From Sinanaerobacter sp. ZZT-01 (GTDB lineage: Bacteria; Bacillota; Clostridia; Peptostreptococcales; Anaerovoracaceae), in NCBI RefSeq assembly GCF_035621135.1, contig NZ_CP141728.1:2914001-2978000 (forward strand): 64,000 bases of DNA, written 5' to 3'. Position 1 is the first letter of the stretch, and each line of letters opens with the position of its first letter. This document shows, in pieces, positions 1 to 64,000 of the stretch. Position numbers and translations under genes: made by a program. Under the pieces are notes generated by a model. The model saw only the letters and a list, made by a program, of their open reading frames with translations. It was not told where the DNA came from and did no database searches.

Positions 1-1423
1 CTCCATTTTTTTCTGTTGCTAAAGGAATGAAAATACCCTTTTCTTTCCGACTGAGCATTTCATCCAAGCGTTCTATATAAATTTCATAGTTGGAAACATT
101 CGGCACTCTTTCCAGACGATTTTCAGCTGGGAAATACACTTTGCTTATTCCCCCTGCTCCCAGTGCAAGAATCGTTTGATTTTCTTCCATAATGCGAATG
201 TTATAAATACTTTCGGTTTTTGGTTTTGCATACCCGATATTTTCAAAATTTCCAGCCATATGTTTTTGACGATACATATAATAAGGAATATATCCGTTTT
301 CTTTCATAAGCTGTTTTGATATAGCAAGCATGTTTCGAACCTGCTCCCCTTGATGATAATGATAATCAGCGTGTAGGTCAATCAATCTGGAGGCACGTTT
401 CACCGCTAGAGTGTGAACCGTAATGTTTTGCGGCTCGAGCGCAATTATTTTACGAAGACTATTTTCAAAGTCTTTGGGGTCTTCTTCAGGAAGACCTGCA
501 ATTAAATCTGCATTTATATGTTTAATACCAATTGACTTCGCCATACAAAAAGCGTCTGAAATCTGCTCTGGACTATGTGAACGTCCAATTAACTCCAAAG
601 TTCTTGCCTTCATTGATTGCGGATTAATACTAATCCGATCAACATTAAAGTCAAAAATTATCTGTAATTTTTCTCTTGTAATAGTATCAGGACGCCCTGC
701 TTCCACAGTGTATTCTTTCAGGTGAGACAAGTCAAAATGAGTTGAAACGACAGAAAGCAATTTTTCGAGCAACGCAACAGATAAGGTAGTCGGCGTTCCC
801 CCTCCAATATAAATAGATTCTGCGTATATACCAGTCTCTTTCATACGTTTTCCGACATACATGATTTCTCGTAATAAGGAGTTCAAGTACTGCTCTATTT
901 TCTCATCGCTTGCTTGATTTGACGTGAAGGAACAATAGATACAGCGGGTCGGACAAAATGGAATCCCAATATAAATTCCCACATCTTTCTTTTCGCAATT
1001 AGAAAGTATGTGTTTCTGATTTTCATATAATTCCATCAATAAGTCTATTTTTTCATCCGATACGTAATAAAATTTTTTAAAAAGAGTTTGAATTTCTTTC
1101 AGGTCTTTTCCTTTTTTTAGATATTCTCTAACCAGTTTTCCAGGCCTTACACCCGTTAAAATTCCCCAATCTGGGCGTGTCTGTGTATCGGCGCTTAATC
1201 TTTCGAAAAGATAACGCTTTGCCTCGTTTTTATCTGTAATACTACTGGGAATCCGTATTTCAGTGACAGAACTTACTTCGTTTCTTTCAGCTTTGCCTTC
1301 TTCCATCTCATTTGACAAAGTGTCATTATTAAATAAGATATAATCAGTTGGCTTAAGGAACATTTTAACTAACTCTTCTAAGTCATATTTATTTTTTATT
1401 TCATTGCAGTTAATTTTATACAA
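1..1423 (-). CDS. hemZ: HemZ-type radical SAM coproporphyrinogen dehydrogenase (C-terminus cut by window edge)
   Basis: Oxygen-independent coproporphyrinogen dehydrogenase-like enzyme, expected to act in haem/porphyrin synthesis or as a related radical SAM protein. The visible 474 codons have an N-terminal region of about 150 residues and then the radical SAM cluster motif PFCPTRCIYC (CxxxCxxC, around +950), followed by IYIGGGTPT and the EAGRPDT stretch usual in this family. The start is read as TTG at 1423, inside the stop region of the upstream hydrolase gene, because AAAGGAG lies 10 nt upstream and the resulting N-terminus matches HemZ proteins; an ATG 20 codons in lacks a good site. The reading frame stays open to base 1, so the C-terminus is missing. 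Last visible gene of the rel-dtd-MBL string. HemN-like HutW/HemW alternatives are less likely because of the long N-terminal domain. Confidence 0.85.
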   Translation of the reverse strand, partial: MYKINCNEIKNKYDLEELVKMFLKPTDYILFNNDTLSNEMEEGKAERNEVSSVTEIRIPSSITDKNEAKRYLFERLSADTQTRPDWGILTGVRPGKLVREYLKKGKDLKEIQTLFKKFYYVSDEKIDLLMELYENQKHILSNCEKKDVGIYIGIPFCPTRCIYCSFTSNQASDEKIEQYLNSLLREIMYVGKRMKETGIYAESIYIGGGTPTTLSVALLEKLLSVVSTHFDLSHLKEYTVEAGRPDTITREKLQIIFDFNVDRISINPQSMKARTLELIGRSHSPEQISDAFCMAKSIGIKHINADLIAGLPEEDPKDFENSLRKIIALEPQNITVHTLAVKRASRLIDLHADYHYHQGEQVRNMLAISKQLMKENGYIPYYMYRQKHMAGNFENIGYAKPKTESIYNIRIMEENQTILALGAGGISKVYFPAENRLERVPNVSNYEIYIERLDEMLSRKEKGIFIPLATEKNG

Positions 1424-2036
1424 ATGGATTGTGCTCCTTTTCGTGACCGATGGTTGTATACCCCATATGACCAGGATATACTTTTGTCTCATCCGGCAGC
1501 AAAAATAACTTTTCTTTTATCGAGGATATCAAGTCAGGAAAGGAACCCATAGGAAAATCTGTTCTGCCGATGGATTGTGCAAAAAGTGTATCTCCACTAA
1601 ATAGGGAATCTTCAACCAGTATACACATTCCCCCCGGAGTGTGACCCGGTGTTTCAATGAATTGGAGAAGCAGATTGCCAACCTGTAATGTATCACTTTC
1701 TTCTACATATAAATCAGCTTCTAAAGATAAGCTTACACCGCAAGTTTCTTTGGAAAAATTCAAAGATGCGTCTTTAAGAAATTCTTTTTCTTTCTTGCAT
1801 GCAACAAGCTTAGCTTTCGGAAATGTTTGCTGGTGCACACCAACGCCACCGATATGATCTCCGTGACCATGCGTTAATATAATATATAAAATATCTAGAT
1901 TCTCTTCTTCTGCCTTCTGAAGCAATCCGGCATTTACACCACCAGGATCCACAATAAAACCTTTTTTTGTTTCTTCGTCATAAACAAGATAAGAATTTAC
2001 CTGTAATGCACCGCTGTAATATCCTTTTACAATCAT
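1416..2036 (-). CDS. Metallo-beta-lactamase-fold hydrolase, glyoxalase II-like
   Basis: A 206-residue hydrolase of the small hydroxyacylglutathione hydrolase-like group. The metal motif THGHGDH is near residue 56, followed by further ligands in ETPGHTPGG (about 133), SGDTLF (about 149) and PGHMG near the C-terminus, so both metal sites look intact. AAAGGAG lies just before the ATG. It sits 11 nt after dtd and overlaps hemZ, so the three genes are probably co-transcribed. Substrate cannot be told from sequence; proteins of this size are found beside rel/dtd in many Clostridia. Cytoplasmic, with no signal peptide. Confidence 0.85.
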   Translation of the reverse strand: MIVKGYYSGALQVNSYLVYDEETKKGFIVDPGGVNAGLLQKAEEENLDILYIILTHGHGDHIGGVGVHQQTFPKAKLVACKKEKEFLKDASLNFSKETCGVSLSLEADLYVEESDTLQVGNLLLQFIETPGHTPGGMCILVEDSLFSGDTLFAQSIGRTDFPMGSFPDLISSIKEKLFLLPDETKVYPGHMGYTTIGHEKEHNPFV

Positions 2037-2047
2037 AGCCTTCTCCT

Positions 2048-2497
2048 TTAAAATAGTTTTTTACTGTCTAGAAGAACCGTCACCGGTCCGTCGTTTTCAA
2101 TGTGAACCAACATATCGGCTTGAAAAACACCTTCCTCCACATGCACACCGCATGCTTTACAAGCATCGATTAAAGCGCGGTAAAGCATATTTGCTTTTTC
2201 GGGGCGTGCTGCTTTGATGAAGCTTGGACGTTTTCCTTTTCTACAATCTCCAAAAAGCGTAAATTGAGATACCGCTAAGATATCCCCTCCTATGTCTTTC
2301 ACCGATAAATTCATTTTTTCTTCTTTATCTTCAAAAATGCGAAGACCGGTAATTTTATCAGCTATATAAGTCACATCAGCGAGTTCATCATCATCTTCCA
2401 CGCCAACAAGAACCATTAGGCCTTTTTCAATGGAACCGGTAATTTTATGCTCCACTGTAACGCTAGACCGTAAAACTCTTTGTACAACTGCTCTCAC
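2048..2497 (-). CDS. dtd: D-aminoacyl-tRNA deacylase
   Basis: Removes D-amino acids wrongly attached to tRNA. The protein of 149 residues begins RAVVQRV after the initiator, holds the family motif [17 protein letters not shown] (about residues 77-93), and ends with the [16 protein letters not shown] block used in catalysis and dimer contact. A longer open frame starts 18 codons upstream, but the GTG at 2497 is the likely start: it follows GGGAGG by five bases and gives the usual family length and N-terminus. It lies 60 nt after rel in the same operon. Intact, nothing unusual. Confidence 0.93.
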
Positions 2498-2557
2498 AAA
2501 TTCCTCCCACTCATTTCTTTCTATTTGCCTTTCAATAAAATTAGATAACACTTTTTC

Positions 2558-4726
2558 TCAGGTAATGGCTCGATATACGTCTGCAACACCTTGTACGGAA
2601 CGTAAAGACCGCAACACCTTCTCCATTTGACTTGTATTTGAAATAGATAAAGTCATTGTGATATTAACAATACGATCTTTTGCACTCTTTGCATTTACAC
2701 CTGTAATATGAACATCCATATCTTCACAAAGTCGAGAAAGATCAGAAAAAAGTCCTTTTCGGTCTTCTGCTAGAATAATAATATCCACATCATATGATAA
2801 ATCTTTCTTATCTTGATCCCATTCAACATGAATAAAACGTTTCCGCTCGTTTTCCGGTAAGCTCAAAATATTAATGCAGTCTTTGCGGTGAACAGAAATT
2901 CCACGCCCTTTTGTAATAAAACCGACAATTTCATCACCCGGTACTGGGTTACAGCATTTCGAAAAGCGAATCAAAAGGTTGTCAACGCCTTCAACCGTAA
3001 CACCGGTAGGATTGATTTTTCGTTGTTTTCTTTTTGTTTCTGCCTTCGATTGTTCTTTTTCTTTTTTCTTAAGTTCGGCTTGTTTTTCCTCATGGTAATA
3101 CCCTTCCAGCATCACCATAACTTTGCTGAGAATGACACCACCATAGCTGATTGCCGTATATAAATCTTCTGTATTTGAATAATTAAGAGCCTTTGCCGCT
3201 TTATTAATATATTGATTTTTTAAAATCTGTTGTAAATCATAACCCTTACGTTTCGCATATTTATCCAACATTTCCTTTCCTTTATCGGAGGACTCGGATT
3301 TGTTCTCTTTTTTTAACCATGCACGTATCTTATTTCTTGCAGTATTGCTCTTTGCGATTTTTAACCAATCAATGCTTGGACCTTTACTGTTTGAAGAAGT
3401 TACAATATCAACGATTTGTCCGTTGGATAAAGTGTAGTCAATTGGAACCATCTTTCCATTGACTTTAGCGCCGATACATTTTGCTCCAACCGCTGAATGA
3501 ATTTTAAAAGCAAAATCAAGAGGGGTAGACCCAGCTGGAAGTTCTATGACATCTCCTTTTGGAGTGAATACAAAAACCTGATTAGAGAATAAATCCACCT
3601 TTAAGGTTTCCATAAATTCTTTTGGGTCATTTAAATCTTTTTGCCATTCTAGCGTTTGGCGAAGCCATGCTAATTTAACCTCTTCCCTTTCATGAGAAAT
3701 TCCCTCTTTATACTTCCAATGCGCAGCAATACCATATTCGGCGATTTTATGCATTTCTTTTGTTCGAATTTGTATTTCAAACGGTTCTCCGTTATCACCT
3801 AAAACTGTGGTATGCAAGGATTGATAGAGGTTAGGCTTAGGCATAGCAATATAATCTTTGAATCTTCCGGGAAGAGGTTTCCACATCGTGTGCACGATGC
3901 CTAAAACTGCATAGCAGTCTTTTATCGTATCAACTATAATTCGCACTGCAGTCAGGTCAAAAATTTCATCTAATTGTTTATGCTGATACTTCATTTTACG
4001 ATAGATACTGTAAAAATGCTTGGATCGTCCTGTAATTTCGTAAGCGATGCTTAATCCATCCAAAGACTGACGAATTTCATCCATTACACGATTGATATTC
4101 TCTTCTCGCTGCTGTTTTTTAATTTTAACTTCAGCCACTAAATTATAATAAGATTCGGGCTCCAGCATTTTCAAAGCAATATCTTCCACTTCAAATTTAA
4201 TGGTATAAATACCCAACCTGCTCGCAAGCGGCGCATAAATTTCAAGAGTCTCTTTACATTTTTCAATAATCTTATCTTCGGTCATGTAATTAATGGTGCG
4301 AAGGTTATGAAGACGGTCGGCTAATTTGATAATCAGAACACGAATGTCTTTAGACATGGCTAAAAACATTTTACGCAGGTTTTCAGCCTGTCGTTCTTCC
4401 TTGCTTTCATAGACGAGAGAACCTAGTTTCGTTACACCGTCGACAAGTAAAGCAACCTCCTCACCAAAATCACGTTCTAAATCTTTTTGCGTATATGGAG
4501 TATCCTCTACGGCATCATGAAGCAGGCCTGCGATAATTGTATTTTCATCCATGCCTAAATCCGCCAATATTTTAGCCACTTCAACCGGATGGATCAAGTA
4601 GGGCTCGCCTGATTTTCGGTATTGACCTTCATGTTGTCTTTCTGCAATTTTATAAGCCCGCTCAATGATATCTAAGTCATAATTCGGATTCACATTCAAC
4701 AGATAGTTTAAGAATTGCTCCATCAT
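2558..4726 (-). CDS. rel: Bifunctional (p)ppGpp synthetase/hydrolase
   Basis: Makes and degrades the stringent-response alarmone. The 722 residues show an N-terminal HD hydrolase domain with HD at 70-71 and ED at 74-75 (LLHDAVEDT), a synthetase domain with RFKD in the GRFKDYIAMPKPN segment and the EIQIRT catalytic glutamate, a TGS domain around 400-460 (VFVFTPKGDVIELP), a region with a conserved CC pair (FSKCCNPVPGD), and a C-terminal ACT domain from about 650. The RxKD signature is known to mark bifunctional Rel enzymes rather than synthetase-only RelA. It starts at the first of two ATGs after TAAGGAA and is 11 nt downstream of secF, so it probably shares the secDF transcript. Confidence 0.96.
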   Translation of the reverse strand: MMEQFLNYLLNVNPNYDLDIIERAYKIAERQHEGQYRKSGEPYLIHPVEVAKILADLGMDENTIIAGLLHDAVEDTPYTQKDLERDFGEEVALLVDGVTKLGSLVYESKEERQAENLRKMFLAMSKDIRVLIIKLADRLHNLRTINYMTEDKIIEKCKETLEIYAPLASRLGIYTIKFEVEDIALKMLEPESYYNLVAEVKIKKQQREENINRVMDEIRQSLDGLSIAYEITGRSKHFYSIYRKMKYQHKQLDEIFDLTAVRIIVDTIKDCYAVLGIVHTMWKPLPGRFKDYIAMPKPNLYQSLHTTVLGDNGEPFEIQIRTKEMHKIAEYGIAAHWKYKEGISHEREEVKLAWLRQTLEWQKDLNDPKEFMETLKVDLFSNQVFVFTPKGDVIELPAGSTPLDFAFKIHSAVGAKCIGAKVNGKMVPIDYTLSNGQIVDIVTSSNSKGPSIDWLKIAKSNTARNKIRAWLKKENKSESSDKGKEMLDKYAKRKGYDLQQILKNQYINKAAKALNYSNTEDLYTAISYGGVILSKVMVMLEGYYHEEKQAELKKKEKEQSKAETKRKQRKINPTGVTVEGVDNLLIRFSKCCNPVPGDEIVGFITKGRGISVHRKDCINILSLPENERKRFIHVEWDQDKKDLSYDVDIIILAEDRKGLFSDLSRLCEDMDVHITGVNAKSAKDRIVNITMTLSISNTSQMEKVLRSLRSVQGVADVYRAIT

Positions 4727-4737
4727 AAGATGATTCC

Positions 4738-5640
4738 TTACTTTCCTTTATATTTTGATTTTTTCTCAGTCAGTTTCGTCAGATCGTAGTAAAGCGGACT
4801 TGCAATTGTTATAGAAGAATACGCACCTGCTGTAATACCTACAATTAAAGGCAGTGCAAATTCACGAATGGTATCTCCGCATATAATATAAAGCGGTATA
4901 ATAACCAATATAGTTGTAATCGATGTCATCAAAGAGCGAACTAGGGTTTGATTAATACTCTTGTCAACCAATTCTTCTAATTGTTTTTTTCGCATAAATT
5001 TTAAGTTTTCACGTATGCGGTCAAAAACAACAATCGTATCATTAATGGAATATCCTACAACGATTAACATGCCTGCAATGAATGGGTTGTTGATGCTGAC
5101 ATGAAAAAGTCCGTAAAATGCGATTAACATTAAAACATCGTGTAACAGTGCAACAATTGAGGCCACGCCAAATTTCCATTCAAAACGAATAATAATGTAT
5201 ATCAACATGCATATTGAAGCAATCAATACTGCTTTTATTGCATTTTTCTTTAACAAGTCTCCAACCGAAGGACCTATAAGCTGAGCATTTGCAACACTGT
5301 CTTTGTCCAGATCAAATGTAGAAAACATATTTTCATATAAGTTTGTTCTTGCATCATTGTCTAGTGCTTGTACTGTTTTCAAGACAATTTGATCATTATT
5401 TTCTCCGGCGTGCTGAACTTCTGCTTCTATATTACTTGCATCTAATACCGATTGTACTTCTTCAATAGAAACCTCACGACCCATATCAAATTGAATACGT
5501 GTACCACCTGTAAAATCAATTCCAAAATTAAAGCCTCGAATCAAGCCTGTACCAATTCCTGCGATAATTAAAACAAGAGAAATGATATAAAAGATTTTTC
5601 TGTGCTTTATAAAGGATAATTCTTTCTTTATTACAAACAT
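4738..5640 (-). CDS. secF: Protein translocase subunit SecF
   Basis: Partner of SecD in the membrane complex that uses the proton gradient to help Sec export. The 300-residue protein begins with a membrane segment (residues about 16-36), then the FGIDFTGGTRIQF motif of the periplasmic-type loop, then five further hydrophobic segments from about residue 130 with the RND-like GYSINDTIVVFDRIRE block. The ATG follows the secD stop codon directly with no spacer; its GGAGG lies inside the end of secD, which suggests translational coupling. Length is normal for Firmicute SecF. Confidence 0.96.
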   Translation of the reverse strand: MFVIKKELSFIKHRKIFYIISLVLIIAGIGTGLIRGFNFGIDFTGGTRIQFDMGREVSIEEVQSVLDASNIEAEVQHAGENNDQIVLKTVQALDNDARTNLYENMFSTFDLDKDSVANAQLIGPSVGDLLKKNAIKAVLIASICMLIYIIIRFEWKFGVASIVALLHDVLMLIAFYGLFHVSINNPFIAGMLIVVGYSINDTIVVFDRIRENLKFMRKKQLEELVDKSINQTLVRSLMTSITTILVIIPLYIICGDTIREFALPLIVGITAGAYSSITIASPLYYDLTKLTEKKSKYKGK

Positions 5641-6933
5641 TTACTGCACCTCCTTTATACCGAAAAACTTATTGTTTCCAAAGATTTTGCTTTCGGAAAA
5701 AATGGAAAGATAAAACTGTGTGATGACGACAGCAGTAAAAATACTGGCTATTATACTAATCATTAATGTCATAGCAAAACCACGAACCGGGCCAGAACCC
5801 AACTGATATAAAACAACTGCAGCAATCATCGTTGTTACCTGAGAATCAATAACCGTAGACATAGCTCGTTTAAATCCTTCGTGAGCAGCAACACGAATGC
5901 TTTTTCCTCCCAAAACCTCTTCACGGATTCGAGAAAAGATAATAACGTTTGCATCCACTGCCATTCCAACACCTAAAATCATACCTGCAATTCCAGGCAA
6001 AGTTAGAACAGCTCCAAAGGCTGCCATTGCCCAAATTACAATTAATACATATAAAATCAGTGCGATATCCGCCGCCAATCCCATAATGCCGTACATGGCA
6101 ATCATAAAAATGATGACTAAACAGATACCAATTGTTCCGGCAAGAAGACTATCCTTAAGGGAGTCGATTCCAAGAGTCGGTCCAACAGTAGTCGTATCAA
6201 CTTCTTCTAAACCGACAGGTAATGCGCCACCGCGAATCAGAATAGCTAGATTTGCGGCTTCTTCGTTTGTAAAATTGCCAGATATCTGTGCATTATTGGA
6301 AATGACTTCGGATACTCCTGGATTTGAAAGCACTTGTCCGTCTAAAATAATCATGATCTGATTTGCCTGCATTCCTTCAATTGTAGGCGTGACCTGATTA
6401 TTGACAATCCGTTCCGTTGCGTTTTTAAAAGCTTTTGACCCTTCTGCATCAAATTCCAAAGTTACAACGTATCCGGTATCAAGTGAAATGTTGCTTTTTC
6501 CTTGATTCTTAGAAACTCCAGCATCCTTTACCTGGCTTCCGTCCAATACAACTGTTCCATCAGCCATGACAAATTGAAGCTGTGCAGTTTTACCGATTTG
6601 CGTAATAGCCTGATCAGCATCATCTGCACCAGGCAAGTCAACACGAATACGCTTATCTCCCTCTATCGTTACAACCGGTTCTGATAATCCCATTTGGTTA
6701 ACTCTTTTTTCAATGATAGCCTGTGTCTGCTGCATTAAAGTTTTTAATTCGGAACCGGTCGCATCCGTCTGCGCCTCCATGACTACTGAAACACCACCTT
6801 TTAAATCCAACCCCAATTTGAGTTGATCTTTAATCGGAGCGAATGATCCTGCACCCATTAAGGTAACAAACCAACATCCGGCTATAAGAATTGCCAGGAC
6901 GATTGCTAATGTTTTTTTCATTCTACTATTCAC
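5641..6933 (-). CDS. secD: Protein translocase subunit SecD
   Basis: Membrane subunit that, with SecF, pulls exported proteins through SecYEG. The 430 residues start with a membrane segment (about 8-28) and then KLGLDLKGGVSVVMEA, the SecD D1 motif. A large outer loop of roughly 200 residues follows, and then five membrane segments with MILGVGMAVDANVIIFSRIRE. This is the short Firmicute/Clostridia form. AGAAGGTGA precedes the ATG. secD, secF, rel, dtd, the MBL gene and hemZ follow with short gaps and are probably one transcription unit. Confidence 0.96.
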   Translation of the reverse strand: MNSRMKKTLAIVLAILIAGCWFVTLMGAGSFAPIKDQLKLGLDLKGGVSVVMEAQTDATGSELKTLMQQTQAIIEKRVNQMGLSEPVVTIEGDKRIRVDLPGADDADQAITQIGKTAQLQFVMADGTVVLDGSQVKDAGVSKNQGKSNISLDTGYVVTLEFDAEGSKAFKNATERIVNNQVTPTIEGMQANQIMIILDGQVLSNPGVSEVISNNAQISGNFTNEEAANLAILIRGGALPVGLEEVDTTTVGPTLGIDSLKDSLLAGTIGICLVIIFMIAMYGIMGLAADIALILYVLIVIWAMAAFGAVLTLPGIAGMILGVGMAVDANVIIFSRIREEVLGGKSIRVAAHEGFKRAMSTVIDSQVTTMIAAVVLYQLGSGPVRGFAMTLMISIIASIFTAVVITQFYLSIFSESKIFGNNKFFGIKEVQ

Positions 6934-7000
6934 CTTCTCTTACGTATTTTTGCGAAATATTCCGCTCAATAAGCTTCAATTTAATTGAATGCTACAGAAT

Positions 7001-7029
7001 ATTTTACTACTTTTTCTCAACTTCTACAA
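7001..7029 (-). promoter_or_regulatory. Candidate promoter for the secDF-rel operon
   Basis: On the minus strand, TTGTAG (7024-7029) and TAAAAT (7001-7006) are separated by 17 bases, about 70 bp before the secD start. Between this promoter and the gene lies a palindrome, TTCAATTTAATTGAA (6975-6989), that could be an operator or a leader element. The -35 box is only moderate, so read-through from the gene upstream could also supply transcription. Confidence 0.45.
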
Positions 7030-7060
7030 GTAAAACCTGCTTTAAAATCAGAAATCTCCT

Positions 7061-7444
7061 TTAAATTTTAAGATTGACTCCAAACATTCCGCCTAAGCTG
7101 CCTAAAACGATACATGGGAGGTACCTTAAGCGCAAAAAGGAGATTGAGTTTTCCATCCCAGATAAAACAAAACTAAGCAGAAGAATACTTAAAAGTAAAA
7201 TCCCTGCGAACAGAGCTCCGAAAATCAGTCCTCGTTTTTTAAATACAACACCTGCTTGAATTCCGATAAAAAAGCTGGCAATTCCACAGATTATCAAGAT
7301 ATAATACAAGATTCCCTTTTCCGGAAGTGCTGTAAACATTAGTAATAAAGAAAGCATTGTAAATAAAACAAAAAATAGCAGGAATGAAAAAACAAAGGCC
7401 TTTATTCCCTTTGTAATATAGTTATGTAATCCAAACCCTTTCAT
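7061..7444 (-). CDS. Small four-helix membrane protein, TIGR04086 type
   Basis: A 127-residue protein consisting almost wholly of four hydrophobic segments (about residues 15-36, 43-65, 71-92 and 106-125), with a GxxxG-rich last helix. This is the pattern of the TIGR04086 family of unknown function, often found between yajC and secD in Clostridia. TTGGAGG precedes the ATG. Its place between yajC and secD suggests a link to membrane protein traffic, but this rests on context only. Confidence 0.7.
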   Translation of the reverse strand: MKGFGLHNYITKGIKAFVFSFLLFFVLFTMLSLLLMFTALPEKGILYYILIICGIASFFIGIQAGVVFKKRGLIFGALFAGILLLSILLLSFVLSGMENSISFLRLRYLPCIVLGSLGGMFGVNLKI

Positions 7445-7533
7445 ATTGCCTCCAATTCTGCATCTTGGCTATTTGCATGATGCGATATACTCTTGTACTA
7501 CAGCATACGTATCCCTTGTTGTTTTTATTCAAT

Positions 7534-7560
7534 AAAAAAACAAGGACAAAGCCTTGTTTT
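7534..7560 (-). terminator. Intrinsic terminator after yajC
   Basis: Minus-strand stem AAAACAAGG / CCTTGTTTT with a six-base loop, followed by a run of Ts. It stands 22 bp after the yajC stop and would end or reduce transcription from yajC into the downstream membrane protein gene. Confidence 0.75.
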
Positions 7561-7581
7561 TCAATGCAAAAAATGCGTTCA

Positions 7582-8004
7582 TTATTTATTGTCTTCTAAT
7601 TTCTCTGGTGATTCCGAATCAGTGCTTGGCTCTAATATCTCTTTTTCTGCCCCAAGCTTTTTCAGTTTTTTTGGAAGTGCTTTTTTAGTCGTTCCCTCCA
7701 CTTCTTCTTCAGCAAGTTTTGCTTTTGATTTTGGAGCTTCATTTTCTATTTTAGAAACGGCCCATCTCGTAATTTCAAATTTTGTTTTGTCTGCGCCAAC
7801 CTGAATGGTAAGCCTTTCATCCTTTACTTTGACAACCTTGCCATAAATACCGCCAATGGTTACAATGTCATCTCCGACTTTGATACTATTACGCATGTCC
7901 GCAACTTGTTTTTCCTTTTTCTTCTGCGGACGAATCAATAAGAAATACATAACGACAATCAAAAGCACTAAAGGAATAAATTGCATTGCAAGTGCATTGT
8001 TCAT
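7582..8004 (-). CDS. yajC: Sec translocon accessory subunit YajC, with long acidic/basic tail
   Basis: Single-pass membrane protein that associates with SecDF. The 140 residues have a membrane helix at about 6-25 followed by RPQKKKEKQVADMR, then the YajC core KVGDDIVTIGGIYGKVVKV. Most YajC proteins end near residue 90-110; this one carries about 50 extra charged residues rich in K, E, P and S, likely disordered. The ATG follows GAGGATTCG. It is divergent from the tRNA-Leu gene and is followed by its own terminator. Confidence 0.93.
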   Translation of the reverse strand: MNNALAMQFIPLVLLIVVMYFLLIRPQKKKEKQVADMRNSIKVGDDIVTIGGIYGKVVKVKDERLTIQVGADKTKFEITRWAVSKIENEAPKSKAKLAEEEVEGTTKKALPKKLKKLGAEKEILEPSTDSESPEKLEDNK

Positions 8005-8086
8005 AACGAATCCTCCTTTTCAACCTACAATAAAAATTATATATTATATTCCGCAAAAAGAAAAGGGTTTTTTATACATTTTATAC

Positions 8087-8118
8087 TTGATTTCTCTTTT
8101 TATTTATGCTAATATAAT
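8087..8118 (+). promoter_or_regulatory. Promoter for tRNA-Leu(CAA)
   Basis: TTGATT (8087-8092) and TAATAT (8110-8115) are separated by 17 bases and stand just before the tRNA gene at 8127. An overlapping TATAAT (8113-8118) may also serve. Confidence 0.65.
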
Positions 8119-8126
8119 TATGTTGC

Positions 8127-8213
8127 GCCGGCGTGATGGAATTGGCAGACGTGCGGGACTCAAAATCCCGTGGTGGCAACACCGTATCGGTTCGACCCCG
8201 ATCGCCGGCACCA
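8127..8213 (+). tRNA. tRNA-Leu, anticodon CAA
   Basis: A class II tRNA of 87 bases including an encoded CCA. The acceptor stem GCCGGCG pairs with CGCCGGC; the anticodon arm CGGGA-CTCAAAA-TCCCG gives anticodon CAA, reading UUG; a long variable arm and the T arm CGGTTCGACCCCG follow. All arms fold cleanly. Confidence 0.97.
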
Positions 8214-8220
8214 AGAAAGA

Positions 8221-8256
8221 AAAAAGACACAGTATGATAATTACTGTGTCTTTTTT
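8221..8256 (+). terminator. Terminator after tRNA-Leu(CAA)
   Basis: Stem AAAAAGACACAGTA / TACTGTGTCTTTTT with a seven-base loop, starting seven bases after the tRNA. Its symmetry would let it also stop the opposing thiN transcript. Confidence 0.9.
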
Positions 8257-8293
8257 ATGATTTTTTATACTTAATTTCTTATTTATCGCCCGC

Positions 8294-8950
8294 TTAAAGA
8301 AACTGATTAAATAAATGATTCTCTTCCTTATCCTTACTGAGCATTACCAGGAGCTTGCCTTTATCAAAAGAAAGTTCGGCTTTGTCCGCCAGAATTTCAT
8401 TGCTGATACCGATTGGAAAGCTATGATCTAATAATGCATTTGTTAAAGGATATTTCACCCCTTTTATCGTGACATTTTTACAATATTCCGTATAAGAAAA
8501 TAAAGAAAGCTTATATCCTTCCCTTTTTGAAAATTGCATTTTACCCGGATTGAGAAGTGTTACAATATTATCTCCATTTAAAAGCACGACGTATTTCCCT
8601 AAATCGCAACCATAAGAAAGCGCTTGTAAATTTGCAATCGTGTGATCCAGACGTCCTCCAATACCTCCTACGATGCCGCAAACCTGAAATCCCCTCTGTA
8701 TCCCGTATTTTAAGCACAAAAGTGTATCGGTGTCGTCTTTCTCAACCGGAACATGAATGACGTTTTCAGGTACACCTTCAGGCTCTTTGCCTGAATCGAA
8801 ATCACCAATTACAATATGCGGTATAATCCCTTCCTTTTTCGCTAAATCATATCCGCCGTCCGCACAAATAATAAAATCATCTTCATGAAGGCGTAAAGAT
8901 TGTCGAATTGGTTTTTCTAAATATGCGGTTATGATGATGCATCTTTTCAT
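8294..8950 (-). CDS. thiN: Thiamine pyrophosphokinase
   Basis: Makes thiamine diphosphate from thiamine and ATP. The 218-residue protein contains the family blocks ICADGGYDLA (about 28-37), IPHIVIGDFDSG (about 43-54), EKDDTDTLLCLKYG (about 69-82) and GGIGGRLDHTIANLQAL (about 94-110), which build the ATP and thiamine sites, followed by the beta-rich C-terminal domain. It stands alone between two terminators, upstream of pyc in the opposite order of transcription. Thiamine diphosphate is the cofactor of the acetolactate synthase at 18-20 kb, but no direct link is shown. Confidence 0.93.
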   Translation of the reverse strand: MKRCIIITAYLEKPIRQSLRLHEDDFIICADGGYDLAKKEGIIPHIVIGDFDSGKEPEGVPENVIHVPVEKDDTDTLLCLKYGIQRGFQVCGIVGGIGGRLDHTIANLQALSYGCDLGKYVVLLNGDNIVTLLNPGKMQFSKREGYKLSLFSYTEYCKNVTIKGVKYPLTNALLDHSFPIGISNEILADKAELSFDKGKLLVMLSKDKEENHLFNQFL

Positions 8951-9000
8951 GTCACGCTTTTCCTCCGTGGATTTATTTTCTCTATTCTACCTTTCAAGAA

Positions 9001-9034
9001 AAAAAAATGCAAGTCAATTGACTTGCATTTTTTT
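9001..9034 (-). terminator. Terminator after pyc (bidirectional)
   Basis: AAATGCAAGTCAA and TTGACTTGCATTT form a perfect 13-bp palindrome flanked by A and T runs. It lies 31 bp after the pyc stop. Confidence 0.88.
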
Positions 9035-9064
9035 AGTATTTGTTTGATTGAAATTTAGAAAAAA

Positions 9065-12000
9065 TCATTCTTCTTCTTTTTTCATTTTAGCGATCAATTC
9101 TCCGGAAATTACCTGCTGTCCTTCTTTTACATAGATTTTATCAACCACGCCTTCGATAATCGCAATAATATTGGTTTCCATTTTCATCGCTTCAATCACT
9201 GCGATTGGCTGACCTGCGTTAACAGTCTCTCCTTCTTTTACCAATAACTTAATGATATTACCCGGAATATTAGCTCCTATTTCATGTTCATCATCACTAT
9301 CTGCAATTAAAATGGATTGTTTACTGGCTTTTGTATTCGCCTCTTTATCCTTAATAACAACTGATCGAGTGATGCCATTTACTTGGAATACAACCTCACG
9401 ATTACCATCCTCATCTGTATTTTTAATTTCCAAAAGCTTAATTACAAGTACTTTACCCTCTTCAATTTTTACTTCACAGGTTTCGCCTTCTTCTAAACCA
9501 TGGAAGAAAATATCGCTTCCCATGTATTTAAAGCTACCTTCTTTTTTCTGGTTATTTAGATAATCTTCAAAAACTTTTGGATATAACGCATAGCTTAAAA
9601 CTTCTTTGTCAGTTGCTTCGATACTATATTTTTCTTTCAAGTGCTTGCGTATCAATTCAAAATCTTCATCCGGAAGCAATTCGCCCGGTCTGGTTGTAAT
9701 AGTTTTGCGCTCTTTTAATACTAATTTTTGAAGTTTTTCAGGGAAACCGCCTTCAGGCTGACCCATCATCCCTTCAAAATAAGACACAATAGAATCTGGG
9801 AAATCCATGTCCCTTGCTTTTTCATAAATGTTTTCCTGCGTTAAATCATTTTGAACCATAAAGATCGCCATATCTCCAACAGCTTTTGAAGACGGTGTTA
9901 CTTTCACAATATCTCCCAGCATTTCATTTACAATCTTATACATTTCTTTAACATCTTGGAAACGATGTTCCAGTCCAAAGCTCTGTACCTGTGAGCGTAG
10001 GTTGGAATACTGTCCTCCCGGCATTTCATACTTATAAATTTCCGCGGTTCCGCCCTTCAACTCTGATTCGAACTGTGTATATACCGGGCGCACTGAATTC
10101 CAATAGTTTGAAATCTCCTGCATGCCGTCTAAAGGAAGGCCTGTTGCACGATCCGTATTTTCAAGAGCTGCAACAATGGAGTTCAGAGCCGGTTGGCTTG
10201 TTAATCCTGCAAACGCATTAAATGCAGTATCTACAATATCAACTCCCGCCATAGCAGCCATCAATATAGTCGCGCCACCGTTTCCGCTTGTATCATGTGT
10301 ATGAAGATGCACAGGTATAGTCAGCTCATTTTTCAATGCCGTAATCAGCTTGTGAGCAGCCATAGGTTTCAGTAAGCTGGACATATCTTTAATAGCAAGA
10401 ATATTCGCACCACGTTTTTCTAATTCTTTGGCCATTTTCAAATAATAGTTCAAGTTGTATTTATCTCTTTTTTCGTCTAAAATATCTCCTGTGTAACAAA
10501 CACAAGCTTCAACGACCTTTCCTTGGTTACGAACCTCATCCATAGTAATTTCCATACCTTGAATCCAATTTAGTGAATCAAAGACTCGGAATACATCAAC
10601 ACCTGATTTCGCAGCCTCTTGAACAAACTTGCGTACAACATTATCCGGATAATTTTTATATCCAACTGCATTTGCACCACGTATGAGCATCTGAAGCAAC
10701 ACATTCGGGACTTTCTCACGAAGAATTGCAAGGCGTTCCCACGGATCTTCATTTAAGAACCGATATGCAACGTCAAAGGTTGCGCCTCCCCACATTTCTA
10801 AAGAAAACAAATCTTTTCCATAATAAGAAATAGCTGGTGCAATTTTTGTCATATCAATCGTTCTTACACGCGTCGCCATCAATGATTGCTGTGCATCACG
10901 CATTGTTGTATCGGTTAGAAGCAGTCGTTTTTGCTCCAAAACCCACTGTGCAAGCTTATCAGGGCCTTGGTTATCTAAAATCTGTTTTGTGCCTGAGAGG
11001 TTTTCTAATTTGGAAGGTTCAAATTTCGGAACGTGTGGTACGTCAAATTGTGGTTTATTACCTTTTCTTTCATTGATACTCTTATTTCCAAGGAAACGCA
11101 AAACTCTTAATTCCTTGTCTTGGCTCACTTTTATATTCAATAATTCTGGGTGATCTCCAATAAAGCCTGTATCACAAGTACCTTCAATAAATTCTTTGCT
11201 GTGAAGTACATTCACAAGAAAATTGAGGTTTGTTTTTACTCCCTTAATTTTTAATTCATCTAATGCACGGCTCGATTTGTTGACAGCATCTTTCCAAGTT
11301 CTACCTAAAGAAGTAATCTTAACAAGTAAGCTGTCATAATAAGGAGTAATCGTTGCACCTGTAAAGCCATTTCCGCCGTCAAGTCGAATCCCAAAGCCCG
11401 ATCCGGTACGATACACATCAATAATTCCGGTATCCGGCGCAAATTGATTCGTTGGATCTTCAGTTGTAACACGACATTGAATGGAAAATCCTCTTGGCTT
11501 AATATCTGTTTGAGATTTGATACCGATTTCTTCTGAGTCGAGAGTATAACCCTGCGCAATTAAAATCTGTGCCTGTACAATATCAATGTTTGTAACCATT
11601 TCTGTAACCGTATGCTCTACTTGTATACGCGGATTCATTTCAATAAAGTAATGTTTCCCATTCTTATCCAGCAAGAACTCGACGGTTCCTGCACTTCGGT
11701 AATCAACCGCGCCTGCAATTTTCAGCGCATCGTTACAGATTGCCTGTCTCTGCTCTTCTGTAATGCAAAGAGCAGGAGTGAATTCTACTACTTTTTGGTG
11801 TCTTCTTTGAATGGAGCAGTCTCTTTCATGCAAATGTACGATATTTCCAAATTTATCTCCTAGAATTTGAACTTCAATATGTTTTGGACGTTCTACGTAT
11901 TTTTCAATAAAAATATCATCGATTCCAAATGCTTTTCTGGCTTCGCTTTGAGCACTATTAAATTCCGGAAGCAAATCTTTTTCTTCTCTTACAATACGCA

Positions 12001-12511
12001 TCCCGCGTCCACCGCCGCCGGCTGCTGCTTTTAACATAACTGGATAGCCGCAGAATTCAGCAAATTTTAATGCATCTTCTTCGGATTTAATCGCTTCATC
12101 CACACCCGGAATGGTCGGAACGCCAACCTCATGTGCTACAATCTTCGATTGAATTTTATCACCCAATCGCTCCATCATTTGATGGGTCGGACCAATGAAC
12201 TCAATTCCTTCCTCCTGACAGAGGCGGGCAAATTCTGTATTTTCCGAAAGGAATCCATAACCAGGATGGATTGCATCAACACCTTTTGATTTTGCTAATT
12301 CAATGATTTCACTCATCCCCAAATAAGCCTCAACTGGAGCCTTCCCTTTGCCAACCTGATAAGATTCATCTGCTTTTGTACGGAATAGTGAATTTTTATC
12401 TTCCTCCGAATAAATGGCAACGGATCGAATACCGAGATCTTTGCATGCACGAAATACTCTGATTGCGATTTCACCACGGTTCGCAACTAAAATACGTTTA
12501 AATGTTTTCAT
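9065..12511 (-). CDS. pyc: Pyruvate carboxylase, single-chain
   Basis: Biotin enzyme that turns pyruvate, bicarbonate and ATP into oxaloacetate, supplying aspartate/threonine carbon. At 1148 residues it has the full order: biotin carboxylase domain (about 1-450, with KAAAGGGGRGMRIV and the FIEMNPRIQVEH signature), carboxyltransferase domain from about 525 (TDTTMRDAQQSL, with metal site motif HLHTHDTSGNG), the allosteric/tetramer region, and a biotinyl domain whose EAMKMET places the biotin on about Lys1110. GGAAAGGGGAA precedes the ATG. It is monocistronic and followed by a strong terminator. In an anaerobe it probably supports biosynthesis from pyruvate. Confidence 0.98.
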   Translation of the reverse strand: MKTFKRILVANRGEIAIRVFRACKDLGIRSVAIYSEEDKNSLFRTKADESYQVGKGKAPVEAYLGMSEIIELAKSKGVDAIHPGYGFLSENTEFARLCQEEGIEFIGPTHQMMERLGDKIQSKIVAHEVGVPTIPGVDEAIKSEEDALKFAEFCGYPVMLKAAAGGGGRGMRIVREEKDLLPEFNSAQSEARKAFGIDDIFIEKYVERPKHIEVQILGDKFGNIVHLHERDCSIQRRHQKVVEFTPALCITEEQRQAICNDALKIAGAVDYRSAGTVEFLLDKNGKHYFIEMNPRIQVEHTVTEMVTNIDIVQAQILIAQGYTLDSEEIGIKSQTDIKPRGFSIQCRVTTEDPTNQFAPDTGIIDVYRTGSGFGIRLDGGNGFTGATITPYYDSLLVKITSLGRTWKDAVNKSSRALDELKIKGVKTNLNFLVNVLHSKEFIEGTCDTGFIGDHPELLNIKVSQDKELRVLRFLGNKSINERKGNKPQFDVPHVPKFEPSKLENLSGTKQILDNQGPDKLAQWVLEQKRLLLTDTTMRDAQQSLMATRVRTIDMTKIAPAISYYGKDLFSLEMWGGATFDVAYRFLNEDPWERLAILREKVPNVLLQMLIRGANAVGYKNYPDNVVRKFVQEAAKSGVDVFRVFDSLNWIQGMEITMDEVRNQGKVVEACVCYTGDILDEKRDKYNLNYYLKMAKELEKRGANILAIKDMSSLLKPMAAHKLITALKNELTIPVHLHTHDTSGNGGATILMAAMAGVDIVDTAFNAFAGLTSQPALNSIVAALENTDRATGLPLDGMQEISNYWNSVRPVYTQFESELKGGTAEIYKYEMPGGQYSNLRSQVQSFGLEHRFQDVKEMYKIVNEMLGDIVKVTPSSKAVGDMAIFMVQNDLTQENIYEKARDMDFPDSIVSYFEGMMGQPEGGFPEKLQKLVLKERKTITTRPGELLPDEDFELIRKHLKEKYSIEATDKEVLSYALYPKVFEDYLNNQKKEGSFKYMGSDIFFHGLEEGETCEVKIEEGKVLVIKLLEIKNTDEDGNREVVFQVNGITRSVVIKDKEANTKASKQSILIADSDDEHEIGANIPGNIIKLLVKEGETVNAGQPIAVIEAMKMETNIIAIIEGVVDKIYVKEGQQVISGELIAKMKKEEE

Positions 12512-12610
12512 AAATTCCCCTTTCCTATTTCTATTTATAATCCTTTTAAAAAAGGCTTATCTCATTCTTTCAAAAAAATAATATATCTATAGATTGTATC
12601 AAAATACGCC

Positions 12611-12645
12611 AAAAAATGCAAGACCTACTAATAAAAGTAGGTCTT
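12611..12645 (-). terminator. Terminator after the ilv operon
   Basis: Minus-strand stem AAGACCTACT / AGTAGGTCTT with a six-base loop, then GCATTTTTT. It is 44 bp after ilvE and separates the ilv operon from pyc. Confidence 0.88.
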
Positions 12646-12688
12646 CGATTTATCGTATTATTTCTTACTGAAAATAAGAAATGTTTTT

Positions 12689-13768
12689 TTAGGAAACCTT
12701 TACGACCCAACCTTCGGGCCCGCTTATTTTTCCCCATTGGATTCCGGTTAATCTATCATAAAGTGCTTGGCTTAATTCACCGATTTCCTGATGATTGATT
12801 TCCATTACGTTATCATTATACTTTAAGATACCTACCGGACTGATTACCGCTGCCGTGCCGGTTCCGAAGACTTCCTTTAATTCACCGTTTTTATGTGCAT
12901 CTTCTACTTCTAAAATGCTGATTTTTCGTTCGCTTACCTTGTACCCGTCTTTTTGAAGCAGTGCAATGACGCTTTTACGAGTAATTCCACCTAAAATACT
13001 TCCGGAAAGCTCTGGTGTAATAATTTCATCATTGATTCGGAAAAAGATGTTCATAGCACCAACCTCTTCAATGTAACGATTTTCGATTCCGTCCAGCCAT
13101 AATACCTGGCTGTATCCTTGCTCGTGTGCCTCAACACCTGCTTTTAAACTGGAAGCATAATTCCCGCCAGTTTTTGCCATGCCAGTTCCACCTTTTACTG
13201 TACGAACGTATTGATTTTCTACATAAATTTTAACGGGGTTCAGGCCTTCTTTATAATATGGACCAGATGGGGATGCAATGATAACAAACAGATATTCATC
13301 CCCAGCTTTTACCCCCAAGTTTGGTTCGTGACAAAAGATAAAAGGTCTTAAATAAAGGGATGTATTTGGAGCACTTGGTACCCACTCCTTATCAATTTCC
13401 ACTAGTTTTTTAGTTGCCTCAATACAAAAATCCACATCGATCTCCGGAATGCAAAGGCGGTCATTGGATAAATTTAAGCGTTTAAAATTCTCATCCGGAC
13501 GAAATAGATTTATACTCCCGTTTTCCGCGCGATAAGCCTTCATTCCTTCGAATACTTCCTGCCCATAGTGTAGACACATTGCTGCAGGATCGAGAGACAG
13601 CGGTCCGTAAGGTACAATTCGCGGAGAATGCCATCCTTTTTCTTTTGTATAATTCATAATGAACATATGATCTGAAAAAACACTCCCAAAATCAAGAGAA
13701 TTTTCATCAGTTGGCTTTACTTTTGGATTTTTTGCTAATTCAATTTTTATAGATTCCAATGTTGTCAC
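12689..13768 (-). CDS. ilvE: Branched-chain amino acid aminotransferase
   Basis: PLP enzyme of fold type IV that makes Ile, Val and Leu from their 2-keto acids. The 359-residue length and the block GGTGMAKTGGNYASSL, with likely PLP lysine at 199, place it in the larger BCAT group (human/Bacillus type) rather than the 300-residue E. coli type. YGQEVFEGMKAYR (about 68-80) and WLDGIENRYIEEVGAMN also match the family. Last gene of the ilv operon, 50 bp after ilvA. The ATG follows AAGGATGTG. Confidence 0.96.
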   Translation of the reverse strand: MTTLESIKIELAKNPKVKPTDENSLDFGSVFSDHMFIMNYTKEKGWHSPRIVPYGPLSLDPAAMCLHYGQEVFEGMKAYRAENGSINLFRPDENFKRLNLSNDRLCIPEIDVDFCIEATKKLVEIDKEWVPSAPNTSLYLRPFIFCHEPNLGVKAGDEYLFVIIASPSGPYYKEGLNPVKIYVENQYVRTVKGGTGMAKTGGNYASSLKAGVEAHEQGYSQVLWLDGIENRYIEEVGAMNIFFRINDEIITPELSGSILGGITRKSVIALLQKDGYKVSERKISILEVEDAHKNGELKEVFGTGTAAVISPVGILKYNDNVMEINHQEIGELSQALYDRLTGIQWGKISGPEGWVVKVS

Positions 13769-13818
13769 ATCCTTTCTTAGGCTATCATCTATATTGATAC
13801 AGAGCGGATATATTTCGC

Positions 13819-15027
13819 CTATACTCGTTCGCTTACCAATTTAAAACCGGCACTCGTAAGTGCCTTCTTGATTTCTGCTACTTGTTCATGATCTCTTGTT
13901 TCCATGCTGATTTTTAAGAAGCAGCTATTAATTGCCATATTTTGATCACCACGATCGTGATGTACACTAACCACATTTCCGCCGCAACGACTGATAATCT
14001 CACTTACACCTTGCAGTTGTCCTGGCTTGTCAGTAAGTGCAATGGTCAACGTGCTGTTTCTTCCATTCATTACAAGCCCTCTGGTAATTACACGGCTTAA
14101 AATACTGACATCAATATTTCCGCCGCTTACTACACTTACTACTTTTTTTCCTGAAAGATCAATTTTATTAAATAATGCAGCCGCTACGGAAACCGCTCCT
14201 GCGCCTTCAGCAATCAGCTTTTGTTTTTCAATCAATGCTAAAATAGCAGCCGCCACTTCATCATCGCTTACAGTGACAATTTCATCTACATATTCTGAAA
14301 TGATATCATACGTTAAATCTCCCGGATGCTTGACAGCAATTCCATCTGCGAAGGTATCCACAGAATTTAAAGTAATCTTTTCTTTTTTTTGAATGGACTG
14401 ATACATGCTTGGTGCCCCGCTAGTTTGTACTCCATAAACTTTGCACTCGGGCTTCAAGTGTTTGATTGCATACGCAATACCACTGATTAGTCCACCGCCG
14501 CCAATCGGCACAATAACAGCATCTACATCAGGCAGCTGATCTAAAATTTCAAGCCCAATGGTTCCTTGCCCTGCGATCACATCTGCATCATCAAAAGGGT
14601 GAATGAAGGTATAGCCGTGTTCTTCTTGCAATTCAACCGCCTTTGTGTGCGCATCATCATAGCTTCCCTTTACAAGACATACCTCAGCACCATAGCTTTT
14701 TGTTGCCTCCACCTTACTGATCGGCGCACCATCTGGCATACAAATGATGCTCGGAATGTTATTTTTTGCTCCGGCTAATGCAACGCCCTGCGCATGATTG
14801 CCTGCACTGCAGGCAATGATTCCCTTTGCTTGTTCTTCTTCGTTTAATTGGCTGATTTTATAGTAAGCACCACGCAGCTTAAAGCTGCCGGTTACTTGAA
14901 GATTTTCTGTTTTTAAATAAAGCTCGCACCCTTTATTCGGCAGAGCTGAAGCTGCAATTAAGTCTGTTTTACGTGCCACATTCTTTAGAATAAAAGCAGC
15001 ATGATATATTTTATCCAAAGTTAGCAT
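13819..15027 (-). CDS. ilvA: Threonine deaminase with one C-terminal ACT-like domain
   Basis: PLP enzyme that converts threonine to 2-oxobutyrate, the first step to isoleucine. The 402 residues comprise a catalytic part with PLP lysine in GSFKLRGAYYKI (Lys50), ACSAGNHAQGVA (about 92-103), and the glycine loop PIGGGGLISG, then a single regulatory ACT-like domain from about 325. This size is seen both in biosynthetic and in catabolic enzymes; its place between ilvD and ilvE argues for isoleucine synthesis. GGAGGAACTAG precedes the ATG. It is 20 bp after ilvD. Confidence 0.94.
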   Translation of the reverse strand: MLTLDKIYHAAFILKNVARKTDLIAASALPNKGCELYLKTENLQVTGSFKLRGAYYKISQLNEEEQAKGIIACSAGNHAQGVALAGAKNNIPSIICMPDGAPISKVEATKSYGAEVCLVKGSYDDAHTKAVELQEEHGYTFIHPFDDADVIAGQGTIGLEILDQLPDVDAVIVPIGGGGLISGIAYAIKHLKPECKVYGVQTSGAPSMYQSIQKKEKITLNSVDTFADGIAVKHPGDLTYDIISEYVDEIVTVSDDEVAAAILALIEKQKLIAEGAGAVSVAAALFNKIDLSGKKVVSVVSGGNIDVSILSRVITRGLVMNGRNSTLTIALTDKPGQLQGVSEIISRCGGNVVSVHHDRGDQNMAINSCFLKISMETRDHEQVAEIKKALTSAGFKLVSERV

Positions 15028-15046
15028 AGGTCTAGTTCCTCCAGTC

Positions 15047-16711
15047 TTATTTCATAACCGCTCCAGTGTTTGCGGAAGAAACCATCCTAGCGTAGCGTGC
15101 AAGCCATCCGGTTTTTATATTTGGCTCCGGCTGTACATAAAGCGCTCTCCGCTTCTCAAATTCTTCTTCACTTACCATTGCGTTAATTTTGGATTCTGGT
15201 ATATTAATTTCAATCAAGTCATTTTCTGCAATCAAGCCGATTTCTCCACCACTTGCAGCTTCCGGACTGACATGACCGATCGATGCGCCTCTGCTTGCTC
15301 CGCTGAATCTTCCATCCGTAATTAACGCTACTGTTTTATCCAGCTTCATTCCAGCCAAGGCACTTGTAGGGTTCAGCATTTCTCGCATGCCCGGTCCCCC
15401 TTTTGGCCCTTCATATCGAATGACAACAACATCGCCTGAAACAATTTTACCCTTATAGATTGCATCAATCGCTTCTTCTTCACTGTCAAAGACTCTCGCA
15501 GGGCCGGTATGAACCAGCATTTCTTTTGCTACCGCACTTTGCTTTACAACGCACCCGTCCTTAGCAATGTTACCCCAAAGAATAGCAATTCCTCCTGTTT
15601 TACTATAAGGATTTTCAATCGGGCGAATCGCATTGGTATCCTTAATATAAGCACCTGTAATATTTTCTTTTATACTCTTTCCTGTAGAAGTTATTACACT
15701 GTCATCCAAATATCCGCCTTTTACCAGCTCGGCTTGCACGGCAGGAATTCCTCCTGCACGATTTAGATCCTGCATATGCGTTTCACCGGCTGGGGCTAAG
15801 TGGCAAAGATTTGGTACCTTTCCGCTGATTTCATTAAATAAATTTAAATCTAAAGATACACCTGCCTCATTTGCAATTGCTAAAAGATGAAGTACACTGT
15901 TTGAGGAACAGCCGAGTGCCATATCACAAGCAAGCGCATTTTTAAGAGATTTTTCATTAATGATATCTCTTGCTTTTATATCTTTCTCAATTAGATTCAT
16001 AATCGCCATTCCAGCATGCTTTGCAAGCTGCATTCGACCGCTGTGAACTGCCGGGATCGTTCCATTTCCTGGAAGTGCAATGCCAACTGCTTCCGCGAGA
16101 CAATTCATGCTGTTTGCTGTATACATTCCAGCACAGGAACCACATCCCGGACAGGTATTATTTTCAAATTCCATCAGTTTTTCATCATCAATCAAATTTG
16201 CTTTTCTAGCGCCAACAGCTTCAAACATTTGGGATAGACTTGTTTCTTTATCATCAACAAGTCCAGCCATCATCGGACCGCCGGAACACACGACTGCAGG
16301 AATGTTCAAACGGACAGCTGCCATAATCATGCCAGGGACAATTTTATCGCAGTTCGGAACTAACACCAAACCGTCGAAACAATGTGCCATTGCCATGGTC
16401 TCGACACTATCAGCAATCAATTCGCGACTGGCAAGACTATATTTCATTCCAAGGTGTCCCATTGCAATGCCGTCACAAACACCAATGGCAGGGACAACAA
16501 TCGGTGTTCCTCCTGCCATACGTACGCCTGCTTTTACTGCTTCTGTGATCTTATCTAAATGGAAGTGGCCCGGCACAATTTCACTATGCGCGGATACCAC
16601 TCCGATTAAAGGACGATCTAATTCTTCTTTTGTATAACCCATTGCATAAAATAAGCTTCGATTCGGAGCCCGTTCTATGCCTTGTGTCACATTTGCACTA
16701 CGTAATGCCAT
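15047..16711 (-). CDS. ilvD: Dihydroxy-acid dehydratase
   Basis: Iron-sulphur enzyme that dehydrates 2,3-dihydroxy acids in valine and isoleucine synthesis. The 554 residues show the cluster cysteines in [12 protein letters not shown] (about 117-128) and [20 protein letters not shown] (about 185-204), with the start [16 protein letters not shown] typical of the family. GGAGAAAATTCT precedes the ATG. It follows ilvC by 12 bp. No unusual residues. Confidence 0.97.
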
Positions 16712-16723
16712 AGAATTTTCTCC

Positions 16724-17737
<1,014 letters not shown>

Positions 17738-17805
17738 TTATCCTTTATCTTTAACTACATGTAATACATTTATTATGGTTTTAACGAATCAAATTGTCTT
17801 TCAAT

Positions 17806-18309
17806 TTATACGTGATAATTCACAGGGCCTCTGCTTAAGGCAGTAATTCCTGTCCTGCAAACTTCCAAAATTTCATACTCACCCAATACCGTTAAAAATC
17901 CATCGATTTTATTCTGCTCGCCGGTAAGCTCCAGCACCATGCTTTCCACCGATAAGTCAATAATTTTAGCTTTAAACACATTTGCAATGGCGGTAATGTT
18001 CCCTCGATTGGTTTCATCTGCAGCTACCTTTACTAAGAGCAGCTCACGCACTAAGCTCGCATCCATATTTAATGCAAATATTTCTCTCACTTCTTCCAAT
18101 TTAGACGTTTGTGCAATCATCTGCTCTAACATATGCACATCTCCCGTAATAACTAAGGTAATACGGGAAATATCAGGAATGTTCGTAACAGAAACCGTTA
18201 AAGAATCAATATTATACCCACGGCGTCCAAACAAACTGGTCACTCGAGTCAGAACTCCGGGATGATTATTCACAAGTACACTCACTACTTTTCTTTGCAT
18301 TGACATCAT
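17806..18309 (-). CDS. ilvN: Acetolactate synthase small (regulatory) subunit
   Basis: ACT-domain subunit that binds valine and controls the IlvB catalytic subunit. The 167 residues have NNHPGVLTRVTSLFGRRGYN (about 13-32) in the N-terminal ACT domain, and a C-terminal half containing LELTGEQNKIDGFL. Three ATGs occur in the first four codons; AGAGGGG lies 2 nt before the first, so the second or fourth (MQRKVVSVLV) may be the true start. Separated from ilvB by only 18 bp. The size is typical of the IlvN/IlvH group. Confidence 0.95.
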   Translation of the reverse strand: MMSMQRKVVSVLVNNHPGVLTRVTSLFGRRGYNIDSLTVSVTNIPDISRITLVITGDVHMLEQMIAQTSKLEEVREIFALNMDASLVRELLLVKVAADETNRGNITAIANVFKAKIIDLSVESMVLELTGEQNKIDGFLTVLGEYEILEVCRTGITALSRGPVNYHV

Positions 18310-18327
18310 GACCCCTCTCTTTCCTAG

Positions 18328-19992
18328 TTAATCCATAATCATATCGTCAATCGTTCCGCCTGCCGGAATCATAGGCAATACTTTTTCATCCTTATCAATC
18401 AAGCATTCAATCCAAACCGGACCTTTTTGCTCTAATGCTTCTTTTAATACAGCTTCAAATTCTTTTGGATTTGATGCACGGTATCCTTTTACGCCAAATC
18501 CTTCCGCTACTTTCATAAAATCTGTCTTCCTTTGTGGATCAGTATGGGAATATTTCTTTTTATAAAAACTGGTTTGCCATTGACGAACCATACCTAAAAC
18601 AGAGTTGTTCATTATAATAGTAATAATCGGTAATTCATAAGTTTTAGCAGTACACGCTTCATTCAAATTCATGTGGAATGAACCGTCACCTGTAATATGA
18701 ATCACTCTCTTTTCATTCATAACACCGAATTTTGCACCAATTGCCGCACCGTATCCAAATCCCATTGTACCAAGTCCTCCGCTTGTAATAAAGCAACGAG
18801 GCTCAAGATGTTCCAAATATTGTGCAGCCCACATTTGATGCTGTCCTACGTCAGTGACGTACACCGTATTTTTTTCCGACATTTCACAAAGAATCCGAAT
18901 AATTTGGTGAGGCTTTAAGACTGTATCACTATCGACTGGCTTGTAATCTTTATCCTGCCACACCTGTATTTTTTTCATCCATTCGCTTTGCTGGTTTTCT
19001 TTTATACGAGGATATAAATCGTTAAGTATATCCTTTACATCCCCGACAACGCCATAATCAACATACACGTTTTTATTGATTTCACTTTGATCGATATCAA
19101 GCTGAATAATCGTTGCTTTCTGTGCAAAATATTTAGGGTTCAGTGCCACTCGATCACTGAATCGAGCGCCAATTGCAATCACAACATCCGCATCACTAAT
19201 TACATTGTTGGTGCTGCTTTTTCCATGCATTCCAATCAAGCCTAAATTATGAATATCATCGTGGCATAATACCCCTGCTCCCATCATTGTATGAACCGCA
19301 GGAATTCCTGATTTATTTATGAATTGCTTTAATTCTTTCGAAGCATCTCCCAAGCTGACACCGCCTCCAAAATAAATAACAGGGCGTTTCGCTTCGTTTA
19401 TAATTTCTGACACTTTTTCAATCTGATCCCTATTTTTCTTGGATTGTTTTTTAATAAGAATTTGTTCTTTTTTTACAAATTCACACTTGGCTGCTGTAAT
19501 ATCTTTCGGAATATCAATTAGCACCGGACCTTTTCTACCGGAATTTGCAATTCGAAATGCGCTGCGTATAGTATCAGCTAATTCTTCTACATCTCTTACC
19601 AAAAAATTATGTTTTGTAATTGGCATCGTAATTCCGGTAATGTAAATTTCTTGAAATGAATCTCTTCCCAACAACGAAGTACTAACATTTCCTGTAATGG
19701 CTACCATCGGTATGCTGTCCATATATGCAGTCGCAATTCCGGTGACCAAATTCGTTGCACCCGGTCCGCTTGTTGCCAAGACAACACCTGTTTTCCCAGT
19801 TGCTCTGGCATAGCCATCCGCAGCATGAGAAGCTCCCTGTTCATGAGCTGTTAAAATGTGTGTAATTCGATCCTGGTAGTCATAGAGGGTATCATATATG
19901 TTTAGGACTGCGCCTCCGGGATAGCCGAAAATGGTATCGACTCCCTGTTCCAATAAAACTTCTGTTAAAATTTCTGCGCCTGTCAAATTCAT
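18328..19992 (-). CDS. ilvB: Acetolactate synthase large (catalytic) subunit
   Basis: Thiamine-diphosphate enzyme that condenses two pyruvates, or pyruvate with 2-oxobutyrate. The 554 residues include the catalytic glutamate in TAHEQGASHAADGYAR (about 47-62), the central FAD-related domain, and the ThDP/Mg motif GDGSFHMNLNEACTAK with NN further on (about 435-465). It is the first gene of ilvBNCDA-E and is served by a consensus promoter 90 bp upstream. No T-box lies before it, unlike leuA. GAAGGCGGTGAATAAGT precedes the ATG. Confidence 0.96.
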   Translation of the reverse strand: MNLTGAEILTEVLLEQGVDTIFGYPGGAVLNIYDTLYDYQDRITHILTAHEQGASHAADGYARATGKTGVVLATSGPGATNLVTGIATAYMDSIPMVAITGNVSTSLLGRDSFQEIYITGITMPITKHNFLVRDVEELADTIRSAFRIANSGRKGPVLIDIPKDITAAKCEFVKKEQILIKKQSKKNRDQIEKVSEIINEAKRPVIYFGGGVSLGDASKELKQFINKSGIPAVHTMMGAGVLCHDDIHNLGLIGMHGKSSTNNVISDADVVIAIGARFSDRVALNPKYFAQKATIIQLDIDQSEINKNVYVDYGVVGDVKDILNDLYPRIKENQQSEWMKKIQVWQDKDYKPVDSDTVLKPHQIIRILCEMSEKNTVYVTDVGQHQMWAAQYLEHLEPRCFITSGGLGTMGFGYGAAIGAKFGVMNEKRVIHITGDGSFHMNLNEACTAKTYELPIITIIMNNSVLGMVRQWQTSFYKKKYSHTDPQRKTDFMKVAEGFGVKGYRASNPKEFEAVLKEALEQKGPVWIECLIDKDEKVLPMIPAGGTIDDMIMD

Positions 19993-20050
19993 ACTTATTC
20001 ACCGCCTTCCAATTTCCCATCTCTGTCTATCTTTTGCTATATAGTTTGAA

Positions 20051-20074
20051 AACCATCTGTTTTCAAGATGGTTA
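20051..20074 (-). promoter_or_regulatory. Hairpin at the extreme 5' end of the ilvB transcript
   Basis: The minus strand has AACCATCT and AGATGGTT as an 8-bp stem with a seven-base loop. The predicted transcription start is near 20076, so the hairpin would open the mRNA. It has no U-run, so it is not a simple terminator. Confidence 0.5.
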
Positions 20075-20082
20075 TTGCACCT

Positions 20083-20111
20083 ATTTTAACGGATACATTT
20101 TACTCTGTCAA
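20083..20111 (-). promoter_or_regulatory. Promoter of the ilv operon
   Basis: TTGACA (20106-20111) and TAAAAT (20083-20088) on the minus strand with a 17-base spacer, about 90 bp before ilvB. This is a near-consensus housekeeping promoter. Confidence 0.82.
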
Positions 20112-20399
20112 ACGATTTTTAAAAATATTTAAAAAAATAGTAGAATTCATTTTTTCAAACATTGCATCAAAGAATAATTCAATTATTTGTTAGTATACAA
20201 CAAATTATTAAATTTGAAAAGAAAATTGAGATAAAAAAGTTTAAATTATAGCAATTGTAAAAATAAACTTTATAGTATGAAAACATTCTTTTGAATTGTA
20301 TAATAAAGTAGCTTCCATCCCATACATCTATTTTTAGAATTTTTAGACAATCTCTCTAAAAGGATATTTATAATATAATAAAAAAATTCAAAAATGAGG
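20112..20399. other. AT-rich spacer between the divergent ilv and leu promoters
   Basis: About 290 bases between the two promoters with no open frame worth calling and no clear RNA motif. It is made of A/T runs and short poor inverted repeats. Upstream-element or repressor sites may lie here, but I see none with a recognisable consensus. Confidence 0.6.
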
Positions 20400-20428
20400 T
20401 TGACACATCTAAAATAATACAGTATGAT
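20400..20428 (+). promoter_or_regulatory. Promoter of the leu operon
   Basis: TTGACA (20400-20405) and TATGAT (20423-20428) with exactly 17 bases between. The start near 20435 would place the T-box leader on the transcript. Confidence 0.88.
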
Positions 20429-20434
20429 ATTGAA

Positions 20435-20730
20435 AACTTTATAATTAAATGCTATGACAGGGACAAAGTTTTAGATCAAATGCTTTCAGAGAGTTATCGT
20501 CTGGTGCGAGATAACACATTTTCTAAAAACGAGCTCACCCTTGAGCAGTCAGCTAAAAGATTTCTTAGGCGCGACCGGGTTTCTCACCGTTACATATGAG
20601 AGCGTATTCGCAGTTTTGCCGATACGATTGAGTGGGTATTTTCATACCAACGAGAGTGGTACCACGGATGCTTTTTAACAGCCTTCGTCTCTTTGCACAA
20701 AAGTGCATGAGTCGAAGGCTGATTTTTTTT
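20435..20730 (+). promoter_or_regulatory. Leucine T-box leader with transcription terminator
   Basis: A tRNA-sensing leader before leuA. Stem I shows GGGACAAAG and the CAGAGAGTTATC...GATAAC arm (20489-20515), and the specifier stretch GAGCTCACCC places a CTC (Leu) specifier codon at 20534-20536. The T-box sequence GAGTGGTACCACGG is at 20654-20667. Then comes a terminator stem CAGCCTTCG / CGAAGGCTG (20679-20721) followed by eight Ts, which the antiterminator would disrupt. Known T-boxes of this layout allow transcription when the matching tRNA is uncharged, so leucine shortage should switch on leuACDB. The tRNA-Leu(GAG) at 45840 is the expected partner. Confidence 0.95.
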
Positions 20731-20779
20731 ATCTTAAAAGAAATCAGAATGAAAAATAAGAAGAAATGGGGAAGATATT

Positions 20780-22444
20780 ATGAAAAATTTTGATAAGTAT
20801 CAAATCGGCTATTTTATGCCGCCGTCTTGTGAAATGCATTGGACAAAAAAAGATCACATTGAGAAATCTCCTATTTGGTGCAGCGTGGATTTACGTGATG
20901 GAAATCAAGCTCTGATTGTTCCTATGAGCTTAGAGGAAAAATTAAAGTTTTTTAAATTCCTAGTATCCATTGGTTTTAAAGAAATTGAAGTTGGTTTTCC
21001 GGCTGCTTCTGATACAGAATATGAGTTTTTGCGAACCCTTATCGAGGGAAATCATATCCCCGATGATGTAACCATTCAGGTACTGACACAATCGAGGGAA
21101 CATATCATTCGAAAAACATTCCATGCACTAAAAGGTGCAAAAAAGGCAATTGTTCATTTATATAATTCAACCTCACTTGCACAAAGAGAGCAAGTTTTTA
21201 AAAAATCAAGAGAACAGATTATTGAAATCGCAGAATTCGGTGCAAATTTATTCAACAAGTATGCCGCAGCCTATCCTGAAACAGAATTTCAATTCCAATA
21301 TTCACCAGAAAGCTTTACCGGGACGGAAATGGACTTTGCTGCAGAAATATGTAACCGAGTCATAGACATCTGGAAACCAACTCGTGATAAAAAAATGATT
21401 ATTAATCTTCCAGCCACCGTTTCTATGTCGATGCCTCACGTATATGCAAGTCAAATTGAATACATGTGCAGTGCTTTACATGACAGAGAAAGTTTAATCA
21501 TTTCACTTCATCCTCATAATGACCGTGGAACTGGAGTTGCCGATGCCGAACTTGGACTGCTCGCCGGAGGGGATCGAATTGAGGGAACCTTATTTGGAAA
21601 TGGGGAACGTACTGGAAACGTTGACATTGTAACTTTGGCAATGAATCTGTACTCACATGGGGTTGATCCACACCTTGATTTCAGTAATATGCCGGCTGTC
21701 GTAGATTTATACGAATCGGTTACGCGCATGCGTGTTCATGAAAGACAGCCATACAGCGGAAAATTAGTATTTGCAGCATTTTCCGGATCACATCAGGATG
21801 CGATTGCAAAAGGAATGAAATATCGCGATAAAAAAGAACAAAGAATTTGGAATGTCCCTTACCTTCCTCTTGACCCAAATGATGTCGGACGAGAATATGA
21901 AACGGATGTAATTCGTATCAATAGTCAATCCGGTAAGGGGGGCATTGGGTATCTTTTGGAACAGAATTTTGGCTATCAGCTGCCAGATGCCATGAGAGAA
22001 AGCTTCGGATACCAGATTAAGCAAATTTCTGATGAAAATCATAAAGAACTTTCCCATCAGGAAATCCATGATATCTTTACAAGTGAATACGTGAATTGCT
22101 TTAATCCAATTGAAATTACCAAAGTTAAATTTCAGCAAAAAAATGGTATCATCGCCACGATATGGGTTACAATCAATGGAGAACCCTACTCTTTTACTGC
22201 GAACGGAAACGGTCGTTTGGATGCAGTCAGCAATGCATTAAAAAATTGCTGTTTGGAGCTTGATTATAATATCATCTCTTACAGTGAACATGCATTGGAA
22301 AATGGTTCGAATTCAAGAGCCTGTGCTTACGTAGGCGTAGAGGATTCAAAAGGCAATGTAACTTGGGGCGTTGGCATTCATCCGGATATCATTTCTGCGT
22401 CCGTCAACGCTATGGTAAGTGCCATCAATCGAACGTTAAAATAA
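20780..22444 (+). CDS. leuA: 2-isopropylmalate synthase, long form
   Basis: First committed enzyme of leucine synthesis, joining acetyl-CoA to 2-oxoisovalerate. The 554 residues have a catalytic TIM barrel (SVDLRDGNQALI at about 34-45, metal HxH in SLHPHNDRGTG, LFGNGERTGNVD) and a C-terminal leucine-binding regulatory domain from about 420. It begins FDKYQIGYFMPP, the layout of the long actinobacterial/fungal LeuA2 group rather than the 510-residue enterobacterial type. GGGGAAG precedes the ATG. First gene after the T-box. Confidence 0.96.
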   Translation: MKNFDKYQIGYFMPPSCEMHWTKKDHIEKSPIWCSVDLRDGNQALIVPMSLEEKLKFFKFLVSIGFKEIEVGFPAASDTEYEFLRTLIEGNHIPDDVTIQVLTQSREHIIRKTFHALKGAKKAIVHLYNSTSLAQREQVFKKSREQIIEIAEFGANLFNKYAAAYPETEFQFQYSPESFTGTEMDFAAEICNRVIDIWKPTRDKKMIINLPATVSMSMPHVYASQIEYMCSALHDRESLIISLHPHNDRGTGVADAELGLLAGGDRIEGTLFGNGERTGNVDIVTLAMNLYSHGVDPHLDFSNMPAVVDLYESVTRMRVHERQPYSGKLVFAAFSGSHQDAIAKGMKYRDKKEQRIWNVPYLPLDPNDVGREYETDVIRINSQSGKGGIGYLLEQNFGYQLPDAMRESFGYQIKQISDENHKELSHQEIHDIFTSEYVNCFNPIEITKVKFQQKNGIIATIWVTINGEPYSFTANGNGRLDAVSNALKNCCLELDYNIISYSEHALENGSNSRACAYVGVEDSKGNVTWGVGIHPDIISASVNAMVSAINRTLK

Positions 22445-22468
22445 GGAGTATAGAAAGGAGTCATCATT

Positions 22469-23731
22469 ATGGGAATGACAATGACACAAAAAATATTAGC
22501 CGCACACGCCGGACTGCCTTCTGTAAAAGCTGGGCAACTAATTCGTGCTAATCTAGATATGGTCTTAGGCAATGATATCACCTCCCCTGTGGCCATCAAT
22601 GAATTTGAAAAGGCGGGTTTCGATCAGGTTTTTGATACGAAAAAAATATCTATGGTAATGGATCATTTTGCGCCAAATAAGGATATAAAAGCAGCGCAAC
22701 AATGCAAGCAATGCCGTACGTTTGCAAAGCGTTTTGAAATTGAAAATTATTACGATGTAGGTGAGATGGGAATTGAACATGCACTTCTTCCGGAAAAAGG
22801 GCTGGTTGCTTCAGGAGAACTCATCATTGGTGCGGATTCGCATACCTGTACTTATGGTGCACTCGGTGCTTTTTCGACTGGTGTAGGCAGTACGGATATG
22901 GCTGCAGGTATGGCGACTGGTAAAGCATGGTTTAAAGTTCCGGAGGCCATTCGATTCGTTTTGACCGGACAGCTTTCCGAGGATGTCAGCGGAAAAGATG
23001 TTATTCTTCATATCATCGGGGAAATCGGCGTTGACGGTGCTTTATATAAGTCAATGGAATTTGTAGGAGATGGTTTGCAAAGCTTGACAATAGATGACCG
23101 GCTTTGCATGGCGAACATGGCGATTGAAGCTGGTGCGAAAAATGGTATCTTTAAGGTTGACGAAATCACGACTGCCTATATGGAAGGAAGAGTGAACCGT
23201 CCATATACCATTTACGAAGCAGATGAAGATGCAGTATACGAAAAAACCATCAAAATTGATTTAGGGAAGATCAAGCAGACCGTTTCCTTCCCTCACCTTC
23301 CGGAAAATACAAAAACCATTGATCAAGTCGGTGACATTAAAATCGATCAAGTAGTCATCGGTTCATGTACGAACGGCCGCCTATCTGATATGGCCATTGC
23401 GGCAAAAATATTAGAAGGTAAACACGTCCATAAGGATGTTCGGGCAATCATTATTCCGGCTACTCAGGCAATTTATAAAGAAGCAATGAAACTGGGATAT
23501 TTAGAAACATTTATTGATGCAGGCTGCATTGTCTCCACCCCGACCTGCGGTCCTTGTCTTGGTGGCTATATGGGAATCCTTGCAGAACAAGAACGTTGTG
23601 TAGCAACGACAAATCGAAATTTTGTTGGAAGAATGGGACATAAAAATTCAGAAGTTTATTTGGCAAGTCCAGCTGTGGCAGCGGCTTCGGCAATTACCGG
23701 TAAAATCAGCGGTACTAAGGAGGTAAAATAA
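22469..23731 (+). CDS. leuC: 3-isopropylmalate dehydratase large subunit
   Basis: Catalytic subunit of isopropylmalate isomerase with a 4Fe-4S cluster. The 420-residue size and [10 protein letters not shown]-like segment ([20 protein letters not shown], about 124-143), the cluster cysteines in [10 protein letters not shown] (about 298) and [13 protein letters not shown] (about 356-368), match the shorter archaeal/clostridial LeuC type. GAAAGGAGTC precedes the ATG; leuC ends where leuD begins. Confidence 0.96.
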
Positions 23732-24214
23732 ATGAATGCAAAAGGCTTTACACATAAATATGGCGACAATGTAGATACAGATGTCATCATCCCTGCACGC
23801 CATTTAAATACAGCAAATCATAAAGAGCTTGCTTCTCACTGCATGGAGGATATCGATGTAAATTTTATAAAAAAAGTAAAAGATGGAGACATTATGGTAG
23901 CAGGCTTCAATTTTGGATGTGGTTCATCCAGAGAACATGCGCCAATTGCAATTAAAGAATCGGGTATCTCCTGTGTTATTGCAAAAACCTTTGCTCGCAT
24001 ATTTTATCGAAATGCAATCAATATAGGTTTAGCAATCCTTGAATGTGAAGAAGCGAGCGACGACATTCAAAACGGCGATGAAGTATCCGTCAACTTTGAT
24101 AACGGAGTTATCACAAATCTTACAACGAATAAAACCTATCAAGCGGAACCATTTCCTGACTTTATTAAGGAAATTATCCGAAGCAATGGTTTGTTAAATT
24201 CAATCAACCAATAA
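23732..24214 (+). CDS. leuD: 3-isopropylmalate dehydratase small subunit
   Basis: Swivelling small subunit that completes isopropylmalate isomerase. The 160 residues include [16 protein letters not shown] (about 9-24), [20 protein letters not shown] (about 56-75), and [15 protein letters not shown]-type sequence (about 86-100), all short LeuD features. The start codon follows the leuC stop with no gap, and AAGGAGG lies within the end of leuC, so the two subunits are probably translationally coupled. Confidence 0.96.
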
Positions 24215-24252
24215 TAGAAGTTAGTAAGCTAAAAAAGTCTGGAGATGAATAT

Positions 24253-25323
24253 ATGAATAAAACAATTACAATTATAAAAGGAGACGGTATCGGTCCGGAA
24301 ATCGTAACCGAAGCAATGAAGGTAATCGATGCGATCGGCCAGAAATACAGGCATCAGTTTATCTATCAAGAAGTTGCAGCAGGCGGAAATGCAATTGACC
24401 AGTACGGCACTTCTCTTCCTAAAGAAAGTTTAGAAAAATGCTTGAATTGCGACAGCGTACTGCTTGGTGCAGTCGGCGGACCAAAATGGGATAAGACAGA
24501 CCCTTCCATCCGCCCGGAAAAGGCACTCTTGTCTATTCGAAGTGAAATGGGGCTGTATGCAAACCTTCGCCCTGCAAAGCTCTTTCCTCAACTTTCCGAA
24601 GCATCTCCACTAAAGGAAAGCATCGTGAATCAAGGAATTGATTTCGTCGTTGTTCGTGAATTGATTGGTGGAGTTTACTTTGGAAAAAGAAGCACAACCA
24701 CAGAAAATAACGAGTTGATTGCACGCGACGAAATGAGTTATAGCGAGCATGAAATTAAACGTATTGCAAAAATTGCTTTTGAAACAGCAAGAAAACGTAA
24801 TAAAAATGTCATATCGGTAGACAAAGCAAATGTTTTGGATACTTCCAGACTGTGGAGACGCGTTATGGAGCAGACCGCAAAGGATTATCCAGATATTCAA
24901 TATACGAATATGCTGGTTGATAATACAGCAATGCAGATTGTAAAATGTCCTTCTCAATTTGATGTTATTGTTACAGAAAATATGTTCGGCGATATCCTAT
25001 CTGACGAAGCAAGCATGATAACCGGTTCCATAGGCATGATTCCTTCGTCAAGCTTAGGTAATGGTACCCGCGGTATGTATGAGCCAATCCACGGGTCTGC
25101 ACCGGATATTGCAGGACAAAATATTGCCAATCCAATTGGAACCATACTTTCTGCTGCTATGATGATGAAATATTCTTTTGATATGGCAAGAGAAAGCGAG
25201 AACATTGAAGCCGCTGTCCACAGTGTATTAAATCAGGGGTATCGGACTACGGATATTATGAGTTCAGGTAAAATAAAAGTATCCTGTACAGAAATGGGAA
25301 AACTCATTATTGAAAACTTATAA
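24253..25323 (+). CDS. leuB: 3-isopropylmalate dehydrogenase
   Basis: NAD-dependent decarboxylating dehydrogenase, third step of leucine synthesis. The 356 residues hold the family's GDGIGPEIV start (about 9-17), the substrate residues in RELIGGVYFG (about 137-146), SVDKANVLDTSRLWR (about 189-203), and the metal block NMFGDILSDEASMITGSIG (about 244-262), with GSAPDIAGQNIANP near the NAD site. CTGGAGATG precedes the start. Last gene of the leu operon, followed by a terminator 40 bp on. Confidence 0.97.
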   Translation: MNKTITIIKGDGIGPEIVTEAMKVIDAIGQKYRHQFIYQEVAAGGNAIDQYGTSLPKESLEKCLNCDSVLLGAVGGPKWDKTDPSIRPEKALLSIRSEMGLYANLRPAKLFPQLSEASPLKESIVNQGIDFVVVRELIGGVYFGKRSTTTENNELIARDEMSYSEHEIKRIAKIAFETARKRNKNVISVDKANVLDTSRLWRRVMEQTAKDYPDIQYTNMLVDNTAMQIVKCPSQFDVIVTENMFGDILSDEASMITGSIGMIPSSSLGNGTRGMYEPIHGSAPDIAGQNIANPIGTILSAAMMMKYSFDMARESENIEAAVHSVLNQGYRTTDIMSSGKIKVSCTEMGKLIIENL

Positions 25324-25365
25324 GTTGAACTTCTTCATTTGTTGGTAAAAAATACCTGTGAAATA

Positions 25366-25396
25366 AAAAAGCGGATATGTCTTGTATCCGCTTTTT
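25366..25396 (+). terminator. Terminator after the leu operon
   Basis: AAAAAGCGGATA / TATCCGCTTTTT with a seven-base loop. Flanking A and T runs let it work for the opposing thioesterase transcript too. Confidence 0.9.
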
Positions 25397-25443
25397 CTAT
25401 GTTTGTCATGCAATACTTTTATATCTATGTAGATCTAATTAAA

Positions 25444-25893
25444 TTAAGAATTGCTTTCCCAGTCCACTATATCAGCTCCCACCAATTTTAAAATGCGTTC
25501 ATTCATCTTTGGATAATCGGTGCGAAGACGTAAAGGCTGAAATGTTTCGGCATGTACAAAGCAATGCTTTGTTTCCCCTTTCGTCCTTATCTTCTTCGTC
25601 TCTTTATCATAAATTTCGTAAGAAATCGTGAGCCTTGCTCCCTTAAATTCTTTTATCTTAGTCAAAATAACAACTGTATCACCAAAGTGAACCGGATCTT
25701 TGTATTCGCAATGCGCTTCTAATACAGGCATCATTACTCCCATTTTTTCAATTTCAAAATACGGCATCCCAATTTTATCTAAATAATCGACTCTCGCTTC
25801 TTCAAACCATCGAATATAATTTGAATGATGAATAATTCCCATGCGATCCGTTTCATAATAATTTGCAATTCTTATCAGCGGTAATATTTTCAA
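25444..25893 (-). CDS. Acyl-CoA thioesterase, 4HBT hotdog family
   Basis: A single-hotdog thioesterase of the YbgC/4HBT type, 149 residues. The catalytic aspartate lies in YYETDRMGIIHHSNYIRWFEEAR (about 12-34; Asp about 16), with the helix residues typical of the family. It probably hydrolyses an acyl-CoA in the cytoplasm; substrate is not clear. GGAGAATCG precedes the ATG. It directly follows the zinc-ribbon gene on the same strand with a 12-bp gap, so the two may be co-transcribed. Confidence 0.88.
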   Translation of the reverse strand: MKILPLIRIANYYETDRMGIIHHSNYIRWFEEARVDYLDKIGMPYFEIEKMGVMMPVLEAHCEYKDPVHFGDTVVILTKIKEFKGARLTISYEIYDKETKKIRTKGETKHCFVHAETFQPLRLRTDYPKMNERILKLVGADIVDWESNS

Positions 25894-25905
25894 TTCGATT
25901 CTCCT

Positions 25906-26226
25906 TTATATAAATACGCTTGCAATCGTTTTTACAGCAAGGGCTATAATAATAATGCCTGCAACAATACCGACTATTGTCAAAGCATATTTTAAATCTT
26001 TATCATTTCCGGTCAAGCCATGTCCGAAGCCGCCATTCTCACTACCTCCGCAACTGTCTTCCCACCAAGTCGGATCCTTTTGTTCTGATTCCGTCATTCC
26101 TAAACATTCCTCTATATGCTTCTTTGCTTTTTCTTCTTCGGATAGAGGAGAATCGGTTTCCGCTTGACAAAACTCACAATACTTACTTCCATCTTTAAGC
26201 TGTCCTCCGCAATGTTTACATACCAT
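25906..26226 (-). CDS. Zinc-ribbon protein with C-terminal membrane anchor
   Basis: A 106-residue protein of unknown role. The N-terminus has a zinc ribbon, CKHCGG...YCEFCQ (CxxC at 3-6 and 17-20), then a charged linker with WWEDSCGGSENGGFG, and a C-terminal hydrophobic helix (about 82-104). Such short zinc-ribbon membrane proteins are common in Firmicutes and mostly unstudied. AGGAGTAACTTT precedes the ATG. Confidence 0.75.
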   Translation of the reverse strand: MVCKHCGGQLKDGSKYCEFCQAETDSPLSEEEKAKKHIEECLGMTESEQKDPTWWEDSCGGSENGGFGHGLTGNDKDLKYALTIVGIVAGIIIIALAVKTIASVFI

Positions 26227-26341
26227 AAAGTTACTCCTTCTTTATTGTTGAATACGATGTTCTGCAATAGAATCTATTATTTATAATAGCACGCCTTTAC
26301 ATGAAATCAAGGGTTGTCATTTATGTCAAATATGTTCTATG

Positions 26342-27232
26342 CTATTTCTTTATATTTAATTTCTCTTTAATAATCTGCTTCCACTCTTCTTCCGATTTGG
26401 AACCTGCATACGCATCCCCTATGATTTCACCTTGGCTATTTACAAAAAAGGTGTATGGAATCACATCAACGTCCTTTAATTTTGCATAGATTAAATCTTC
26501 AGAAGGAAGTAAATGAATATAAGAAGCATCGGTATCTTCTATAATTCCCTTTGCTTTTTTCACTTGATCTTCTGATATATTACCATCAGGTCCAAATACA
26601 TCAATAGGAATTCCGATGATTTGAACACCCTTTTCTTTATATTCTTTATTGATCTTCCCCAAATCCGGCATTTCTCTTAGGCATGGTGTACAATAAGTTC
26701 CCCACACATTAATCATGGTTAAATCATATTCTGAAAAAATTTCCTGTGTAACAGCATTACCTTCTAAATCCATTGTCTCAAACCAACTCATGCTTGGTTG
26801 TTTGACTTCTGCCGGAGAATTTTCATCACTGCTCACAATTCCATAAGTCCAGTCTAAAATTCCGCCAAATTCTTTCACATTAGTATACCCCAAATCAACC
26901 AGTTTCTCAGCGGCTTGCTTGCTTCGATTTCCACTTCTGCAATAGATTAAAATCTCTGCATCTAAATCCGGAAGCTGCTCAGGCTTCTCCTCTTTAATGG
27001 ATTCATTTGGAAGCAATATCGCCCCGTTTATATGACCTGCATCGTACTCTTCCTTTGTACGTACATCCAAAATAATAGCGTCTTGATTTTCATTTATTTC
27101 CTGATAAGCCTCTTCGGCTGTAATTTTCTGATACCCTCTATTCTCGTACTCTTCCGACTTTGTGCATGCAGAAAAAATCATCGTAGAAATAATAAGCAGT
27201 CCTATTACTATCATCAGCTTCGCATATCTCAT
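26342..27232 (-). CDS. Lipoprotein fusing a rhodanese domain to a TlpA-like thioredoxin domain
   Basis: A 296-residue exported protein. A signal peptide ends in a lipobox-like IFSAC (Cys about 23). A rhodanese domain follows (about 38-130) with the active-site loop YCRSGNRS, so the sulphur-accepting cysteine is present. The second half (about 150-296) is a TlpA/ResA-like thioredoxin domain with the motif WGTYCTPCLREMP (CTPC). The pairing suggests handling of sulphane sulphur or thiol redox on the outside of the membrane. GGAGAATCTTTAT precedes the ATG. No ccdA-type reductase gene lies beside it, so its electron donor is not visible here. Confidence 0.88.
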   Translation of the reverse strand: MRYAKLMIVIGLLIISTMIFSACTKSEEYENRGYQKITAEEAYQEINENQDAIILDVRTKEEYDAGHINGAILLPNESIKEEKPEQLPDLDAEILIYCRSGNRSKQAAEKLVDLGYTNVKEFGGILDWTYGIVSSDENSPAEVKQPSMSWFETMDLEGNAVTQEIFSEYDLTMINVWGTYCTPCLREMPDLGKINKEYKEKGVQIIGIPIDVFGPDGNISEDQVKKAKGIIEDTDASYIHLLPSEDLIYAKLKDVDVIPYTFFVNSQGEIIGDAYAGSKSEEEWKQIIKEKLNIKK

Positions 27233-27333
27233 ATAAAGATTCTCCTATCTGTTTCACTTTTTATCGTGATCTTGCATTAGCTTTTTTGTCATATTATATG
27301 GTATTCCTATATTTGTCAATATGATTTACAATC

Positions 27334-27390
27334 GATTGTTCTTTGTATGAAAAAAGAACAATCAAGAAATATTACATGACTGTTCTTTTT
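27334..27390 (-). terminator. Terminator region after the cold-shock gene, with two exclusive hairpins
   Basis: On the minus strand, AAAAAGAACAGTCA (27377-27390) pairs with TGATTGTTCTTTTTT (27350-27364), giving a 14-bp stem and U-run 37 bp after csp. The second arm can instead pair with AAAGAACAATC at 27334-27344, so the two folds exclude each other. Confidence 0.7.
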
Positions 27391-27426
27391 GACTCAACAA
27401 GAATTTATTATTTCAATGTATGATTG

Positions 27427-27639
27427 CTATGCTAAACGAACGTTTACGGCTCTAATTTTACTGCTATCTCTAGAATCAGTTTCGGTATCGAAAGTAACCT
27501 TTTGACCTTCAGTGAGCGTTTTAAAACCATCAGCTACGATAGCGGAGAAATGTACGAATACATCATCACTACCGTCATCATTTGAAATGAATCCAAATCC
27601 TTTTTCTGCGTTAAACCATTTTACTGTACCATTATGCAT
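27427..27639 (-). CDS. cspA: Cold-shock protein
   Basis: Small RNA-binding OB-fold protein acting as an RNA chaperone. The 70-residue product begins [19 protein letters not shown], with RNP1 (KGFGFI) and RNP2 (DVFVHFSAI), as in all bacterial Csp proteins. The open frame runs 45 codons further upstream, but AGGAGG seven bases before this ATG and the family N-terminus fix the start. A consensus promoter lies about 130 bp upstream and the leader between can form a long hairpin, in line with post-transcriptional control known for csp genes. Confidence 0.96.
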
Positions 27640-27680
27640 ATGAGTACCTCCTAAAATTATTGCAACCAAACATTTAAAAA

Positions 27681-27737
27681 GTTCACATATCTTTGTAAAC
27701 CATAAAACGAGCAAATGACTTACAAAAACATGTGAAC
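27681..27737 (-). promoter_or_regulatory. Long hairpin in the cold-shock gene leader
   Basis: GTTCACAT (27681-27688) pairs with ATGTGAAC (27730-27737), and TTTGTAA (27692-27698) with TTACAAA (27720-27726). These give 8 and 7 bp around a symmetric 3x3 internal loop with a 21-base apical loop. The element is in the untranslated leader, about 40 bases before the start codon. Confidence 0.65.
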
Positions 27738-27765
27738 TCAATCGAACATTTAGTATACATCTTGA

Positions 27766-27794
27766 ATTATACATTTAACAACTATATTTGTCAA
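27766..27794 (-). promoter_or_regulatory. Consensus promoter of the cold-shock gene
   Basis: TTGACA (27789-27794) and TATAAT (27766-27771), both perfect, with a 17-base spacer on the minus strand. The transcript would start near 27759, giving a leader of about 120 bases. Confidence 0.92.
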
Positions 27795-27937
27795 GAACTA
27801 AAGATTAATTCTGTAAAATGCATACAAAAGATCCTTGTCCTCAAGTAAAAGCTTTCTTCATATTCTAAGAAAAAGCATGATTCATTTATTGTTGTATCCT
27901 ACATGCTGGTTCGATTTTTTATGCTTAAGAAATCCCA

Positions 27938-29575
27938 TCATCCTAAATTTATAGGAAAGTTTTTGATAAACTTCACCAAGTCATTCGGCAACAAAGGTTC
28001 ACTAAAATAGTAGCCTTGTATATAATCGCATTCATTTTCCTTAAGCCATTCTAATTGATTCCGATTTTCAACGCCTTCAGCGATAACCTGAATACCTAAT
28101 CTGTGTGCCATTTGTATAATATTTTTTAATTCAATTGGGTCCTCATCATCCTTAATTTGATCAATGAATAACTTATCAATTTTTATATAATCGATAGGAA
28201 GTTGAATTAAATTAAGCAATGAATTATATCCTGTTCCAAAATCATCCATAGAAATTGTAAATCCACAACTTCTAGCATCATTTAGCAGTGTTTTTACAAA
28301 ATCCATATTTTTTATAATCCCACGTTCCGTTATTTCAAGTTCAATCCATTGGGAATTTATTTTATATCTTTCCACAGATTGTTTCAAAAAATTCACCAAA
28401 TTACTATTTTTCATATCTTTGGGAGAAAAATTAATTGCCAGATTTACTAAAATTCCTTCTTTTTGCCATAAGGTTAATTGTTGTATTGTATTTTGAATAA
28501 CCCATTTTGTGATTTCGTTGATCAAGCCTACATTTTCTGCAATGGCAATAAATTTTTCTGGATTAATAAAACCTTTCTTAGGATGCTTCCAACGTAACAA
28601 CGCTTCAACACCAATTATTTTCTTCTCCTTTAAACTAACTTTAGGCTGATAAACAAGGAAAAGCTGCTCATTCGGAATGGCATCATGCAAAGAAAGGCGT
28701 ATTTCATATTTTTCTTTATTCTTTCTTTCCGTTTCTTCATCATAAATATACGGTTCAAGGGAATCGTGTGCTTCATCCAATGCAAGTTCCATTTTTCTAA
28801 ATAGCTCATCAGGATGACAACTATGCGAAGGACAATGTACAATCCCTGCTTTCATTATAATTTCAATTAAAAAGCCATTGATAGAAATCGGTTCTATCAA
28901 TCGTTGTAAAAACTTTAAAGCAAGCTCATATGTATCCTTTACATTACGCTTAGGCAGAATGACGGCAAATTCATTACTGCATATAAAATAAACAAGCTCT
29001 AAATTTTCAAAATCCAAAAACATCTGTATTACTTTTTTTAAAGACTTTTCTCCGACCCTGTAATCAACATATCGATTGATATGATCCATGTTTGAAATTT
29101 GAAAGGCAATCAGAGAGAAAGGTTCTTTCATTTCAATCCTTTTTGATAAATCAACTTTTAGCTGATTGGCATTGGCTAAACCAATGGCATCATTAAAAAA
29201 GAACTGATCCATTTCTTTCATCTCATACTGCTTAATTTGCTGAACTAAAAAACCAAAAACAATTGCAATAATTACGAAAATCAATAAGCGAAAAACCCAT
29301 TCTCTCGGTTCTTGCGAAGTTTGAGTCGATACATCCCTATACATGAGTGGACCCAGTGTTATACCTCCTATTAGTGCAGTCATGAATGAAAGCTTCATTT
29401 CTCCAATAAGCGCCGCTAATAAGATTGGAAAATACATAACATGTGAAAATATTGATTGTGAGCCTCCGTCTGAATACACAAAAAAATCTGTCAATGCAAT
29501 TAAGAATGCTATCAAAAAGTAGCCCAAAATCTTTTTTTTGGTGCTTATACATTTATTAATCGATTCGTTAAACAT
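27938..29575 (-). CDS. Membrane c-di-GMP phosphodiesterase: degenerate GGDEF plus intact EAL domain
   Basis: A signalling protein of 545 residues that most likely breaks down cyclic di-GMP. The N-terminal 120 residues hold four hydrophobic segments. The next part (about 125-265) has a GGDEF fold in which the signature reads CSNEF, so cyclase activity is unlikely. The EAL domain (about 290-540) keeps EALLRW, the N of NFSP, the ELEITE glutamate, MDDFGTGYNSL, and the QGYYFSEPL end, so phosphodiesterase activity is expected. The frame extends 31 codons upstream, but TAAGGAACAGGTT before the ATG at 29575 supports this start. Stands alone. Confidence 0.88.
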   Translation of the reverse strand: MFNESINKCISTKKKILGYFLIAFLIALTDFFVYSDGGSQSIFSHVMYFPILLAALIGEMKLSFMTALIGGITLGPLMYRDVSTQTSQEPREWVFRLLIFVIIAIVFGFLVQQIKQYEMKEMDQFFFNDAIGLANANQLKVDLSKRIEMKEPFSLIAFQISNMDHINRYVDYRVGEKSLKKVIQMFLDFENLELVYFICSNEFAVILPKRNVKDTYELALKFLQRLIEPISINGFLIEIIMKAGIVHCPSHSCHPDELFRKMELALDEAHDSLEPYIYDEETERKNKEKYEIRLSLHDAIPNEQLFLVYQPKVSLKEKKIIGVEALLRWKHPKKGFINPEKFIAIAENVGLINEITKWVIQNTIQQLTLWQKEGILVNLAINFSPKDMKNSNLVNFLKQSVERYKINSQWIELEITERGIIKNMDFVKTLLNDARSCGFTISMDDFGTGYNSLLNLIQLPIDYIKIDKLFIDQIKDDEDPIELKNIIQMAHRLGIQVIAEGVENRNQLEWLKENECDYIQGYYFSEPLLPNDLVKFIKNFPINLG

Positions 29576-29884
29576 AACCTGTTCCTTACTTAAAGTATTT
29601 TTATTACGACAACTTCTAACATTATAATCTATTATTATATATTTTTCAAAAATATAATAATAATTCATAAAGATTTTTTATATTTTATTTAAGCATTAAT
29701 AAATATCTTATTTTTTACTCTTATCCCTCCTTTCTTATAACAAGGATAAGTTCATCAAAAATTGCAAAAATAATATATTTTCTATGTAAATTTCACATAA
29801 GGTTCATATGTGTAATCGACTCATCAGTCTCTTTCAAGAACGATCTAATTTGTTTTTCATATAATGTAAAAAGAAGGTGATTAA

Positions 29885-30340
29885 TTGAGCAAAATAAATC
29901 CAAAAAAAATATTTGTACAATATAGAAATAAGATGACGCCATATGAGCCGATTGCGGCACGTAAATATACCATAACGCACTCAGATATAACAGGAGAATT
30001 ATTCATAGTGATCTCTGAAGAATATGCAGAAGACAAGATCAAAGAAATTCGGGATGAAGTACGGCTTTCTTGGGAAAAGAGAGAAGGAAAACCTACTCTA
30101 ATTGGATCTGTTTTAGTTGATCAAAAAGGTGTTATTGAAAATGCAAAAATACGCAACGCAATTTTTTATAATGAAATGCCGGTTGCACTAGAAGCATTGC
30201 GTCAGGCAGACCGATTTTTATTTGAAGAGTACCCACATCTCAATGATGCCCCCGTACTCATTCATTTTATTTCGGATGATCCCGCATATAATAAAACCTA
30301 TGATTTCGGAACAATCGGGAACTATGAGATGAAGACATGA
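29885..30340 (+). CDS. Staygreen (SGR) family protein
   Basis: A 151-residue protein resembling the staygreen family (Pfam PF12638), recognised by the pattern RKYTITHSDITGELF (about 26-40) and the following ISEEYA and VRLSWE blocks. Plant SGR removes magnesium from chlorophyll a; bacterial homologues occur in non-photosynthetic species and have been reported to have promiscuous Mg-dechelatase activity. Its native substrate in this anaerobe is unknown. The start is TTG at 29885, after AGAAGGTGA. Transcribed alone; an inverted repeat CACATA...TATGTG lies about 75-90 bp upstream. Confidence 0.72.
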   Translation: MSKINPKKIFVQYRNKMTPYEPIAARKYTITHSDITGELFIVISEEYAEDKIKEIRDEVRLSWEKREGKPTLIGSVLVDQKGVIENAKIRNAIFYNEMPVALEALRQADRFLFEEYPHLNDAPVLIHFISDDPAYNKTYDFGTIGNYEMKT

Positions 30341-30354
30341 TTACAAATAATACA

Positions 30355-30389
30355 TAAAAAAACTGAATCCGTTTATCACGGATTCAGTT
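30355..30389 (-). terminator. Terminator of the 30.4 kb micro-gene
   Basis: AACTGAATCCGT / ACGGATTCAGTT with a five-base loop, then TTTTTT on the minus strand only. The one-sided U-run shows that transcription comes from the minus strand, not from the staygreen gene. Confidence 0.72.
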
Positions 30390-30399
30390 AAAATCTGTT

Positions 30400-30519
30400 T
30401 TAATTTGCTTGCTTTTTAGTTTCCCCGTTTGTTACGTCCCGTCTCTCCCCCTTCTCTTTCAACCCATTCCCCCATCAATCAATTAAAATTGCTAATTCTG
30501 ATTTCATATTATGTTTCAT
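30400..30519 (-). other. Micro-gene: short ORF with strong ribosome site, in-frame UGA and G-rich 3' part
   Basis: On the minus strand, AAAGGAGG stands seven bases before an ATG at 30519. The frame gives 14 codons (MKHNMKSELAILID), then TGA at 30475-30477, then 24 more codons to TAA at 30400. The stretch after the TGA carries G-runs GGGGG, GGG, GGGGG, GGG and GGGG in an otherwise AT-rich region. An intrinsic terminator follows 10 bp later. It may be a 14-residue peptide gene whose transcript has a structured tail, a decayed short gene, or a small RNA. I do not recognise it. Function unknown. Confidence 0.45.
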
Positions 30520-30697
30520 AAATCTTCCTCCTTTTAAAGTATATCGCTGTCGTTTTGCATTCTTTCACAAATGATATGTAAATTCTTATATATTTACGGA
30601 AAATATCATTTCTGGTTGTTCACTTGTCATTTTAAAAAAATTGAAGTAAAATTATTCTAATCAATAAATGAAATGGAGTAAAGAAAGGGAGATTGAA

Positions 30698-31096
30698 ATG
30701 GAAAAAGTTATTCAATTTTTAAAAGAAAATCCAGTTTTTTATTTTGCTACGGTAGAAGAAGGGCTTCCAAAGGTAAGACCGTTTGGTTTTTTCATGGTAT
30801 ATGAAGGAAAACTTTATTTTGCAATTGGAAAACATAAGAAAACGTTTCAGCAAATATTGAAAAATCCTCACGTTGAAATTTGTACATCCTCTAAAGACAA
30901 TGAGTGGATCCGGATTCGTGGTGAAGTAATCGTTGATGATAATTCGGAAGTTCTTTCCGCTGCATTTGAAACAATGCCTATGTTGAAACAGATTTATAAC
31001 GACACCACCGGCCAGAAACTCGGTATGATATACATGAAAGATCCGGTTGCCGAAATCGCTGATATGAAGGGGAAATTTGAAGAAGTTCAATTATAA
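30698..31096 (+). CDS. Pyridoxamine 5'-phosphate oxidase-family FMN-binding protein
   Basis: A split-barrel flavin-binding protein of 132 residues, similar to clostridial small PNPOx-like proteins. Features are FLKENPVFYFATVEEGLPKVRPFG (about 6-29), IRIRGEVIVDD, and a C-terminal MKGKFEEVQL. It probably binds FMN or F420-like flavin and may be a reductase; the exact reaction is not known. A start ten codons earlier is possible, but AAAGGGAG precedes the ATG at 30698. A terminator follows. Confidence 0.85.
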   Translation: MEKVIQFLKENPVFYFATVEEGLPKVRPFGFFMVYEGKLYFAIGKHKKTFQQILKNPHVEICTSSKDNEWIRIRGEVIVDDNSEVLSAAFETMPMLKQIYNDTTGQKLGMIYMKDPVAEIADMKGKFEEVQL

Positions 31097-31103
31097 AATA
31101 GAG

Positions 31104-31152
31104 AAAAAATCCGCCATGCGATATGTTTTTATCGTTTCATGACGGATTTTTT
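31104..31152 (+). terminator. Shared terminator between converging genes at 31.1 kb
   Basis: AAAAAATCCG pairs with CGGATTTTTT, extended by CATG/CATG and by an inner CGATA/TATCG stem. It has A and T flanks, so it serves both the FMN-binding gene and the UroD-like gene. Confidence 0.82.
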
Positions 31153-31154
31153 TA

Positions 31155-32021
31155 CTACTTAACAGTTAAATGAAAAATCTTTCTTTTTGCTGCAACATTT
31201 AATTCCCTGTTGCATTTTTGACCTGTAAATCTTACAGTCGGGTTGTTTTGATAAGCTGACAAATAATCGGTTTCTCCTTCAATCGTTTCTTCTTTCCATT
31301 TTGCCTTGCTGCAACCAGTAAGCATGAATGCAATTTTCGGACACATGTGCACAATGCTCTCTTTTGAAAGTACACGTTCCAACTCTTTGATGAGAGGGTA
31401 TGTAAACCAATCTACGATTTTTTTCGCAAATCTCGGACCAATGATATTAACTCCCCCAGATGAATCCGAATAAAAAAATAAGTGGCATCCCGCTTTTTCA
31501 GCCGCAAGAAAATAGGTAATTAAATCTGTTTTTGCTTTTTCACATACCTGTTTCATAAGATCTGGTTTCGCCACACATGTCATAAAAACCTTTTGAATGT
31601 CCATTAAGGAATTAAGCATGTCAAATATTCCTCTTATTTCTAAGGCAACCGTTTCACCTTGTTCGGTCAATATCCTACAAGCTTTTAAAAGCTCTGCCAT
31701 TCTTCCGTTTGATGGGTCCATTCCAGGCAAAGTCAAAAATTCTTCCGTTTCTTTTAAACAATCTACACTTTTTCGAGGACCAAGCGGAGATTCATCATAT
31801 TTAATCATCCCTCCCAAATTTTCAGCTTCTACACAAGTGTCAAAGGGAAGTTTACAAAAACTGCTTTTTCTTTCTTGTTTAATTTGAAGAGCTAGTTTTA
31901 CCATATCTTCAGCATGCAAGTATAAATCTGGTAGCTTCATTCCTAGGGAAGCTGCGTACTCAGGTGTAATTCCCCGATAATCAGCATATTGACATTTAAA
32001 ATCAACTAATTTAGCCATCAT
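31155..32021 (-). CDS. UroD/MtaA-superfamily protein, probable zinc-dependent methyltransferase-like
   Basis: A 288-residue member of the uroporphyrinogen decarboxylase superfamily. This superfamily includes true UroD and zinc-dependent methylcobamide:coenzyme methyltransferases (MtaA, MtbA, CmuA). HMCPK (about 245) and CN in FTGQKCN near the C-terminus look like the HxC...C zinc ligands of the methyltransferases, which UroD lacks. The chain is about 50 residues shorter than MtaA. ATG at 32021 follows AAAGGAGG by five bases. No corrinoid protein or MtaB gene is near, so its methyl donor and acceptor are unknown. Confidence 0.75.
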   Translation of the reverse strand: MMAKLVDFKCQYADYRGITPEYAASLGMKLPDLYLHAEDMVKLALQIKQERKSSFCKLPFDTCVEAENLGGMIKYDESPLGPRKSVDCLKETEEFLTLPGMDPSNGRMAELLKACRILTEQGETVALEIRGIFDMLNSLMDIQKVFMTCVAKPDLMKQVCEKAKTDLITYFLAAEKAGCHLFFYSDSSGGVNIIGPRFAKKIVDWFTYPLIKELERVLSKESIVHMCPKIAFMLTGCSKAKWKEETIEGETDYLSAYQNNPTVRFTGQKCNRELNVAAKRKIFHLTVK

Positions 32022-32206
32022 CAAATCCTCCTTTTTCAATCATTCACACTTCCTTCATTTGCTAAATTGTTTTGATAACCAATCGGTATTATGAATTAAA
32101 ACCCTGCTGGATTCTCCTAATTCGTTTTCTCAATTGGCTTAATACGTTTATTATATACTGTTAAAATATTATTTCCATAAGATTCAGAAATTTCGATTAA
32201 AGTTTT

Positions 32207-33997
32207 TCATCTGCGCTCTTCGCTAATCCAAAAAGAAACGCCTGTTTGTGTATTCATAATTCCATATTGGAGATGATGCATATCCAGTATTTGTTTTACG
32301 ATTGCGAGTCCTAAACCGGTCCCCTCAATATTCTCCGCTTCACTCTCATCCCTTTTTCTCGATTCTTCCGCCTTGTAAAATGGTTCCCAAATATGATCCA
32401 TTTTTTCCTCCGGAATTGGCTCGCCCGTATCTTCTATTTGAAACCCTGATTTCTCTATTCTTACGGTTATCTCTCCCCCTTTTATACAATAACGCAGGCT
32501 ATTTGAGAAAAGATTATGAAGAACCTTTGTCATTTGCACGCTGTCACACGTTAAGATGAATAAGTCATTTTCTTCTATATGCAACAAAATCTCTCTTTCC
32601 ATAAGCATCCGATTGTATTTTAAACTCTCTTGTTTTATAAGATCATTCATCTTTATTTTTTCTAAATGAAGTGACTGCACTCCAGATTCCAGTTTAGATA
32701 ATGTCAGCATTTCCATTATCATATGATCCATCCTCTGCACTTCTCCTGCAATGACATCCAGATATTCGTCTTTTTTAAAATTGATATTTTCCTTTAGCGC
32801 TTCTGTATAGGCACTGATAAGTGCTACCGGTGTTTTCAAGTCGTGTGCAATTGCATCCGTAAACCTGCGTCTGTTCACTTCAAGTGCCTCTTGTCTTTTG
32901 TAAATTTCCCAAAGCTTGCGTGACAGAAATATCCACGTAAACAGGAGTAAGAGGAACGAGGATAAATAAACCAAAACTAGGGATTTAAAAGTATATAGCC
33001 AAGGGTTAAAGACCCCTTCCACTACAAAATAGAAACCCTTCCCATCCATGATTTCTCTGTCTTTAAAATAGCAAATATCGGTTACCTTAACCTGCAAAAA
33101 CCCTTCTGCATAATTGTAAACGTAACGATCCTTTAAGTTGATAGGATTCAGTACGGAAGGATCTGCTGCTGCTTTTGCTAAGGATGATTTTTTTAAATTC
33201 TCAGAATCTGACAAAGGAAGATAGTCTAATCCATTTTTCACAGTATAACTATTTTCAAGTGAACAATCTATAAAGTTTCTTAGTTCAAAATCATCTATAT
33301 TTTCCGGATGGAAGATATATTCTTTCTCCAATTGCTCATTTAATTTTCGGGAAGAAGAAGCTATCGAACCACTCCCATCTTCTAATGATGTATAAGTAAT
33401 ATCATTTATCTCATATTCTTCTTCTGTCACAATGATCTTCTTTGGAACAATTTCATTATCCTTTATGTATATATCCGCTGTAATCTTATACTCTTTTACT
33501 AAATCGCCCGTTTTTACCTTCTCATCTAAGGAATGTGGACTATACTGCCAATACTGTTCTAGCTCATTTATTTCGTCAGGTTTCATATAGTCATCCAAGC
33601 AGATTCCAAAGGCTTGCGTTGTCCAGTCGCCGTATTCTGTCTGAATATGCTCATTTATTACAAGATATTCTCCACTCTTACTGATTAAGTCTTTATTCTC
33701 ATCAAAAATAGCACAAGCTCCATATAAAAGCGGCTCTCCCATACTGCTTGCAATCGAATTGCAGATTTTTGAAATCGCATAACGATTTACCAAGCTGGGA
33801 TCGGCTTCGTATTCGAACATACTTTTCTGGGCCATGTACACTGCATTGCTTAATTTGTTGGTATTAACAAAGGCAGTTCTTGACACTACAATCTGCTCAT
33901 AGATCACGGTAAAAATCATCATGGTAATCAAATAAAAAATCAAGAGACTAATTAAAGTTCTCACGTATATATTTTTCTTTTCATATCTATTTTTCAT
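32207..33997 (-). CDS. Sensor histidine kinase with large external domain
   Basis: Membrane kinase of 596 residues. Helix 1 is at about 12-33, then about 300 outer residues with no domain I recognise, then helix 2 at about 332-358. The kinase core has the phospho-acceptor His385 in AIAHDLKTPVAL, the N box NLFSNSLRY, the G1 box EDTGEPIP, and the G2 box EGTGLGLAIV. Start overlaps the response regulator stop by 11 bases, so the pair is co-expressed and works together. The signal sensed is unknown. Confidence 0.92.
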   Translation of the reverse strand: MKNRYEKKNIYVRTLISLLIFYLITMMIFTVIYEQIVVSRTAFVNTNKLSNAVYMAQKSMFEYEADPSLVNRYAISKICNSIASSMGEPLLYGACAIFDENKDLISKSGEYLVINEHIQTEYGDWTTQAFGICLDDYMKPDEINELEQYWQYSPHSLDEKVKTGDLVKEYKITADIYIKDNEIVPKKIIVTEEEYEINDITYTSLEDGSGSIASSSRKLNEQLEKEYIFHPENIDDFELRNFIDCSLENSYTVKNGLDYLPLSDSENLKKSSLAKAAADPSVLNPINLKDRYVYNYAEGFLQVKVTDICYFKDREIMDGKGFYFVVEGVFNPWLYTFKSLVLVYLSSFLLLLFTWIFLSRKLWEIYKRQEALEVNRRRFTDAIAHDLKTPVALISAYTEALKENINFKKDEYLDVIAGEVQRMDHMIMEMLTLSKLESGVQSLHLEKIKMNDLIKQESLKYNRMLMEREILLHIEENDLFILTCDSVQMTKVLHNLFSNSLRYCIKGGEITVRIEKSGFQIEDTGEPIPEEKMDHIWEPFYKAEESRKRDESEAENIEGTGLGLAIVKQILDMHHLQYGIMNTQTGVSFWISEERR

Positions 33998-34667
33998 GGT
34001 TCACCTCAAATTTATATCCTGTTTTTACAATTGTTTTTATATAAGAATCGTATGGCTTAATCGCTTTTCTCAGCTTTTTCACATGACTGTCCACAACACG
34101 GTCGCTCCCATCAAAAGCATGGTCCCATACCTGATTCAACAGCTGCTCTCTGGTTACTATCCGTTTTTCATTTCTAATAAAAAAAAGTAATATCTTATAC
34201 TCTAGATTGGGTAGATTAATATAATTGTCATCGATTTTTATCTCTTTTCTTTCAGGATAAATGGTAATCCCTCCTGCCTGAAGCTTCTCACTAACTACCC
34301 TGCCTGCAGTTCGATTTATAAGTGCAGTGGACTTTGCAAATAAGACTGCAAGTGAAAACGGTTTTGTAACATAGTCATCTGCTCCGAGCTCATATCCGTA
34401 AAGCTTATCTTCTTCGTCTGTCTTGGCAGTTAAAAAAATAATGGGAACCTCCGAGTCTCTTCGTACCTTCTTACATAAAGAAAATCCGTCCAGCTTTGGC
34501 ATCATTACATCGAGCAAGATGAGATCAAATTCTTGCAAAGAAAGAACTTCCAGTGCTTGCAATCCATTATTTGCACAAACTAGATTGCAGCCTTTTACTT
34601 CAAAATAGTCTTTTATGATATTCTGCATTTTTAATTCATCCTCTACCAATAATATTTTATAGGTCAT
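33987..34667 (-). CDS. OmpR/PhoB-family response regulator
   Basis: DNA-binding partner of the sensor kinase. The 226 residues comprise a receiver domain with the acidic pair ED at 10-11, the phospho-acceptor Asp53 in ILLDVMMPKLDG, and Lys in VTKPFS, then a winged-helix effector domain from about 130 (REQLLNQVWDHAFDGSDRVVDSHVKKLRKAI). GAAGGAGG precedes the ATG. A TATAAT with upstream CGG lies 29 bp before the start codon. Targets are not evident from neighbouring genes. Confidence 0.95.
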   Translation of the reverse strand: MTYKILLVEDELKMQNIIKDYFEVKGCNLVCANNGLQALEVLSLQEFDLILLDVMMPKLDGFSLCKKVRRDSEVPIIFLTAKTDEEDKLYGYELGADDYVTKPFSLAVLFAKSTALINRTAGRVVSEKLQAGGITIYPERKEIKIDDNYINLPNLEYKILLFFIRNEKRIVTREQLLNQVWDHAFDGSDRVVDSHVKKLRKAIKPYDSYIKTIVKTGYKFEVNHEK

Positions 34668-34759
34668 CTCATTACCTCCTTCTGCCGTATATCTTATTAT
34701 ACCGATATGTTCTCTTTATGTCCTAAAGAAATCTTTTACTGTAAATGAAATCAGAGAAT

Positions 34760-34796
34760 AAAAAAATAAGACCACAATAAAAAAATGCGGTCTTAT
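34760..34796 (-). terminator. Terminator after the 34.85 kb small gene
   Basis: Minus-strand stem ATAAGACCGCA / TGTGGTCTTAT with one G-U pair and a T-rich loop, followed by six Ts. It separates the small gene from the two-component operon. Confidence 0.8.
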
Positions 34797-34844
34797 AGAT
34801 TTTTTTGTTAAATATTCCATATTTCTTTTTACATTCGCCCGGCT

Positions 34845-35147
34845 TCAGTCAGCTGCTGTCTCCCATGGAGTATAAACACAATAGCACTCTCTTGTTTCAC
34901 CCATATAAATCCAAACATTATCTCCCATCTCTAATCTCTCATCAAACGTTTGATTCGGAATAAAAAGTTTAACTGAAACTCTTTTTGTCCCTCGAAGGGT
35001 CAGCCCTTCCGGACTGGGGTTGCGCTGAAAGCTCTTAAGCTTATTTCCTAAGTCGGAAATTCCTGTTTCCTTTGACAAGGCCGGAACAACCTTGTCTGTT
35101 TCCGCATACACAATGTTATCCGGATTTTTAAACCACTGAATGTTCAT
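34845..35147 (-). CDS. Hypothetical protein of 100 residues
   Basis: No family recognised. The product is soluble and charged, starts MNIQWFKNPDNIVYAE and ends YCVYTPWETAAD, with a cysteine pair CYC near the C-terminus. The start is ATG at 35147, because the upstream in-frame ATG overlaps its own GGAGG. It is the first gene downstream of the cobalamin riboswitch on the same strand, but a terminator and about 150 bases lie between them. A near-perfect palindrome at 35195-35213 sits 48 bp before the start and may be an operator. Confidence 0.6.
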   Translation of the reverse strand: MNIQWFKNPDNIVYAETDKVVPALSKETGISDLGNKLKSFQRNPSPEGLTLRGTKRVSVKLFIPNQTFDERLEMGDNVWIYMGETRECYCVYTPWETAAD

Positions 35148-35194
35148 ACTAGAATCCTCCATTTATTTTATATCATAAAAAAGTGAATAGAATG

Positions 35195-35213
35195 AAATCG
35201 AAAATTTCGATTT
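35195..35213. repeat. Palindrome upstream of the 100-residue hypothetical gene
   Basis: AAATCGAAA-A-TTTCGATTT is a 9+1+9 near-perfect palindrome. Part of it, AAAATTTCGATT, recurs at the end of the pseudogene (36145-36156). It could be an operator for the hypothetical gene. Confidence 0.45.
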
Positions 35214-35297
35214 ACAAAGGCTCCGCTTTATGCAGATCATATTAAAACTTCTGCCCAATTATGTAGAAACAGCTTATCGACAAGTCATGTTGTAGCA

Positions 35298-35330
35298 TAA
35301 AAAAACTGTGACTAGATGAAAGTCACAGTT
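35298..35330 (-). terminator. Terminator of the cobalamin riboswitch transcript
   Basis: Minus-strand stem AACTGTGACT / AGTCACAGTT with a seven-base loop, followed by TTTTTTT. It stands 74 bases after the riboswitch P1 stem and before any sizable gene. Confidence 0.85.
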
Positions 35331-35403
35331 CCGTTTTTAACTGGATCTATTTATGCACATTACACACTACAATACAATTTGTTTACCATAGCTTCCTGCG
35401 CTT

Positions 35404-35592
35404 AAAACTTATGCATGTCTTCTGACTCGTGTATCATCACCCTTTGCCGACCTTCCCAAGTTTTACTCAGTGGTTGCTACTTTCCATAGCTGCGGCTTGG
35501 ATTCCTCACTTACAGCGGCGGTACCGTCCCGGATTTGCACCGGAGTTCCATCTTAGCCATCAGCAACTTTCTACTGATGGAACATAAACTTT
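35404..35592 (-). promoter_or_regulatory. Cobalamin riboswitch
   Basis: An adenosylcobalamin-type aptamer on the minus strand. It shows CCGGTGCAAATCCGGGACGG, CCGCCGCTGTAA, CCACTG, GGGAAGG, and the B12-box AGTCAGAAGACATGC (about 35413-35427). Flanks AAAGTTTATG and CATAAGTTTT can pair over ten bases as P1 with two wobble pairs. These elements in this order define the family. A nine-codon ORF (35360-35389) and a terminator follow; the next gene is a 100-residue hypothetical protein. Confidence 0.95.
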
Positions 35593-35610
35593 ACTATTTT
35601 ATTTATATTC

Positions 35611-35639
35611 AGTATCTCATTTTCTTACTCGCTTGTCAA
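35611..35639 (-). promoter_or_regulatory. Promoter for the cobalamin riboswitch transcript
   Basis: TTGACA (35634-35639) and GATACT (35611-35616) with a 17-base spacer on the minus strand, ending just before the riboswitch P1 stem. Confidence 0.75.
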
Positions 35640-35694
35640 ACTAGCTTTCAATTCCCCTTTCAATGAAAGAACACTCTGCGTATTACACAGCTTA

Positions 35695-35723
35695 TTGACA
35701 ACCTAACTATCCTATGCTATTCT
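35695..35723 (+). promoter_or_regulatory. Promoter for the Cys/His-rich pseudogene
   Basis: TTGACA (35695-35700) and TATTCT (35718-35723) with a 17-base spacer. Downstream GTTAG-tttaag-CTAAC (35732-35747) may be an operator. It diverges from the riboswitch promoter 56 bp away. Confidence 0.65.
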
Positions 35724-35812
35724 ATTTAGATTGTTAGTTTAAGCTAACTTTAAATTTAATAATTATTAAGAATTAGTTTTGAATTACCTGCTTAAATAGA
35801 AAGGATTATATT

Positions 35813-36158
35813 ATGAATACCACACAAAAAGGCTGCTGCTGCCAAAGCAACCATGAAAGCACTTACGAAAACGAGCATAGTTGCTGTGGATGTAATTGCG
35901 GACATCATCAAAAAAAAATGCAAATATCGGAAGAAGAAACGGAATTCCTAAAACAATTAGCACAGATTCCTTATTTACCTTTGGCCCGCTTTATATTGAA
36001 AAGCAGCAAGTCAAGCCATTTAGAATCAGTAGCGCTCGCTCCGGTCTGTAGCACAAGGAAAAGAGAACGAGGACTTCTTATTTGATATTCCCTTCATAGA
36101 ATTTGGCAGCATTGCATTAACCTATGCGGGGCAGATAGTAATTGAAAATTTCGATTAA
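35813..36158 (+). pseudogene. Decayed gene for a Cys/His-rich metal-binding-like protein
   Basis: The open frame from ATG 35813 gives a Cys/His-rich N-terminus (CCCQ, SCCGCNCGHHQ) and then LAQIPYLPLARFILKSSKSSH and ESVALAPV. It then departs into a short unrelated tail ending at 36085. In the +1 frame from about 36048, the DNA encodes EDFLFDIPFIEFGSIALTY and ends at TAA 36158, which reads like the C-terminus of the same kind of protein. The simplest view is an internal deletion with frameshift that removed a central part. The family is unnamed to me. The promoter and ribosome site are still intact. Confidence 0.65.
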
Positions 36159-36234
36159 CAATATCTTTGTGTTACACAGCGTAAATAAACACGTAACGTA
36201 CCTATGAAATATGTATGGAAAAAAGTAAAGAAAT

Positions 36235-39000
36235 TTAGGAAAGAATCGTCACCCGACTTCCGCCGGATTTTTCTTTCGTTATGACAATTTGTTTATCGAT
36301 CTTTTCCTTAAGTTCATTTACATGGGAAATGATACCGACAAGTCGCTTGCCTTCCGTAAGGCCTGCCAGTACTTTAACTGCTTGCTGCAATGAATCCTCG
36401 TCTAAAGAACCGAATCCTTCATCGACGAACATGGAATCTAAACAGATTCCTCCTGCGTAGGACTGAATTTCATCTGAAAGTCCAAGGGCTAGTGAAAGCG
36501 ATGCTTTAAAAGATTCTCCTCCCGATAAAGACTTGACACTGCGCTCTGTCCCGTTGTAATGATCAATCACATTTAATTCAAGTCCGCTTTGACTCCGGTT
36601 GTTGTCTGCTTCGATTCCTCTCTTCAGTTCATATTGACCGCTGGACATTTTCATAAATCTCGTATTTGCGCGAGCGATAACCCGATCAAAGTAGGTCATC
36701 TGTATATAAGTCTCCAGCATGATTTTTTCTTTTCCGCTTATATTTCCGTTTGCCGTGTTTGAAAGGGATTTTACCCATCCCCATCTAGTTTCCAGCCGAG
36801 CCAGTTCTCTGCTCTGTCGATGGATGTTATGAAGAGCTGAATGATTGCTGCTGCTTCGGGAAGTGAGCGCAGTCAAAATATGATTTAGAGATTGCTTATC
36901 TAGAAGCAATGCCGCCTGTTTTTCTTTTTCTAAATTAATATCAATACAGTCCGCATCTTTAAGTTGTTCTTTTTGTGCCCGAATCTTCCCTTGCAATCCG
37001 TCTATCTGAGATTTCATTTCCTGATGCTCTCTTCGTGCAAGCTCCAGCGCTTTTTCCATTGCTGTTCTTTTCCTTTTCATCTCTTGGATTATCTTTTCTG
37101 CATCAGATTTACTTTCATATTCTAATTTCGACGATTGCTTTTTCCATACAGCAGTCATGCTCTCGATTTCTGCATAAAGTGTAGAAGTATACTTGTCTAG
37201 ACCCGATATTTCATCTTCCCATTCTCTGATTTTCGTCTCTCCTATCGGAATCTCATTTTCAATCTTAATTTTTTCTTTAACCTTTTTCTCTTCTATCGAA
37301 ATCTTCTCTTCAAAGTCTGCAATCGCTGCTTCTGCTTTCTCCAAAGCATGTGAAAGTCGTTCTGGAACTGCATCATAATTATACACACCAATAAGATCCG
37401 TGCAATTCTTTTCAATCTCAGACTTCTTTGAAAAAATTTGACCGGAAAGTTCTCCTGCCGCTGTACTTGCATCAGCCGCTCTCTTCTGCATTTTCTCATT
37501 GTTTTTCTTGGCTTTTTCAAGCTCTGCTTCGGTAGGAGCACCTTTGGATTTTACGGCTAAACAAGGATGTTCCACAGCACCGCAAACCGGACATGCTTCT
37601 CCTTCTTGCAGCATCTCGGCTAAAATTCCTGCCTGTTCATCAAGGAAAGCTCTGTTTTTATTACTATAGTCTCGTTGCGCACGCTCTGCCACTTCTAGAG
37701 CATCTCTGTATTCTTCCTGTGCCTCTTTTTGCTTTTTCTCTAATTTCATACAGCTATTAAGGCTATTAGCGAGTGCATTTAAACGTTCAAGCCGCTGCCT
37801 TTCATTCTCATATTGATTGATCAGTTTTTCCTTCAAGGTTTCACAATCTTTTAGGTTATTTAACTTTTTTTTCAAGGCCATAAGTTGCAGCATTTCTTCT
37901 TCTAACTTTTCTTTTTTTTGATCCAGATACTTGCTCTTTTCTAAAAAGGTGCGATTCATCTGTTCTAATTTTTCTTTTGAAGCATCCAATTCATCATATT
38001 GATGAAGCTGGCTGCGAACCATCGTTATTCTTTCACTAAGCTGCTCATGCTCTGCTTGTCTTGATTGCTCAGATTCCAATATCGTAAATAAGTGCTGTTC
38101 TTCTTTTTCTTTTTGAAGCAGCATTTCTTCTGTACTGGAAAGGTTTTTTTTCACTTTTTCAATTGCAATTGCCTTTCCTAACTGCGTACTAATTTCCGCT
38201 AGTTGCTCTTCCACTTTTTCAAGCATGTTTTTCTTTTGCTTCTCCGCTTCACAATCCTTTTGAATCAATTTTTCAATCAATGCGATCGTCTCTTCTGAAG
38301 TAAGCTCTCCTGCCTTTGCCTGTTCAAACTTCGCATACAATTCATCATCCTCTTCGCAGCAAATGCCGGAAACATACTGACTAATCCCACTTTTAAGGGA
38401 TTCACACTGACTCTTTAAACTACCCGATTCTGCTTTGATCCGTTCTTGCAGTGTCTGGTATCGCTTCGTTTGGAAAATTTGGCGAAATATAGATTTTCGT
38501 TCTTCAGTCGATGCAAGCAGAAGCTTAAGGAATTCACCTTGTGCAATCATGGTAATGCGTGAAAACTGATGATAATCAATCCCCATAATATCAATAATGG
38601 CAGCAGTCACTTCCTTTGTTTTGGTAATTACCAGCCCGTCAGGGTAAATCAATTCAGCTTCTGCTTTCTGAGTTGTTGTTCCTTCCCCTCGTTTTGAAAG
38701 ACGCTCATATTCCGGGTTTCGCTTCACTCGATATCTTTTTTTTCTGTACTCAAAAATAAGCTCTACCTCAGTCGGCGTATTTATTTCAGCATATTTGGAA
38801 CGCAGCATCGAAACTTCGCGACTGCCCCCGCTCGCCTCCCCATATAGGGCATAAGTGATGGCATCAAATATAGTTGTTTTTCCTGCGCCGGTGTCTCCTG
38901 TAATAAGGTAAAGGCCACTTTGTCCAATCTTTTCCATGTCGAGCGTCGTAGTTCCTGCATAGGGACCAAACCCAGAAATGGTCAGTTTAAGCGGTCTCAT
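36235..39000 (-). CDS. sbcC: Exonuclease SbcCD subunit C (Rad50-like ATPase)
   Basis: Large ATPase that works with SbcD to cut DNA hairpins and process double-strand ends. The 921 residues have Walker A GDTGAGKTT (about 35-43), two long coiled-coil arms, a zinc hook CPVC at about 470-473, the ABC signature KSLSGGESFKASLSLALG and Walker B DSMFVDEGFGSLDE near the C-terminus. The start is taken as ATG 39000, which overlaps the sbcD stop as ATGA and follows GGGAGG; an ATG five codons earlier lacks this spacing. Confidence 0.96.
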   Translation of the reverse strand: MRPLKLTISGFGPYAGTTTLDMEKIGQSGLYLITGDTGAGKTTIFDAITYALYGEASGGSREVSMLRSKYAEINTPTEVELIFEYRKKRYRVKRNPEYERLSKRGEGTTTQKAEAELIYPDGLVITKTKEVTAAIIDIMGIDYHQFSRITMIAQGEFLKLLLASTEERKSIFRQIFQTKRYQTLQERIKAESGSLKSQCESLKSGISQYVSGICCEEDDELYAKFEQAKAGELTSEETIALIEKLIQKDCEAEKQKKNMLEKVEEQLAEISTQLGKAIAIEKVKKNLSSTEEMLLQKEKEEQHLFTILESEQSRQAEHEQLSERITMVRSQLHQYDELDASKEKLEQMNRTFLEKSKYLDQKKEKLEEEMLQLMALKKKLNNLKDCETLKEKLINQYENERQRLERLNALANSLNSCMKLEKKQKEAQEEYRDALEVAERAQRDYSNKNRAFLDEQAGILAEMLQEGEACPVCGAVEHPCLAVKSKGAPTEAELEKAKKNNEKMQKRAADASTAAGELSGQIFSKKSEIEKNCTDLIGVYNYDAVPERLSHALEKAEAAIADFEEKISIEEKKVKEKIKIENEIPIGETKIREWEDEISGLDKYTSTLYAEIESMTAVWKKQSSKLEYESKSDAEKIIQEMKRKRTAMEKALELARREHQEMKSQIDGLQGKIRAQKEQLKDADCIDINLEKEKQAALLLDKQSLNHILTALTSRSSSNHSALHNIHRQSRELARLETRWGWVKSLSNTANGNISGKEKIMLETYIQMTYFDRVIARANTRFMKMSSGQYELKRGIEADNNRSQSGLELNVIDHYNGTERSVKSLSGGESFKASLSLALGLSDEIQSYAGGICLDSMFVDEGFGSLDEDSLQQAVKVLAGLTEGKRLVGIISHVNELKEKIDKQIVITKEKSGGSRVTILS

Positions 39001-40136
39001 ATTTCGTCCTCCCAAATTTTTCGTATCATATCAGAAGTAAATGACTGTTGTTCCTCTCGCATCGGTTGATTATTTTGTTTTTCATAGAATTCACAAAAAA
39101 GCTCTAGTGGTGTTTTTTGTTCGACACTGTCATCTCCCAAAATCTCAAAATGAAAACGTGTGCGTTTATTATCGTAATCCAGTTTCATTAGGTTATGATA
39201 GATTGTACGCAGTTTTCCGACTGCATCGGGAATGTCCTCTTCATCGGTTAAGGTAATATGTACATAGTCCTCCCGGTAACTGGTTTTTTCATAAAAGCTT
39301 CTTTGGGTAATTTCTGTATACGTTCCCCTTATTTCTTTCAGATCTCTTTTCGGGATTAATGGAATGGTATCTATAAAAATACTGCCCTTCTCACAAAGAG
39401 TAACAACTGTAACTGCCTTTTTCCGATCGGCTTCCGAAAAAGAATACTTCAACGGAGTGCCACAATATCGAACCGTATTACTTCCCACATTTTGCGGATT
39501 GTGAAGATGTCCCAAAGCCACATAATCGAAACCCTTAAAAGCTGCAGCATCCACATTATCGGAACCACCTACAGAAATATCCTCAGAATCGCAACGAGAC
39601 GCTCCTGTAACGAACTGATGCGTAATAAGGAGATTGCGTTCCGTCTCATTCACAGACATGTTCTGAACGGCAATAGAAATTGCATCGGTGTAGGATGTAA
39701 TCTCTTCTTCCTCATAAAATCGTTTTACATGAGAAGGTTTCAGAAATGGAAGCATATAAATATTTACTTCACCATAGGGGTCTGATAAAACGATTGGTTC
39801 GACTTTGCCATCATATACAGGTGCTAAATAGATACCGCTTTTATCCATTAAACGTGAGCCAAACGAAATTCGTTCAGCTGAATCGTGATTTCCACTGATT
39901 ACAAATACTTTAAGATTTCGCAGAGAAAGAGAGACCAGAAAAGAATCAAACAGCTGAACTGCCTCAGCAGGCGGGACGGTTTTATCATACACATCTCCTG
40001 CAATGATAACCCCGTCAGGCTTTTCATTATCAATGATTTTGATGATTTGATCCAATATATATTTTTGATCCTCTAACATAGAAAATTCATGGACACGCTT
40101 TCCAAGATGAAGGTCAGATAAGTGAATTAGTTTCAT
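38997..40136 (-). CDS. sbcD: Exonuclease SbcCD subunit D (Mre11-like nuclease)
   Basis: Metallophosphoesterase partner of SbcC. The 379 residues contain all five motifs: LSDLHLGKRVHE (about 6-17), IAGDVYDKTVPP, SGNHDSAERI (about 80-89), LLITHQFVTG, and ALGHLHNPQNVG. The capping domain follows. GGGAGAAGAACGAGC lies just before the ATG. The stop overlaps sbcC by four bases, so the subunits are translationally coupled. Confidence 0.96.
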   Translation of the reverse strand: MKLIHLSDLHLGKRVHEFSMLEDQKYILDQIIKIIDNEKPDGVIIAGDVYDKTVPPAEAVQLFDSFLVSLSLRNLKVFVISGNHDSAERISFGSRLMDKSGIYLAPVYDGKVEPIVLSDPYGEVNIYMLPFLKPSHVKRFYEEEEITSYTDAISIAVQNMSVNETERNLLITHQFVTGASRCDSEDISVGGSDNVDAAAFKGFDYVALGHLHNPQNVGSNTVRYCGTPLKYSFSEADRKKAVTVVTLCEKGSIFIDTIPLIPKRDLKEIRGTYTEITQRSFYEKTSYREDYVHITLTDEEDIPDAVGKLRTIYHNLMKLDYDNKRTRFHFEILGDDSVEQKTPLELFCEFYEKQNNQPMREEQQSFTSDMIRKIWEDEI

Positions 40137-40151
40137 GCTCGTTCTTCTCCC

Positions 40152-40601
40152 TTACTCAATAACTGCTTCTTTTGTGTACGTCATTGGTACATAACGAATG
40201 CCATCCGCAAGGCATTCTTCGCAATCAGCAGCAAATCCTAAGTGCAGATACACAGAGACAGCGTAAGGTGATGAATTAACCGTTATTTTATCGTTATTAT
40301 TATTTTGAAGTACTCGGTTAAAAAGTGCTTTTCCAATTCCCTGCCTATGATAATTGCTATCTACAAAGAATAAAGTGATATGTTTTCTGTTGTTTCTAGT
40401 TGCAATCATGCCCACAAGGTCACTGTTAATGTATGCACCAAGCATTTCAATTTCATTAATAAAATCTTTATCATCTAGAATTTTCATAAAAGAGCTTACC
40501 CCTTTTTCAGAAAAATCCGCAGCTTCATATTGCATAAATGTTCTTTTTATGAGTAACAGGGCATCGCGGTTTTTGTCAGCTTCTATTTTCTCAATTCTCA
40601 T
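40152..40601 (-). CDS. GNAT-family N-acetyltransferase
   Basis: A 149-residue acetyltransferase with the CoA-binding motif YHRQGIGKALFNRV (about 90-103) and a following NSSPYAVSVYLHLGF block. Substrate unknown. The frame is open 17 codons further upstream, but ATG 40601 follows AAGGAG by six bases. It is 15 bp upstream of sbcD on the same strand, so sbcDC may be co-transcribed with it. Confidence 0.85.
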   Translation of the reverse strand: MRIEKIEADKNRDALLLIKRTFMQYEAADFSEKGVSSFMKILDDKDFINEIEMLGAYINSDLVGMIATRNNRKHITLFFVDSNYHRQGIGKALFNRVLQNNNNDKITVNSSPYAVSVYLHLGFAADCEECLADGIRYVPMTYTKEAVIE

Positions 40602-40733
40602 ATGCATCTCCTTATCGAATCGCATTTCTGCGCTCTGACGGCGTTGTATCAAATGTTGTTCCTCTGGCTTGACACCTAAAAACTATAAGTTTTCCGAACA
40701 GGTTTATCCATCTTAAAAAAATAGAGAAGTTTA

Positions 40734-40964
40734 TCAACGCACCAGATTTTCTGCTATGATACACATATCTTCATACCATTTTTTAAAAGTTGCATGTCAA
40801 TTTGCTTCTTTTAGTACAAATGTAATCTTAATCTTTTGCTTTTTCCATATTTGTGGATTCACCACTCCATCTTTTACAAAATAAGCATAATTTCGCTCTT
40901 CTTTCCATTTACTAAATAACTTGTTTTCCAGATATGGTATATCAAAATCATTTAATTCTTCCAT
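40734..40964 (-). pseudogene. Gene remnant with in-frame TGA
   Basis: ATG 40964 opens a 55-codon frame (MEELNDFDIPYLENKLF..., KWKEERNYAYFVKDG, KIKITFVLKEAN) that stops at TGA 40797. The same frame then continues for 20 codons (HATFKKWYEDMCIIAENLVR) to TGA and TAA at 40734. The N-terminal stretch recalls clostridial proteins of over 200 residues with an FLLKEAN-type segment, so this looks like a heavily shortened remnant rather than a gene. Ribosome site AAAGAGATGAATT is weak. Not named with confidence. Confidence 0.45.
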
Positions 40965-41013
40965 AATTCATCTCTTTCTATATGCAATGAACTTTATCCT
41001 GTAAGCCTGAACT

Positions 41014-41283
41014 TTAGTTGCTTCCAACTATATAGAGCTGTATGAAATCTTCTTCATCGCACATTCCACATCCCACTTTGATCTGTACTTCTGATTGAAC
41101 ATGCTTCTTTATTTTAGATGTAATTTTATTAAGAACTTGTATCGGTGTATCATGGCTGCAAGATACATACACTAAAACATTCGGCACATCAAGAATTTCA
41201 GAATTAAATTGTTCATTTTGAAAAACATGTTGCATCTTATAATCCAGTGCTGTAAGTGTAGACGAAGATACCTGCACCTTCAT
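41014..41283 (-). CDS. Solo domain resembling the FtsZ C-terminal (tubulin C-like) domain
   Basis: An 89-residue product with no strong ribosome site. The segment DVPNVLVYVSCSHDTPIQVL...KITSKIKKHVQ...VQIKVGCGMCDEEDFIQLYIVGS follows, in order and spacing, the second half of FtsZ, where a GVLVNITGG strand, a helix with two to three turns, then NIIFGxxxDxxxxDxxRVTVIATG occur. The GTPase half is missing. CGMC is extra. This is a fold-level guess from pattern only. It lies 89 bp after an MBL hydrolase gene and could be co-transcribed with it. Confidence 0.45.
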   Translation of the reverse strand: MKVQVSSSTLTALDYKMQHVFQNEQFNSEILDVPNVLVYVSCSHDTPIQVLNKITSKIKKHVQSEVQIKVGCGMCDEEDFIQLYIVGSN

Positions 41284-41372
41284 AAAGATCAGGTGGAGCT
41301 GAAACTAAAACCAGCTGGGGACTTGTATACAACATCAAAATACAAGTACTGTTTTAAACATCATTGAAGGGA

Positions 41373-42134
41373 TTAAAGCCATATGCCCCAATCACCATAT
41401 TTAAAGATCCCGCTTCCATGATGTAGTTTACCCTCTGCCTTCAATTGTTCGAATGCATCCCTCATTCGAATAAGTATTTCAGGTCCAATATCCAACGTGT
41501 GATGGGCAGGAAATACATTCTTTACTGGGAGTTTCGCAATTTTTTTTAAAGACAAAAGATAAGCTTCCGGATCAGTAGACGGATAGTATGCAAATAATGT
41601 GTCTTTATAAACCAAATCACCTGTAAACAGATACCCTCGTTCTTTTTCAAAAAAACACATATGTCCGGGTGAATGGCCGGGTGTATGCAACACAGAAACG
41701 GAACGATTACCAAGATCAATCGTATCATGATCGCTCAACAATTTTATTGGCGTACCCTGAAAGAAATCGTAGGTGTTAACATCATAACCTTCCGGTAAAT
41801 CACATCGGTCGATGACCATTTCCCTAATCTGCTCTATAGTAAGTGGAAATTCTCCATTTAGCCAATTCAGCTCATCCTTATGAGCATAAAAATCAGGAAA
41901 ATACTTATGTCCACCAATATGATCCCAATGAACGTGCGTTGCCACCGCTGTAACCGGCTTGTCCGTTAACTTGATTACCTCGTCATAAATATTGCTGATA
42001 CCCAACCCTGTATCAATCAAAAGGCTGCGCTCAGAACCATTAAGTAAATAGCAATGCGTTTCCTCCCAATGCCGATACTCACTAATAATGTATGTATCTT
42101 TGTCAATCTGATCTATTGTAAACCAATCACTCAT
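41373..42134 (-). CDS. MBL-fold hydrolase
   Basis: Metallo-beta-lactamase-fold enzyme of 253 residues. The metal motif ATHVHWDHIGGH is at about 66-76, with later ligands in HTPGHSPGHM (about 149-158), FTGDLVY (about 169) and FPAHH (about 208). The family includes lactonases, arylsulphatases and thiol hydrolases; none is favoured by sequence. GGAGGAATTGATTA precedes the ATG. The downstream gene is the FtsZ-C-like domain. Confidence 0.88.
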   Translation of the reverse strand: MSDWFTIDQIDKDTYIISEYRHWEETHCYLLNGSERSLLIDTGLGISNIYDEVIKLTDKPVTAVATHVHWDHIGGHKYFPDFYAHKDELNWLNGEFPLTIEQIREMVIDRCDLPEGYDVNTYDFFQGTPIKLLSDHDTIDLGNRSVSVLHTPGHSPGHMCFFEKERGYLFTGDLVYKDTLFAYYPSTDPEAYLLSLKKIAKLPVKNVFPAHHTLDIGPEILIRMRDAFEQLKAEGKLHHGSGIFKYGDWGIWL

Positions 42135-42268
42135 TAATCAATTCCTCCCTCTTATTATTTAAATTCTCTGTTTATCGTTTAAACCAATTATATGAAGAAT
42201 GGAAAGTTCAGAACTTCTTTTAATATCACTGCATAAGTTCTTTCTGCAGAAAGAACATCTTAATGAAT

Positions 42269-42460
42269 TTAAATTAATTCCTGAACTCTTCCCACTTGTC
42301 CATCTGTTAACATTACTTTGATACCATGTGGGTGAAAAGCACTGTTAGTCAATATTTTTTCGACTGTTCCCTCTGTAAGTTTTCCAGTTTTCTGGTCCGC
42401 TTTTAATATAATTTTTACTTTTGTACCAATTTTAACATTCGCTCTATTTTGTCCGTTCAT
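42269..42460 (-). CDS. ywbE: YwbE-family protein
   Basis: A 63-residue protein of unknown function, conserved in Firmicutes (Pfam DUF2196). It begins MNGQNRANVKIG and has IILKADQKTGKLTEGTV and FHPHGIKVMLTDGQVGRV, the family core. The frame extends 20 codons upstream with a low-complexity Asn/Gln/Gly stretch, but GGAGGAGGGAAG directly before ATG 42460 and the family length support the shorter form. Confidence 0.88.
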   Translation of the reverse strand: MNGQNRANVKIGTKVKIILKADQKTGKLTEGTVEKILTNSAFHPHGIKVMLTDGQVGRVQELI

Positions 42461-42529
42461 CTTCCCTCCTCCATTTTGAGTTGCAGTTTCTCCTTGGGCA
42501 GTCTGATTGAAATTCTCCATAAATATAAC

Positions 42530-43255
42530 TTACAACAGTGCCCATTTTTTTGTTTTTGGATTGTATTCCAAATACCGCCCGATTCCCATTATATTACGCT
42601 GTCGATCCAATGATTTGTGAATATTATCCTCACAGAGGCCTACATTTTTAGCTGGATACATTCGAACTCCTGTATGAATGGAGGATACCGTACAGTTTTC
42701 AAAATCGAATGTACCTCCGCCAATGAAAAAATGATAAAGTTCGCTTAATATATCATCAGGAATTGGTGTCATACTCCTTTTGCGACCCATAAATACAGAT
42801 CGAATTTTTTGCTCAATGACCGTTTTATAAGCTTTCACATCTCTCATATATATCTTTACCCAATATTCATCATCATGGCAAAGGTACAAATATTCATTAT
42901 TTAGAGACGGAAAAAAGCTCTTTGTCAACGGCTTCTTCAAATGTGCAGCAAACAACAGCTCTGAAAGTTCTTCATCTGTTATTTTATTAAGATCACCTTC
43001 CGATTGGAAATCTGCCCAGCAGAAGTCACCGTAATTATATACATCCTCCGAAAGAAACAAAGGCATATCTTCTTGAGAGATGTATTCAAGACATGTATGA
43101 AGATCAAATTGTGCGTTTTCAGGAGTCCCCTTCAGCATTAAAATCCCGTTCGGAATTTGCGGTAATGCATTGATAAACACTCGGAATTCAACTCCTGTCG
43201 TAAAAACATACCCCTCTGCTTCGTTAATGTTAATATGGCATGGATAATATTTCAT
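42530..43255 (-). CDS. Uncharacterised protein of 241 residues
   Basis: I do not recognise a family. The product is soluble, with no signal peptide or membrane helix. It is rich in aromatic and acidic residues (YEYISQEDMPLFL-like and DVYNYGDFCWADF) and has a basic stretch MGRKRSM near the middle. GAAAGGAAAGCTAG precedes the ATG. It lies just upstream of ywbE on the same strand, and downstream of nagZ with a 36-bp gap, so the three may be one unit. Confidence 0.7.
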   Translation of the reverse strand: MKYYPCHININEAEGYVFTTGVEFRVFINALPQIPNGILMLKGTPENAQFDLHTCLEYISQEDMPLFLSEDVYNYGDFCWADFQSEGDLNKITDEELSELLFAAHLKKPLTKSFFPSLNNEYLYLCHDDEYWVKIYMRDVKAYKTVIEQKIRSVFMGRKRSMTPIPDDILSELYHFFIGGGTFDFENCTVSSIHTGVRMYPAKNVGLCEDNIHKSLDRQRNIMGIGRYLEYNPKTKKWALL

Positions 43256-43290
43256 AGAATTCTAGCTTTCCTTTCTTTTACAAAACAGAC

Positions 43291-44511
43291 TCACTTTAGT
43301 AAATCATATTTTTCTTTTAAAGACAAGATACGCAATACACTTTTATCGATTCGCTTCTCACTGATTTTTCCGCCTTTGACCGCGCTGTAAATTCCCTCGT
43401 AAGCTTCTTTGAAATTTTCAGGCATCAAGATAATATCAGCTCCACCTAAAATAGCCTTAACGGCAGCAGCATTAGTTGTATACTCTTGTGTAATTGCTCC
43501 CATTGCCATTGAATCAGTAATAACGACTCCATTATAGTTCATTTCTCCTCGCAGCTTCTCCTCAATCATTTCATTGGAAAGTGAAGATGGTAGATCATCA
43601 GAAGTCACGTTCGGTGCCGTAATATGTGAAATCATAATCATATCTGCATCTTTGGAAGCACTCATAAACGGAATCAGCTCGCATTCTTTTAATTCTTCCC
43701 ATGTCTTTTCTGTGGATACAAATCCCTTATGCGTATCGCCTGTAGTATCACCATGACCGGGAAAATGTTTTATACAGCTCATAATTCCAGCTTTATGAAA
43801 TCCCTCAATTTCTGCCGACACCATTTTTGCTACAAGTATGGGATCACTGCCAAAAGAGCGATTTCCAATCACAATATTTTTGGGATTTGTATTCACATCA
43901 GCAACCGGAGCAAAATTTAAATTAAATTTATATTGTTTTAAGTAAGACCCGATTGTAAAGCCTACATTTTTTGCACTCTCACTGTCTTCCATCGCTCCAA
44001 TTTGGGCCATGCTTTCATACGTCGTTACGTCAAATTCCTTTGAATTTGCAATTCTAGACACAGGGCCGCCTTCTTCATCAATTCCTACAAATAATGGGAT
44101 TTTGCTTTCACCCTGCATTTCATCAATAAACCGAGTCAATTGGATAGGTGATAAAATATTTTTTTGGAAAATTACAATGCCACCAGCATGGTATTGCTGT
44201 AATGATTCAGTCATTTGACTGCTCAATTCTGTTACATCATAATTTGAAACATCGCTGATTTGCTCTGCTGTCAAATTTGGATTAAGTGAATCTGGACGAA
44301 TCATAAATAGCTGACCAACTTTTTCCTCTAATGTCATGCTACTCAGCAACTTCTCTGCTTTGCAACGTGTTTTATTAAGATGCATATCCGGTATATTATT
44401 TGCAGAATCCGAATCTTCTCCTTTTGCCGGACTGCATGAGGCAAGAGTAAAGATTGCAATGAGAATCAATACATTAATAACATTTTTTAAACTTTTTGTC
44501 TTAATATCCAT
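43291..44511 (-). CDS. nagZ: Beta-N-acetylhexosaminidase, GH3 lipoprotein
   Basis: Cell-surface glycosidase of glycoside hydrolase family 3, expected to remove GlcNAc from muropeptides. The 406 residues start with a lipoprotein signal ending in LASC (Cys about 27), then the barrel with KHFPGHGDTTGDTHKG (acid/base His-Asp dyad) and the nucleophile Asp in VVITDSMAMGAI. It is the single-domain NagZ form, and Bacillus NagZ is also a lipoprotein. GGAGACGGT precedes ATG 44511; an earlier ATG lies six codons upstream. No murein recycling partners are next to it. Confidence 0.9.
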   Translation of the reverse strand: MDIKTKSLKNVINVLILIAIFTLASCSPAKGEDSDSANNIPDMHLNKTRCKAEKLLSSMTLEEKVGQLFMIRPDSLNPNLTAEQISDVSNYDVTELSSQMTESLQQYHAGGIVIFQKNILSPIQLTRFIDEMQGESKIPLFVGIDEEGGPVSRIANSKEFDVTTYESMAQIGAMEDSESAKNVGFTIGSYLKQYKFNLNFAPVADVNTNPKNIVIGNRSFGSDPILVAKMVSAEIEGFHKAGIMSCIKHFPGHGDTTGDTHKGFVSTEKTWEELKECELIPFMSASKDADMIMISHITAPNVTSDDLPSSLSNEMIEEKLRGEMNYNGVVITDSMAMGAITQEYTTNAAAVKAILGGADIILMPENFKEAYEGIYSAVKGGKISEKRIDKSVLRILSLKEKYDLLK

Positions 44512-44614
44512 ACCGTCTCCTATTTTCATCTTAAGCTGAGCAGTAAATGTTCTCAGATGAAACTTTAGTTAAGTCGCTTTGTGTTATGCCTAAAGTTCTA
44601 GTAAAATTTTCAAT

Positions 44615-45025
44615 TTATACAGGTTGGATTAAATGATGTTCAAATAAGGTGTCAAACGTATTTACTGCACCGCCATGCTCAACAATTTTACCATCTACAA
44701 TCTTATCTATGTCTACTCCTGTGAAAGCCAATTTTTTATTTGTGGGCTTTATCCCAATCCATTCCCCCTTATGTGTTCCTTCCATAATGAATTCAGAAAT
44801 TACAAAATCACCATCAGAATATTGGCGAATCATTTTCATCGTATAATCAGGATAGGTCTTTTTTACATCTGCAAGATGCTCTCTCATGCCTCGCAATCCA
44901 ATTGGTATTATTTTTTCTCCAATTTTCAAAACACAATCTTCAGATATGTATTTTGACAGTTCTTCAAGTCGATTTTCAGAAATGATTGTCTCGTAGAAAT
45001 ATTTTACAATGTCTTTATTTGTCAT
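44615..45025 (-). CDS. SnoaL-like/ester cyclase-family protein
   Basis: A 136-residue NTF2-fold protein of the SnoaL-like polyketide-cyclase superfamily. It starts MTNKDIVKYFYETIISENRL, has the core LRGMREHLADVKKTYPDYTMKM and GEWIGIKPTNKKLAFTGVDI, and ends with DGKIVEHGGAVN. Real function is unknown; many such proteins bind or isomerise small compounds. GAGGAGGG precedes ATG 45025. Confidence 0.82.
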   Translation of the reverse strand: MTNKDIVKYFYETIISENRLEELSKYISEDCVLKIGEKIIPIGLRGMREHLADVKKTYPDYTMKMIRQYSDGDFVISEFIMEGTHKGEWIGIKPTNKKLAFTGVDIDKIVDGKIVEHGGAVNTFDTLFEHHLIQPV

Positions 45026-45097
45026 TTTATCCCTCCTCAAATCTCAATTTTACAAATTATTTTTATACATATTCTTAACTCACACATGGAGTCATGT

Positions 45098-45673
45098 TTA
45101 TAATGCTTGAATCTCTGTTATTGGAATGACCGGATCAGGCACGTTTGGATGTCTTCCAAGTATCTTTTCCATCCAGATCATATCATACCAGTTGCCAAAT
45201 TTATAACCGCATTTTGTAAAGTGAGCTACCTTTGAATACCCTAAATGTTCATGGAAAATCGCGCTTGTATTACTGAGATACACATTTTTAACAGAGGTAT
45301 ATGCAATGCAGGCGTTCAAGTTGATAATGTTCTGACGTCTAAGGATATCCTCTAAAGTAAGATATAGCTTTTTGCCTAAACCCTTCCCCCTGCAATCTTG
45401 CTTCAGATAGACGGTGGTTTCAGCAGCCCAATTATATGCCTCACGTCCTTTAAATGCCGATGCATATGCATATCCAACAATGTGCTTCTCTTCCAATATT
45501 ACGATGTAGGGATACATCTGCAGAGTGTCCTTGATTCGCCGTGAAAACTCAGTAATAGATGGGATCTCATATTCAAAAGAGATAACAGTATCTGTAACAT
45601 AAGGGGAATAAATTTTTAAAATTTCTTCTGCATCCGCCTCCGTTGCCATCCTGATCGAGACGTTTGTGTTCAC
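45098..45673 (-). CDS. GNAT acetyltransferase, phosphinothricin N-acetyltransferase-like
   Basis: A 191-residue acetyltransferase with IRMATEADAEEILKIYSPYV at the N-terminus, CoA loop QDCRGKGLGKKLY (about 92-104), and GYKFGNWYDMIWMEK at the C-terminus. These match the PAT/Bar-like subgroup that acetylates phosphinothricin, methionine sulphoximine or similar amines. The GTG at 45673 follows GAAGG by eight bases and is preferred over an ATG six codons earlier that lacks a site. Confidence 0.85.
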   Translation of the reverse strand: MNTNVSIRMATEADAEEILKIYSPYVTDTVISFEYEIPSITEFSRRIKDTLQMYPYIVILEEKHIVGYAYASAFKGREAYNWAAETTVYLKQDCRGKGLGKKLYLTLEDILRRQNIINLNACIAYTSVKNVYLSNTSAIFHEHLGYSKVAHFTKCGYKFGNWYDMIWMEKILGRHPNVPDPVIPITEIQAL

Positions 45674-45797
45674 TATAAGCCCTTCTTTCATTTGATTACT
45701 AACAATATTATATTTATATAACTAATCCGCTGCGTCCTGCCTATGTATAACGCAATAATATTTAAAATAATTACATTCTGCTTTTCTTCATAAAACG

Positions 45798-45838
45798 AAA
45801 AAGTCATGTGTGAGGTAAATCCTCATACATGACTTTTT
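45798..45838 (-). terminator. Terminator after tRNA-Leu(GAG)
   Basis: Stem AAAAAGTCATGTATGAGG / CCTCACACATGACTTTTT (17 paired positions of 18) with a five-base loop, beginning two bases after the encoded CCA of the tRNA. Confidence 0.9.
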
Positions 45839-45839
45839 T

Positions 45840-45924
45840 TGGTGCGGTCGAAGGGACTTGAACCCTTACGGTGTTACCCACACGGCCCTCAACCGTGCGC
45901 GTCTGCCGATTCCGCCACGACCGC
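45840..45924 (-). tRNA. tRNA-Leu, anticodon GAG
   Basis: Class II tRNA of 85 bases with encoded CCA. Acceptor GCGGTCG pairs with CGACCGC; the anticodon arm CACGG-TTGAGGG-CCGTG gives anticodon GAG, reading CUC/CUU; a long variable arm follows. GAG matches the CTC specifier of the leuA T-box leader. Confidence 0.97.
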
Positions 45925-45948
45925 ATATCGTGTTTTACCACGATATAC

Positions 45949-45977
45949 ATACTATCATATCTTATAGTTAATGTAAA
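45949..45977 (-). promoter_or_regulatory. Promoter for tRNA-Leu(GAG)
   Basis: TTTACA (45972-45977) and TAGTAT (45949-45954) with a 17-base spacer on the minus strand. A palindrome ATATCGTG...CACGATAT (45925-45946) covers the start region, just before the tRNA. No terminator lies between the upstream lipoprotein gene and this promoter. Confidence 0.65.
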
Positions 45978-45983
45978 GTTTTT

Positions 45984-47579
45984 TTAATAGCTGAATTCAC
46001 ATCGCCATTCAGAGCAACCACGATATATATCAAAAAAAGTCGGAGTAATTTCACCCTTTAAGCCACTGGAAGCACTCACACCATACGTTTTATAAAAAAG
46101 ACAATAATACGGCATATCTTCACTTAAAATCTCTTTTATTTGTGAAAATGTATTTTTGCGCTGCTCTTCTGTAACACCGGACTGCATCTTATCAAGCAGT
46201 GTATCTAGCTTAGTATTAGAATAATCAGCTGGATTGGAGTGCTGTGAATGCAGTAAGAAGCGCAGATCAAAAGTTTCTGCAATCCGATATCCGCCTACAT
46301 AAATATCATAATTTTTATTCGATAAAGCTGATTGATAGGCATCCCAGTTTTTCTCTTCAATCTGTACACGAATCCCTAGTTTTTCCAACCCTGTTTTTAT
46401 TGTTTGTGCTGCAACTTTTCTAGAAGAGTTATCTGCATTTACAAGAAGCTGAATGGTAAGTTCTTCATTATTTGTATCTTCGAGAATTCCATCTCCATCT
46501 CGATCGATATAGCCTGCTTTCGTAAGAAGCTCTTTTGCTTTCTCATAATCAACCTTTAGTAAATTTTCTTTCTCGTCACTTCCCAAATATCCAGGATAAT
46601 AAAGAGAATCATTCAGTACACCGCTTCGGAAATAGCCTGTTTCCATGATTTCTTCTGCATTAATCGTATATGCAATTGCTTTACGCACCGTCTTATCCGT
46701 TAATTTATTTACATTGAATCCTACTAACTCAATTTCATTTGATGGAAAAGGAATGGAATGTGCATCGTTGTTATTTAAAAAAGTATCACGGTTAATCTCT
46801 TTTGAAAAAGCAATGGACAAATCCTGTATCTCAAATAAATTGATCGCATCTGTTTGATCTGGAACAACTCGAAATGTTAATACGTTACTCGGTACTGGTG
46901 AGGCATGATATCCCGAAAAGCCTTCCAAAATAATTTCTTGAACTCCATTAATCTCCTTAATTTTATAAGGACCGGTTCCAATCGGCTTAAAATCGGTTGT
47001 TGCTGTTTGCATACTCTTTTCTTTTTTCGATGACGGTTTTGGCATAATTGGAAACGTTAAGTTTTCAACGGCCATATCTTTTGCTGATTTGAATGTAATG
47101 GTTATAGACTGACTCCCATTAACTGCTGCCGACTTTATTTTATTAATTGAATTCTTATATAAAAACGTACTAGAATAACTAGCAGATAAATAAGAATTGA
47201 TGCTGTATTTCACATCATCTGCGGTAAAATTCGTGCCATCGTGCCACTTCACTCCATTTTTAAGGTGGATTGTAAGTGATGCCTTTTCTTGATTATACTC
47301 ATAGGAGGAGACTAGTACCGGTACAGCTTGTAACGTTTCATCTAAAGCAAAAAGCCCCTCATAAATTAACTTGTTAATATAATAAGCATCTTCATCCGCT
47401 GTATTCAAAGGATTCAAGGATCGGATCTTATGAATGGGAACCTTTACTTCATTGGAGGTCGTTACCTGAGCTTGCTCTTCATCGGAATTTGATAAAAAAG
47501 GAACCGCCTTGCTGCAAGCGGTAATACTGGTACATCCCAATAAAATTGCTAAAATAAATAAAAGCTTTTTTTTAAACAT
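45984..47579 (-). CDS. Peptide/solute-binding lipoprotein of an ABC transporter (DppA/OppA family)
   Basis: An exported solute-binding protein of 531 residues. The signal peptide has a lipobox, SITAC (Cys about 22). The mature part contains the SBP_bac_5 hallmarks: LTIHLKNGVKWHDGTNFTAD (about 118-137), TGPYKI, and ELTIQLLVNADNSSRKVAAQ. The frame is open 32 codons upstream but TTGGAGAATGAA sits just before ATG 47579. No permease or ATPase genes adjoin it; it may share components encoded elsewhere. The gene starts 32 bp after coaE. Confidence 0.92.
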   Translation of the reverse strand: MFKKKLLFILAILLGCTSITACSKAVPFLSNSDEEQAQVTTSNEVKVPIHKIRSLNPLNTADEDAYYINKLIYEGLFALDETLQAVPVLVSSYEYNQEKASLTIHLKNGVKWHDGTNFTADDVKYSINSYLSASYSSTFLYKNSINKIKSAAVNGSQSITITFKSAKDMAVENLTFPIMPKPSSKKEKSMQTATTDFKPIGTGPYKIKEINGVQEIILEGFSGYHASPVPSNVLTFRVVPDQTDAINLFEIQDLSIAFSKEINRDTFLNNNDAHSIPFPSNEIELVGFNVNKLTDKTVRKAIAYTINAEEIMETGYFRSGVLNDSLYYPGYLGSDEKENLLKVDYEKAKELLTKAGYIDRDGDGILEDTNNEELTIQLLVNADNSSRKVAAQTIKTGLEKLGIRVQIEEKNWDAYQSALSNKNYDIYVGGYRIAETFDLRFLLHSQHSNPADYSNTKLDTLLDKMQSGVTEEQRKNTFSQIKEILSEDMPYYCLFYKTYGVSASSGLKGEITPTFFDIYRGCSEWRCEFSY

Positions 47580-47610
47580 TTCATTCTCCAATATATCTTT
47601 TTTTAACGGT

Positions 47611-48198
47611 TTATAAATTTGCCAGCAATTGATCCACTTGTGCGTATAAATTTTCCAAATCGGAAGAATTATCAATAATACTATGTGCTTTTTTTCTTTT
47701 TTCCTCTGTGCTCATTTGCTGAGAAATGCGAGCCTTTACTTCTTCCTCAGTTAAATTGTCTCGTTTCATGACTCGGCTGATTCGAAGCGTGTCTTGCATC
47801 TCTACAATCCATATCTGATCTACTATTCTATCCATTCCAGTTTCAAGCAGTAATGGAGCATCGAGAATAATGTAGGGTGCACCTTGACTGCTTTCATCCT
47901 GTAATTTTTTTAATATTTGGCTGCGTATTTTATCATGCATAATTTGATCTAACTTTAATTTTTTATCTGGATCTGAAAATACAATCTTTCCAAGCTTCTT
48001 ACGGTTCAACAAACCATTTTCAAGCAAGATTTCTTCTCCGAAATAAGCAAGCAATTCTTTTAAAGCTTCCTTTCCGGGAAGTACGATTTCTCTTGCAATC
48101 TGATCTGCATCTAATACGGTTATTCCTTTATTTCTCAAATAATCTGAGACCGTTGATTTTCCGGAACCGATTCCGCCTGTAAGTCCAATCACTTTCAT
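47611..48198 (-). CDS. coaE: Dephospho-CoA kinase
   Basis: Last step of coenzyme A synthesis: phosphorylates dephospho-CoA. The 195 residues hold the P-loop GGIGSGKST (about 8-16), DADQIAREIV (about 31-40), and LDAPLLLETGM (about 111-121), the usual catalytic and lid blocks. It lies 20 bp after polA on the same strand, an arrangement seen in many Firmicutes. Intact. Confidence 0.95.
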   Translation of the reverse strand: MKVIGLTGGIGSGKSTVSDYLRNKGITVLDADQIAREIVLPGKEALKELLAYFGEEILLENGLLNRKKLGKIVFSDPDKKLKLDQIMHDKIRSQILKKLQDESSQGAPYIILDAPLLLETGMDRIVDQIWIVEMQDTLRISRVMKRDNLTEEEVKARISQQMSTEEKRKKAHSIIDNSSDLENLYAQVDQLLANL

Positions 48199-48217
48199 TT
48201 AAAGACTACCTCAATCT

Positions 48218-50920
48218 CTATTTTAAATCATACCAGTTATCTCCTGTATTTAAATCTACAGACAAGACCACATGCATTTTCACAGCGTTCTCCATATTCT
48301 CTGCCAGTAACTGTTTTACCTGCTCTAATTCATCCTTGTGTGCCTGTAGAATCAATTCATCATGCACCTGCAGAATTAGACTGGATTTCATTTGTTTGTT
48401 GATAAGCTCATTATGAACCTTAATCATTGCAATCTTAATAATATCGGCCGCGCTGCCCTGTATCGGAGAGTTCATCGCCAAACGTTCACCGGATTGACGT
48501 ACCATATAATTGCTGGCATTAATTTCGGGAATATTTCTGCGACGATTTTTTATCGTAGTCACATAACCATTTTCTTTACACAATGCAACCTGTTCATCCA
48601 TAAATGTTTTTACTCTAGTATACTTTTTGAAATATTCATCAATGTATTTTTCTGCTTCTTTTCTGCTGATATTGAGGTTTGAAGAAAGGCCAAATCCGCT
48701 CATTCCATATATCACACCAAAATTCACTGCCTTTGCGTTGCTTCTTTGCAAGCTGGTTACATCTTCTTCTGCTACTCCAAAAACTTTTGCTGCTGTAATC
48801 CTATGAATATCGTCTCCTTCATTAAAGGCCTCAATTAAAGTCGGATCTTCCGACATATGTGCTAAAACTCGAAGTTCAATTTGTGAATAGTCTGCACCAA
48901 CTAAAGTAAACGCATCGCTCTCCGGTACGAATGCTTTACGCAATTTTCTCCCTAATTCCTGACGGATTGGGATATTTTGCAAGTTTGGTTCCGTACAGCT
49001 GATTCTCCCTGTCGCAGTCACTGTTTGCTGAAAATGCGCATGGAGCTTTCCTTTTGAATCAATCAAGGGCAAAATCCCTTCGATGTAAGTGCTGTTTAGT
49101 TTCGTGAGCATGCGATATTCCAAAATCAAAGGGATAATTGGATGTTCTTCCAATAATCGTTCTAGGATGTCCGCACCCGTAGCATATCCTGTCTTTGTTT
49201 TCTTCGCCCCTTTTAGTTGTAATTTCTCAAATAAGATAACACCTAATTGTTTCGGTGAGTTGATGTTAAAAACTTCTCCTGCCAATTCGTGAATTTTATC
49301 AGTTAATTCTTGTATTTGTCCGCTGATATGACCACTCGTTTCCAGAAGAGTTTCTTTATGAATGGCCATTCCCTGATATTCCATAGATGCCAATACCGTA
49401 ATTAAGGGCAGTTCAATTTCATAAAAGACTTCATTTAATTCTTCAGCAGAAAGTTTTTCTTTTATAATCTGCTCTATACAAGCAACTGCTGCACACCATT
49501 TTGCTCCGTATTCTTGATATTTTTTTATTTGATCTGAAAAAAGATCCATTTGACCATTTTTAGATAAGAATTCTTTTTCATCTGGAATTTCCTGCTGCGC
49601 ATAATCAAACAATATGGTCTTTAATTCATATTTGCTTCTCGTTGGTTCTAATAAATACTGTGCGATTGCACTATCAAAAGCAGTATCGAGACAATGAGCA
49701 GAAAGGCCATTGGATAAAAGCGCATAGTACTCTGTTTGTAGCTGATGTCCGGCAAATTTAAGAGAGCATGTATTCAATAGTTCAATGAATGCTTCCAAAA
49801 TGCCCTCTTTTTCTGTACAAAGATAAAAGAACTCATCTCCAGTCAATAGAGAAATCCCATAAACAATCGGCTTCTCTCTGCGATTATTATCAGTGAATAT
49901 TTTTAAATAAACAGTAGATTCTTTTTCAAACGCTTTCTTTATGAACTCCATATCCTCTTTTTTATCAATAGTCTGTATGAAATGAACTTCTTTTAATGCG
50001 GGTTTTTCCAGATTGTTTGAACCTTCCTGTTCTATGCTGACAGAAACACCTTCTTGTGAAAGTTTTTTTATCAAGCTGTTAAATTCCAGTTTGTGATAAA
50101 GCTCCATCAGTTTCTCATAATCCGGCTTTTGCATGAAACATTCTGAAAAATTAATATCGATCGGAACCTCAGTACAAATGGTAGCCAAGCGTTTGCTCAT
50201 CATCGCCAGTTGTGCATTTTCTTCAATCTTGGTTCGCAGTTTTGCATTGCTGATTTCTTCTGTATTTTTTAAAAGGTTTTCTACGTTTCCAAACTGCAAA
50301 ATAAGTTTTTGCGCAGTCTTTTCACCAACCCCGGGAAGTCCCGGTATATTGTCAGACTGATCCCCCATCAGCCCTTTGTAATCAATAAACTGCTCCGGCG
50401 TAAATCCATATTTATCAATCATTGCTTGTTTATCATACAATTCAAATTCAGAAATTCCTTTTTTTGTAATCATAACCTTTGTGATTTCTGTAGCTAATTG
50501 CAGTTCGTCACGGTCTCCGGATATAATCAATGGCTGCAAGCCTTCTTTCTCTGCCTTTTTTGAAGCTGTACCAATGATGTCATCCGCCTCAAACCCATCG
50601 ATTTCAAGTATTTTTATATTCATCGCTTCTAAAACTTCTTTTAAAAGGGGAAGCTGTGCTGCAAGCTCCATAGGCATTTTTTTTCGCCCCGCTTTATACT
50701 CTTTATACTCAATATGACGAAAAGTTGGCGCTTTTCGATCAAAAGTCACCAGTATATATTTCGGTTCCTGCCCTTTTACCACTTTATTTAACATATTAAG
50801 AAAACCGTACACCGCATGGGTGTACAGTCCGCTCTTTGTCATCATAGGTCTCTGTATGGCATAATAAGCTCGATTAATCAAACTATTTCCATCTATAATA
50901 ATTATTCGGTTGGTTTCCAT
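48218..50920 (-). CDS. polA: DNA polymerase I
   Basis: DNA repair and Okazaki-fragment polymerase. The 900 residues include an intact 5' nuclease domain (IIDGNSLINRAYYA at the start, GDQSDNIPGLPGVGEKTAQ at about 185-203), an inactive 3'-5' exonuclease-like region without the DxE metal residues, and the polymerase domain with motif A DYSQIELRVLAH, motif B RSNAKAVNFGVIYG and motif C QVHDELIL. Loss of proofreading is usual for Firmicute PolA. The ATG overlaps the end of the anti-sigma-like gene by 19 bases. Confidence 0.97.
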   Translation of the reverse strand: METNRIIIIDGNSLINRAYYAIQRPMMTKSGLYTHAVYGFLNMLNKVVKGQEPKYILVTFDRKAPTFRHIEYKEYKAGRKKMPMELAAQLPLLKEVLEAMNIKILEIDGFEADDIIGTASKKAEKEGLQPLIISGDRDELQLATEITKVMITKKGISEFELYDKQAMIDKYGFTPEQFIDYKGLMGDQSDNIPGLPGVGEKTAQKLILQFGNVENLLKNTEEISNAKLRTKIEENAQLAMMSKRLATICTEVPIDINFSECFMQKPDYEKLMELYHKLEFNSLIKKLSQEGVSVSIEQEGSNNLEKPALKEVHFIQTIDKKEDMEFIKKAFEKESTVYLKIFTDNNRREKPIVYGISLLTGDEFFYLCTEKEGILEAFIELLNTCSLKFAGHQLQTEYYALLSNGLSAHCLDTAFDSAIAQYLLEPTRSKYELKTILFDYAQQEIPDEKEFLSKNGQMDLFSDQIKKYQEYGAKWCAAVACIEQIIKEKLSAEELNEVFYEIELPLITVLASMEYQGMAIHKETLLETSGHISGQIQELTDKIHELAGEVFNINSPKQLGVILFEKLQLKGAKKTKTGYATGADILERLLEEHPIIPLILEYRMLTKLNSTYIEGILPLIDSKGKLHAHFQQTVTATGRISCTEPNLQNIPIRQELGRKLRKAFVPESDAFTLVGADYSQIELRVLAHMSEDPTLIEAFNEGDDIHRITAAKVFGVAEEDVTSLQRSNAKAVNFGVIYGMSGFGLSSNLNISRKEAEKYIDEYFKKYTRVKTFMDEQVALCKENGYVTTIKNRRRNIPEINASNYMVRQSGERLAMNSPIQGSAADIIKIAMIKVHNELINKQMKSSLILQVHDELILQAHKDELEQVKQLLAENMENAVKMHVVLSVDLNTGDNWYDLK

Positions 50921-51960
50921 ACAATACTCCTTACTTCATTCACCTGCTCTCCATTTTCATTAACCAAAATAGTTACATGAAAAATAAAAGAGTCTTCATC
51001 TATCGTTTCATAATCTTGAAAAAGATATGTTGTATTTGAAAGCTGTTGATCCAGCCAATCTGCGTGATCTAAAATAGGTTCTGAAATATGAATGCCATCT
51101 TTTAAATTGGTTATTGTAACCTGAGTCGATTTTTCATTTCCCTGTAATTTATAGTCTTGGCGCTCACCTAAAACAGAGTTTTTTAGCATCTTTTTATAAG
51201 TCACTTGTTGTCCATTAAAAAAATCTTGATAAAGCTTCAGAGCAGCTGGTGTTATTTCTTCATAAATGGATTCTTCTAAACTGGCAGCGGAAGAATTGTT
51301 TGACTTGATTAAAGCCGTATTTTGTTGGTTGATTTTTTCAATCAAATTAGTTATTTTTGTCTCACTGCATCGATTAAATTCTTCAATTGTTCCAGAATAA
51401 GTGAAACTTCTTGATGGTTTTTCGGAAGCGGACTTTGCTAAGTTACTTTTGGAAAAAATCGCATTCTCTTCTGCAGCTGTACTTTCCGCTATTTGCTCAT
51501 TCTCTCTTGCTATCGCTTCTGTTTTTTCTTTCATTTGCACTTGTGTCTTATCAGAAACAAGTGATTTTAAAGTTTGATTCTCATCGGATTCTTTTTGATC
51601 TTCATCTTCTTTTAAAGCGCCATATGCGCCATATATTTCATTCTTTTCATCCTGCTGTATACTTTTGCCCGATTCCTGTTTTTGATTTTCAATTGGAATT
51701 CCGGTTGGAATAATTACATTCCCTTCCTTTAAGAAAAAAACAGATAAAAATCCTACGACAAAGACCGCAGCTACTGCGCTAAATCGTTTCCAAATTAAGT
51801 TTTTTCGTTTTTTTCGTTCCAGCTTAAGTGCCTGCTTTAATCTCGAGTCAAATATGGTTGGAAGTGCGACTGAAGGAAGTTCATGAAGTAAGTCTAAAAT
51901 TTCATTTAATTGCTCATCCTGTTCATTGATGATATCCAGTTCATCTAAGTTTTTTTTCAT
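50902..51960 (-). CDS. Probable membrane anti-sigma factor
   Basis: A 352-residue protein with an inner N-terminus (about 60 residues, DELDIINEQDEQLNEILDLL), one membrane helix (about 59-77), and an outer part rich in Q, E, K and S. It shows no zinc motif (HxxxCxxC) and no domain I recognise. Its place 35 bp downstream of the ECF sigma gene, on the same strand, makes it the likely anti-sigma factor or sensor. The stop overlaps polA by 19 bases, so these are co-transcribed. Confidence 0.62.
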   Translation of the reverse strand: MKKNLDELDIINEQDEQLNEILDLLHELPSVALPTIFDSRLKQALKLERKKRKNLIWKRFSAVAAVFVVGFLSVFFLKEGNVIIPTGIPIENQKQESGKSIQQDEKNEIYGAYGALKEDEDQKESDENQTLKSLVSDKTQVQMKEKTEAIARENEQIAESTAAEENAIFSKSNLAKSASEKPSRSFTYSGTIEEFNRCSETKITNLIEKINQQNTALIKSNNSSAASLEESIYEEITPAALKLYQDFFNGQQVTYKKMLKNSVLGERQDYKLQGNEKSTQVTITNLKDGIHISEPILDHADWLDQQLSNTTYLFQDYETIDEDSFIFHVTILVNENGEQVNEVRSIVWKPTE

Positions 51961-51995
51961 TTCATTCCTCCTCTCTTCCTTTCTGTATGTATAAG

Positions 51996-52574
51996 TTAGA
52001 CGATATTTTTCTCTTTATGTTCCATAATAATCTGCTTTAGTCGTTTTCTTGCTCGATTAATCCTTGATTTCACTGTACCAATAGAACATTCCAGAACTTC
52101 TGTTAGTTCCTGATAAGAAAATCCATGAATATCGCGAAGGATAATAATTTCTTTTTGATCCGGCTGCAGAGTTTCTAAACAATCCAGTATAAACTGTGAT
52201 TTTTCTTTTCGTTCCAGTGCCTCCCATGGAGTGGGTCCGGTATCCGGCAATCTAACGACCACTTCTTCCTCGTCATTTGCAAAAACAGTCGTCACTGCTT
52301 TTAAATTATTGTTTTTTCTCAGCATATCATTACATGTATTTACAACAATGCGGTAAACCCATGTGTCAAAGCTACTCTCACCCTTAAATTTCCCTAAATG
52401 GCGAAAAACTTTAATAAAACTTTCTTGTAAGGCATCCAAAGCATCCTGTTCATTACGCATATACCGCCACGCAATATTATAAGCCTTTGTTTTGCAACTC
52501 TCTATAAGCTGTTCAAAACTCGTCTCATCGCCGGTCTTTGCCCGCGTAATCAGCTCCTTCTCCCTTTTGTCCAC
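51996..52574 (-). CDS. ECF-type RNA polymerase sigma factor
   Basis: A sigma-70-family extracytoplasmic-function factor of 192 residues. Region 2 (about 8-78) has AYNIAWRYMRNEQDALDALQESFIKVFRHL and FDTWVYRIVVNTCNDML; region 4 (about 130-180) has LETLQPDQKEIIILRDIHGFSYQEL and GTVKSRINRARKRL. GTG start at 52574 follows GGAGAAGATTAAAA. It is upstream of the probable anti-sigma gene and polA, the layout of stress-response regulons. Confidence 0.9.
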   Translation of the reverse strand: MDKREKELITRAKTGDETSFEQLIESCKTKAYNIAWRYMRNEQDALDALQESFIKVFRHLGKFKGESSFDTWVYRIVVNTCNDMLRKNNNLKAVTTVFANDEEEVVVRLPDTGPTPWEALERKEKSQFILDCLETLQPDQKEIIILRDIHGFSYQELTEVLECSIGTVKSRINRARKRLKQIIMEHKEKNIV

Positions 52575-52602
52575 TTTTAATCTTCTCCATTTTCCCAGTC
52601 AA

Positions 52603-53568
52603 TTATTTGTAAAAATCGCAAGCCGCCTTTAATCCATATGCAGCTTCTGCCTTTAAAATGGCACGATTGATTGCTCTTGCCATAACTTCCGCAGCCAATG
52701 CTCCGACAGCATCCGGAAGAACCTCAACTTCACTGGTTGCCAGTGTAAAAACAGTATCTCCATCTGCCATAGTGTGCACAGGGCGAATCGCACGTGCAAG
52801 TCCGTTTTGTGCAATCGAAGCGAGCTTATTTGCTTGTGATTTTGTTAAAATTGCATTTGTTACAATACACCCTATTGTTGTGTTCCCATTAAAAACATTT
52901 CGATTTTCATCGTATTGTGCATACATAATTTCCTCTGTATTGCCAATGCTTTTATAATCTTTATTTAGAATACCGGCTAATCGTTTTCCGCTGTCTATGT
53001 CAATAATATCACCCAAAGCATTGACGGCAACGATAGCTCCAACCTGTAGCTTCCCAATCTGCACCGCATACGTTCCCAGTCCGCCCTTCATCATACGCTC
53101 TGGTCCTAGGAATTTTCCTACGGTTGCTCCAGTTCCAGCTCCTACATTTCCTTCCAGCAGTGTGGCTTCAGAAGCATTTTGGCAAGCCTCATATCCCATT
53201 TGTTTATCCGGTCTGCATTTGGGATCTCCAATGACTAAATCAAATAAAGAAGCGCCGCAGACAATGGGTACGTAACCAACTTGTACATCAAAGCCTTTTC
53301 CTCGTTCCTCTAGATACTGCATTGCTCCACTCGCAGCGTCTAACCCGTATGCACTTCCTCCGCTGAGCATTACCGCATGAATCTGTTCGATCATATTAAT
53401 CGGCTTTAAAAGTTCCGTTTCTCTGGATGCCGGACCGCCGCCTCTTACATCAACCCCTGCATATGCGCCGTTTTCACAAAGAATCACCGTACATCCGGTT
53501 CCGCCTTCTTTATTCTGTGCATGACCTATTTTAATTCCCTTTATATTTGTTATGCTGATTTCTTTCAT
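52603..53568 (-). CDS. P1 (DmpA/S58) family peptidase
   Basis: A 321-residue N-terminal-nucleophile peptidase that processes itself. Marks are GKRKIGHAQ-like IKIGHAQNKEGGTGC (about 11-25), VDVRGGGPASRETELL (about 39-54), MLSGGSAYGLDAASG, and the autocleavage region NGNTTIGCIVTNAILTK (about 228-244). The family includes D-aminopeptidase DmpA and beta-peptidases. The start overlaps folD as ATGA, so it belongs to the folate operon. Its substrate is not known. Confidence 0.9.
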   Translation of the reverse strand: MKEISITNIKGIKIGHAQNKEGGTGCTVILCENGAYAGVDVRGGGPASRETELLKPINMIEQIHAVMLSGGSAYGLDAASGAMQYLEERGKGFDVQVGYVPIVCGASLFDLVIGDPKCRPDKQMGYEACQNASEATLLEGNVGAGTGATVGKFLGPERMMKGGLGTYAVQIGKLQVGAIVAVNALGDIIDIDSGKRLAGILNKDYKSIGNTEEIMYAQYDENRNVFNGNTTIGCIVTNAILTKSQANKLASIAQNGLARAIRPVHTMADGDTVFTLATSEVEVLPDAVGALAAEVMARAINRAILKAEAAYGLKAACDFYK

Positions 53569-54398
53569 TGTTCCACCTTTTGCAGTGCATGTCTTAATAA
53601 AATCATAGAAGTCACGGTTCCAATTCCACCGGGAACCGGGGTAATTGCTGAAACGTGATCGCTTACGGATTCATAATCTACATCACCACACATGCCTTCT
53701 GGAGTGAAATTTATACCTACATCGATAACAACCCCTCCGGCTTTGAAATATTCTTTTCCAAAATAATTTGCTTTACCGATCCCAGTAATAACGATATCTG
53801 CCTCTGATGTAATCTTTGCCAAATCTTCTGTTTTAGAATGGCAGACAGTAACCGTAGCATCCTGTTCTAAAAGCAGCAATGCCAGCGGTTTTCCCAGAAC
53901 CATACTTCGATTCACTACCACAACTCTTTTTCCTTTTAACGGAATATTATAGTATTTAATCAATTCCATAACTGCTTCCGGTGTACATGGTGCAATGCGT
54001 TCAAGTTCTCCTAAAAATAGCTTTTTCAAATTGACCGGATTCATACAATCAATATCTTTATGCGGAGAAATCACTTCACCGATGTGCGCTTCATTTAAAT
54101 GCTCAGGAAGAGGACGAAAAATTAAGATTCCGATGACTTCCTCCTGCTCGTTGTAACCGGATATCTCTTGAATAAACTTTTCTTGCTTTATAGTTTCATC
54201 AAGGTAAACCACATCTGCTTTTAAATTAATCTTATCACAATTTTTTAAAATTCTCTGCTCATAAGAAATATCTTCCGGGTTATTTCCTAAGCGAAATATT
54301 ATAATTTTCGAATTTGGTCTATTTTGGTTTAACCAATTGCAGCGATTGATTAAGTCATCTGTTACTTGTTCTGCGACTCTTGCTCCTTCTAATCTCAT
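53565..54398 (-). CDS. folD: Methylene-THF dehydrogenase FolD, probably without cyclohydrolase activity
   Basis: Oxidises 5,10-methylene-THF with a nicotinamide cofactor. The 277 residues keep the Rossmann motif (VVNRSMVLGKPLALLL, about 161-176) and PVPGGIGTVTS near the C-terminus. Aligned without gaps to the E. coli stretch NPASQIYVASKRKAC, this protein reads NPEDISYEQRILKNC: the key cyclohydrolase lysine (Lys54 in E. coli) is Ile50. The glutamine of VQLPLP is Phe94 in IFRPLP. Tyr46 and Asp117 are kept. This suggests a dehydrogenase only, with the neighbouring fchA supplying cyclohydrolase. Overlaps its neighbours by four bases on both sides. Confidence 0.93.
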   Translation of the reverse strand: MRLEGARVAEQVTDDLINRCNWLNQNRPNSKIIIFRLGNNPEDISYEQRILKNCDKINLKADVVYLDETIKQEKFIQEISGYNEQEEVIGILIFRPLPEHLNEAHIGEVISPHKDIDCMNPVNLKKLFLGELERIAPCTPEAVMELIKYYNIPLKGKRVVVVNRSMVLGKPLALLLLEQDATVTVCHSKTEDLAKITSEADIVITGIGKANYFGKEYFKAGGVVIDVGINFTPEGMCGDVDYESVSDHVSAITPVPGGIGTVTSMILLRHALQKVEQ

Positions 54399-55027
54399 AT
54401 GTCCTCCTGCAAGCGATTTTCTACATAAGTATATATTTCATCTGCCAAAGCAGTTCCGTTTTCTACTAGGCGATTCATCCTATGGTAGTACAATTCTTTC
54501 TTCCCAGTATCCTTAAGCAAATTCAGATTGATCTGCACATTCAGCTTCGCACTTAAAATTGCTGCTTTTAAACAGGCTGCACCGACTCCGGCATCACTTA
54601 AAACCAATGTGCTGCCTTTCACTGCGTATGTTTTCATGAAACCAAGTGCCTTGCAAGCTTCCTCTAAGACCTCTATTGGAGTTTCAATTGCCAAAATCAA
54701 AGCTTCCTGTGTCTTTTTCTGTTTTGTCTGCTTTTCTTCTTCTGTATCACTGGATAGGCCATATGCAACTGCTAAAGGCGCAAAAGCAGATGCATCTTTT
54801 TGCACCAAAAGCTCTAAGCCTTCCAAAGAGTTTTTGGATGCTTCAAGCAAAGCTTGCATTTCATCTTGTACTTTTGCATATTTGGGTTTTCCGATGGTTA
54901 AATTTCCAACCATCATGCCCAATGCCATCCCAATGGCACCTACCAGAGCAGATGCACCGCCTCCGCCGGGCACCGGTTGTTTGGAGGATAAATCTTCTAT
55001 AAATTTTTTGCAGCTGTTTTCTAACAT
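54395..55027 (-). CDS. fchA: Methenyl-THF cyclohydrolase, FchA-type
   Basis: A 210-residue protein of the formiminotransferase-cyclodeaminase superfamily. It contains PGGGGASALVGAIGMALGMMVGNLTIGK (about 19-46) and a helical bundle, but lacks the formiminotransferase domain. In acetogens and purine or amino-acid fermenters this fold gives methenyl-THF cyclohydrolase. Placement between fhs and folD fits that role and complements the changed residues in FolD. An ornithine/glutamate cyclodeaminase role is the alternative. AGGAGTTATTC precedes the ATG. Confidence 0.88.
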   Translation of the reverse strand: MLENSCKKFIEDLSSKQPVPGGGGASALVGAIGMALGMMVGNLTIGKPKYAKVQDEMQALLEASKNSLEGLELLVQKDASAFAPLAVAYGLSSDTEEEKQTKQKKTQEALILAIETPIEVLEEACKALGFMKTYAVKGSTLVLSDAGVGAACLKAAILSAKLNVQINLNLLKDTGKKELYYHRMNRLVENGTALADEIYTYVENRLQEDI

Positions 55028-55042
55028 GAATAACTCCTCATT

Positions 55043-56722
55043 TTAAAATAAGCCTGTAATTGTTCCATCTTTACTGATATCAATGCGTTCAGCAGCCGGA
55101 CGTTTTGGAAGTCCCGGCATCGTCATAATATTACCAGTCAAAACAACTAAGAATCCCGCCCCTGCCGAGACACGAACTTCTCTTACTGTAATATCAAAAT
55201 TACGAGGTCGTCCTAATTTTTTTGGATCGTCCGATAAAGAATATTGCGTTTTTGCAATACAAACCGGAAGTTGTCCAAAACCAAATTTCTCTAACTTCTC
55301 TATATTTTTCTGTGCTTCTTCTGTTACAAGAATTCCATTCGCTCCGTAGATTTTTTTTGCAACTGCTTCAATTTTTTCTATTATAGAAGATTTTACATCA
55401 TAAGCAAATTGAAAATGATTTGCTTCGGTCTCCATGATAGAAAGAACTTCGTCTGCAAGTGCAAGGCCACCCTCTCCACCTTTTGCCCATACTTCGGATA
55501 AAACTGCTTTTACGCCGATGACTTTACACTCTTCTTCGATGCATGACAACTCATTTTCCGTATCGGTTGGAAAACGATTGATTGCGACAATTGCGGGAAG
55601 TCCATATACCTGCTTCATATTTTCCACATGTTTTAATAAGTTTTCGATTCCTGCCTTAAGTGCCGGGATGTTTTCCTCATTTAATTCATCTTTACTGCAC
55701 CCGCCATGCAGTTTTAATGCACGTGCGGTTGCAACCACAATGACTGCGTCAGGATGAATTCCGCAGCTTCTGCATTTAATATCCAAGAATTTTTCTGCGC
55801 CAAGATCCGCTCCGAACCCCGCTTCCGTAACAACATAATCTCCAAGTTTCAATGCTGTTTTAGTTGCAATGACACTATTGCATCCATGTGCAATATTTGC
55901 AAATGGGCCGCCATGAACTAGAGTCGGTGTATGCTCTAAAGTTTGAACCAGGTTTGGCAAAATTGCTTCCTTCATCAAAGCGGCAACCGCCCCTTGTCCA
56001 TGCAATTGACTTACATGAACCGGATTCCCTTCTATATCATATGCAACGAGGATCTTTCCAACTCTCTGTTTAAAGTCATCCAAATCATCAGCCAAACATA
56101 AAATCGCCATGATTTCCGATGCTGCCGTAATATCAAAACCGTCGGATCTTGGTACTCCGTTTGGTTTTCCTCCAAGTCCGTCTTCTACATAGCGCAACTG
56201 ACGGTCATTCATGTCCATACAGCGTTTCCAAACCACCCGTTTGGTATCTATGTTCAGTTCGTTCCCTTGATGTATATGGTTGTCAACCAATGCAGCAATT
56301 AAATTATTTGCGGTCGTAACTGCATGGAGATCTCCTGTAAAATGTAAATTCAGTTCTTCCATTGGTACAACCTGTGCATATCCACCGCCAGCTGCTCCAC
56401 CTTTAATTCCAAAAACCGGTCCCAACGATGGTTCTCTCACAGCAATTACTGTTTTCTTCCCCATTCTTTGCAAGGCATCTCCTAGTCCTACCGTTGTCGT
56501 CGTTTTTCCTTCTCCTGCAGAGGTGGGGTTAATAGCGGTAACTAAAATCAACTTTCCATTTTGTTTTTCTTTTGCAGCTTGAATCCGGTGAGAATCTAGT
56601 TTCGCTTTATATTTACCATAACCCAGCAAATCATCCTCGATGAGATTCAATTTCTTTGCAATTTCCTCCACCGGTTTCATTTTTGCTTCCTGGGCAATTT
56701 CAAGATCACTTTTGTATTTCAT
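55043..56722 (-). CDS. fhs: Formate-tetrahydrofolate ligase
   Basis: ATP-dependent activation of formate to 10-formyl-THF. The 559 residues begin with [17 protein letters not shown] and hold the nucleotide loop [18 protein letters not shown] (about 65-82), the [16 protein letters not shown] block (about 108-123), and a complete C-terminus with [25 protein letters not shown] precedes the ATG. First gene of the unit fhs-fchA-folD. The direction may be C1 assimilation or, in reverse, formate and ATP from a fermented C1 donor. Confidence 0.97.
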
Positions 56723-56785
56723 CTTCCCCTCCGTACATAATTATAATATATTTATTTTACAATTTTTTGTTAAAAAAAGCAAAAC

Positions 56786-56972
56786 AAAAATAGAAAATCC
56801 CGAATGTGTCGTCAGGCCACTAATTCACACCCTATCTAGTGATAGGTGGGTTATCTGTTTCGAACTTCTGTCTTCCACTCAAGGGAGGCTTGACATAGGT
56901 ATCGAAAACGCGAAGTCCCGTGAACATAATGTAGGTTAAATTACATAACCTTAACGAACACCTCAGGATCAT
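56786..56972 (-). ncRNA. ssrS: 6S RNA
   Basis: Small RNA that binds housekeeping RNA polymerase and lowers its activity in slow growth. The minus strand has ATCCTGAGGTGTTCGTTAAGG (56953-56968 region) at the 5' end and GACGACACATTCGGGAT at the 3' end (56798-56814). The latter matches the E. coli 6S stretch GACGACACAUUC, and the two ends pair to close the rod. A TATAAT lies just upstream (56979-56984), and T-rich DNA follows the 3' end. It fills most of the 411-bp gap before fhs. The exact ends are estimates. Confidence 0.85.
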
Positions 56973-56978
56973 ACTTTT

Positions 56979-56984
56979 ATTATA
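56979..56984 (-). promoter_or_regulatory. -10 box of the 6S RNA promoter
   Basis: TATAAT on the minus strand seven bases before the predicted start of the 6S RNA. No clear -35 is seen; CTGCAT lies 18 bases upstream. Confidence 0.5.
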
Positions 56985-57133
56985 TTTTATCAAAGAAAAA
57001 TTATGCAGTTGCTTCTGAAGCCTTTCTTGTAAACAAGTATAACAGATTTGCCATGAAAATCAACCGTTACAAAAAAATTTACAGGTCCAAATTCAGGCAG
57101 ATTGGAAAATATAACATAATTTTCATTTAAAAT

Positions 57134-57859
57134 TTATTCATATAAATCAATCGTGCAATTTGTATAAACTTTTTGCACATCATCATTGTCTTCTAAAATA
57201 TCAATCATTTTTTTCAAGTTTTTGATATCGTGTTCTTCCGTAGGAGTCGCTTCAATTGAAGGCACTAACTCAATATCCGCTTCTACAAATTCATACCCTG
57301 CATCCTTTAGTGCGTTGCTAACATCACTAAAGGCATCCGTAGACGTCTGAATTTCAAAACTGTCATCGTATGCAGCCATATCGTCCATACCAGCTTCCAA
57401 AGCAGTCTCCATCAAAGTTTCTTCCTCAATTTCATCTGTTTTCTCAATCGTAATGATTCCTTTTCTTTCAAACATATAGGAAACACAGCCAGGAACTCCT
57501 AAATTACCACTGTATTTATCAAATGCATGTTTAATCGCCGCTGTCGTTCTGTTTTTGTTATCCGTTAAAACATCCACAATAACTGCGACACCGCCGGCAC
57601 CATATCCTTCAAAGGTTCCATTCTCATAGGATTCTCCTCCTAATTCGCCGGTACCTTTTTTTACCGCTCTATTAATATTGTCATTCGGCATATTAATGCT
57701 TTTTGCTCTTTCAATGGCATGCTTCAAAGAAACATTATATTCAGGATCGCCTCCGGCCTTTGCTGCAACGGTAATTGCTCTTGCATATTTTGTAAAGACA
57801 GCTGCTCTTTTTGAGTCTTGAGCGGCTTTTCTGCCTGCGATCGTTCCATGTCTACCCAT
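57134..57859 (-). CDS. yebC: YebC/PmpR-family protein
   Basis: A 241-residue protein with the signature N-terminus GRHGTIAGRKAAQDSKRA, the middle NPEYN-like DPEYNVSLKHAIERAKSINMPNDNI (about 38-62), and GTFEGYGAGGVAVIVDVLTDNKNRT. Members were described as DNA-binding regulators and, more recently, as helpers of translation at proline-rich or difficult stretches. GAGGAGGAAGATTC precedes the ATG. An extended -10 promoter lies just upstream. Confidence 0.95.
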   Translation of the reverse strand: MGRHGTIAGRKAAQDSKRAAVFTKYARAITVAAKAGGDPEYNVSLKHAIERAKSINMPNDNINRAVKKGTGELGGESYENGTFEGYGAGGVAVIVDVLTDNKNRTTAAIKHAFDKYSGNLGVPGCVSYMFERKGIITIEKTDEIEEETLMETALEAGMDDMAAYDDSFEIQTSTDAFSDVSNALKDAGYEFVEADIELVPSIEATPTEEHDIKNLKKMIDILEDNDDVQKVYTNCTIDLYE

Positions 57860-57894
57860 GAATCTTCCTCCTCTTTGATTTTTTGCTACGGAAC

Positions 57895-57906
57895 ATTATA
57901 CCACAA
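57895..57906 (-). promoter_or_regulatory. Extended -10 promoter of yebC
   Basis: TTGTGGTATAATG on the minus strand has the TGnTATAAT form, which can work with little -35 sequence. The same TTGTGGTATAAT string lies before the activase gene at 62306. Confidence 0.6.
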
Positions 57907-57950
57907 TTTTTGTTAAAAAAAATTTATTTTTGTTATTTCCGGAGTTTTTT

Positions 57951-60900
57951 CTACCCGATGTGCTCTATTGAGTGATCATCTACTACATCTTTTTTACCTT
58001 TTTCTAAATTACGAAATGCAGTTGCCATCATTAATTTAATCCGGTTTAATTGATTCACATCACTGGCTCCCGGATCATAATCAATTGCAGCAATGTTAGC
58101 CAGCGGATGATAATTTCTGAGCGCTTTCATCATTCCTTTTCCTGTTACATGATTAGGCAAGCAAGCAAACGGCTGCAAACAAACGATATTTTCAACCCCA
58201 CTATCCAGCAATTCTACCATTTCTCCAGTCAAAAGCCATCCCTCTCCGCACTGGTTGCCCAGTGAAGTGATTTTTTGTGCTTTCTTTGCCATTTCTTTAA
58301 TGTACAAAGGAGAATGAAAACGTTTACTATTATCAAGAACTTTCCGAGCAGGAGCACGCAACCATTCAATTAATTTGATTCCGATCATTCCCAAAAGCAT
58401 AGATTTATAAGAACCATTTAAATAATGATAATTAAACTCCTTGCTATACATACCATATAAGAAAAAATCAATCAAATCCAAGACGACAGCTTCTCCACCT
58501 TCCGCTTCAATAATTCCTACAATATCATTGTTAGCCGTTGGATGGTATTTTACTAAAATTTCTCCGACAACACCAACCTTTGGTTTTTTTGTATCGTAAA
58601 GAGGCAGGTGGTCAAATTCTTCTACCAGCTTGCTTAGATTTTTCTTGAATTTTATGAAGCTTCCTTTTTCTACATTTTCTTTCGCAATTCTGGACCATTT
58701 CTCGTAAAGTGCATTTGCAGAGCCTTTTACTTTCTCATATGGCCTCGTTGCATAAAGAACACGCATTAAAACATCCCCGTATACAAGCCCCATCCCTGCA
58801 CGTTTTAAAATTCCCGGAGTAAATTGAAATCCCGGATTATTTTCTAACCCTGAGGCGTTCGCAGAAATAACTGGTATCTGTTCCATCTTTAAATCCAGCA
58901 GAGCTTTCCTTAAAAGCGGAATGTAATTGCTTGCACGGCATTGTCCTCCTGTCTGTGAAAGTACAATTGCTGTTTTATTTAAATCATATTTTCCTGATTT
59001 TAATGCGTTGATAATTTGTCCTAAGGTTACCATGGTCGGATAACAAGCATCATTATTTACATATTTTAAGCCTTCCTCTACAGCATGCTTGTCGACAGAC
59101 GGAAGCAGCTCCGTTTTGTATCCTCCATGCTTCATAGCAGCTTCTATAAACTGAAAATGCATCGGCGACATCTGCGGAAGTAAAATAGTATATTCTTTTT
59201 TCATCGATTTAGTAAAGATTTTTCTTTCAAAAGCCTTTTCTTCCATGCTGTGTTTTATATGGTTTTTTGTCCGTTCTTCCATCGCTGCTTTTAAAGAGCG
59301 GATTCGTATTTTGGCTGCACCTAGATTTGTTCCTTCATCAATTTTTAAAGCCGTATACAGCTTGTTTTTCACCTTTAACAATTCTTCTACTTCATCTGTC
59401 GTTACGGCATCCAAACCACATCCAAAACTTGTAAGCTGAATCAGTTCAATGTCATCGTTTCTCCCTGCAACCTCAGCCGCTTTATATAATCTGGAGTGAT
59501 ACATCCATTGATCTAAAATTCGAATCGGTCGATAAAGATTTGTAAAATGGGAAACGGAATCTTCCGTTAAAACAGCCATTCCAAATGAAGTAATCAGCTG
59601 GTCAATTCCATGGTTAATCTCAGGGTCCAAATGATATGGTCTTCCTGCTAGTATAATTGCTTTTTTATTATGCGATTTAATATACTTAATGGCATAAGCC
59701 CCTTGACGTTTGATATCATCTTTAAAACGCTTATCTTCTTTTCTGGCCTCTTTTACCGCCTTTCTTAGTTCCTCCATACCTAGATTCAAGTCCCTTAAAA
59801 CAGAATATAATCTTCGAACCAAACGTTCATCGTTGTCATATGGTAAAAATGGATGGGTAAAATGCACCCCTTTTTCTTTAAAAATGTCATCCATATTATT
59901 TGAAATAACCTCTGGATACGTTCCTACAATTGGACAATTATAGTGATTAGGAGCCTGCGGATCTTCGTTCCGTTCATAGTTGATATTTGGATAGAAAATC
60001 CATTTAACGCCTTGGTTTACTAACCATTTAATATGCCCATGAACCATTTTGGCCGGATAACATGCCGTATCGGAAGAAATCGATTCCATTCCCATCTCAT
60101 AAAGATGCTTTGAGGATTTTGGTGAAAGAACCACACTAAAACCTAATTGCGTAAAAAAGGTAAACCAAAAAGGATAATTCTCATACATATTTAATACGCG
60201 CGGAATCCCTATTGATCCTCTTGGTGCATATTCTTCGGAAAGCGGAGTATAGGAAAACAAGCGTTTATATTTATATTCGAAAAGATTCGGCAAATTAGAA
60301 TTTTGTATTTCTTTTCCTGCACCTTTTTCACAACGATTTCCGGTAATAAATTTTGCTCCGTCATTAAATTTATTTATCGTCAACAAGCAATTGTTTTCGC
60401 ACCCTTTGCAACGTGTATGTGTATTGATAACCGTAAAACAATTCATTTGATTGAGTCCGATAATTGTAGATTCGGTTCCTTCAATATAATTTTCTTTTGC
60501 AATCAAAGCGGCTCCAAATGCTCCCATCAATCCAGCAATATCCGGCCGAACCACTTCTTTTCCCATTATTTTTTCGATACTGCGTAGTACTGCATTATTC
60601 AAAAATGTCCCGCCTTGTACTACAATTTTATTACCAGCTTCTTCCGTATCCCTCAGCTTGATTACTTTATATAAGGCATTTTTTATGACGGAATAAGAAA
60701 GGCCTGCCGATATATCACCAATCGTCGCACCTTCTTTCTGTGCCTGTTTTACTTTGGAATTCATAAAAACCGTACAACGTGTTCCCAAATCAACTGGTTC
60801 TTTTGCAAATAAAGCTTCATTTGCAAAGGATTCTACTTCCATATTTACAGATTTTGAATACGTTTCAATAAAAGAACCGCACCCTGAGGAACAAGCTTCA

Positions 60901-62213
60901 TTGAGCATAATATTATAGATCGCATTGTCCTTTATTTTCATGCATTTCATATCCTGCCCGCCGATGTCTAAGATAAATTCGACACCAGGTAGAAATTCCT
61001 GTGCTGCTTTATAATGTGCCATCGTTTCAATTTCGCCCATATCTATACCGAATGCAGCTTTAATCAGCCCTTCTCCGTATCCGGTAACGGTAGAGTTTGC
61101 AATATAAGCACTTTCAGGAAAGGATTCATATATTTCGCGAAGTAGACGCAGTGTTGCTTCAAGTGGCTTTCCCTCATTGTTTCTATAGAAAGAGTACAAG
61201 AGATTTTTTTCATCATCAATTAGAGCAGCTTTTGTTGTTGTAGAGCCTGCATCAATTCCCAAATATAATTTTCCTCTTGCTTTTGAAAGATCTTTTCTCT
61301 TTATTTTATTTTGATCATGACGTTCTTTAAATGTTTTATATTCATTAAAATCTCTAAAAAGAGGCTCTAGATGCTTCGTTTCTGACAAACTGTTTTTTCC
61401 GCTTTTTTTCATTTTTTCTAAAATGGATTCTAAAGTAATTGGTTCGTTTTTTGCAGATAGAATTGCAGCACCAATTGCAACGTAATATTTCGAATCATCC
61501 GGAAAAATTATCTGCTCTTCTTTCAACTCCAGCGTTTCAATAAAACGCATCCGAAGCTCGGACAAAAAAGATAATGGGCCTCCTAAAAAGGCAATATTTC
61601 CTTCAATGCTTCTTCCGCAAGCCAATCCGCCGATTGTTTGATTTACAACGGCTTGAAAAATAGAAGCAGCTAAATCTTCTTTGCTTGCCCCTTCATTAAT
61701 CAATGGTTGGATGTCAGTTTTGGCAAAAACGCCGCAGCGTGCTGCAATCGGATAAATCAATTTATGACTCATTGCAGCTGTATTTAACCCCTGTGCATCT
61801 GTATTTAATAGAATGGCCATTTGGTCAATGAATGCTCCCGTACCCCCTGCGCAAGTCCCATTCATGCGCTGTTCAATTGTATTTCCATAAAATGTAATCT
61901 TTGCATCTTCGCCGCCAAGCTCAATCGCAACATCAGTATGCGGTATAAACGTTTCTACCGCTTTACTGCATGCAATGACTTCCTGTTCAAATGGAACACC
62001 AATTACATTTGCAAGTGCAAGACCTCCTGAACCGGTAATGCAAACCGTTGGTTGAATCTCCGGCATTTCTTGATGCAGTAATTGCAATAGTTCCTGCACC
62101 TTATCAAACACATTAGACATATGCCTTTCATACCGGCGAAAAATTATATTTTTCTGTTCTCCCAATAACACCACTTTTACGGTTGTGGATCCCACATCAA
62201 TTCCTAATCTCAT
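57951..62213 (-). CDS. Double activase fusion (2-hydroxyacyl-CoA dehydratase activase superfamily)
   Basis: A 1420-residue protein of the BadF/BcrD/HgdC ATPase group joined to a large C-terminal part. The first ASKHA module starts LGIDVGSTTVKVVLLGE and has NGTCAGGTGAF and ARCGVFAKTD; the second starts about 317 with LGIDAGSTTTKAAL and has EACSSGCGSFIETY and TRCTVFMNSKV. Each thus retains the two cysteines that hold the bridging 4Fe-4S cluster in HgdC. A CKGCENNC cluster (about 610) and an HgdB-like C-terminal half follow. Such large proteins are common in Clostridia but poorly understood; no dehydratase alpha/beta genes lie near. GGAGGAACGGAGTC precedes the ATG. Confidence 0.9.
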   Translation of the reverse strand: MRLGIDVGSTTVKVVLLGEQKNIIFRRYERHMSNVFDKVQELLQLLHQEMPEIQPTVCITGSGGLALANVIGVPFEQEVIACSKAVETFIPHTDVAIELGGEDAKITFYGNTIEQRMNGTCAGGTGAFIDQMAILLNTDAQGLNTAAMSHKLIYPIAARCGVFAKTDIQPLINEGASKEDLAASIFQAVVNQTIGGLACGRSIEGNIAFLGGPLSFLSELRMRFIETLELKEEQIIFPDDSKYYVAIGAAILSAKNEPITLESILEKMKKSGKNSLSETKHLEPLFRDFNEYKTFKERHDQNKIKRKDLSKARGKLYLGIDAGSTTTKAALIDDEKNLLYSFYRNNEGKPLEATLRLLREIYESFPESAYIANSTVTGYGEGLIKAAFGIDMGEIETMAHYKAAQEFLPGVEFILDIGGQDMKCMKIKDNAIYNIMLNEACSSGCGSFIETYSKSVNMEVESFANEALFAKEPVDLGTRCTVFMNSKVKQAQKEGATIGDISAGLSYSVIKNALYKVIKLRDTEEAGNKIVVQGGTFLNNAVLRSIEKIMGKEVVRPDIAGLMGAFGAALIAKENYIEGTESTIIGLNQMNCFTVINTHTRCKGCENNCLLTINKFNDGAKFITGNRCEKGAGKEIQNSNLPNLFEYKYKRLFSYTPLSEEYAPRGSIGIPRVLNMYENYPFWFTFFTQLGFSVVLSPKSSKHLYEMGMESISSDTACYPAKMVHGHIKWLVNQGVKWIFYPNINYERNEDPQAPNHYNCPIVGTYPEVISNNMDDIFKEKGVHFTHPFLPYDNDERLVRRLYSVLRDLNLGMEELRKAVKEARKEDKRFKDDIKRQGAYAIKYIKSHNKKAIILAGRPYHLDPEINHGIDQLITSFGMAVLTEDSVSHFTNLYRPIRILDQWMYHSRLYKAAEVAGRNDDIELIQLTSFGCGLDAVTTDEVEELLKVKNKLYTALKIDEGTNLGAAKIRIRSLKAAMEERTKNHIKHSMEEKAFERKIFTKSMKKEYTILLPQMSPMHFQFIEAAMKHGGYKTELLPSVDKHAVEEGLKYVNNDACYPTMVTLGQIINALKSGKYDLNKTAIVLSQTGGQCRASNYIPLLRKALLDLKMEQIPVISANASGLENNPGFQFTPGILKRAGMGLVYGDVLMRVLYATRPYEKVKGSANALYEKWSRIAKENVEKGSFIKFKKNLSKLVEEFDHLPLYDTKKPKVGVVGEILVKYHPTANNDIVGIIEAEGGEAVVLDLIDFFLYGMYSKEFNYHYLNGSYKSMLLGMIGIKLIEWLRAPARKVLDNSKRFHSPLYIKEMAKKAQKITSLGNQCGEGWLLTGEMVELLDSGVENIVCLQPFACLPNHVTGKGMMKALRNYHPLANIAAIDYDPGASDVNQLNRIKLMMATAFRNLEKGKKDVVDDHSIEHIG

Positions 62214-62305
62214 AAATGACTCCGTTCCTCCTATGTCACCCCGCCATTTGTCAGTGAATTTTTAAAATAATCTGTGTTTCTACATATATATATATATGAT
62301 TGGAT

Positions 62306-62314
62306 ATTATACCA
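62306..62314 (-). promoter_or_regulatory. Extended -10 promoter of the activase gene
   Basis: TGGTATAAT (TGnTATAAT) on the minus strand, about 95 bp before the start codon; shares TTGTGGTATAAT with the yebC promoter. No good -35 box. Confidence 0.6.
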
Positions 62315-62429
62315 CAAACCAAATTTAAAAAATAGATATTCCTTTGTAAAGTTTTTTACCAAAATTGTAAAATTTCTATAGAAACCAAATCTTGTACAAA
62401 CTATTATTTTAAAACGCTCAATTTTACTG

Positions 62430-62435
62430 TATAAT
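62430..62435 (+). promoter_or_regulatory. -10 box for a possibly leaderless transcript
   Basis: TATAAT preceded by TG stands ten bases before the ATG at 62445. The start site would fall one to three bases before the ATG, leaving no room for a ribosome binding site. Confidence 0.5.
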
Positions 62436-62444
62436 ATTTGTATT

Positions 62445-63014
62445 ATGAAAAGTACTATTAAAAGAAAAACATTTGCTGCAATTTATCGTTTGCTTAATCG
62501 AGTAAGCCCCCTTGCTGAAGATTGCGGTACTTTATGTCAAGCCGCTTGCTGCAACTGTGGCGGAGATAGTTCTGATGAGGATGGATTAGATTTTGAAATG
62601 GGCATCTATCTGCTTCCGGGAGAAGAAAAGCTGTTTACCAGAAAGGAAACTTGGCTAAAATGGAGTGTAGAATATGCAGAGGATTATGATTTTCCAGATT
62701 CCTGGTTCGGCAAAATCTATTTTGTCCGTTGTAATTGTGCTCCTCATTGCCCCAGGGAAATGCGACCCCTTCAGTGCCGCTTTTTCCCTATTGCACCACA
62801 TCTTACAGACGACGATGAACTGCTCCTTATTTATTCGGACTCCAAATTACCCTACACGTGCCCTCTGATTTCAAAAAAAATGGAGCTAACCCCTTCCTTT
62901 TTAAAATCGAGCTATACTGTTTGGAAACGATTGATTCAAGACCCTTTGATTTATGATTTAGTAAAATGGGACTCTTGTATTCGTGAAACGATTACTGCCG
63001 TCTATCCTAAATAG
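62445..63014 (+). CDS. Cys-rich protein, YkgJ-like zinc/iron-chelating domain
   Basis: A 189-residue protein with an N-terminal cysteine cluster CGTLCQAACCNCGG (about 27-40), a second set RCNCAPHC (about 98-105), and RPLQCRFFPIAPH (about 110-122). The last resembles the RPxxCRxFP motif of YkgJ-type putative Zn/Fe-chelating proteins. Function unknown. No ribosome binding site is visible; see the -10 box ten bases upstream. Followed by a bidirectional terminator. Confidence 0.7.
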   Translation: MKSTIKRKTFAAIYRLLNRVSPLAEDCGTLCQAACCNCGGDSSDEDGLDFEMGIYLLPGEEKLFTRKETWLKWSVEYAEDYDFPDSWFGKIYFVRCNCAPHCPREMRPLQCRFFPIAPHLTDDDELLLIYSDSKLPYTCPLISKKMELTPSFLKSSYTVWKRLIQDPLIYDLVKWDSCIRETITAVYPK

Positions 63015-63043
63015 ATGGCTTCTTCACTTATATAAAAAATCCT

Positions 63044-63086
63044 AAAATAAAATTAGCATCAGAATTTCTGATGCTAATTTTATTTT
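63044..63086 (+). terminator. Bidirectional terminator at 63.06 kb
   Basis: A 19-bp perfect stem, AAAATAAAATTAGCATCAG and its complement, with a five-base loop, between the converging Cys-rich and SLH genes. Confidence 0.92.
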
Positions 63087-63102
63087 AATATTTTATTTTT
63101 AC

Positions 63103-64000
63103 TTAATTGGATATGTTGAGCAAACGGTGGATTGCACTTGCAGCTTCTGCACGCGTCATCATATTCTTTCCATTAAACTTTCCATTTTTATCTTCTGATA
63201 AAATTCCTAGTCCCTTTGATAATGTCGCATATCCTTTATAAGAATATTCTACGTTGTCTTTAAATACCGTTTGAAACAGTTCTGGATGCTCGGCCGCAAT
63301 TTCTAAATGAAGAAAGCGAATCATAAGCTTTGCAGCCTCTTGTCTTCTTAATGCAGCATTCGGATTTTCTTCTCCTTTTTTAAGCATACCTTCTTCTATC
63401 AATGTCTCATACATTTCATCTTCTTCGTAATCTCTGTAATAAGGATAGAGGTAAATCAAAAATTCTTTTTGACTTATTTTATTATTTGGCATAAATTTTT
63501 CACCAGCCAAATAATAACCATTCTCCTTTAATTGATTGACTACTGTTTCACTCCAATGTCCTTTTATATCCGTATATACAGGGATTCCCTTCTCCTCCTT
63601 GTATTCCTTCCCATCTCGATCTATGCGACTTCCTGTTTCCGGGTGGATCATACAATTATCATTGACTGATTCAAAATTATATACTAAGCCTATTTCTCCT
63701 ACCCCGTCTTTCTCTATTTTTTCATAACTTAAGGACAGATCAAATAAGTCTTTATAAGCCGCATAGGCTTTTTGTTTATCCATCGCATTTTCAATAGATG
63801 GGAACTCTACGTTGGCATACCATCTCAAATTATACCGGCTTATTTTTCCGGTTTTTCTATTTACGGTGACATCAACGTAGTTATCGGAATAATTAATTCC
63901 GTTTACTCTTCGATTATAACAAACGCTATAATAAGGATTTTCTTCATTATATTCATTTTCAATTCTTTCTAAAGATCCTAATTTATCTGCCGATAAAATT
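63103..64000 (-). CDS. S-layer-homology protein with YcdB/PepSY-like N-terminal part (N-terminus cut by window edge)
   Basis: The frame is open through to base 64000, so at least 298 residues of a longer protein are seen. The upstream part has YVDVTVNRKTGKISRYNLRW, like the YcdB/YcdC/PepSY repeat of clostridial surface proteins. Three SLH-type repeats follow: YTDIKGHWSETVVNQL..., the EEGMLKKGEENPNAALRRQEAAKLM segment, and FKDNVEYSYKGYATLSKGLG...MTRAEAASAI. SLH repeats bind cell-wall polysaccharide, so the protein is on the cell surface. The start and signal peptide are outside the window. Confidence 0.88.
   Translation of the reverse strand, partial: ILSADKLGSLERIENEYNEENPYYSVCYNRRVNGINYSDNYVDVTVNRKTGKISRYNLRWYANVEFPSIENAMDKQKAYAAYKDLFDLSLSYEKIEKDGVGEIGLVYNFESVNDNCMIHPETGSRIDRDGKEYKEEKGIPVYTDIKGHWSETVVNQLKENGYYLAGEKFMPNNKISQKEFLIYLYPYYRDYEEDEMYETLIEEGMLKKGEENPNAALRRQEAAKLMIRFLHLEIAAEHPELFQTVFKDNVEYSYKGYATLSKGLGILSEDKNGKFNGKNMMTRAEAASAIHRLLNISN

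Follow-up and report, generated by a model that had tools for sequence, protein, structure and literature searches.

A cobalamin riboswitch without a named B12 gene behind it

Why does a complete cobalamin riboswitch, carrying its own terminator, stand in front of a gene that belongs to no named B12 family? The locus lies in a window (the whole stretch of DNA analysed here, 64,000 nucleotides, positions 2914001-2978000 of the genome contig NZ_CP141728.1) of Sinanaerobacter sp. ZZT-01, whose genome is a single contig of 3.37 Mb with 14 cobalamin aptamers (RF00174) in total. All the elements are on the minus strand and follow one another in the direction of transcription:

35611-35639, minus strand: candidate promoter, TTGACA-17-GATACT with an extended -10 (TG before the second hexamer), 10 of 12 consensus matches
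35395-35602, minus strand: cobalamin riboswitch aptamer (RF00174), full-length covariance-model match
35326-35343, minus strand: candidate antiterminator hairpin CAGUU-AAAAACGG-AACUG, a recurrent motif, mutually exclusive with the terminator, weak at a predicted -4.3 kcal/mol
35302-35332, minus strand: intrinsic terminator, the apparent expression platform, with a 12-pair stem and then a T tract (same arms and T tract in Anaerovorax sp. IOR16)
35156-35160, minus strand: Shine-Dalgarno motif GGAGG, from the sequence
34845-35147, minus strand: gene of a conserved 100-residue protein (homology, selection, AlphaFold2 model)
34766-34796, minus strand: terminator after the small gene, stem-loop of -13.6 kcal/mol and then a T tract

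The aptamer matches model positions 1-189 of RF00174 with 102.8 bits (gathering score 31.5, E 1.3e-24), in agreement with the full cobalamin aptamer that a preliminary description of this DNA had placed at 35404-35592. It aligns with the aptamer of the closest relative, Anaerovorax sp. IOR16 (contig NZ_JADQTL010000005.1), a member of the same genus as the window genome. In the predicted fold a candidate hairpin for the L5-L13 kissing loop is at the right place, and the loop-loop pairing, judged by eye only, looked short. Corrinoid binding and repression of the downstream gene are the probable function of the riboswitch. The good promoter also described there has its 10 matches and its extended -10, but the scanned stretch contains 11 such sites against 11.9 expected in shuffles, so that the promoter alone says little.

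Downstream of the riboswitch come, in this order, an ORF of no recognised family, a response regulator, a histidine kinase and a URO-D family gene. Family searches of the downstream ORFs found no named B12 or cobalt-transport family gene directly after the riboswitch, and the first ORF is indeed, as had been noted, a 100-residue protein, with no Pfam or NCBIfam match. The earlier statement that no cobalt transport or B12 gene follows nevertheless holds for family names only: in its behaviour the small gene is itself like one of the B12 regulon. We consider it very probable, judging from sequence comparison, that the locus is an ordinary transcriptional corrinoid riboswitch over a one-gene unit, and that it yields a soluble protein of the B12 regulon, as yet uncharacterised, which probably acts as a partner of the PF04071 domain in corrinoid handling. 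The switch itself is textbook, but it leads to a protein family that neither Pfam nor NCBIfam models and whose links to B12 are its riboswitch, its gene neighbours and its fusion to another domain.

Recurrence of the riboswitch and the small gene in relatives

Comparison of the locus in relatives, as the preliminary description had proposed, gave a clear outcome. Of 296 genomes searched in the same taxonomic family, 66 carry the small gene, in 70 copies altogether. For at least 36 of these copies (in at least 34 of the 66 genomes and at least 12 of the 18 genera) an RF00174 aptamer lies on the same strand, 89-305 nt upstream of the gene. Five further copies have one at a greater distance, 1.7-2.4 kb; the other 29 of the 70 have none within 4 kb among the matches listed. 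At random positions only about 0.05 gene-aptamer pairs would be expected (372 aptamers, 147 Mb, kinship ignored). A B12 aptamer directly upstream of the small gene is thus a recurrent arrangement, and we take the switch to be an ordinary one because the same pair recurs across many related bacteria; since relatives show the pair, the puzzle of the missing B12 gene dissolves. The IOR16 locus repeats the whole arrangement: aptamer, terminator with the same arms, gene and a trailing hairpin with a T tract.

A second list, of 54 named loci, overlaps the 296-genome set. An aptamer is found upstream on the same strand in 22 of them (within 466 nt in 20), and 13 further loci (L049, L052, L053, L060, L063, L066, L070, L076, L077, L082, L087, L091 and L094) lie beside corrinoid-related genes, as read from gene clusters and their Pfam representatives. 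On this reading the remaining 19 showed neither an aptamer nor a recognised corrinoid neighbour, three of them being near a contig start with less than 700 nt of upstream sequence.

The hosts belong to several genera of Clostridia from the gut, the rumen and the environment, and corrinoid competition shapes gut communities. Cultured carriers include Emergencia timonensis, Flavonifractor plautii and Clostridium aminobutyricum. Four copies of the small gene are present in F. plautii ATCC 29863 (L053, L056, L061 and L076).

Corrinoid-related neighbours and the PF04071 domain

In other genomes, the neighbours of the small gene include CbiQ, an ECF S component, CbiK, FecCD and Peripla_BP_2, together with SLH, prenyltransferase-like and DUF4430 surface proteins, which may resemble transcobalamin. 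These labels derive from Pfam scans of one or two representatives of each cluster, and shared SLH repeats may be what holds cluster 3 together. At two unlinked loci a DUF2284 predicted metal-binding protein is encoded directly upstream of the small gene (L149 6254-6859 and L095 684-1199). The 13 other aptamers of the window genome, whose surroundings were read from translations without a Pfam run, precede cobalt transport and synthesis genes, BtuFCD-like operons with nitrogenase-like proteins, and large surface proteins. In two of its B12-aptamer operons (L134 and L140), the translations pair NifH-like and nitrogenase-like proteins with apparent BtuFCD genes.

The closest association is with PF04071, a zf-like, Cys-rich small domain. 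It is fused in frame to the small gene in 9 genomes, the matched parts being 24-33 nt apart. Five of the fusions (L048, L052, L054, L098 and L149) were read as proteins and the rest were recognised from the frame and the open-frame length. In four more genomes a PF04071 gene lies 42-430 nt from the small gene. PF04071 is present in 55 of the 66 genomes with the small gene versus 91 of the 230 without it (Fisher 2e-10, kinship ignored). The window protein itself is free of the domain: it does not match the Pfam model, which only fused relatives match, in their C-terminal half, and the window genome encodes PF04071 elsewhere (C1:2234-2482), at a site without an adjoining aptamer. When the fused protein was modelled, the mean pLDDT was 69.2 overall and the PF04071 half came out poor.

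Long PF04071 proteins, examples chosen by ORF length from 146 genomes and not a survey, place the domain in corrinoid surroundings as well. At L145 (938-1996) it is joined to an ABC ATPase, and CbiD follows; at L146 (1590-2456) it is joined to a HAD phosphatase, with a CobQ-like gene and CbiC ahead of it. A long frame at L143 was discarded as a fusion, an equally long frame overlapping it on the other strand. The idea that PF04071 might be the C-terminal extension of archaeal CobD found no support in the open-licence literature, where we found no mention of PF04071 or COG2158 either.

The most likely broad role of the small protein is in taking up or making corrinoids, or in cobalt/corrinoid handling, together with a protein of the Cys-rich PF04071 domain family. 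More tentatively, and with less confidence than we would give to an even chance, the family may be a new component, dedicated to anaerobic corrinoid metabolism and acting with PF04071, for example a cobalt/corrinoid carrier or a reductase partner, with a fold unmatched among solved structures and its own B12 riboswitch in many gut and rumen Clostridia. Taken together, the small protein and PF04071 are a direct lead, and one open to testing, to a step that is missing from the picture of corrinoid handling.

The main rival to a role in corrinoid handling is that the protein helps a B12-independent bypass, or a general stress response, and is made when B12 runs out. B12 riboswitches do control B12-independent isozymes such as MetE (a riboswitch on metE is named in PMC9600662), and the 19 named loci without a recognised corrinoid neighbour would fit. 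We judge this unlikely, though still worth weighing, in view of the fusion and co-occurrence with PF04071, of neighbours such as CbiQ, CbiK and FecCD, and of the link of the domain to CbiD.

The terminator as probable expression platform

The strong terminator previously described at 35298-35330 is confirmed as a 12-pair stem and T tract at 35302-35332. It lies 62 nt beyond the Rfam end of the aptamer, and the small gene begins 150 nt further on; terminator-like sites in the scanned stretch number 7, against 2.5 expected in shuffles. Among the 21 aptamer-to-gene intervals compared (the window and 20 loci), 20 contain an intrinsic terminator versus 0.38 expected in shuffles, the exception being L061. 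The segment ATCCAGTTAAAnACGGAACTGTGACT, before and into the terminator, is one base apart between the window and IOR16, while the sequence from the aptamer to this segment has drifted. The terminator has the look of an expression platform belonging to the riboswitch, not of the end of a stand-alone RNA.

A motif made of C(A/G)G, an A-rich tract and ACGG precedes the 5' arm of the terminator in 15 of the 20 terminator-bearing intervals (a raw count), and is missing from L067, L074, L083, L085 and L096. Its CAG can therefore pair with the CUG of the arm, in competition with the terminator. The same motif and a terminator follow 6 of the 13 other B12 aptamers of the window genome, and at L055 both sides of the pairing have changed, CGG facing CCG. 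Tested across loci, the pairing holds in 69 of 90 cells in register, where the core pairs are forced by the anchor. Most shifted registers give 17-32 of 88-90, though a shift of +3 still gives 52 of 90; of the 45 cells at the three positions left unforced, 24 pair. Predicted energies range from -1.2 to -7.3 kcal/mol across loci, and the hairpin is absent from the predicted minimum-energy fold of the whole window leader. This test is suggestive only. Between aptamer and gene there is a terminator as platform, and a candidate competing hairpin that is supported but weak.

The switch would then work as follows. With corrinoid plentiful, the aptamer would bind it, the terminator at 35302-35332 would form and transcription would stop. 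With corrinoid scarce, the candidate hairpin at 35326-35343 would sequester the 5' arm of the terminator and let the polymerase read through, the 100-residue protein would be made from the GGAGG...ATG start at 35147, and the transcript would end at 34766-34796. We infer the direction of the switch, off with B12, because terminating platforms have precedent in working cobalamin riboswitches: in the available part of PMC9600662, 37 of 38 functional platforms, working in B. subtilis, have a predicted terminator. Five cobalamin riboswitches likewise end in predicted terminators in the accessible part of PMC4285132, where one operon rises 346-fold on corrinoid starvation. The likeness of the window to these systems comprises the full-length aptamer, the intrinsic terminator and the gene; it differs only in that the gene is uncharacterised, and there is otherwise nothing unusual in it. 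Control of the unknown protein by read-through, one of the options first raised, is well supported, with riboswitch, terminator and gene recurring together.

Riboswitch RNAs that act in trans are known, among them Rli55 of Listeria and EutX of Enterococcus. The terminated leader could likewise be the product itself, a B12-dependent small RNA beside which the small gene would be incidental, and the position of a strong terminator so soon after the aptamer, with the gene well beyond it, speaks for this. The reading keeps some place, since high B12 would always yield a terminated leader of about 300 nt. We regard it as very improbable: the gene follows the aptamer too often among relatives, and terminators of this kind also stand before other genes of the same genome. 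A permissive scan of 34700-36200 with all Rfam families (E up to 1; the ANTAR hairpin may be absent from Rfam) matched only the cobalamin aptamer, and gave the short-RNA option of the preliminary description no support.

A probable one-gene unit

A terminator follows the small gene at 34766-34796, and the gene is therefore a one-gene unit. The riboswitch could still have its targets among the two-component or URO-D/MtaA-like genes beyond (31155-34667), reached by antisense action or by read-through. A URO-D family gene lies beyond the small gene in IOR16 too, and the family includes methylcobalamin methyltransferases. Against this stand the terminator after the small gene, with a hairpin and T tract likewise in IOR16, and the fact that no recognised gene is transcribed against the aptamer, so that we give such targets very little credence. 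The antisense-acting cobalamin riboswitch of Listeria pocR, as described in the portion of PMC9943018 available, shares with the window a B12 aptamer with its own transcript end; its aptamer lies at the 3' end of the target on the opposite strand, whereas that of the window is upstream of the gene and in line with it.

The URO-D family gene of the window (31155-32039, minus strand) best resembles methylcobalamin:CoM methyltransferase models, with all matches below the curated cut-offs. Its IOR16 relative comes after the small gene, behind the hairpin; in the window the two-component system (32207-34667) stands between.

The 100-residue protein

The ORF is open from 35162, and the start behind GGAGG, at 35147, gives 100 residues. 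An alignment of 55 homologues over about 97 columns has P44, G53, R56, P64, M74, G75 and G83 invariant. Between the window and IOR16 genes there are 13, 14 and 46 differences at codon positions 1, 2 and 3 over 98 codons, with a dN of 0.14 and a dS of 2.7 (saturated); on this sequence comparison the gene is under purifying selection. That the riboswitch is left over from a lost gene had been offered as an option; on this reading a B12 gene was lost and the small ORF stands there by chance. In its favour are the lack of a named B12 gene downstream, and a two-component system and about 10 kb upstream that are present in the window but not at the IOR16 locus. It is scarcely credible, however, because the pair recurs in at least 12 of the 18 genera and the gene is under purifying selection, the aptamer being full length and the terminator arms and gene conserved in IOR16.

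AlphaFold2 gave a confident alpha-beta model of the protein (mean pLDDT 90.1). Foldseek searches of this model against PDB and BFVD returned no match at E 0.001 or better, and a likeness to RNase Sa, the best VIA-align rows (Z 3.7, rmsd 3.6, 70 residues), was too weak to use. Among the 55 aligned homologues, seven families gave hits with E no higher than 0.1 (0.00032 at best), none of them in more than two homologues, and these hits were judged to be chance. No sequence relative was found in PDB (best E 0.2) and no match among PHROGs or plasmids, and no signal peptide or membrane segment was obvious by eye. We did not find the family described in the open-licence literature; subscription papers, including early comparative studies of B12 regulons, were outside this scope and may mention it. 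An unannotated 9.6 kb record named 'Bacteriophage sp.' (MT836596.1) contains a homologue of 38% identity at 3527-3808, and may be a misplaced bacterial contig.

Surroundings of the locus

The divergent neighbouring ORF (35813-36085, plus strand) encodes 90 residues and is Cys-rich. Its supposed decay could not be confirmed, its first 78 residues having no relative in 60 other related genomes searched. Further upstream, the stretch with the SbcCD genes (35602-45843) has been either inserted in the window genome or lost from IOR16. In IOR16 a tRNA lies 65 nt before the aptamer, and in the window a tRNA-like match of equal score lies about 10 kb off, across that same stretch. The window also contains a T-box leader (20445-20695, plus strand) and a 6S RNA (56793-56972, minus strand).
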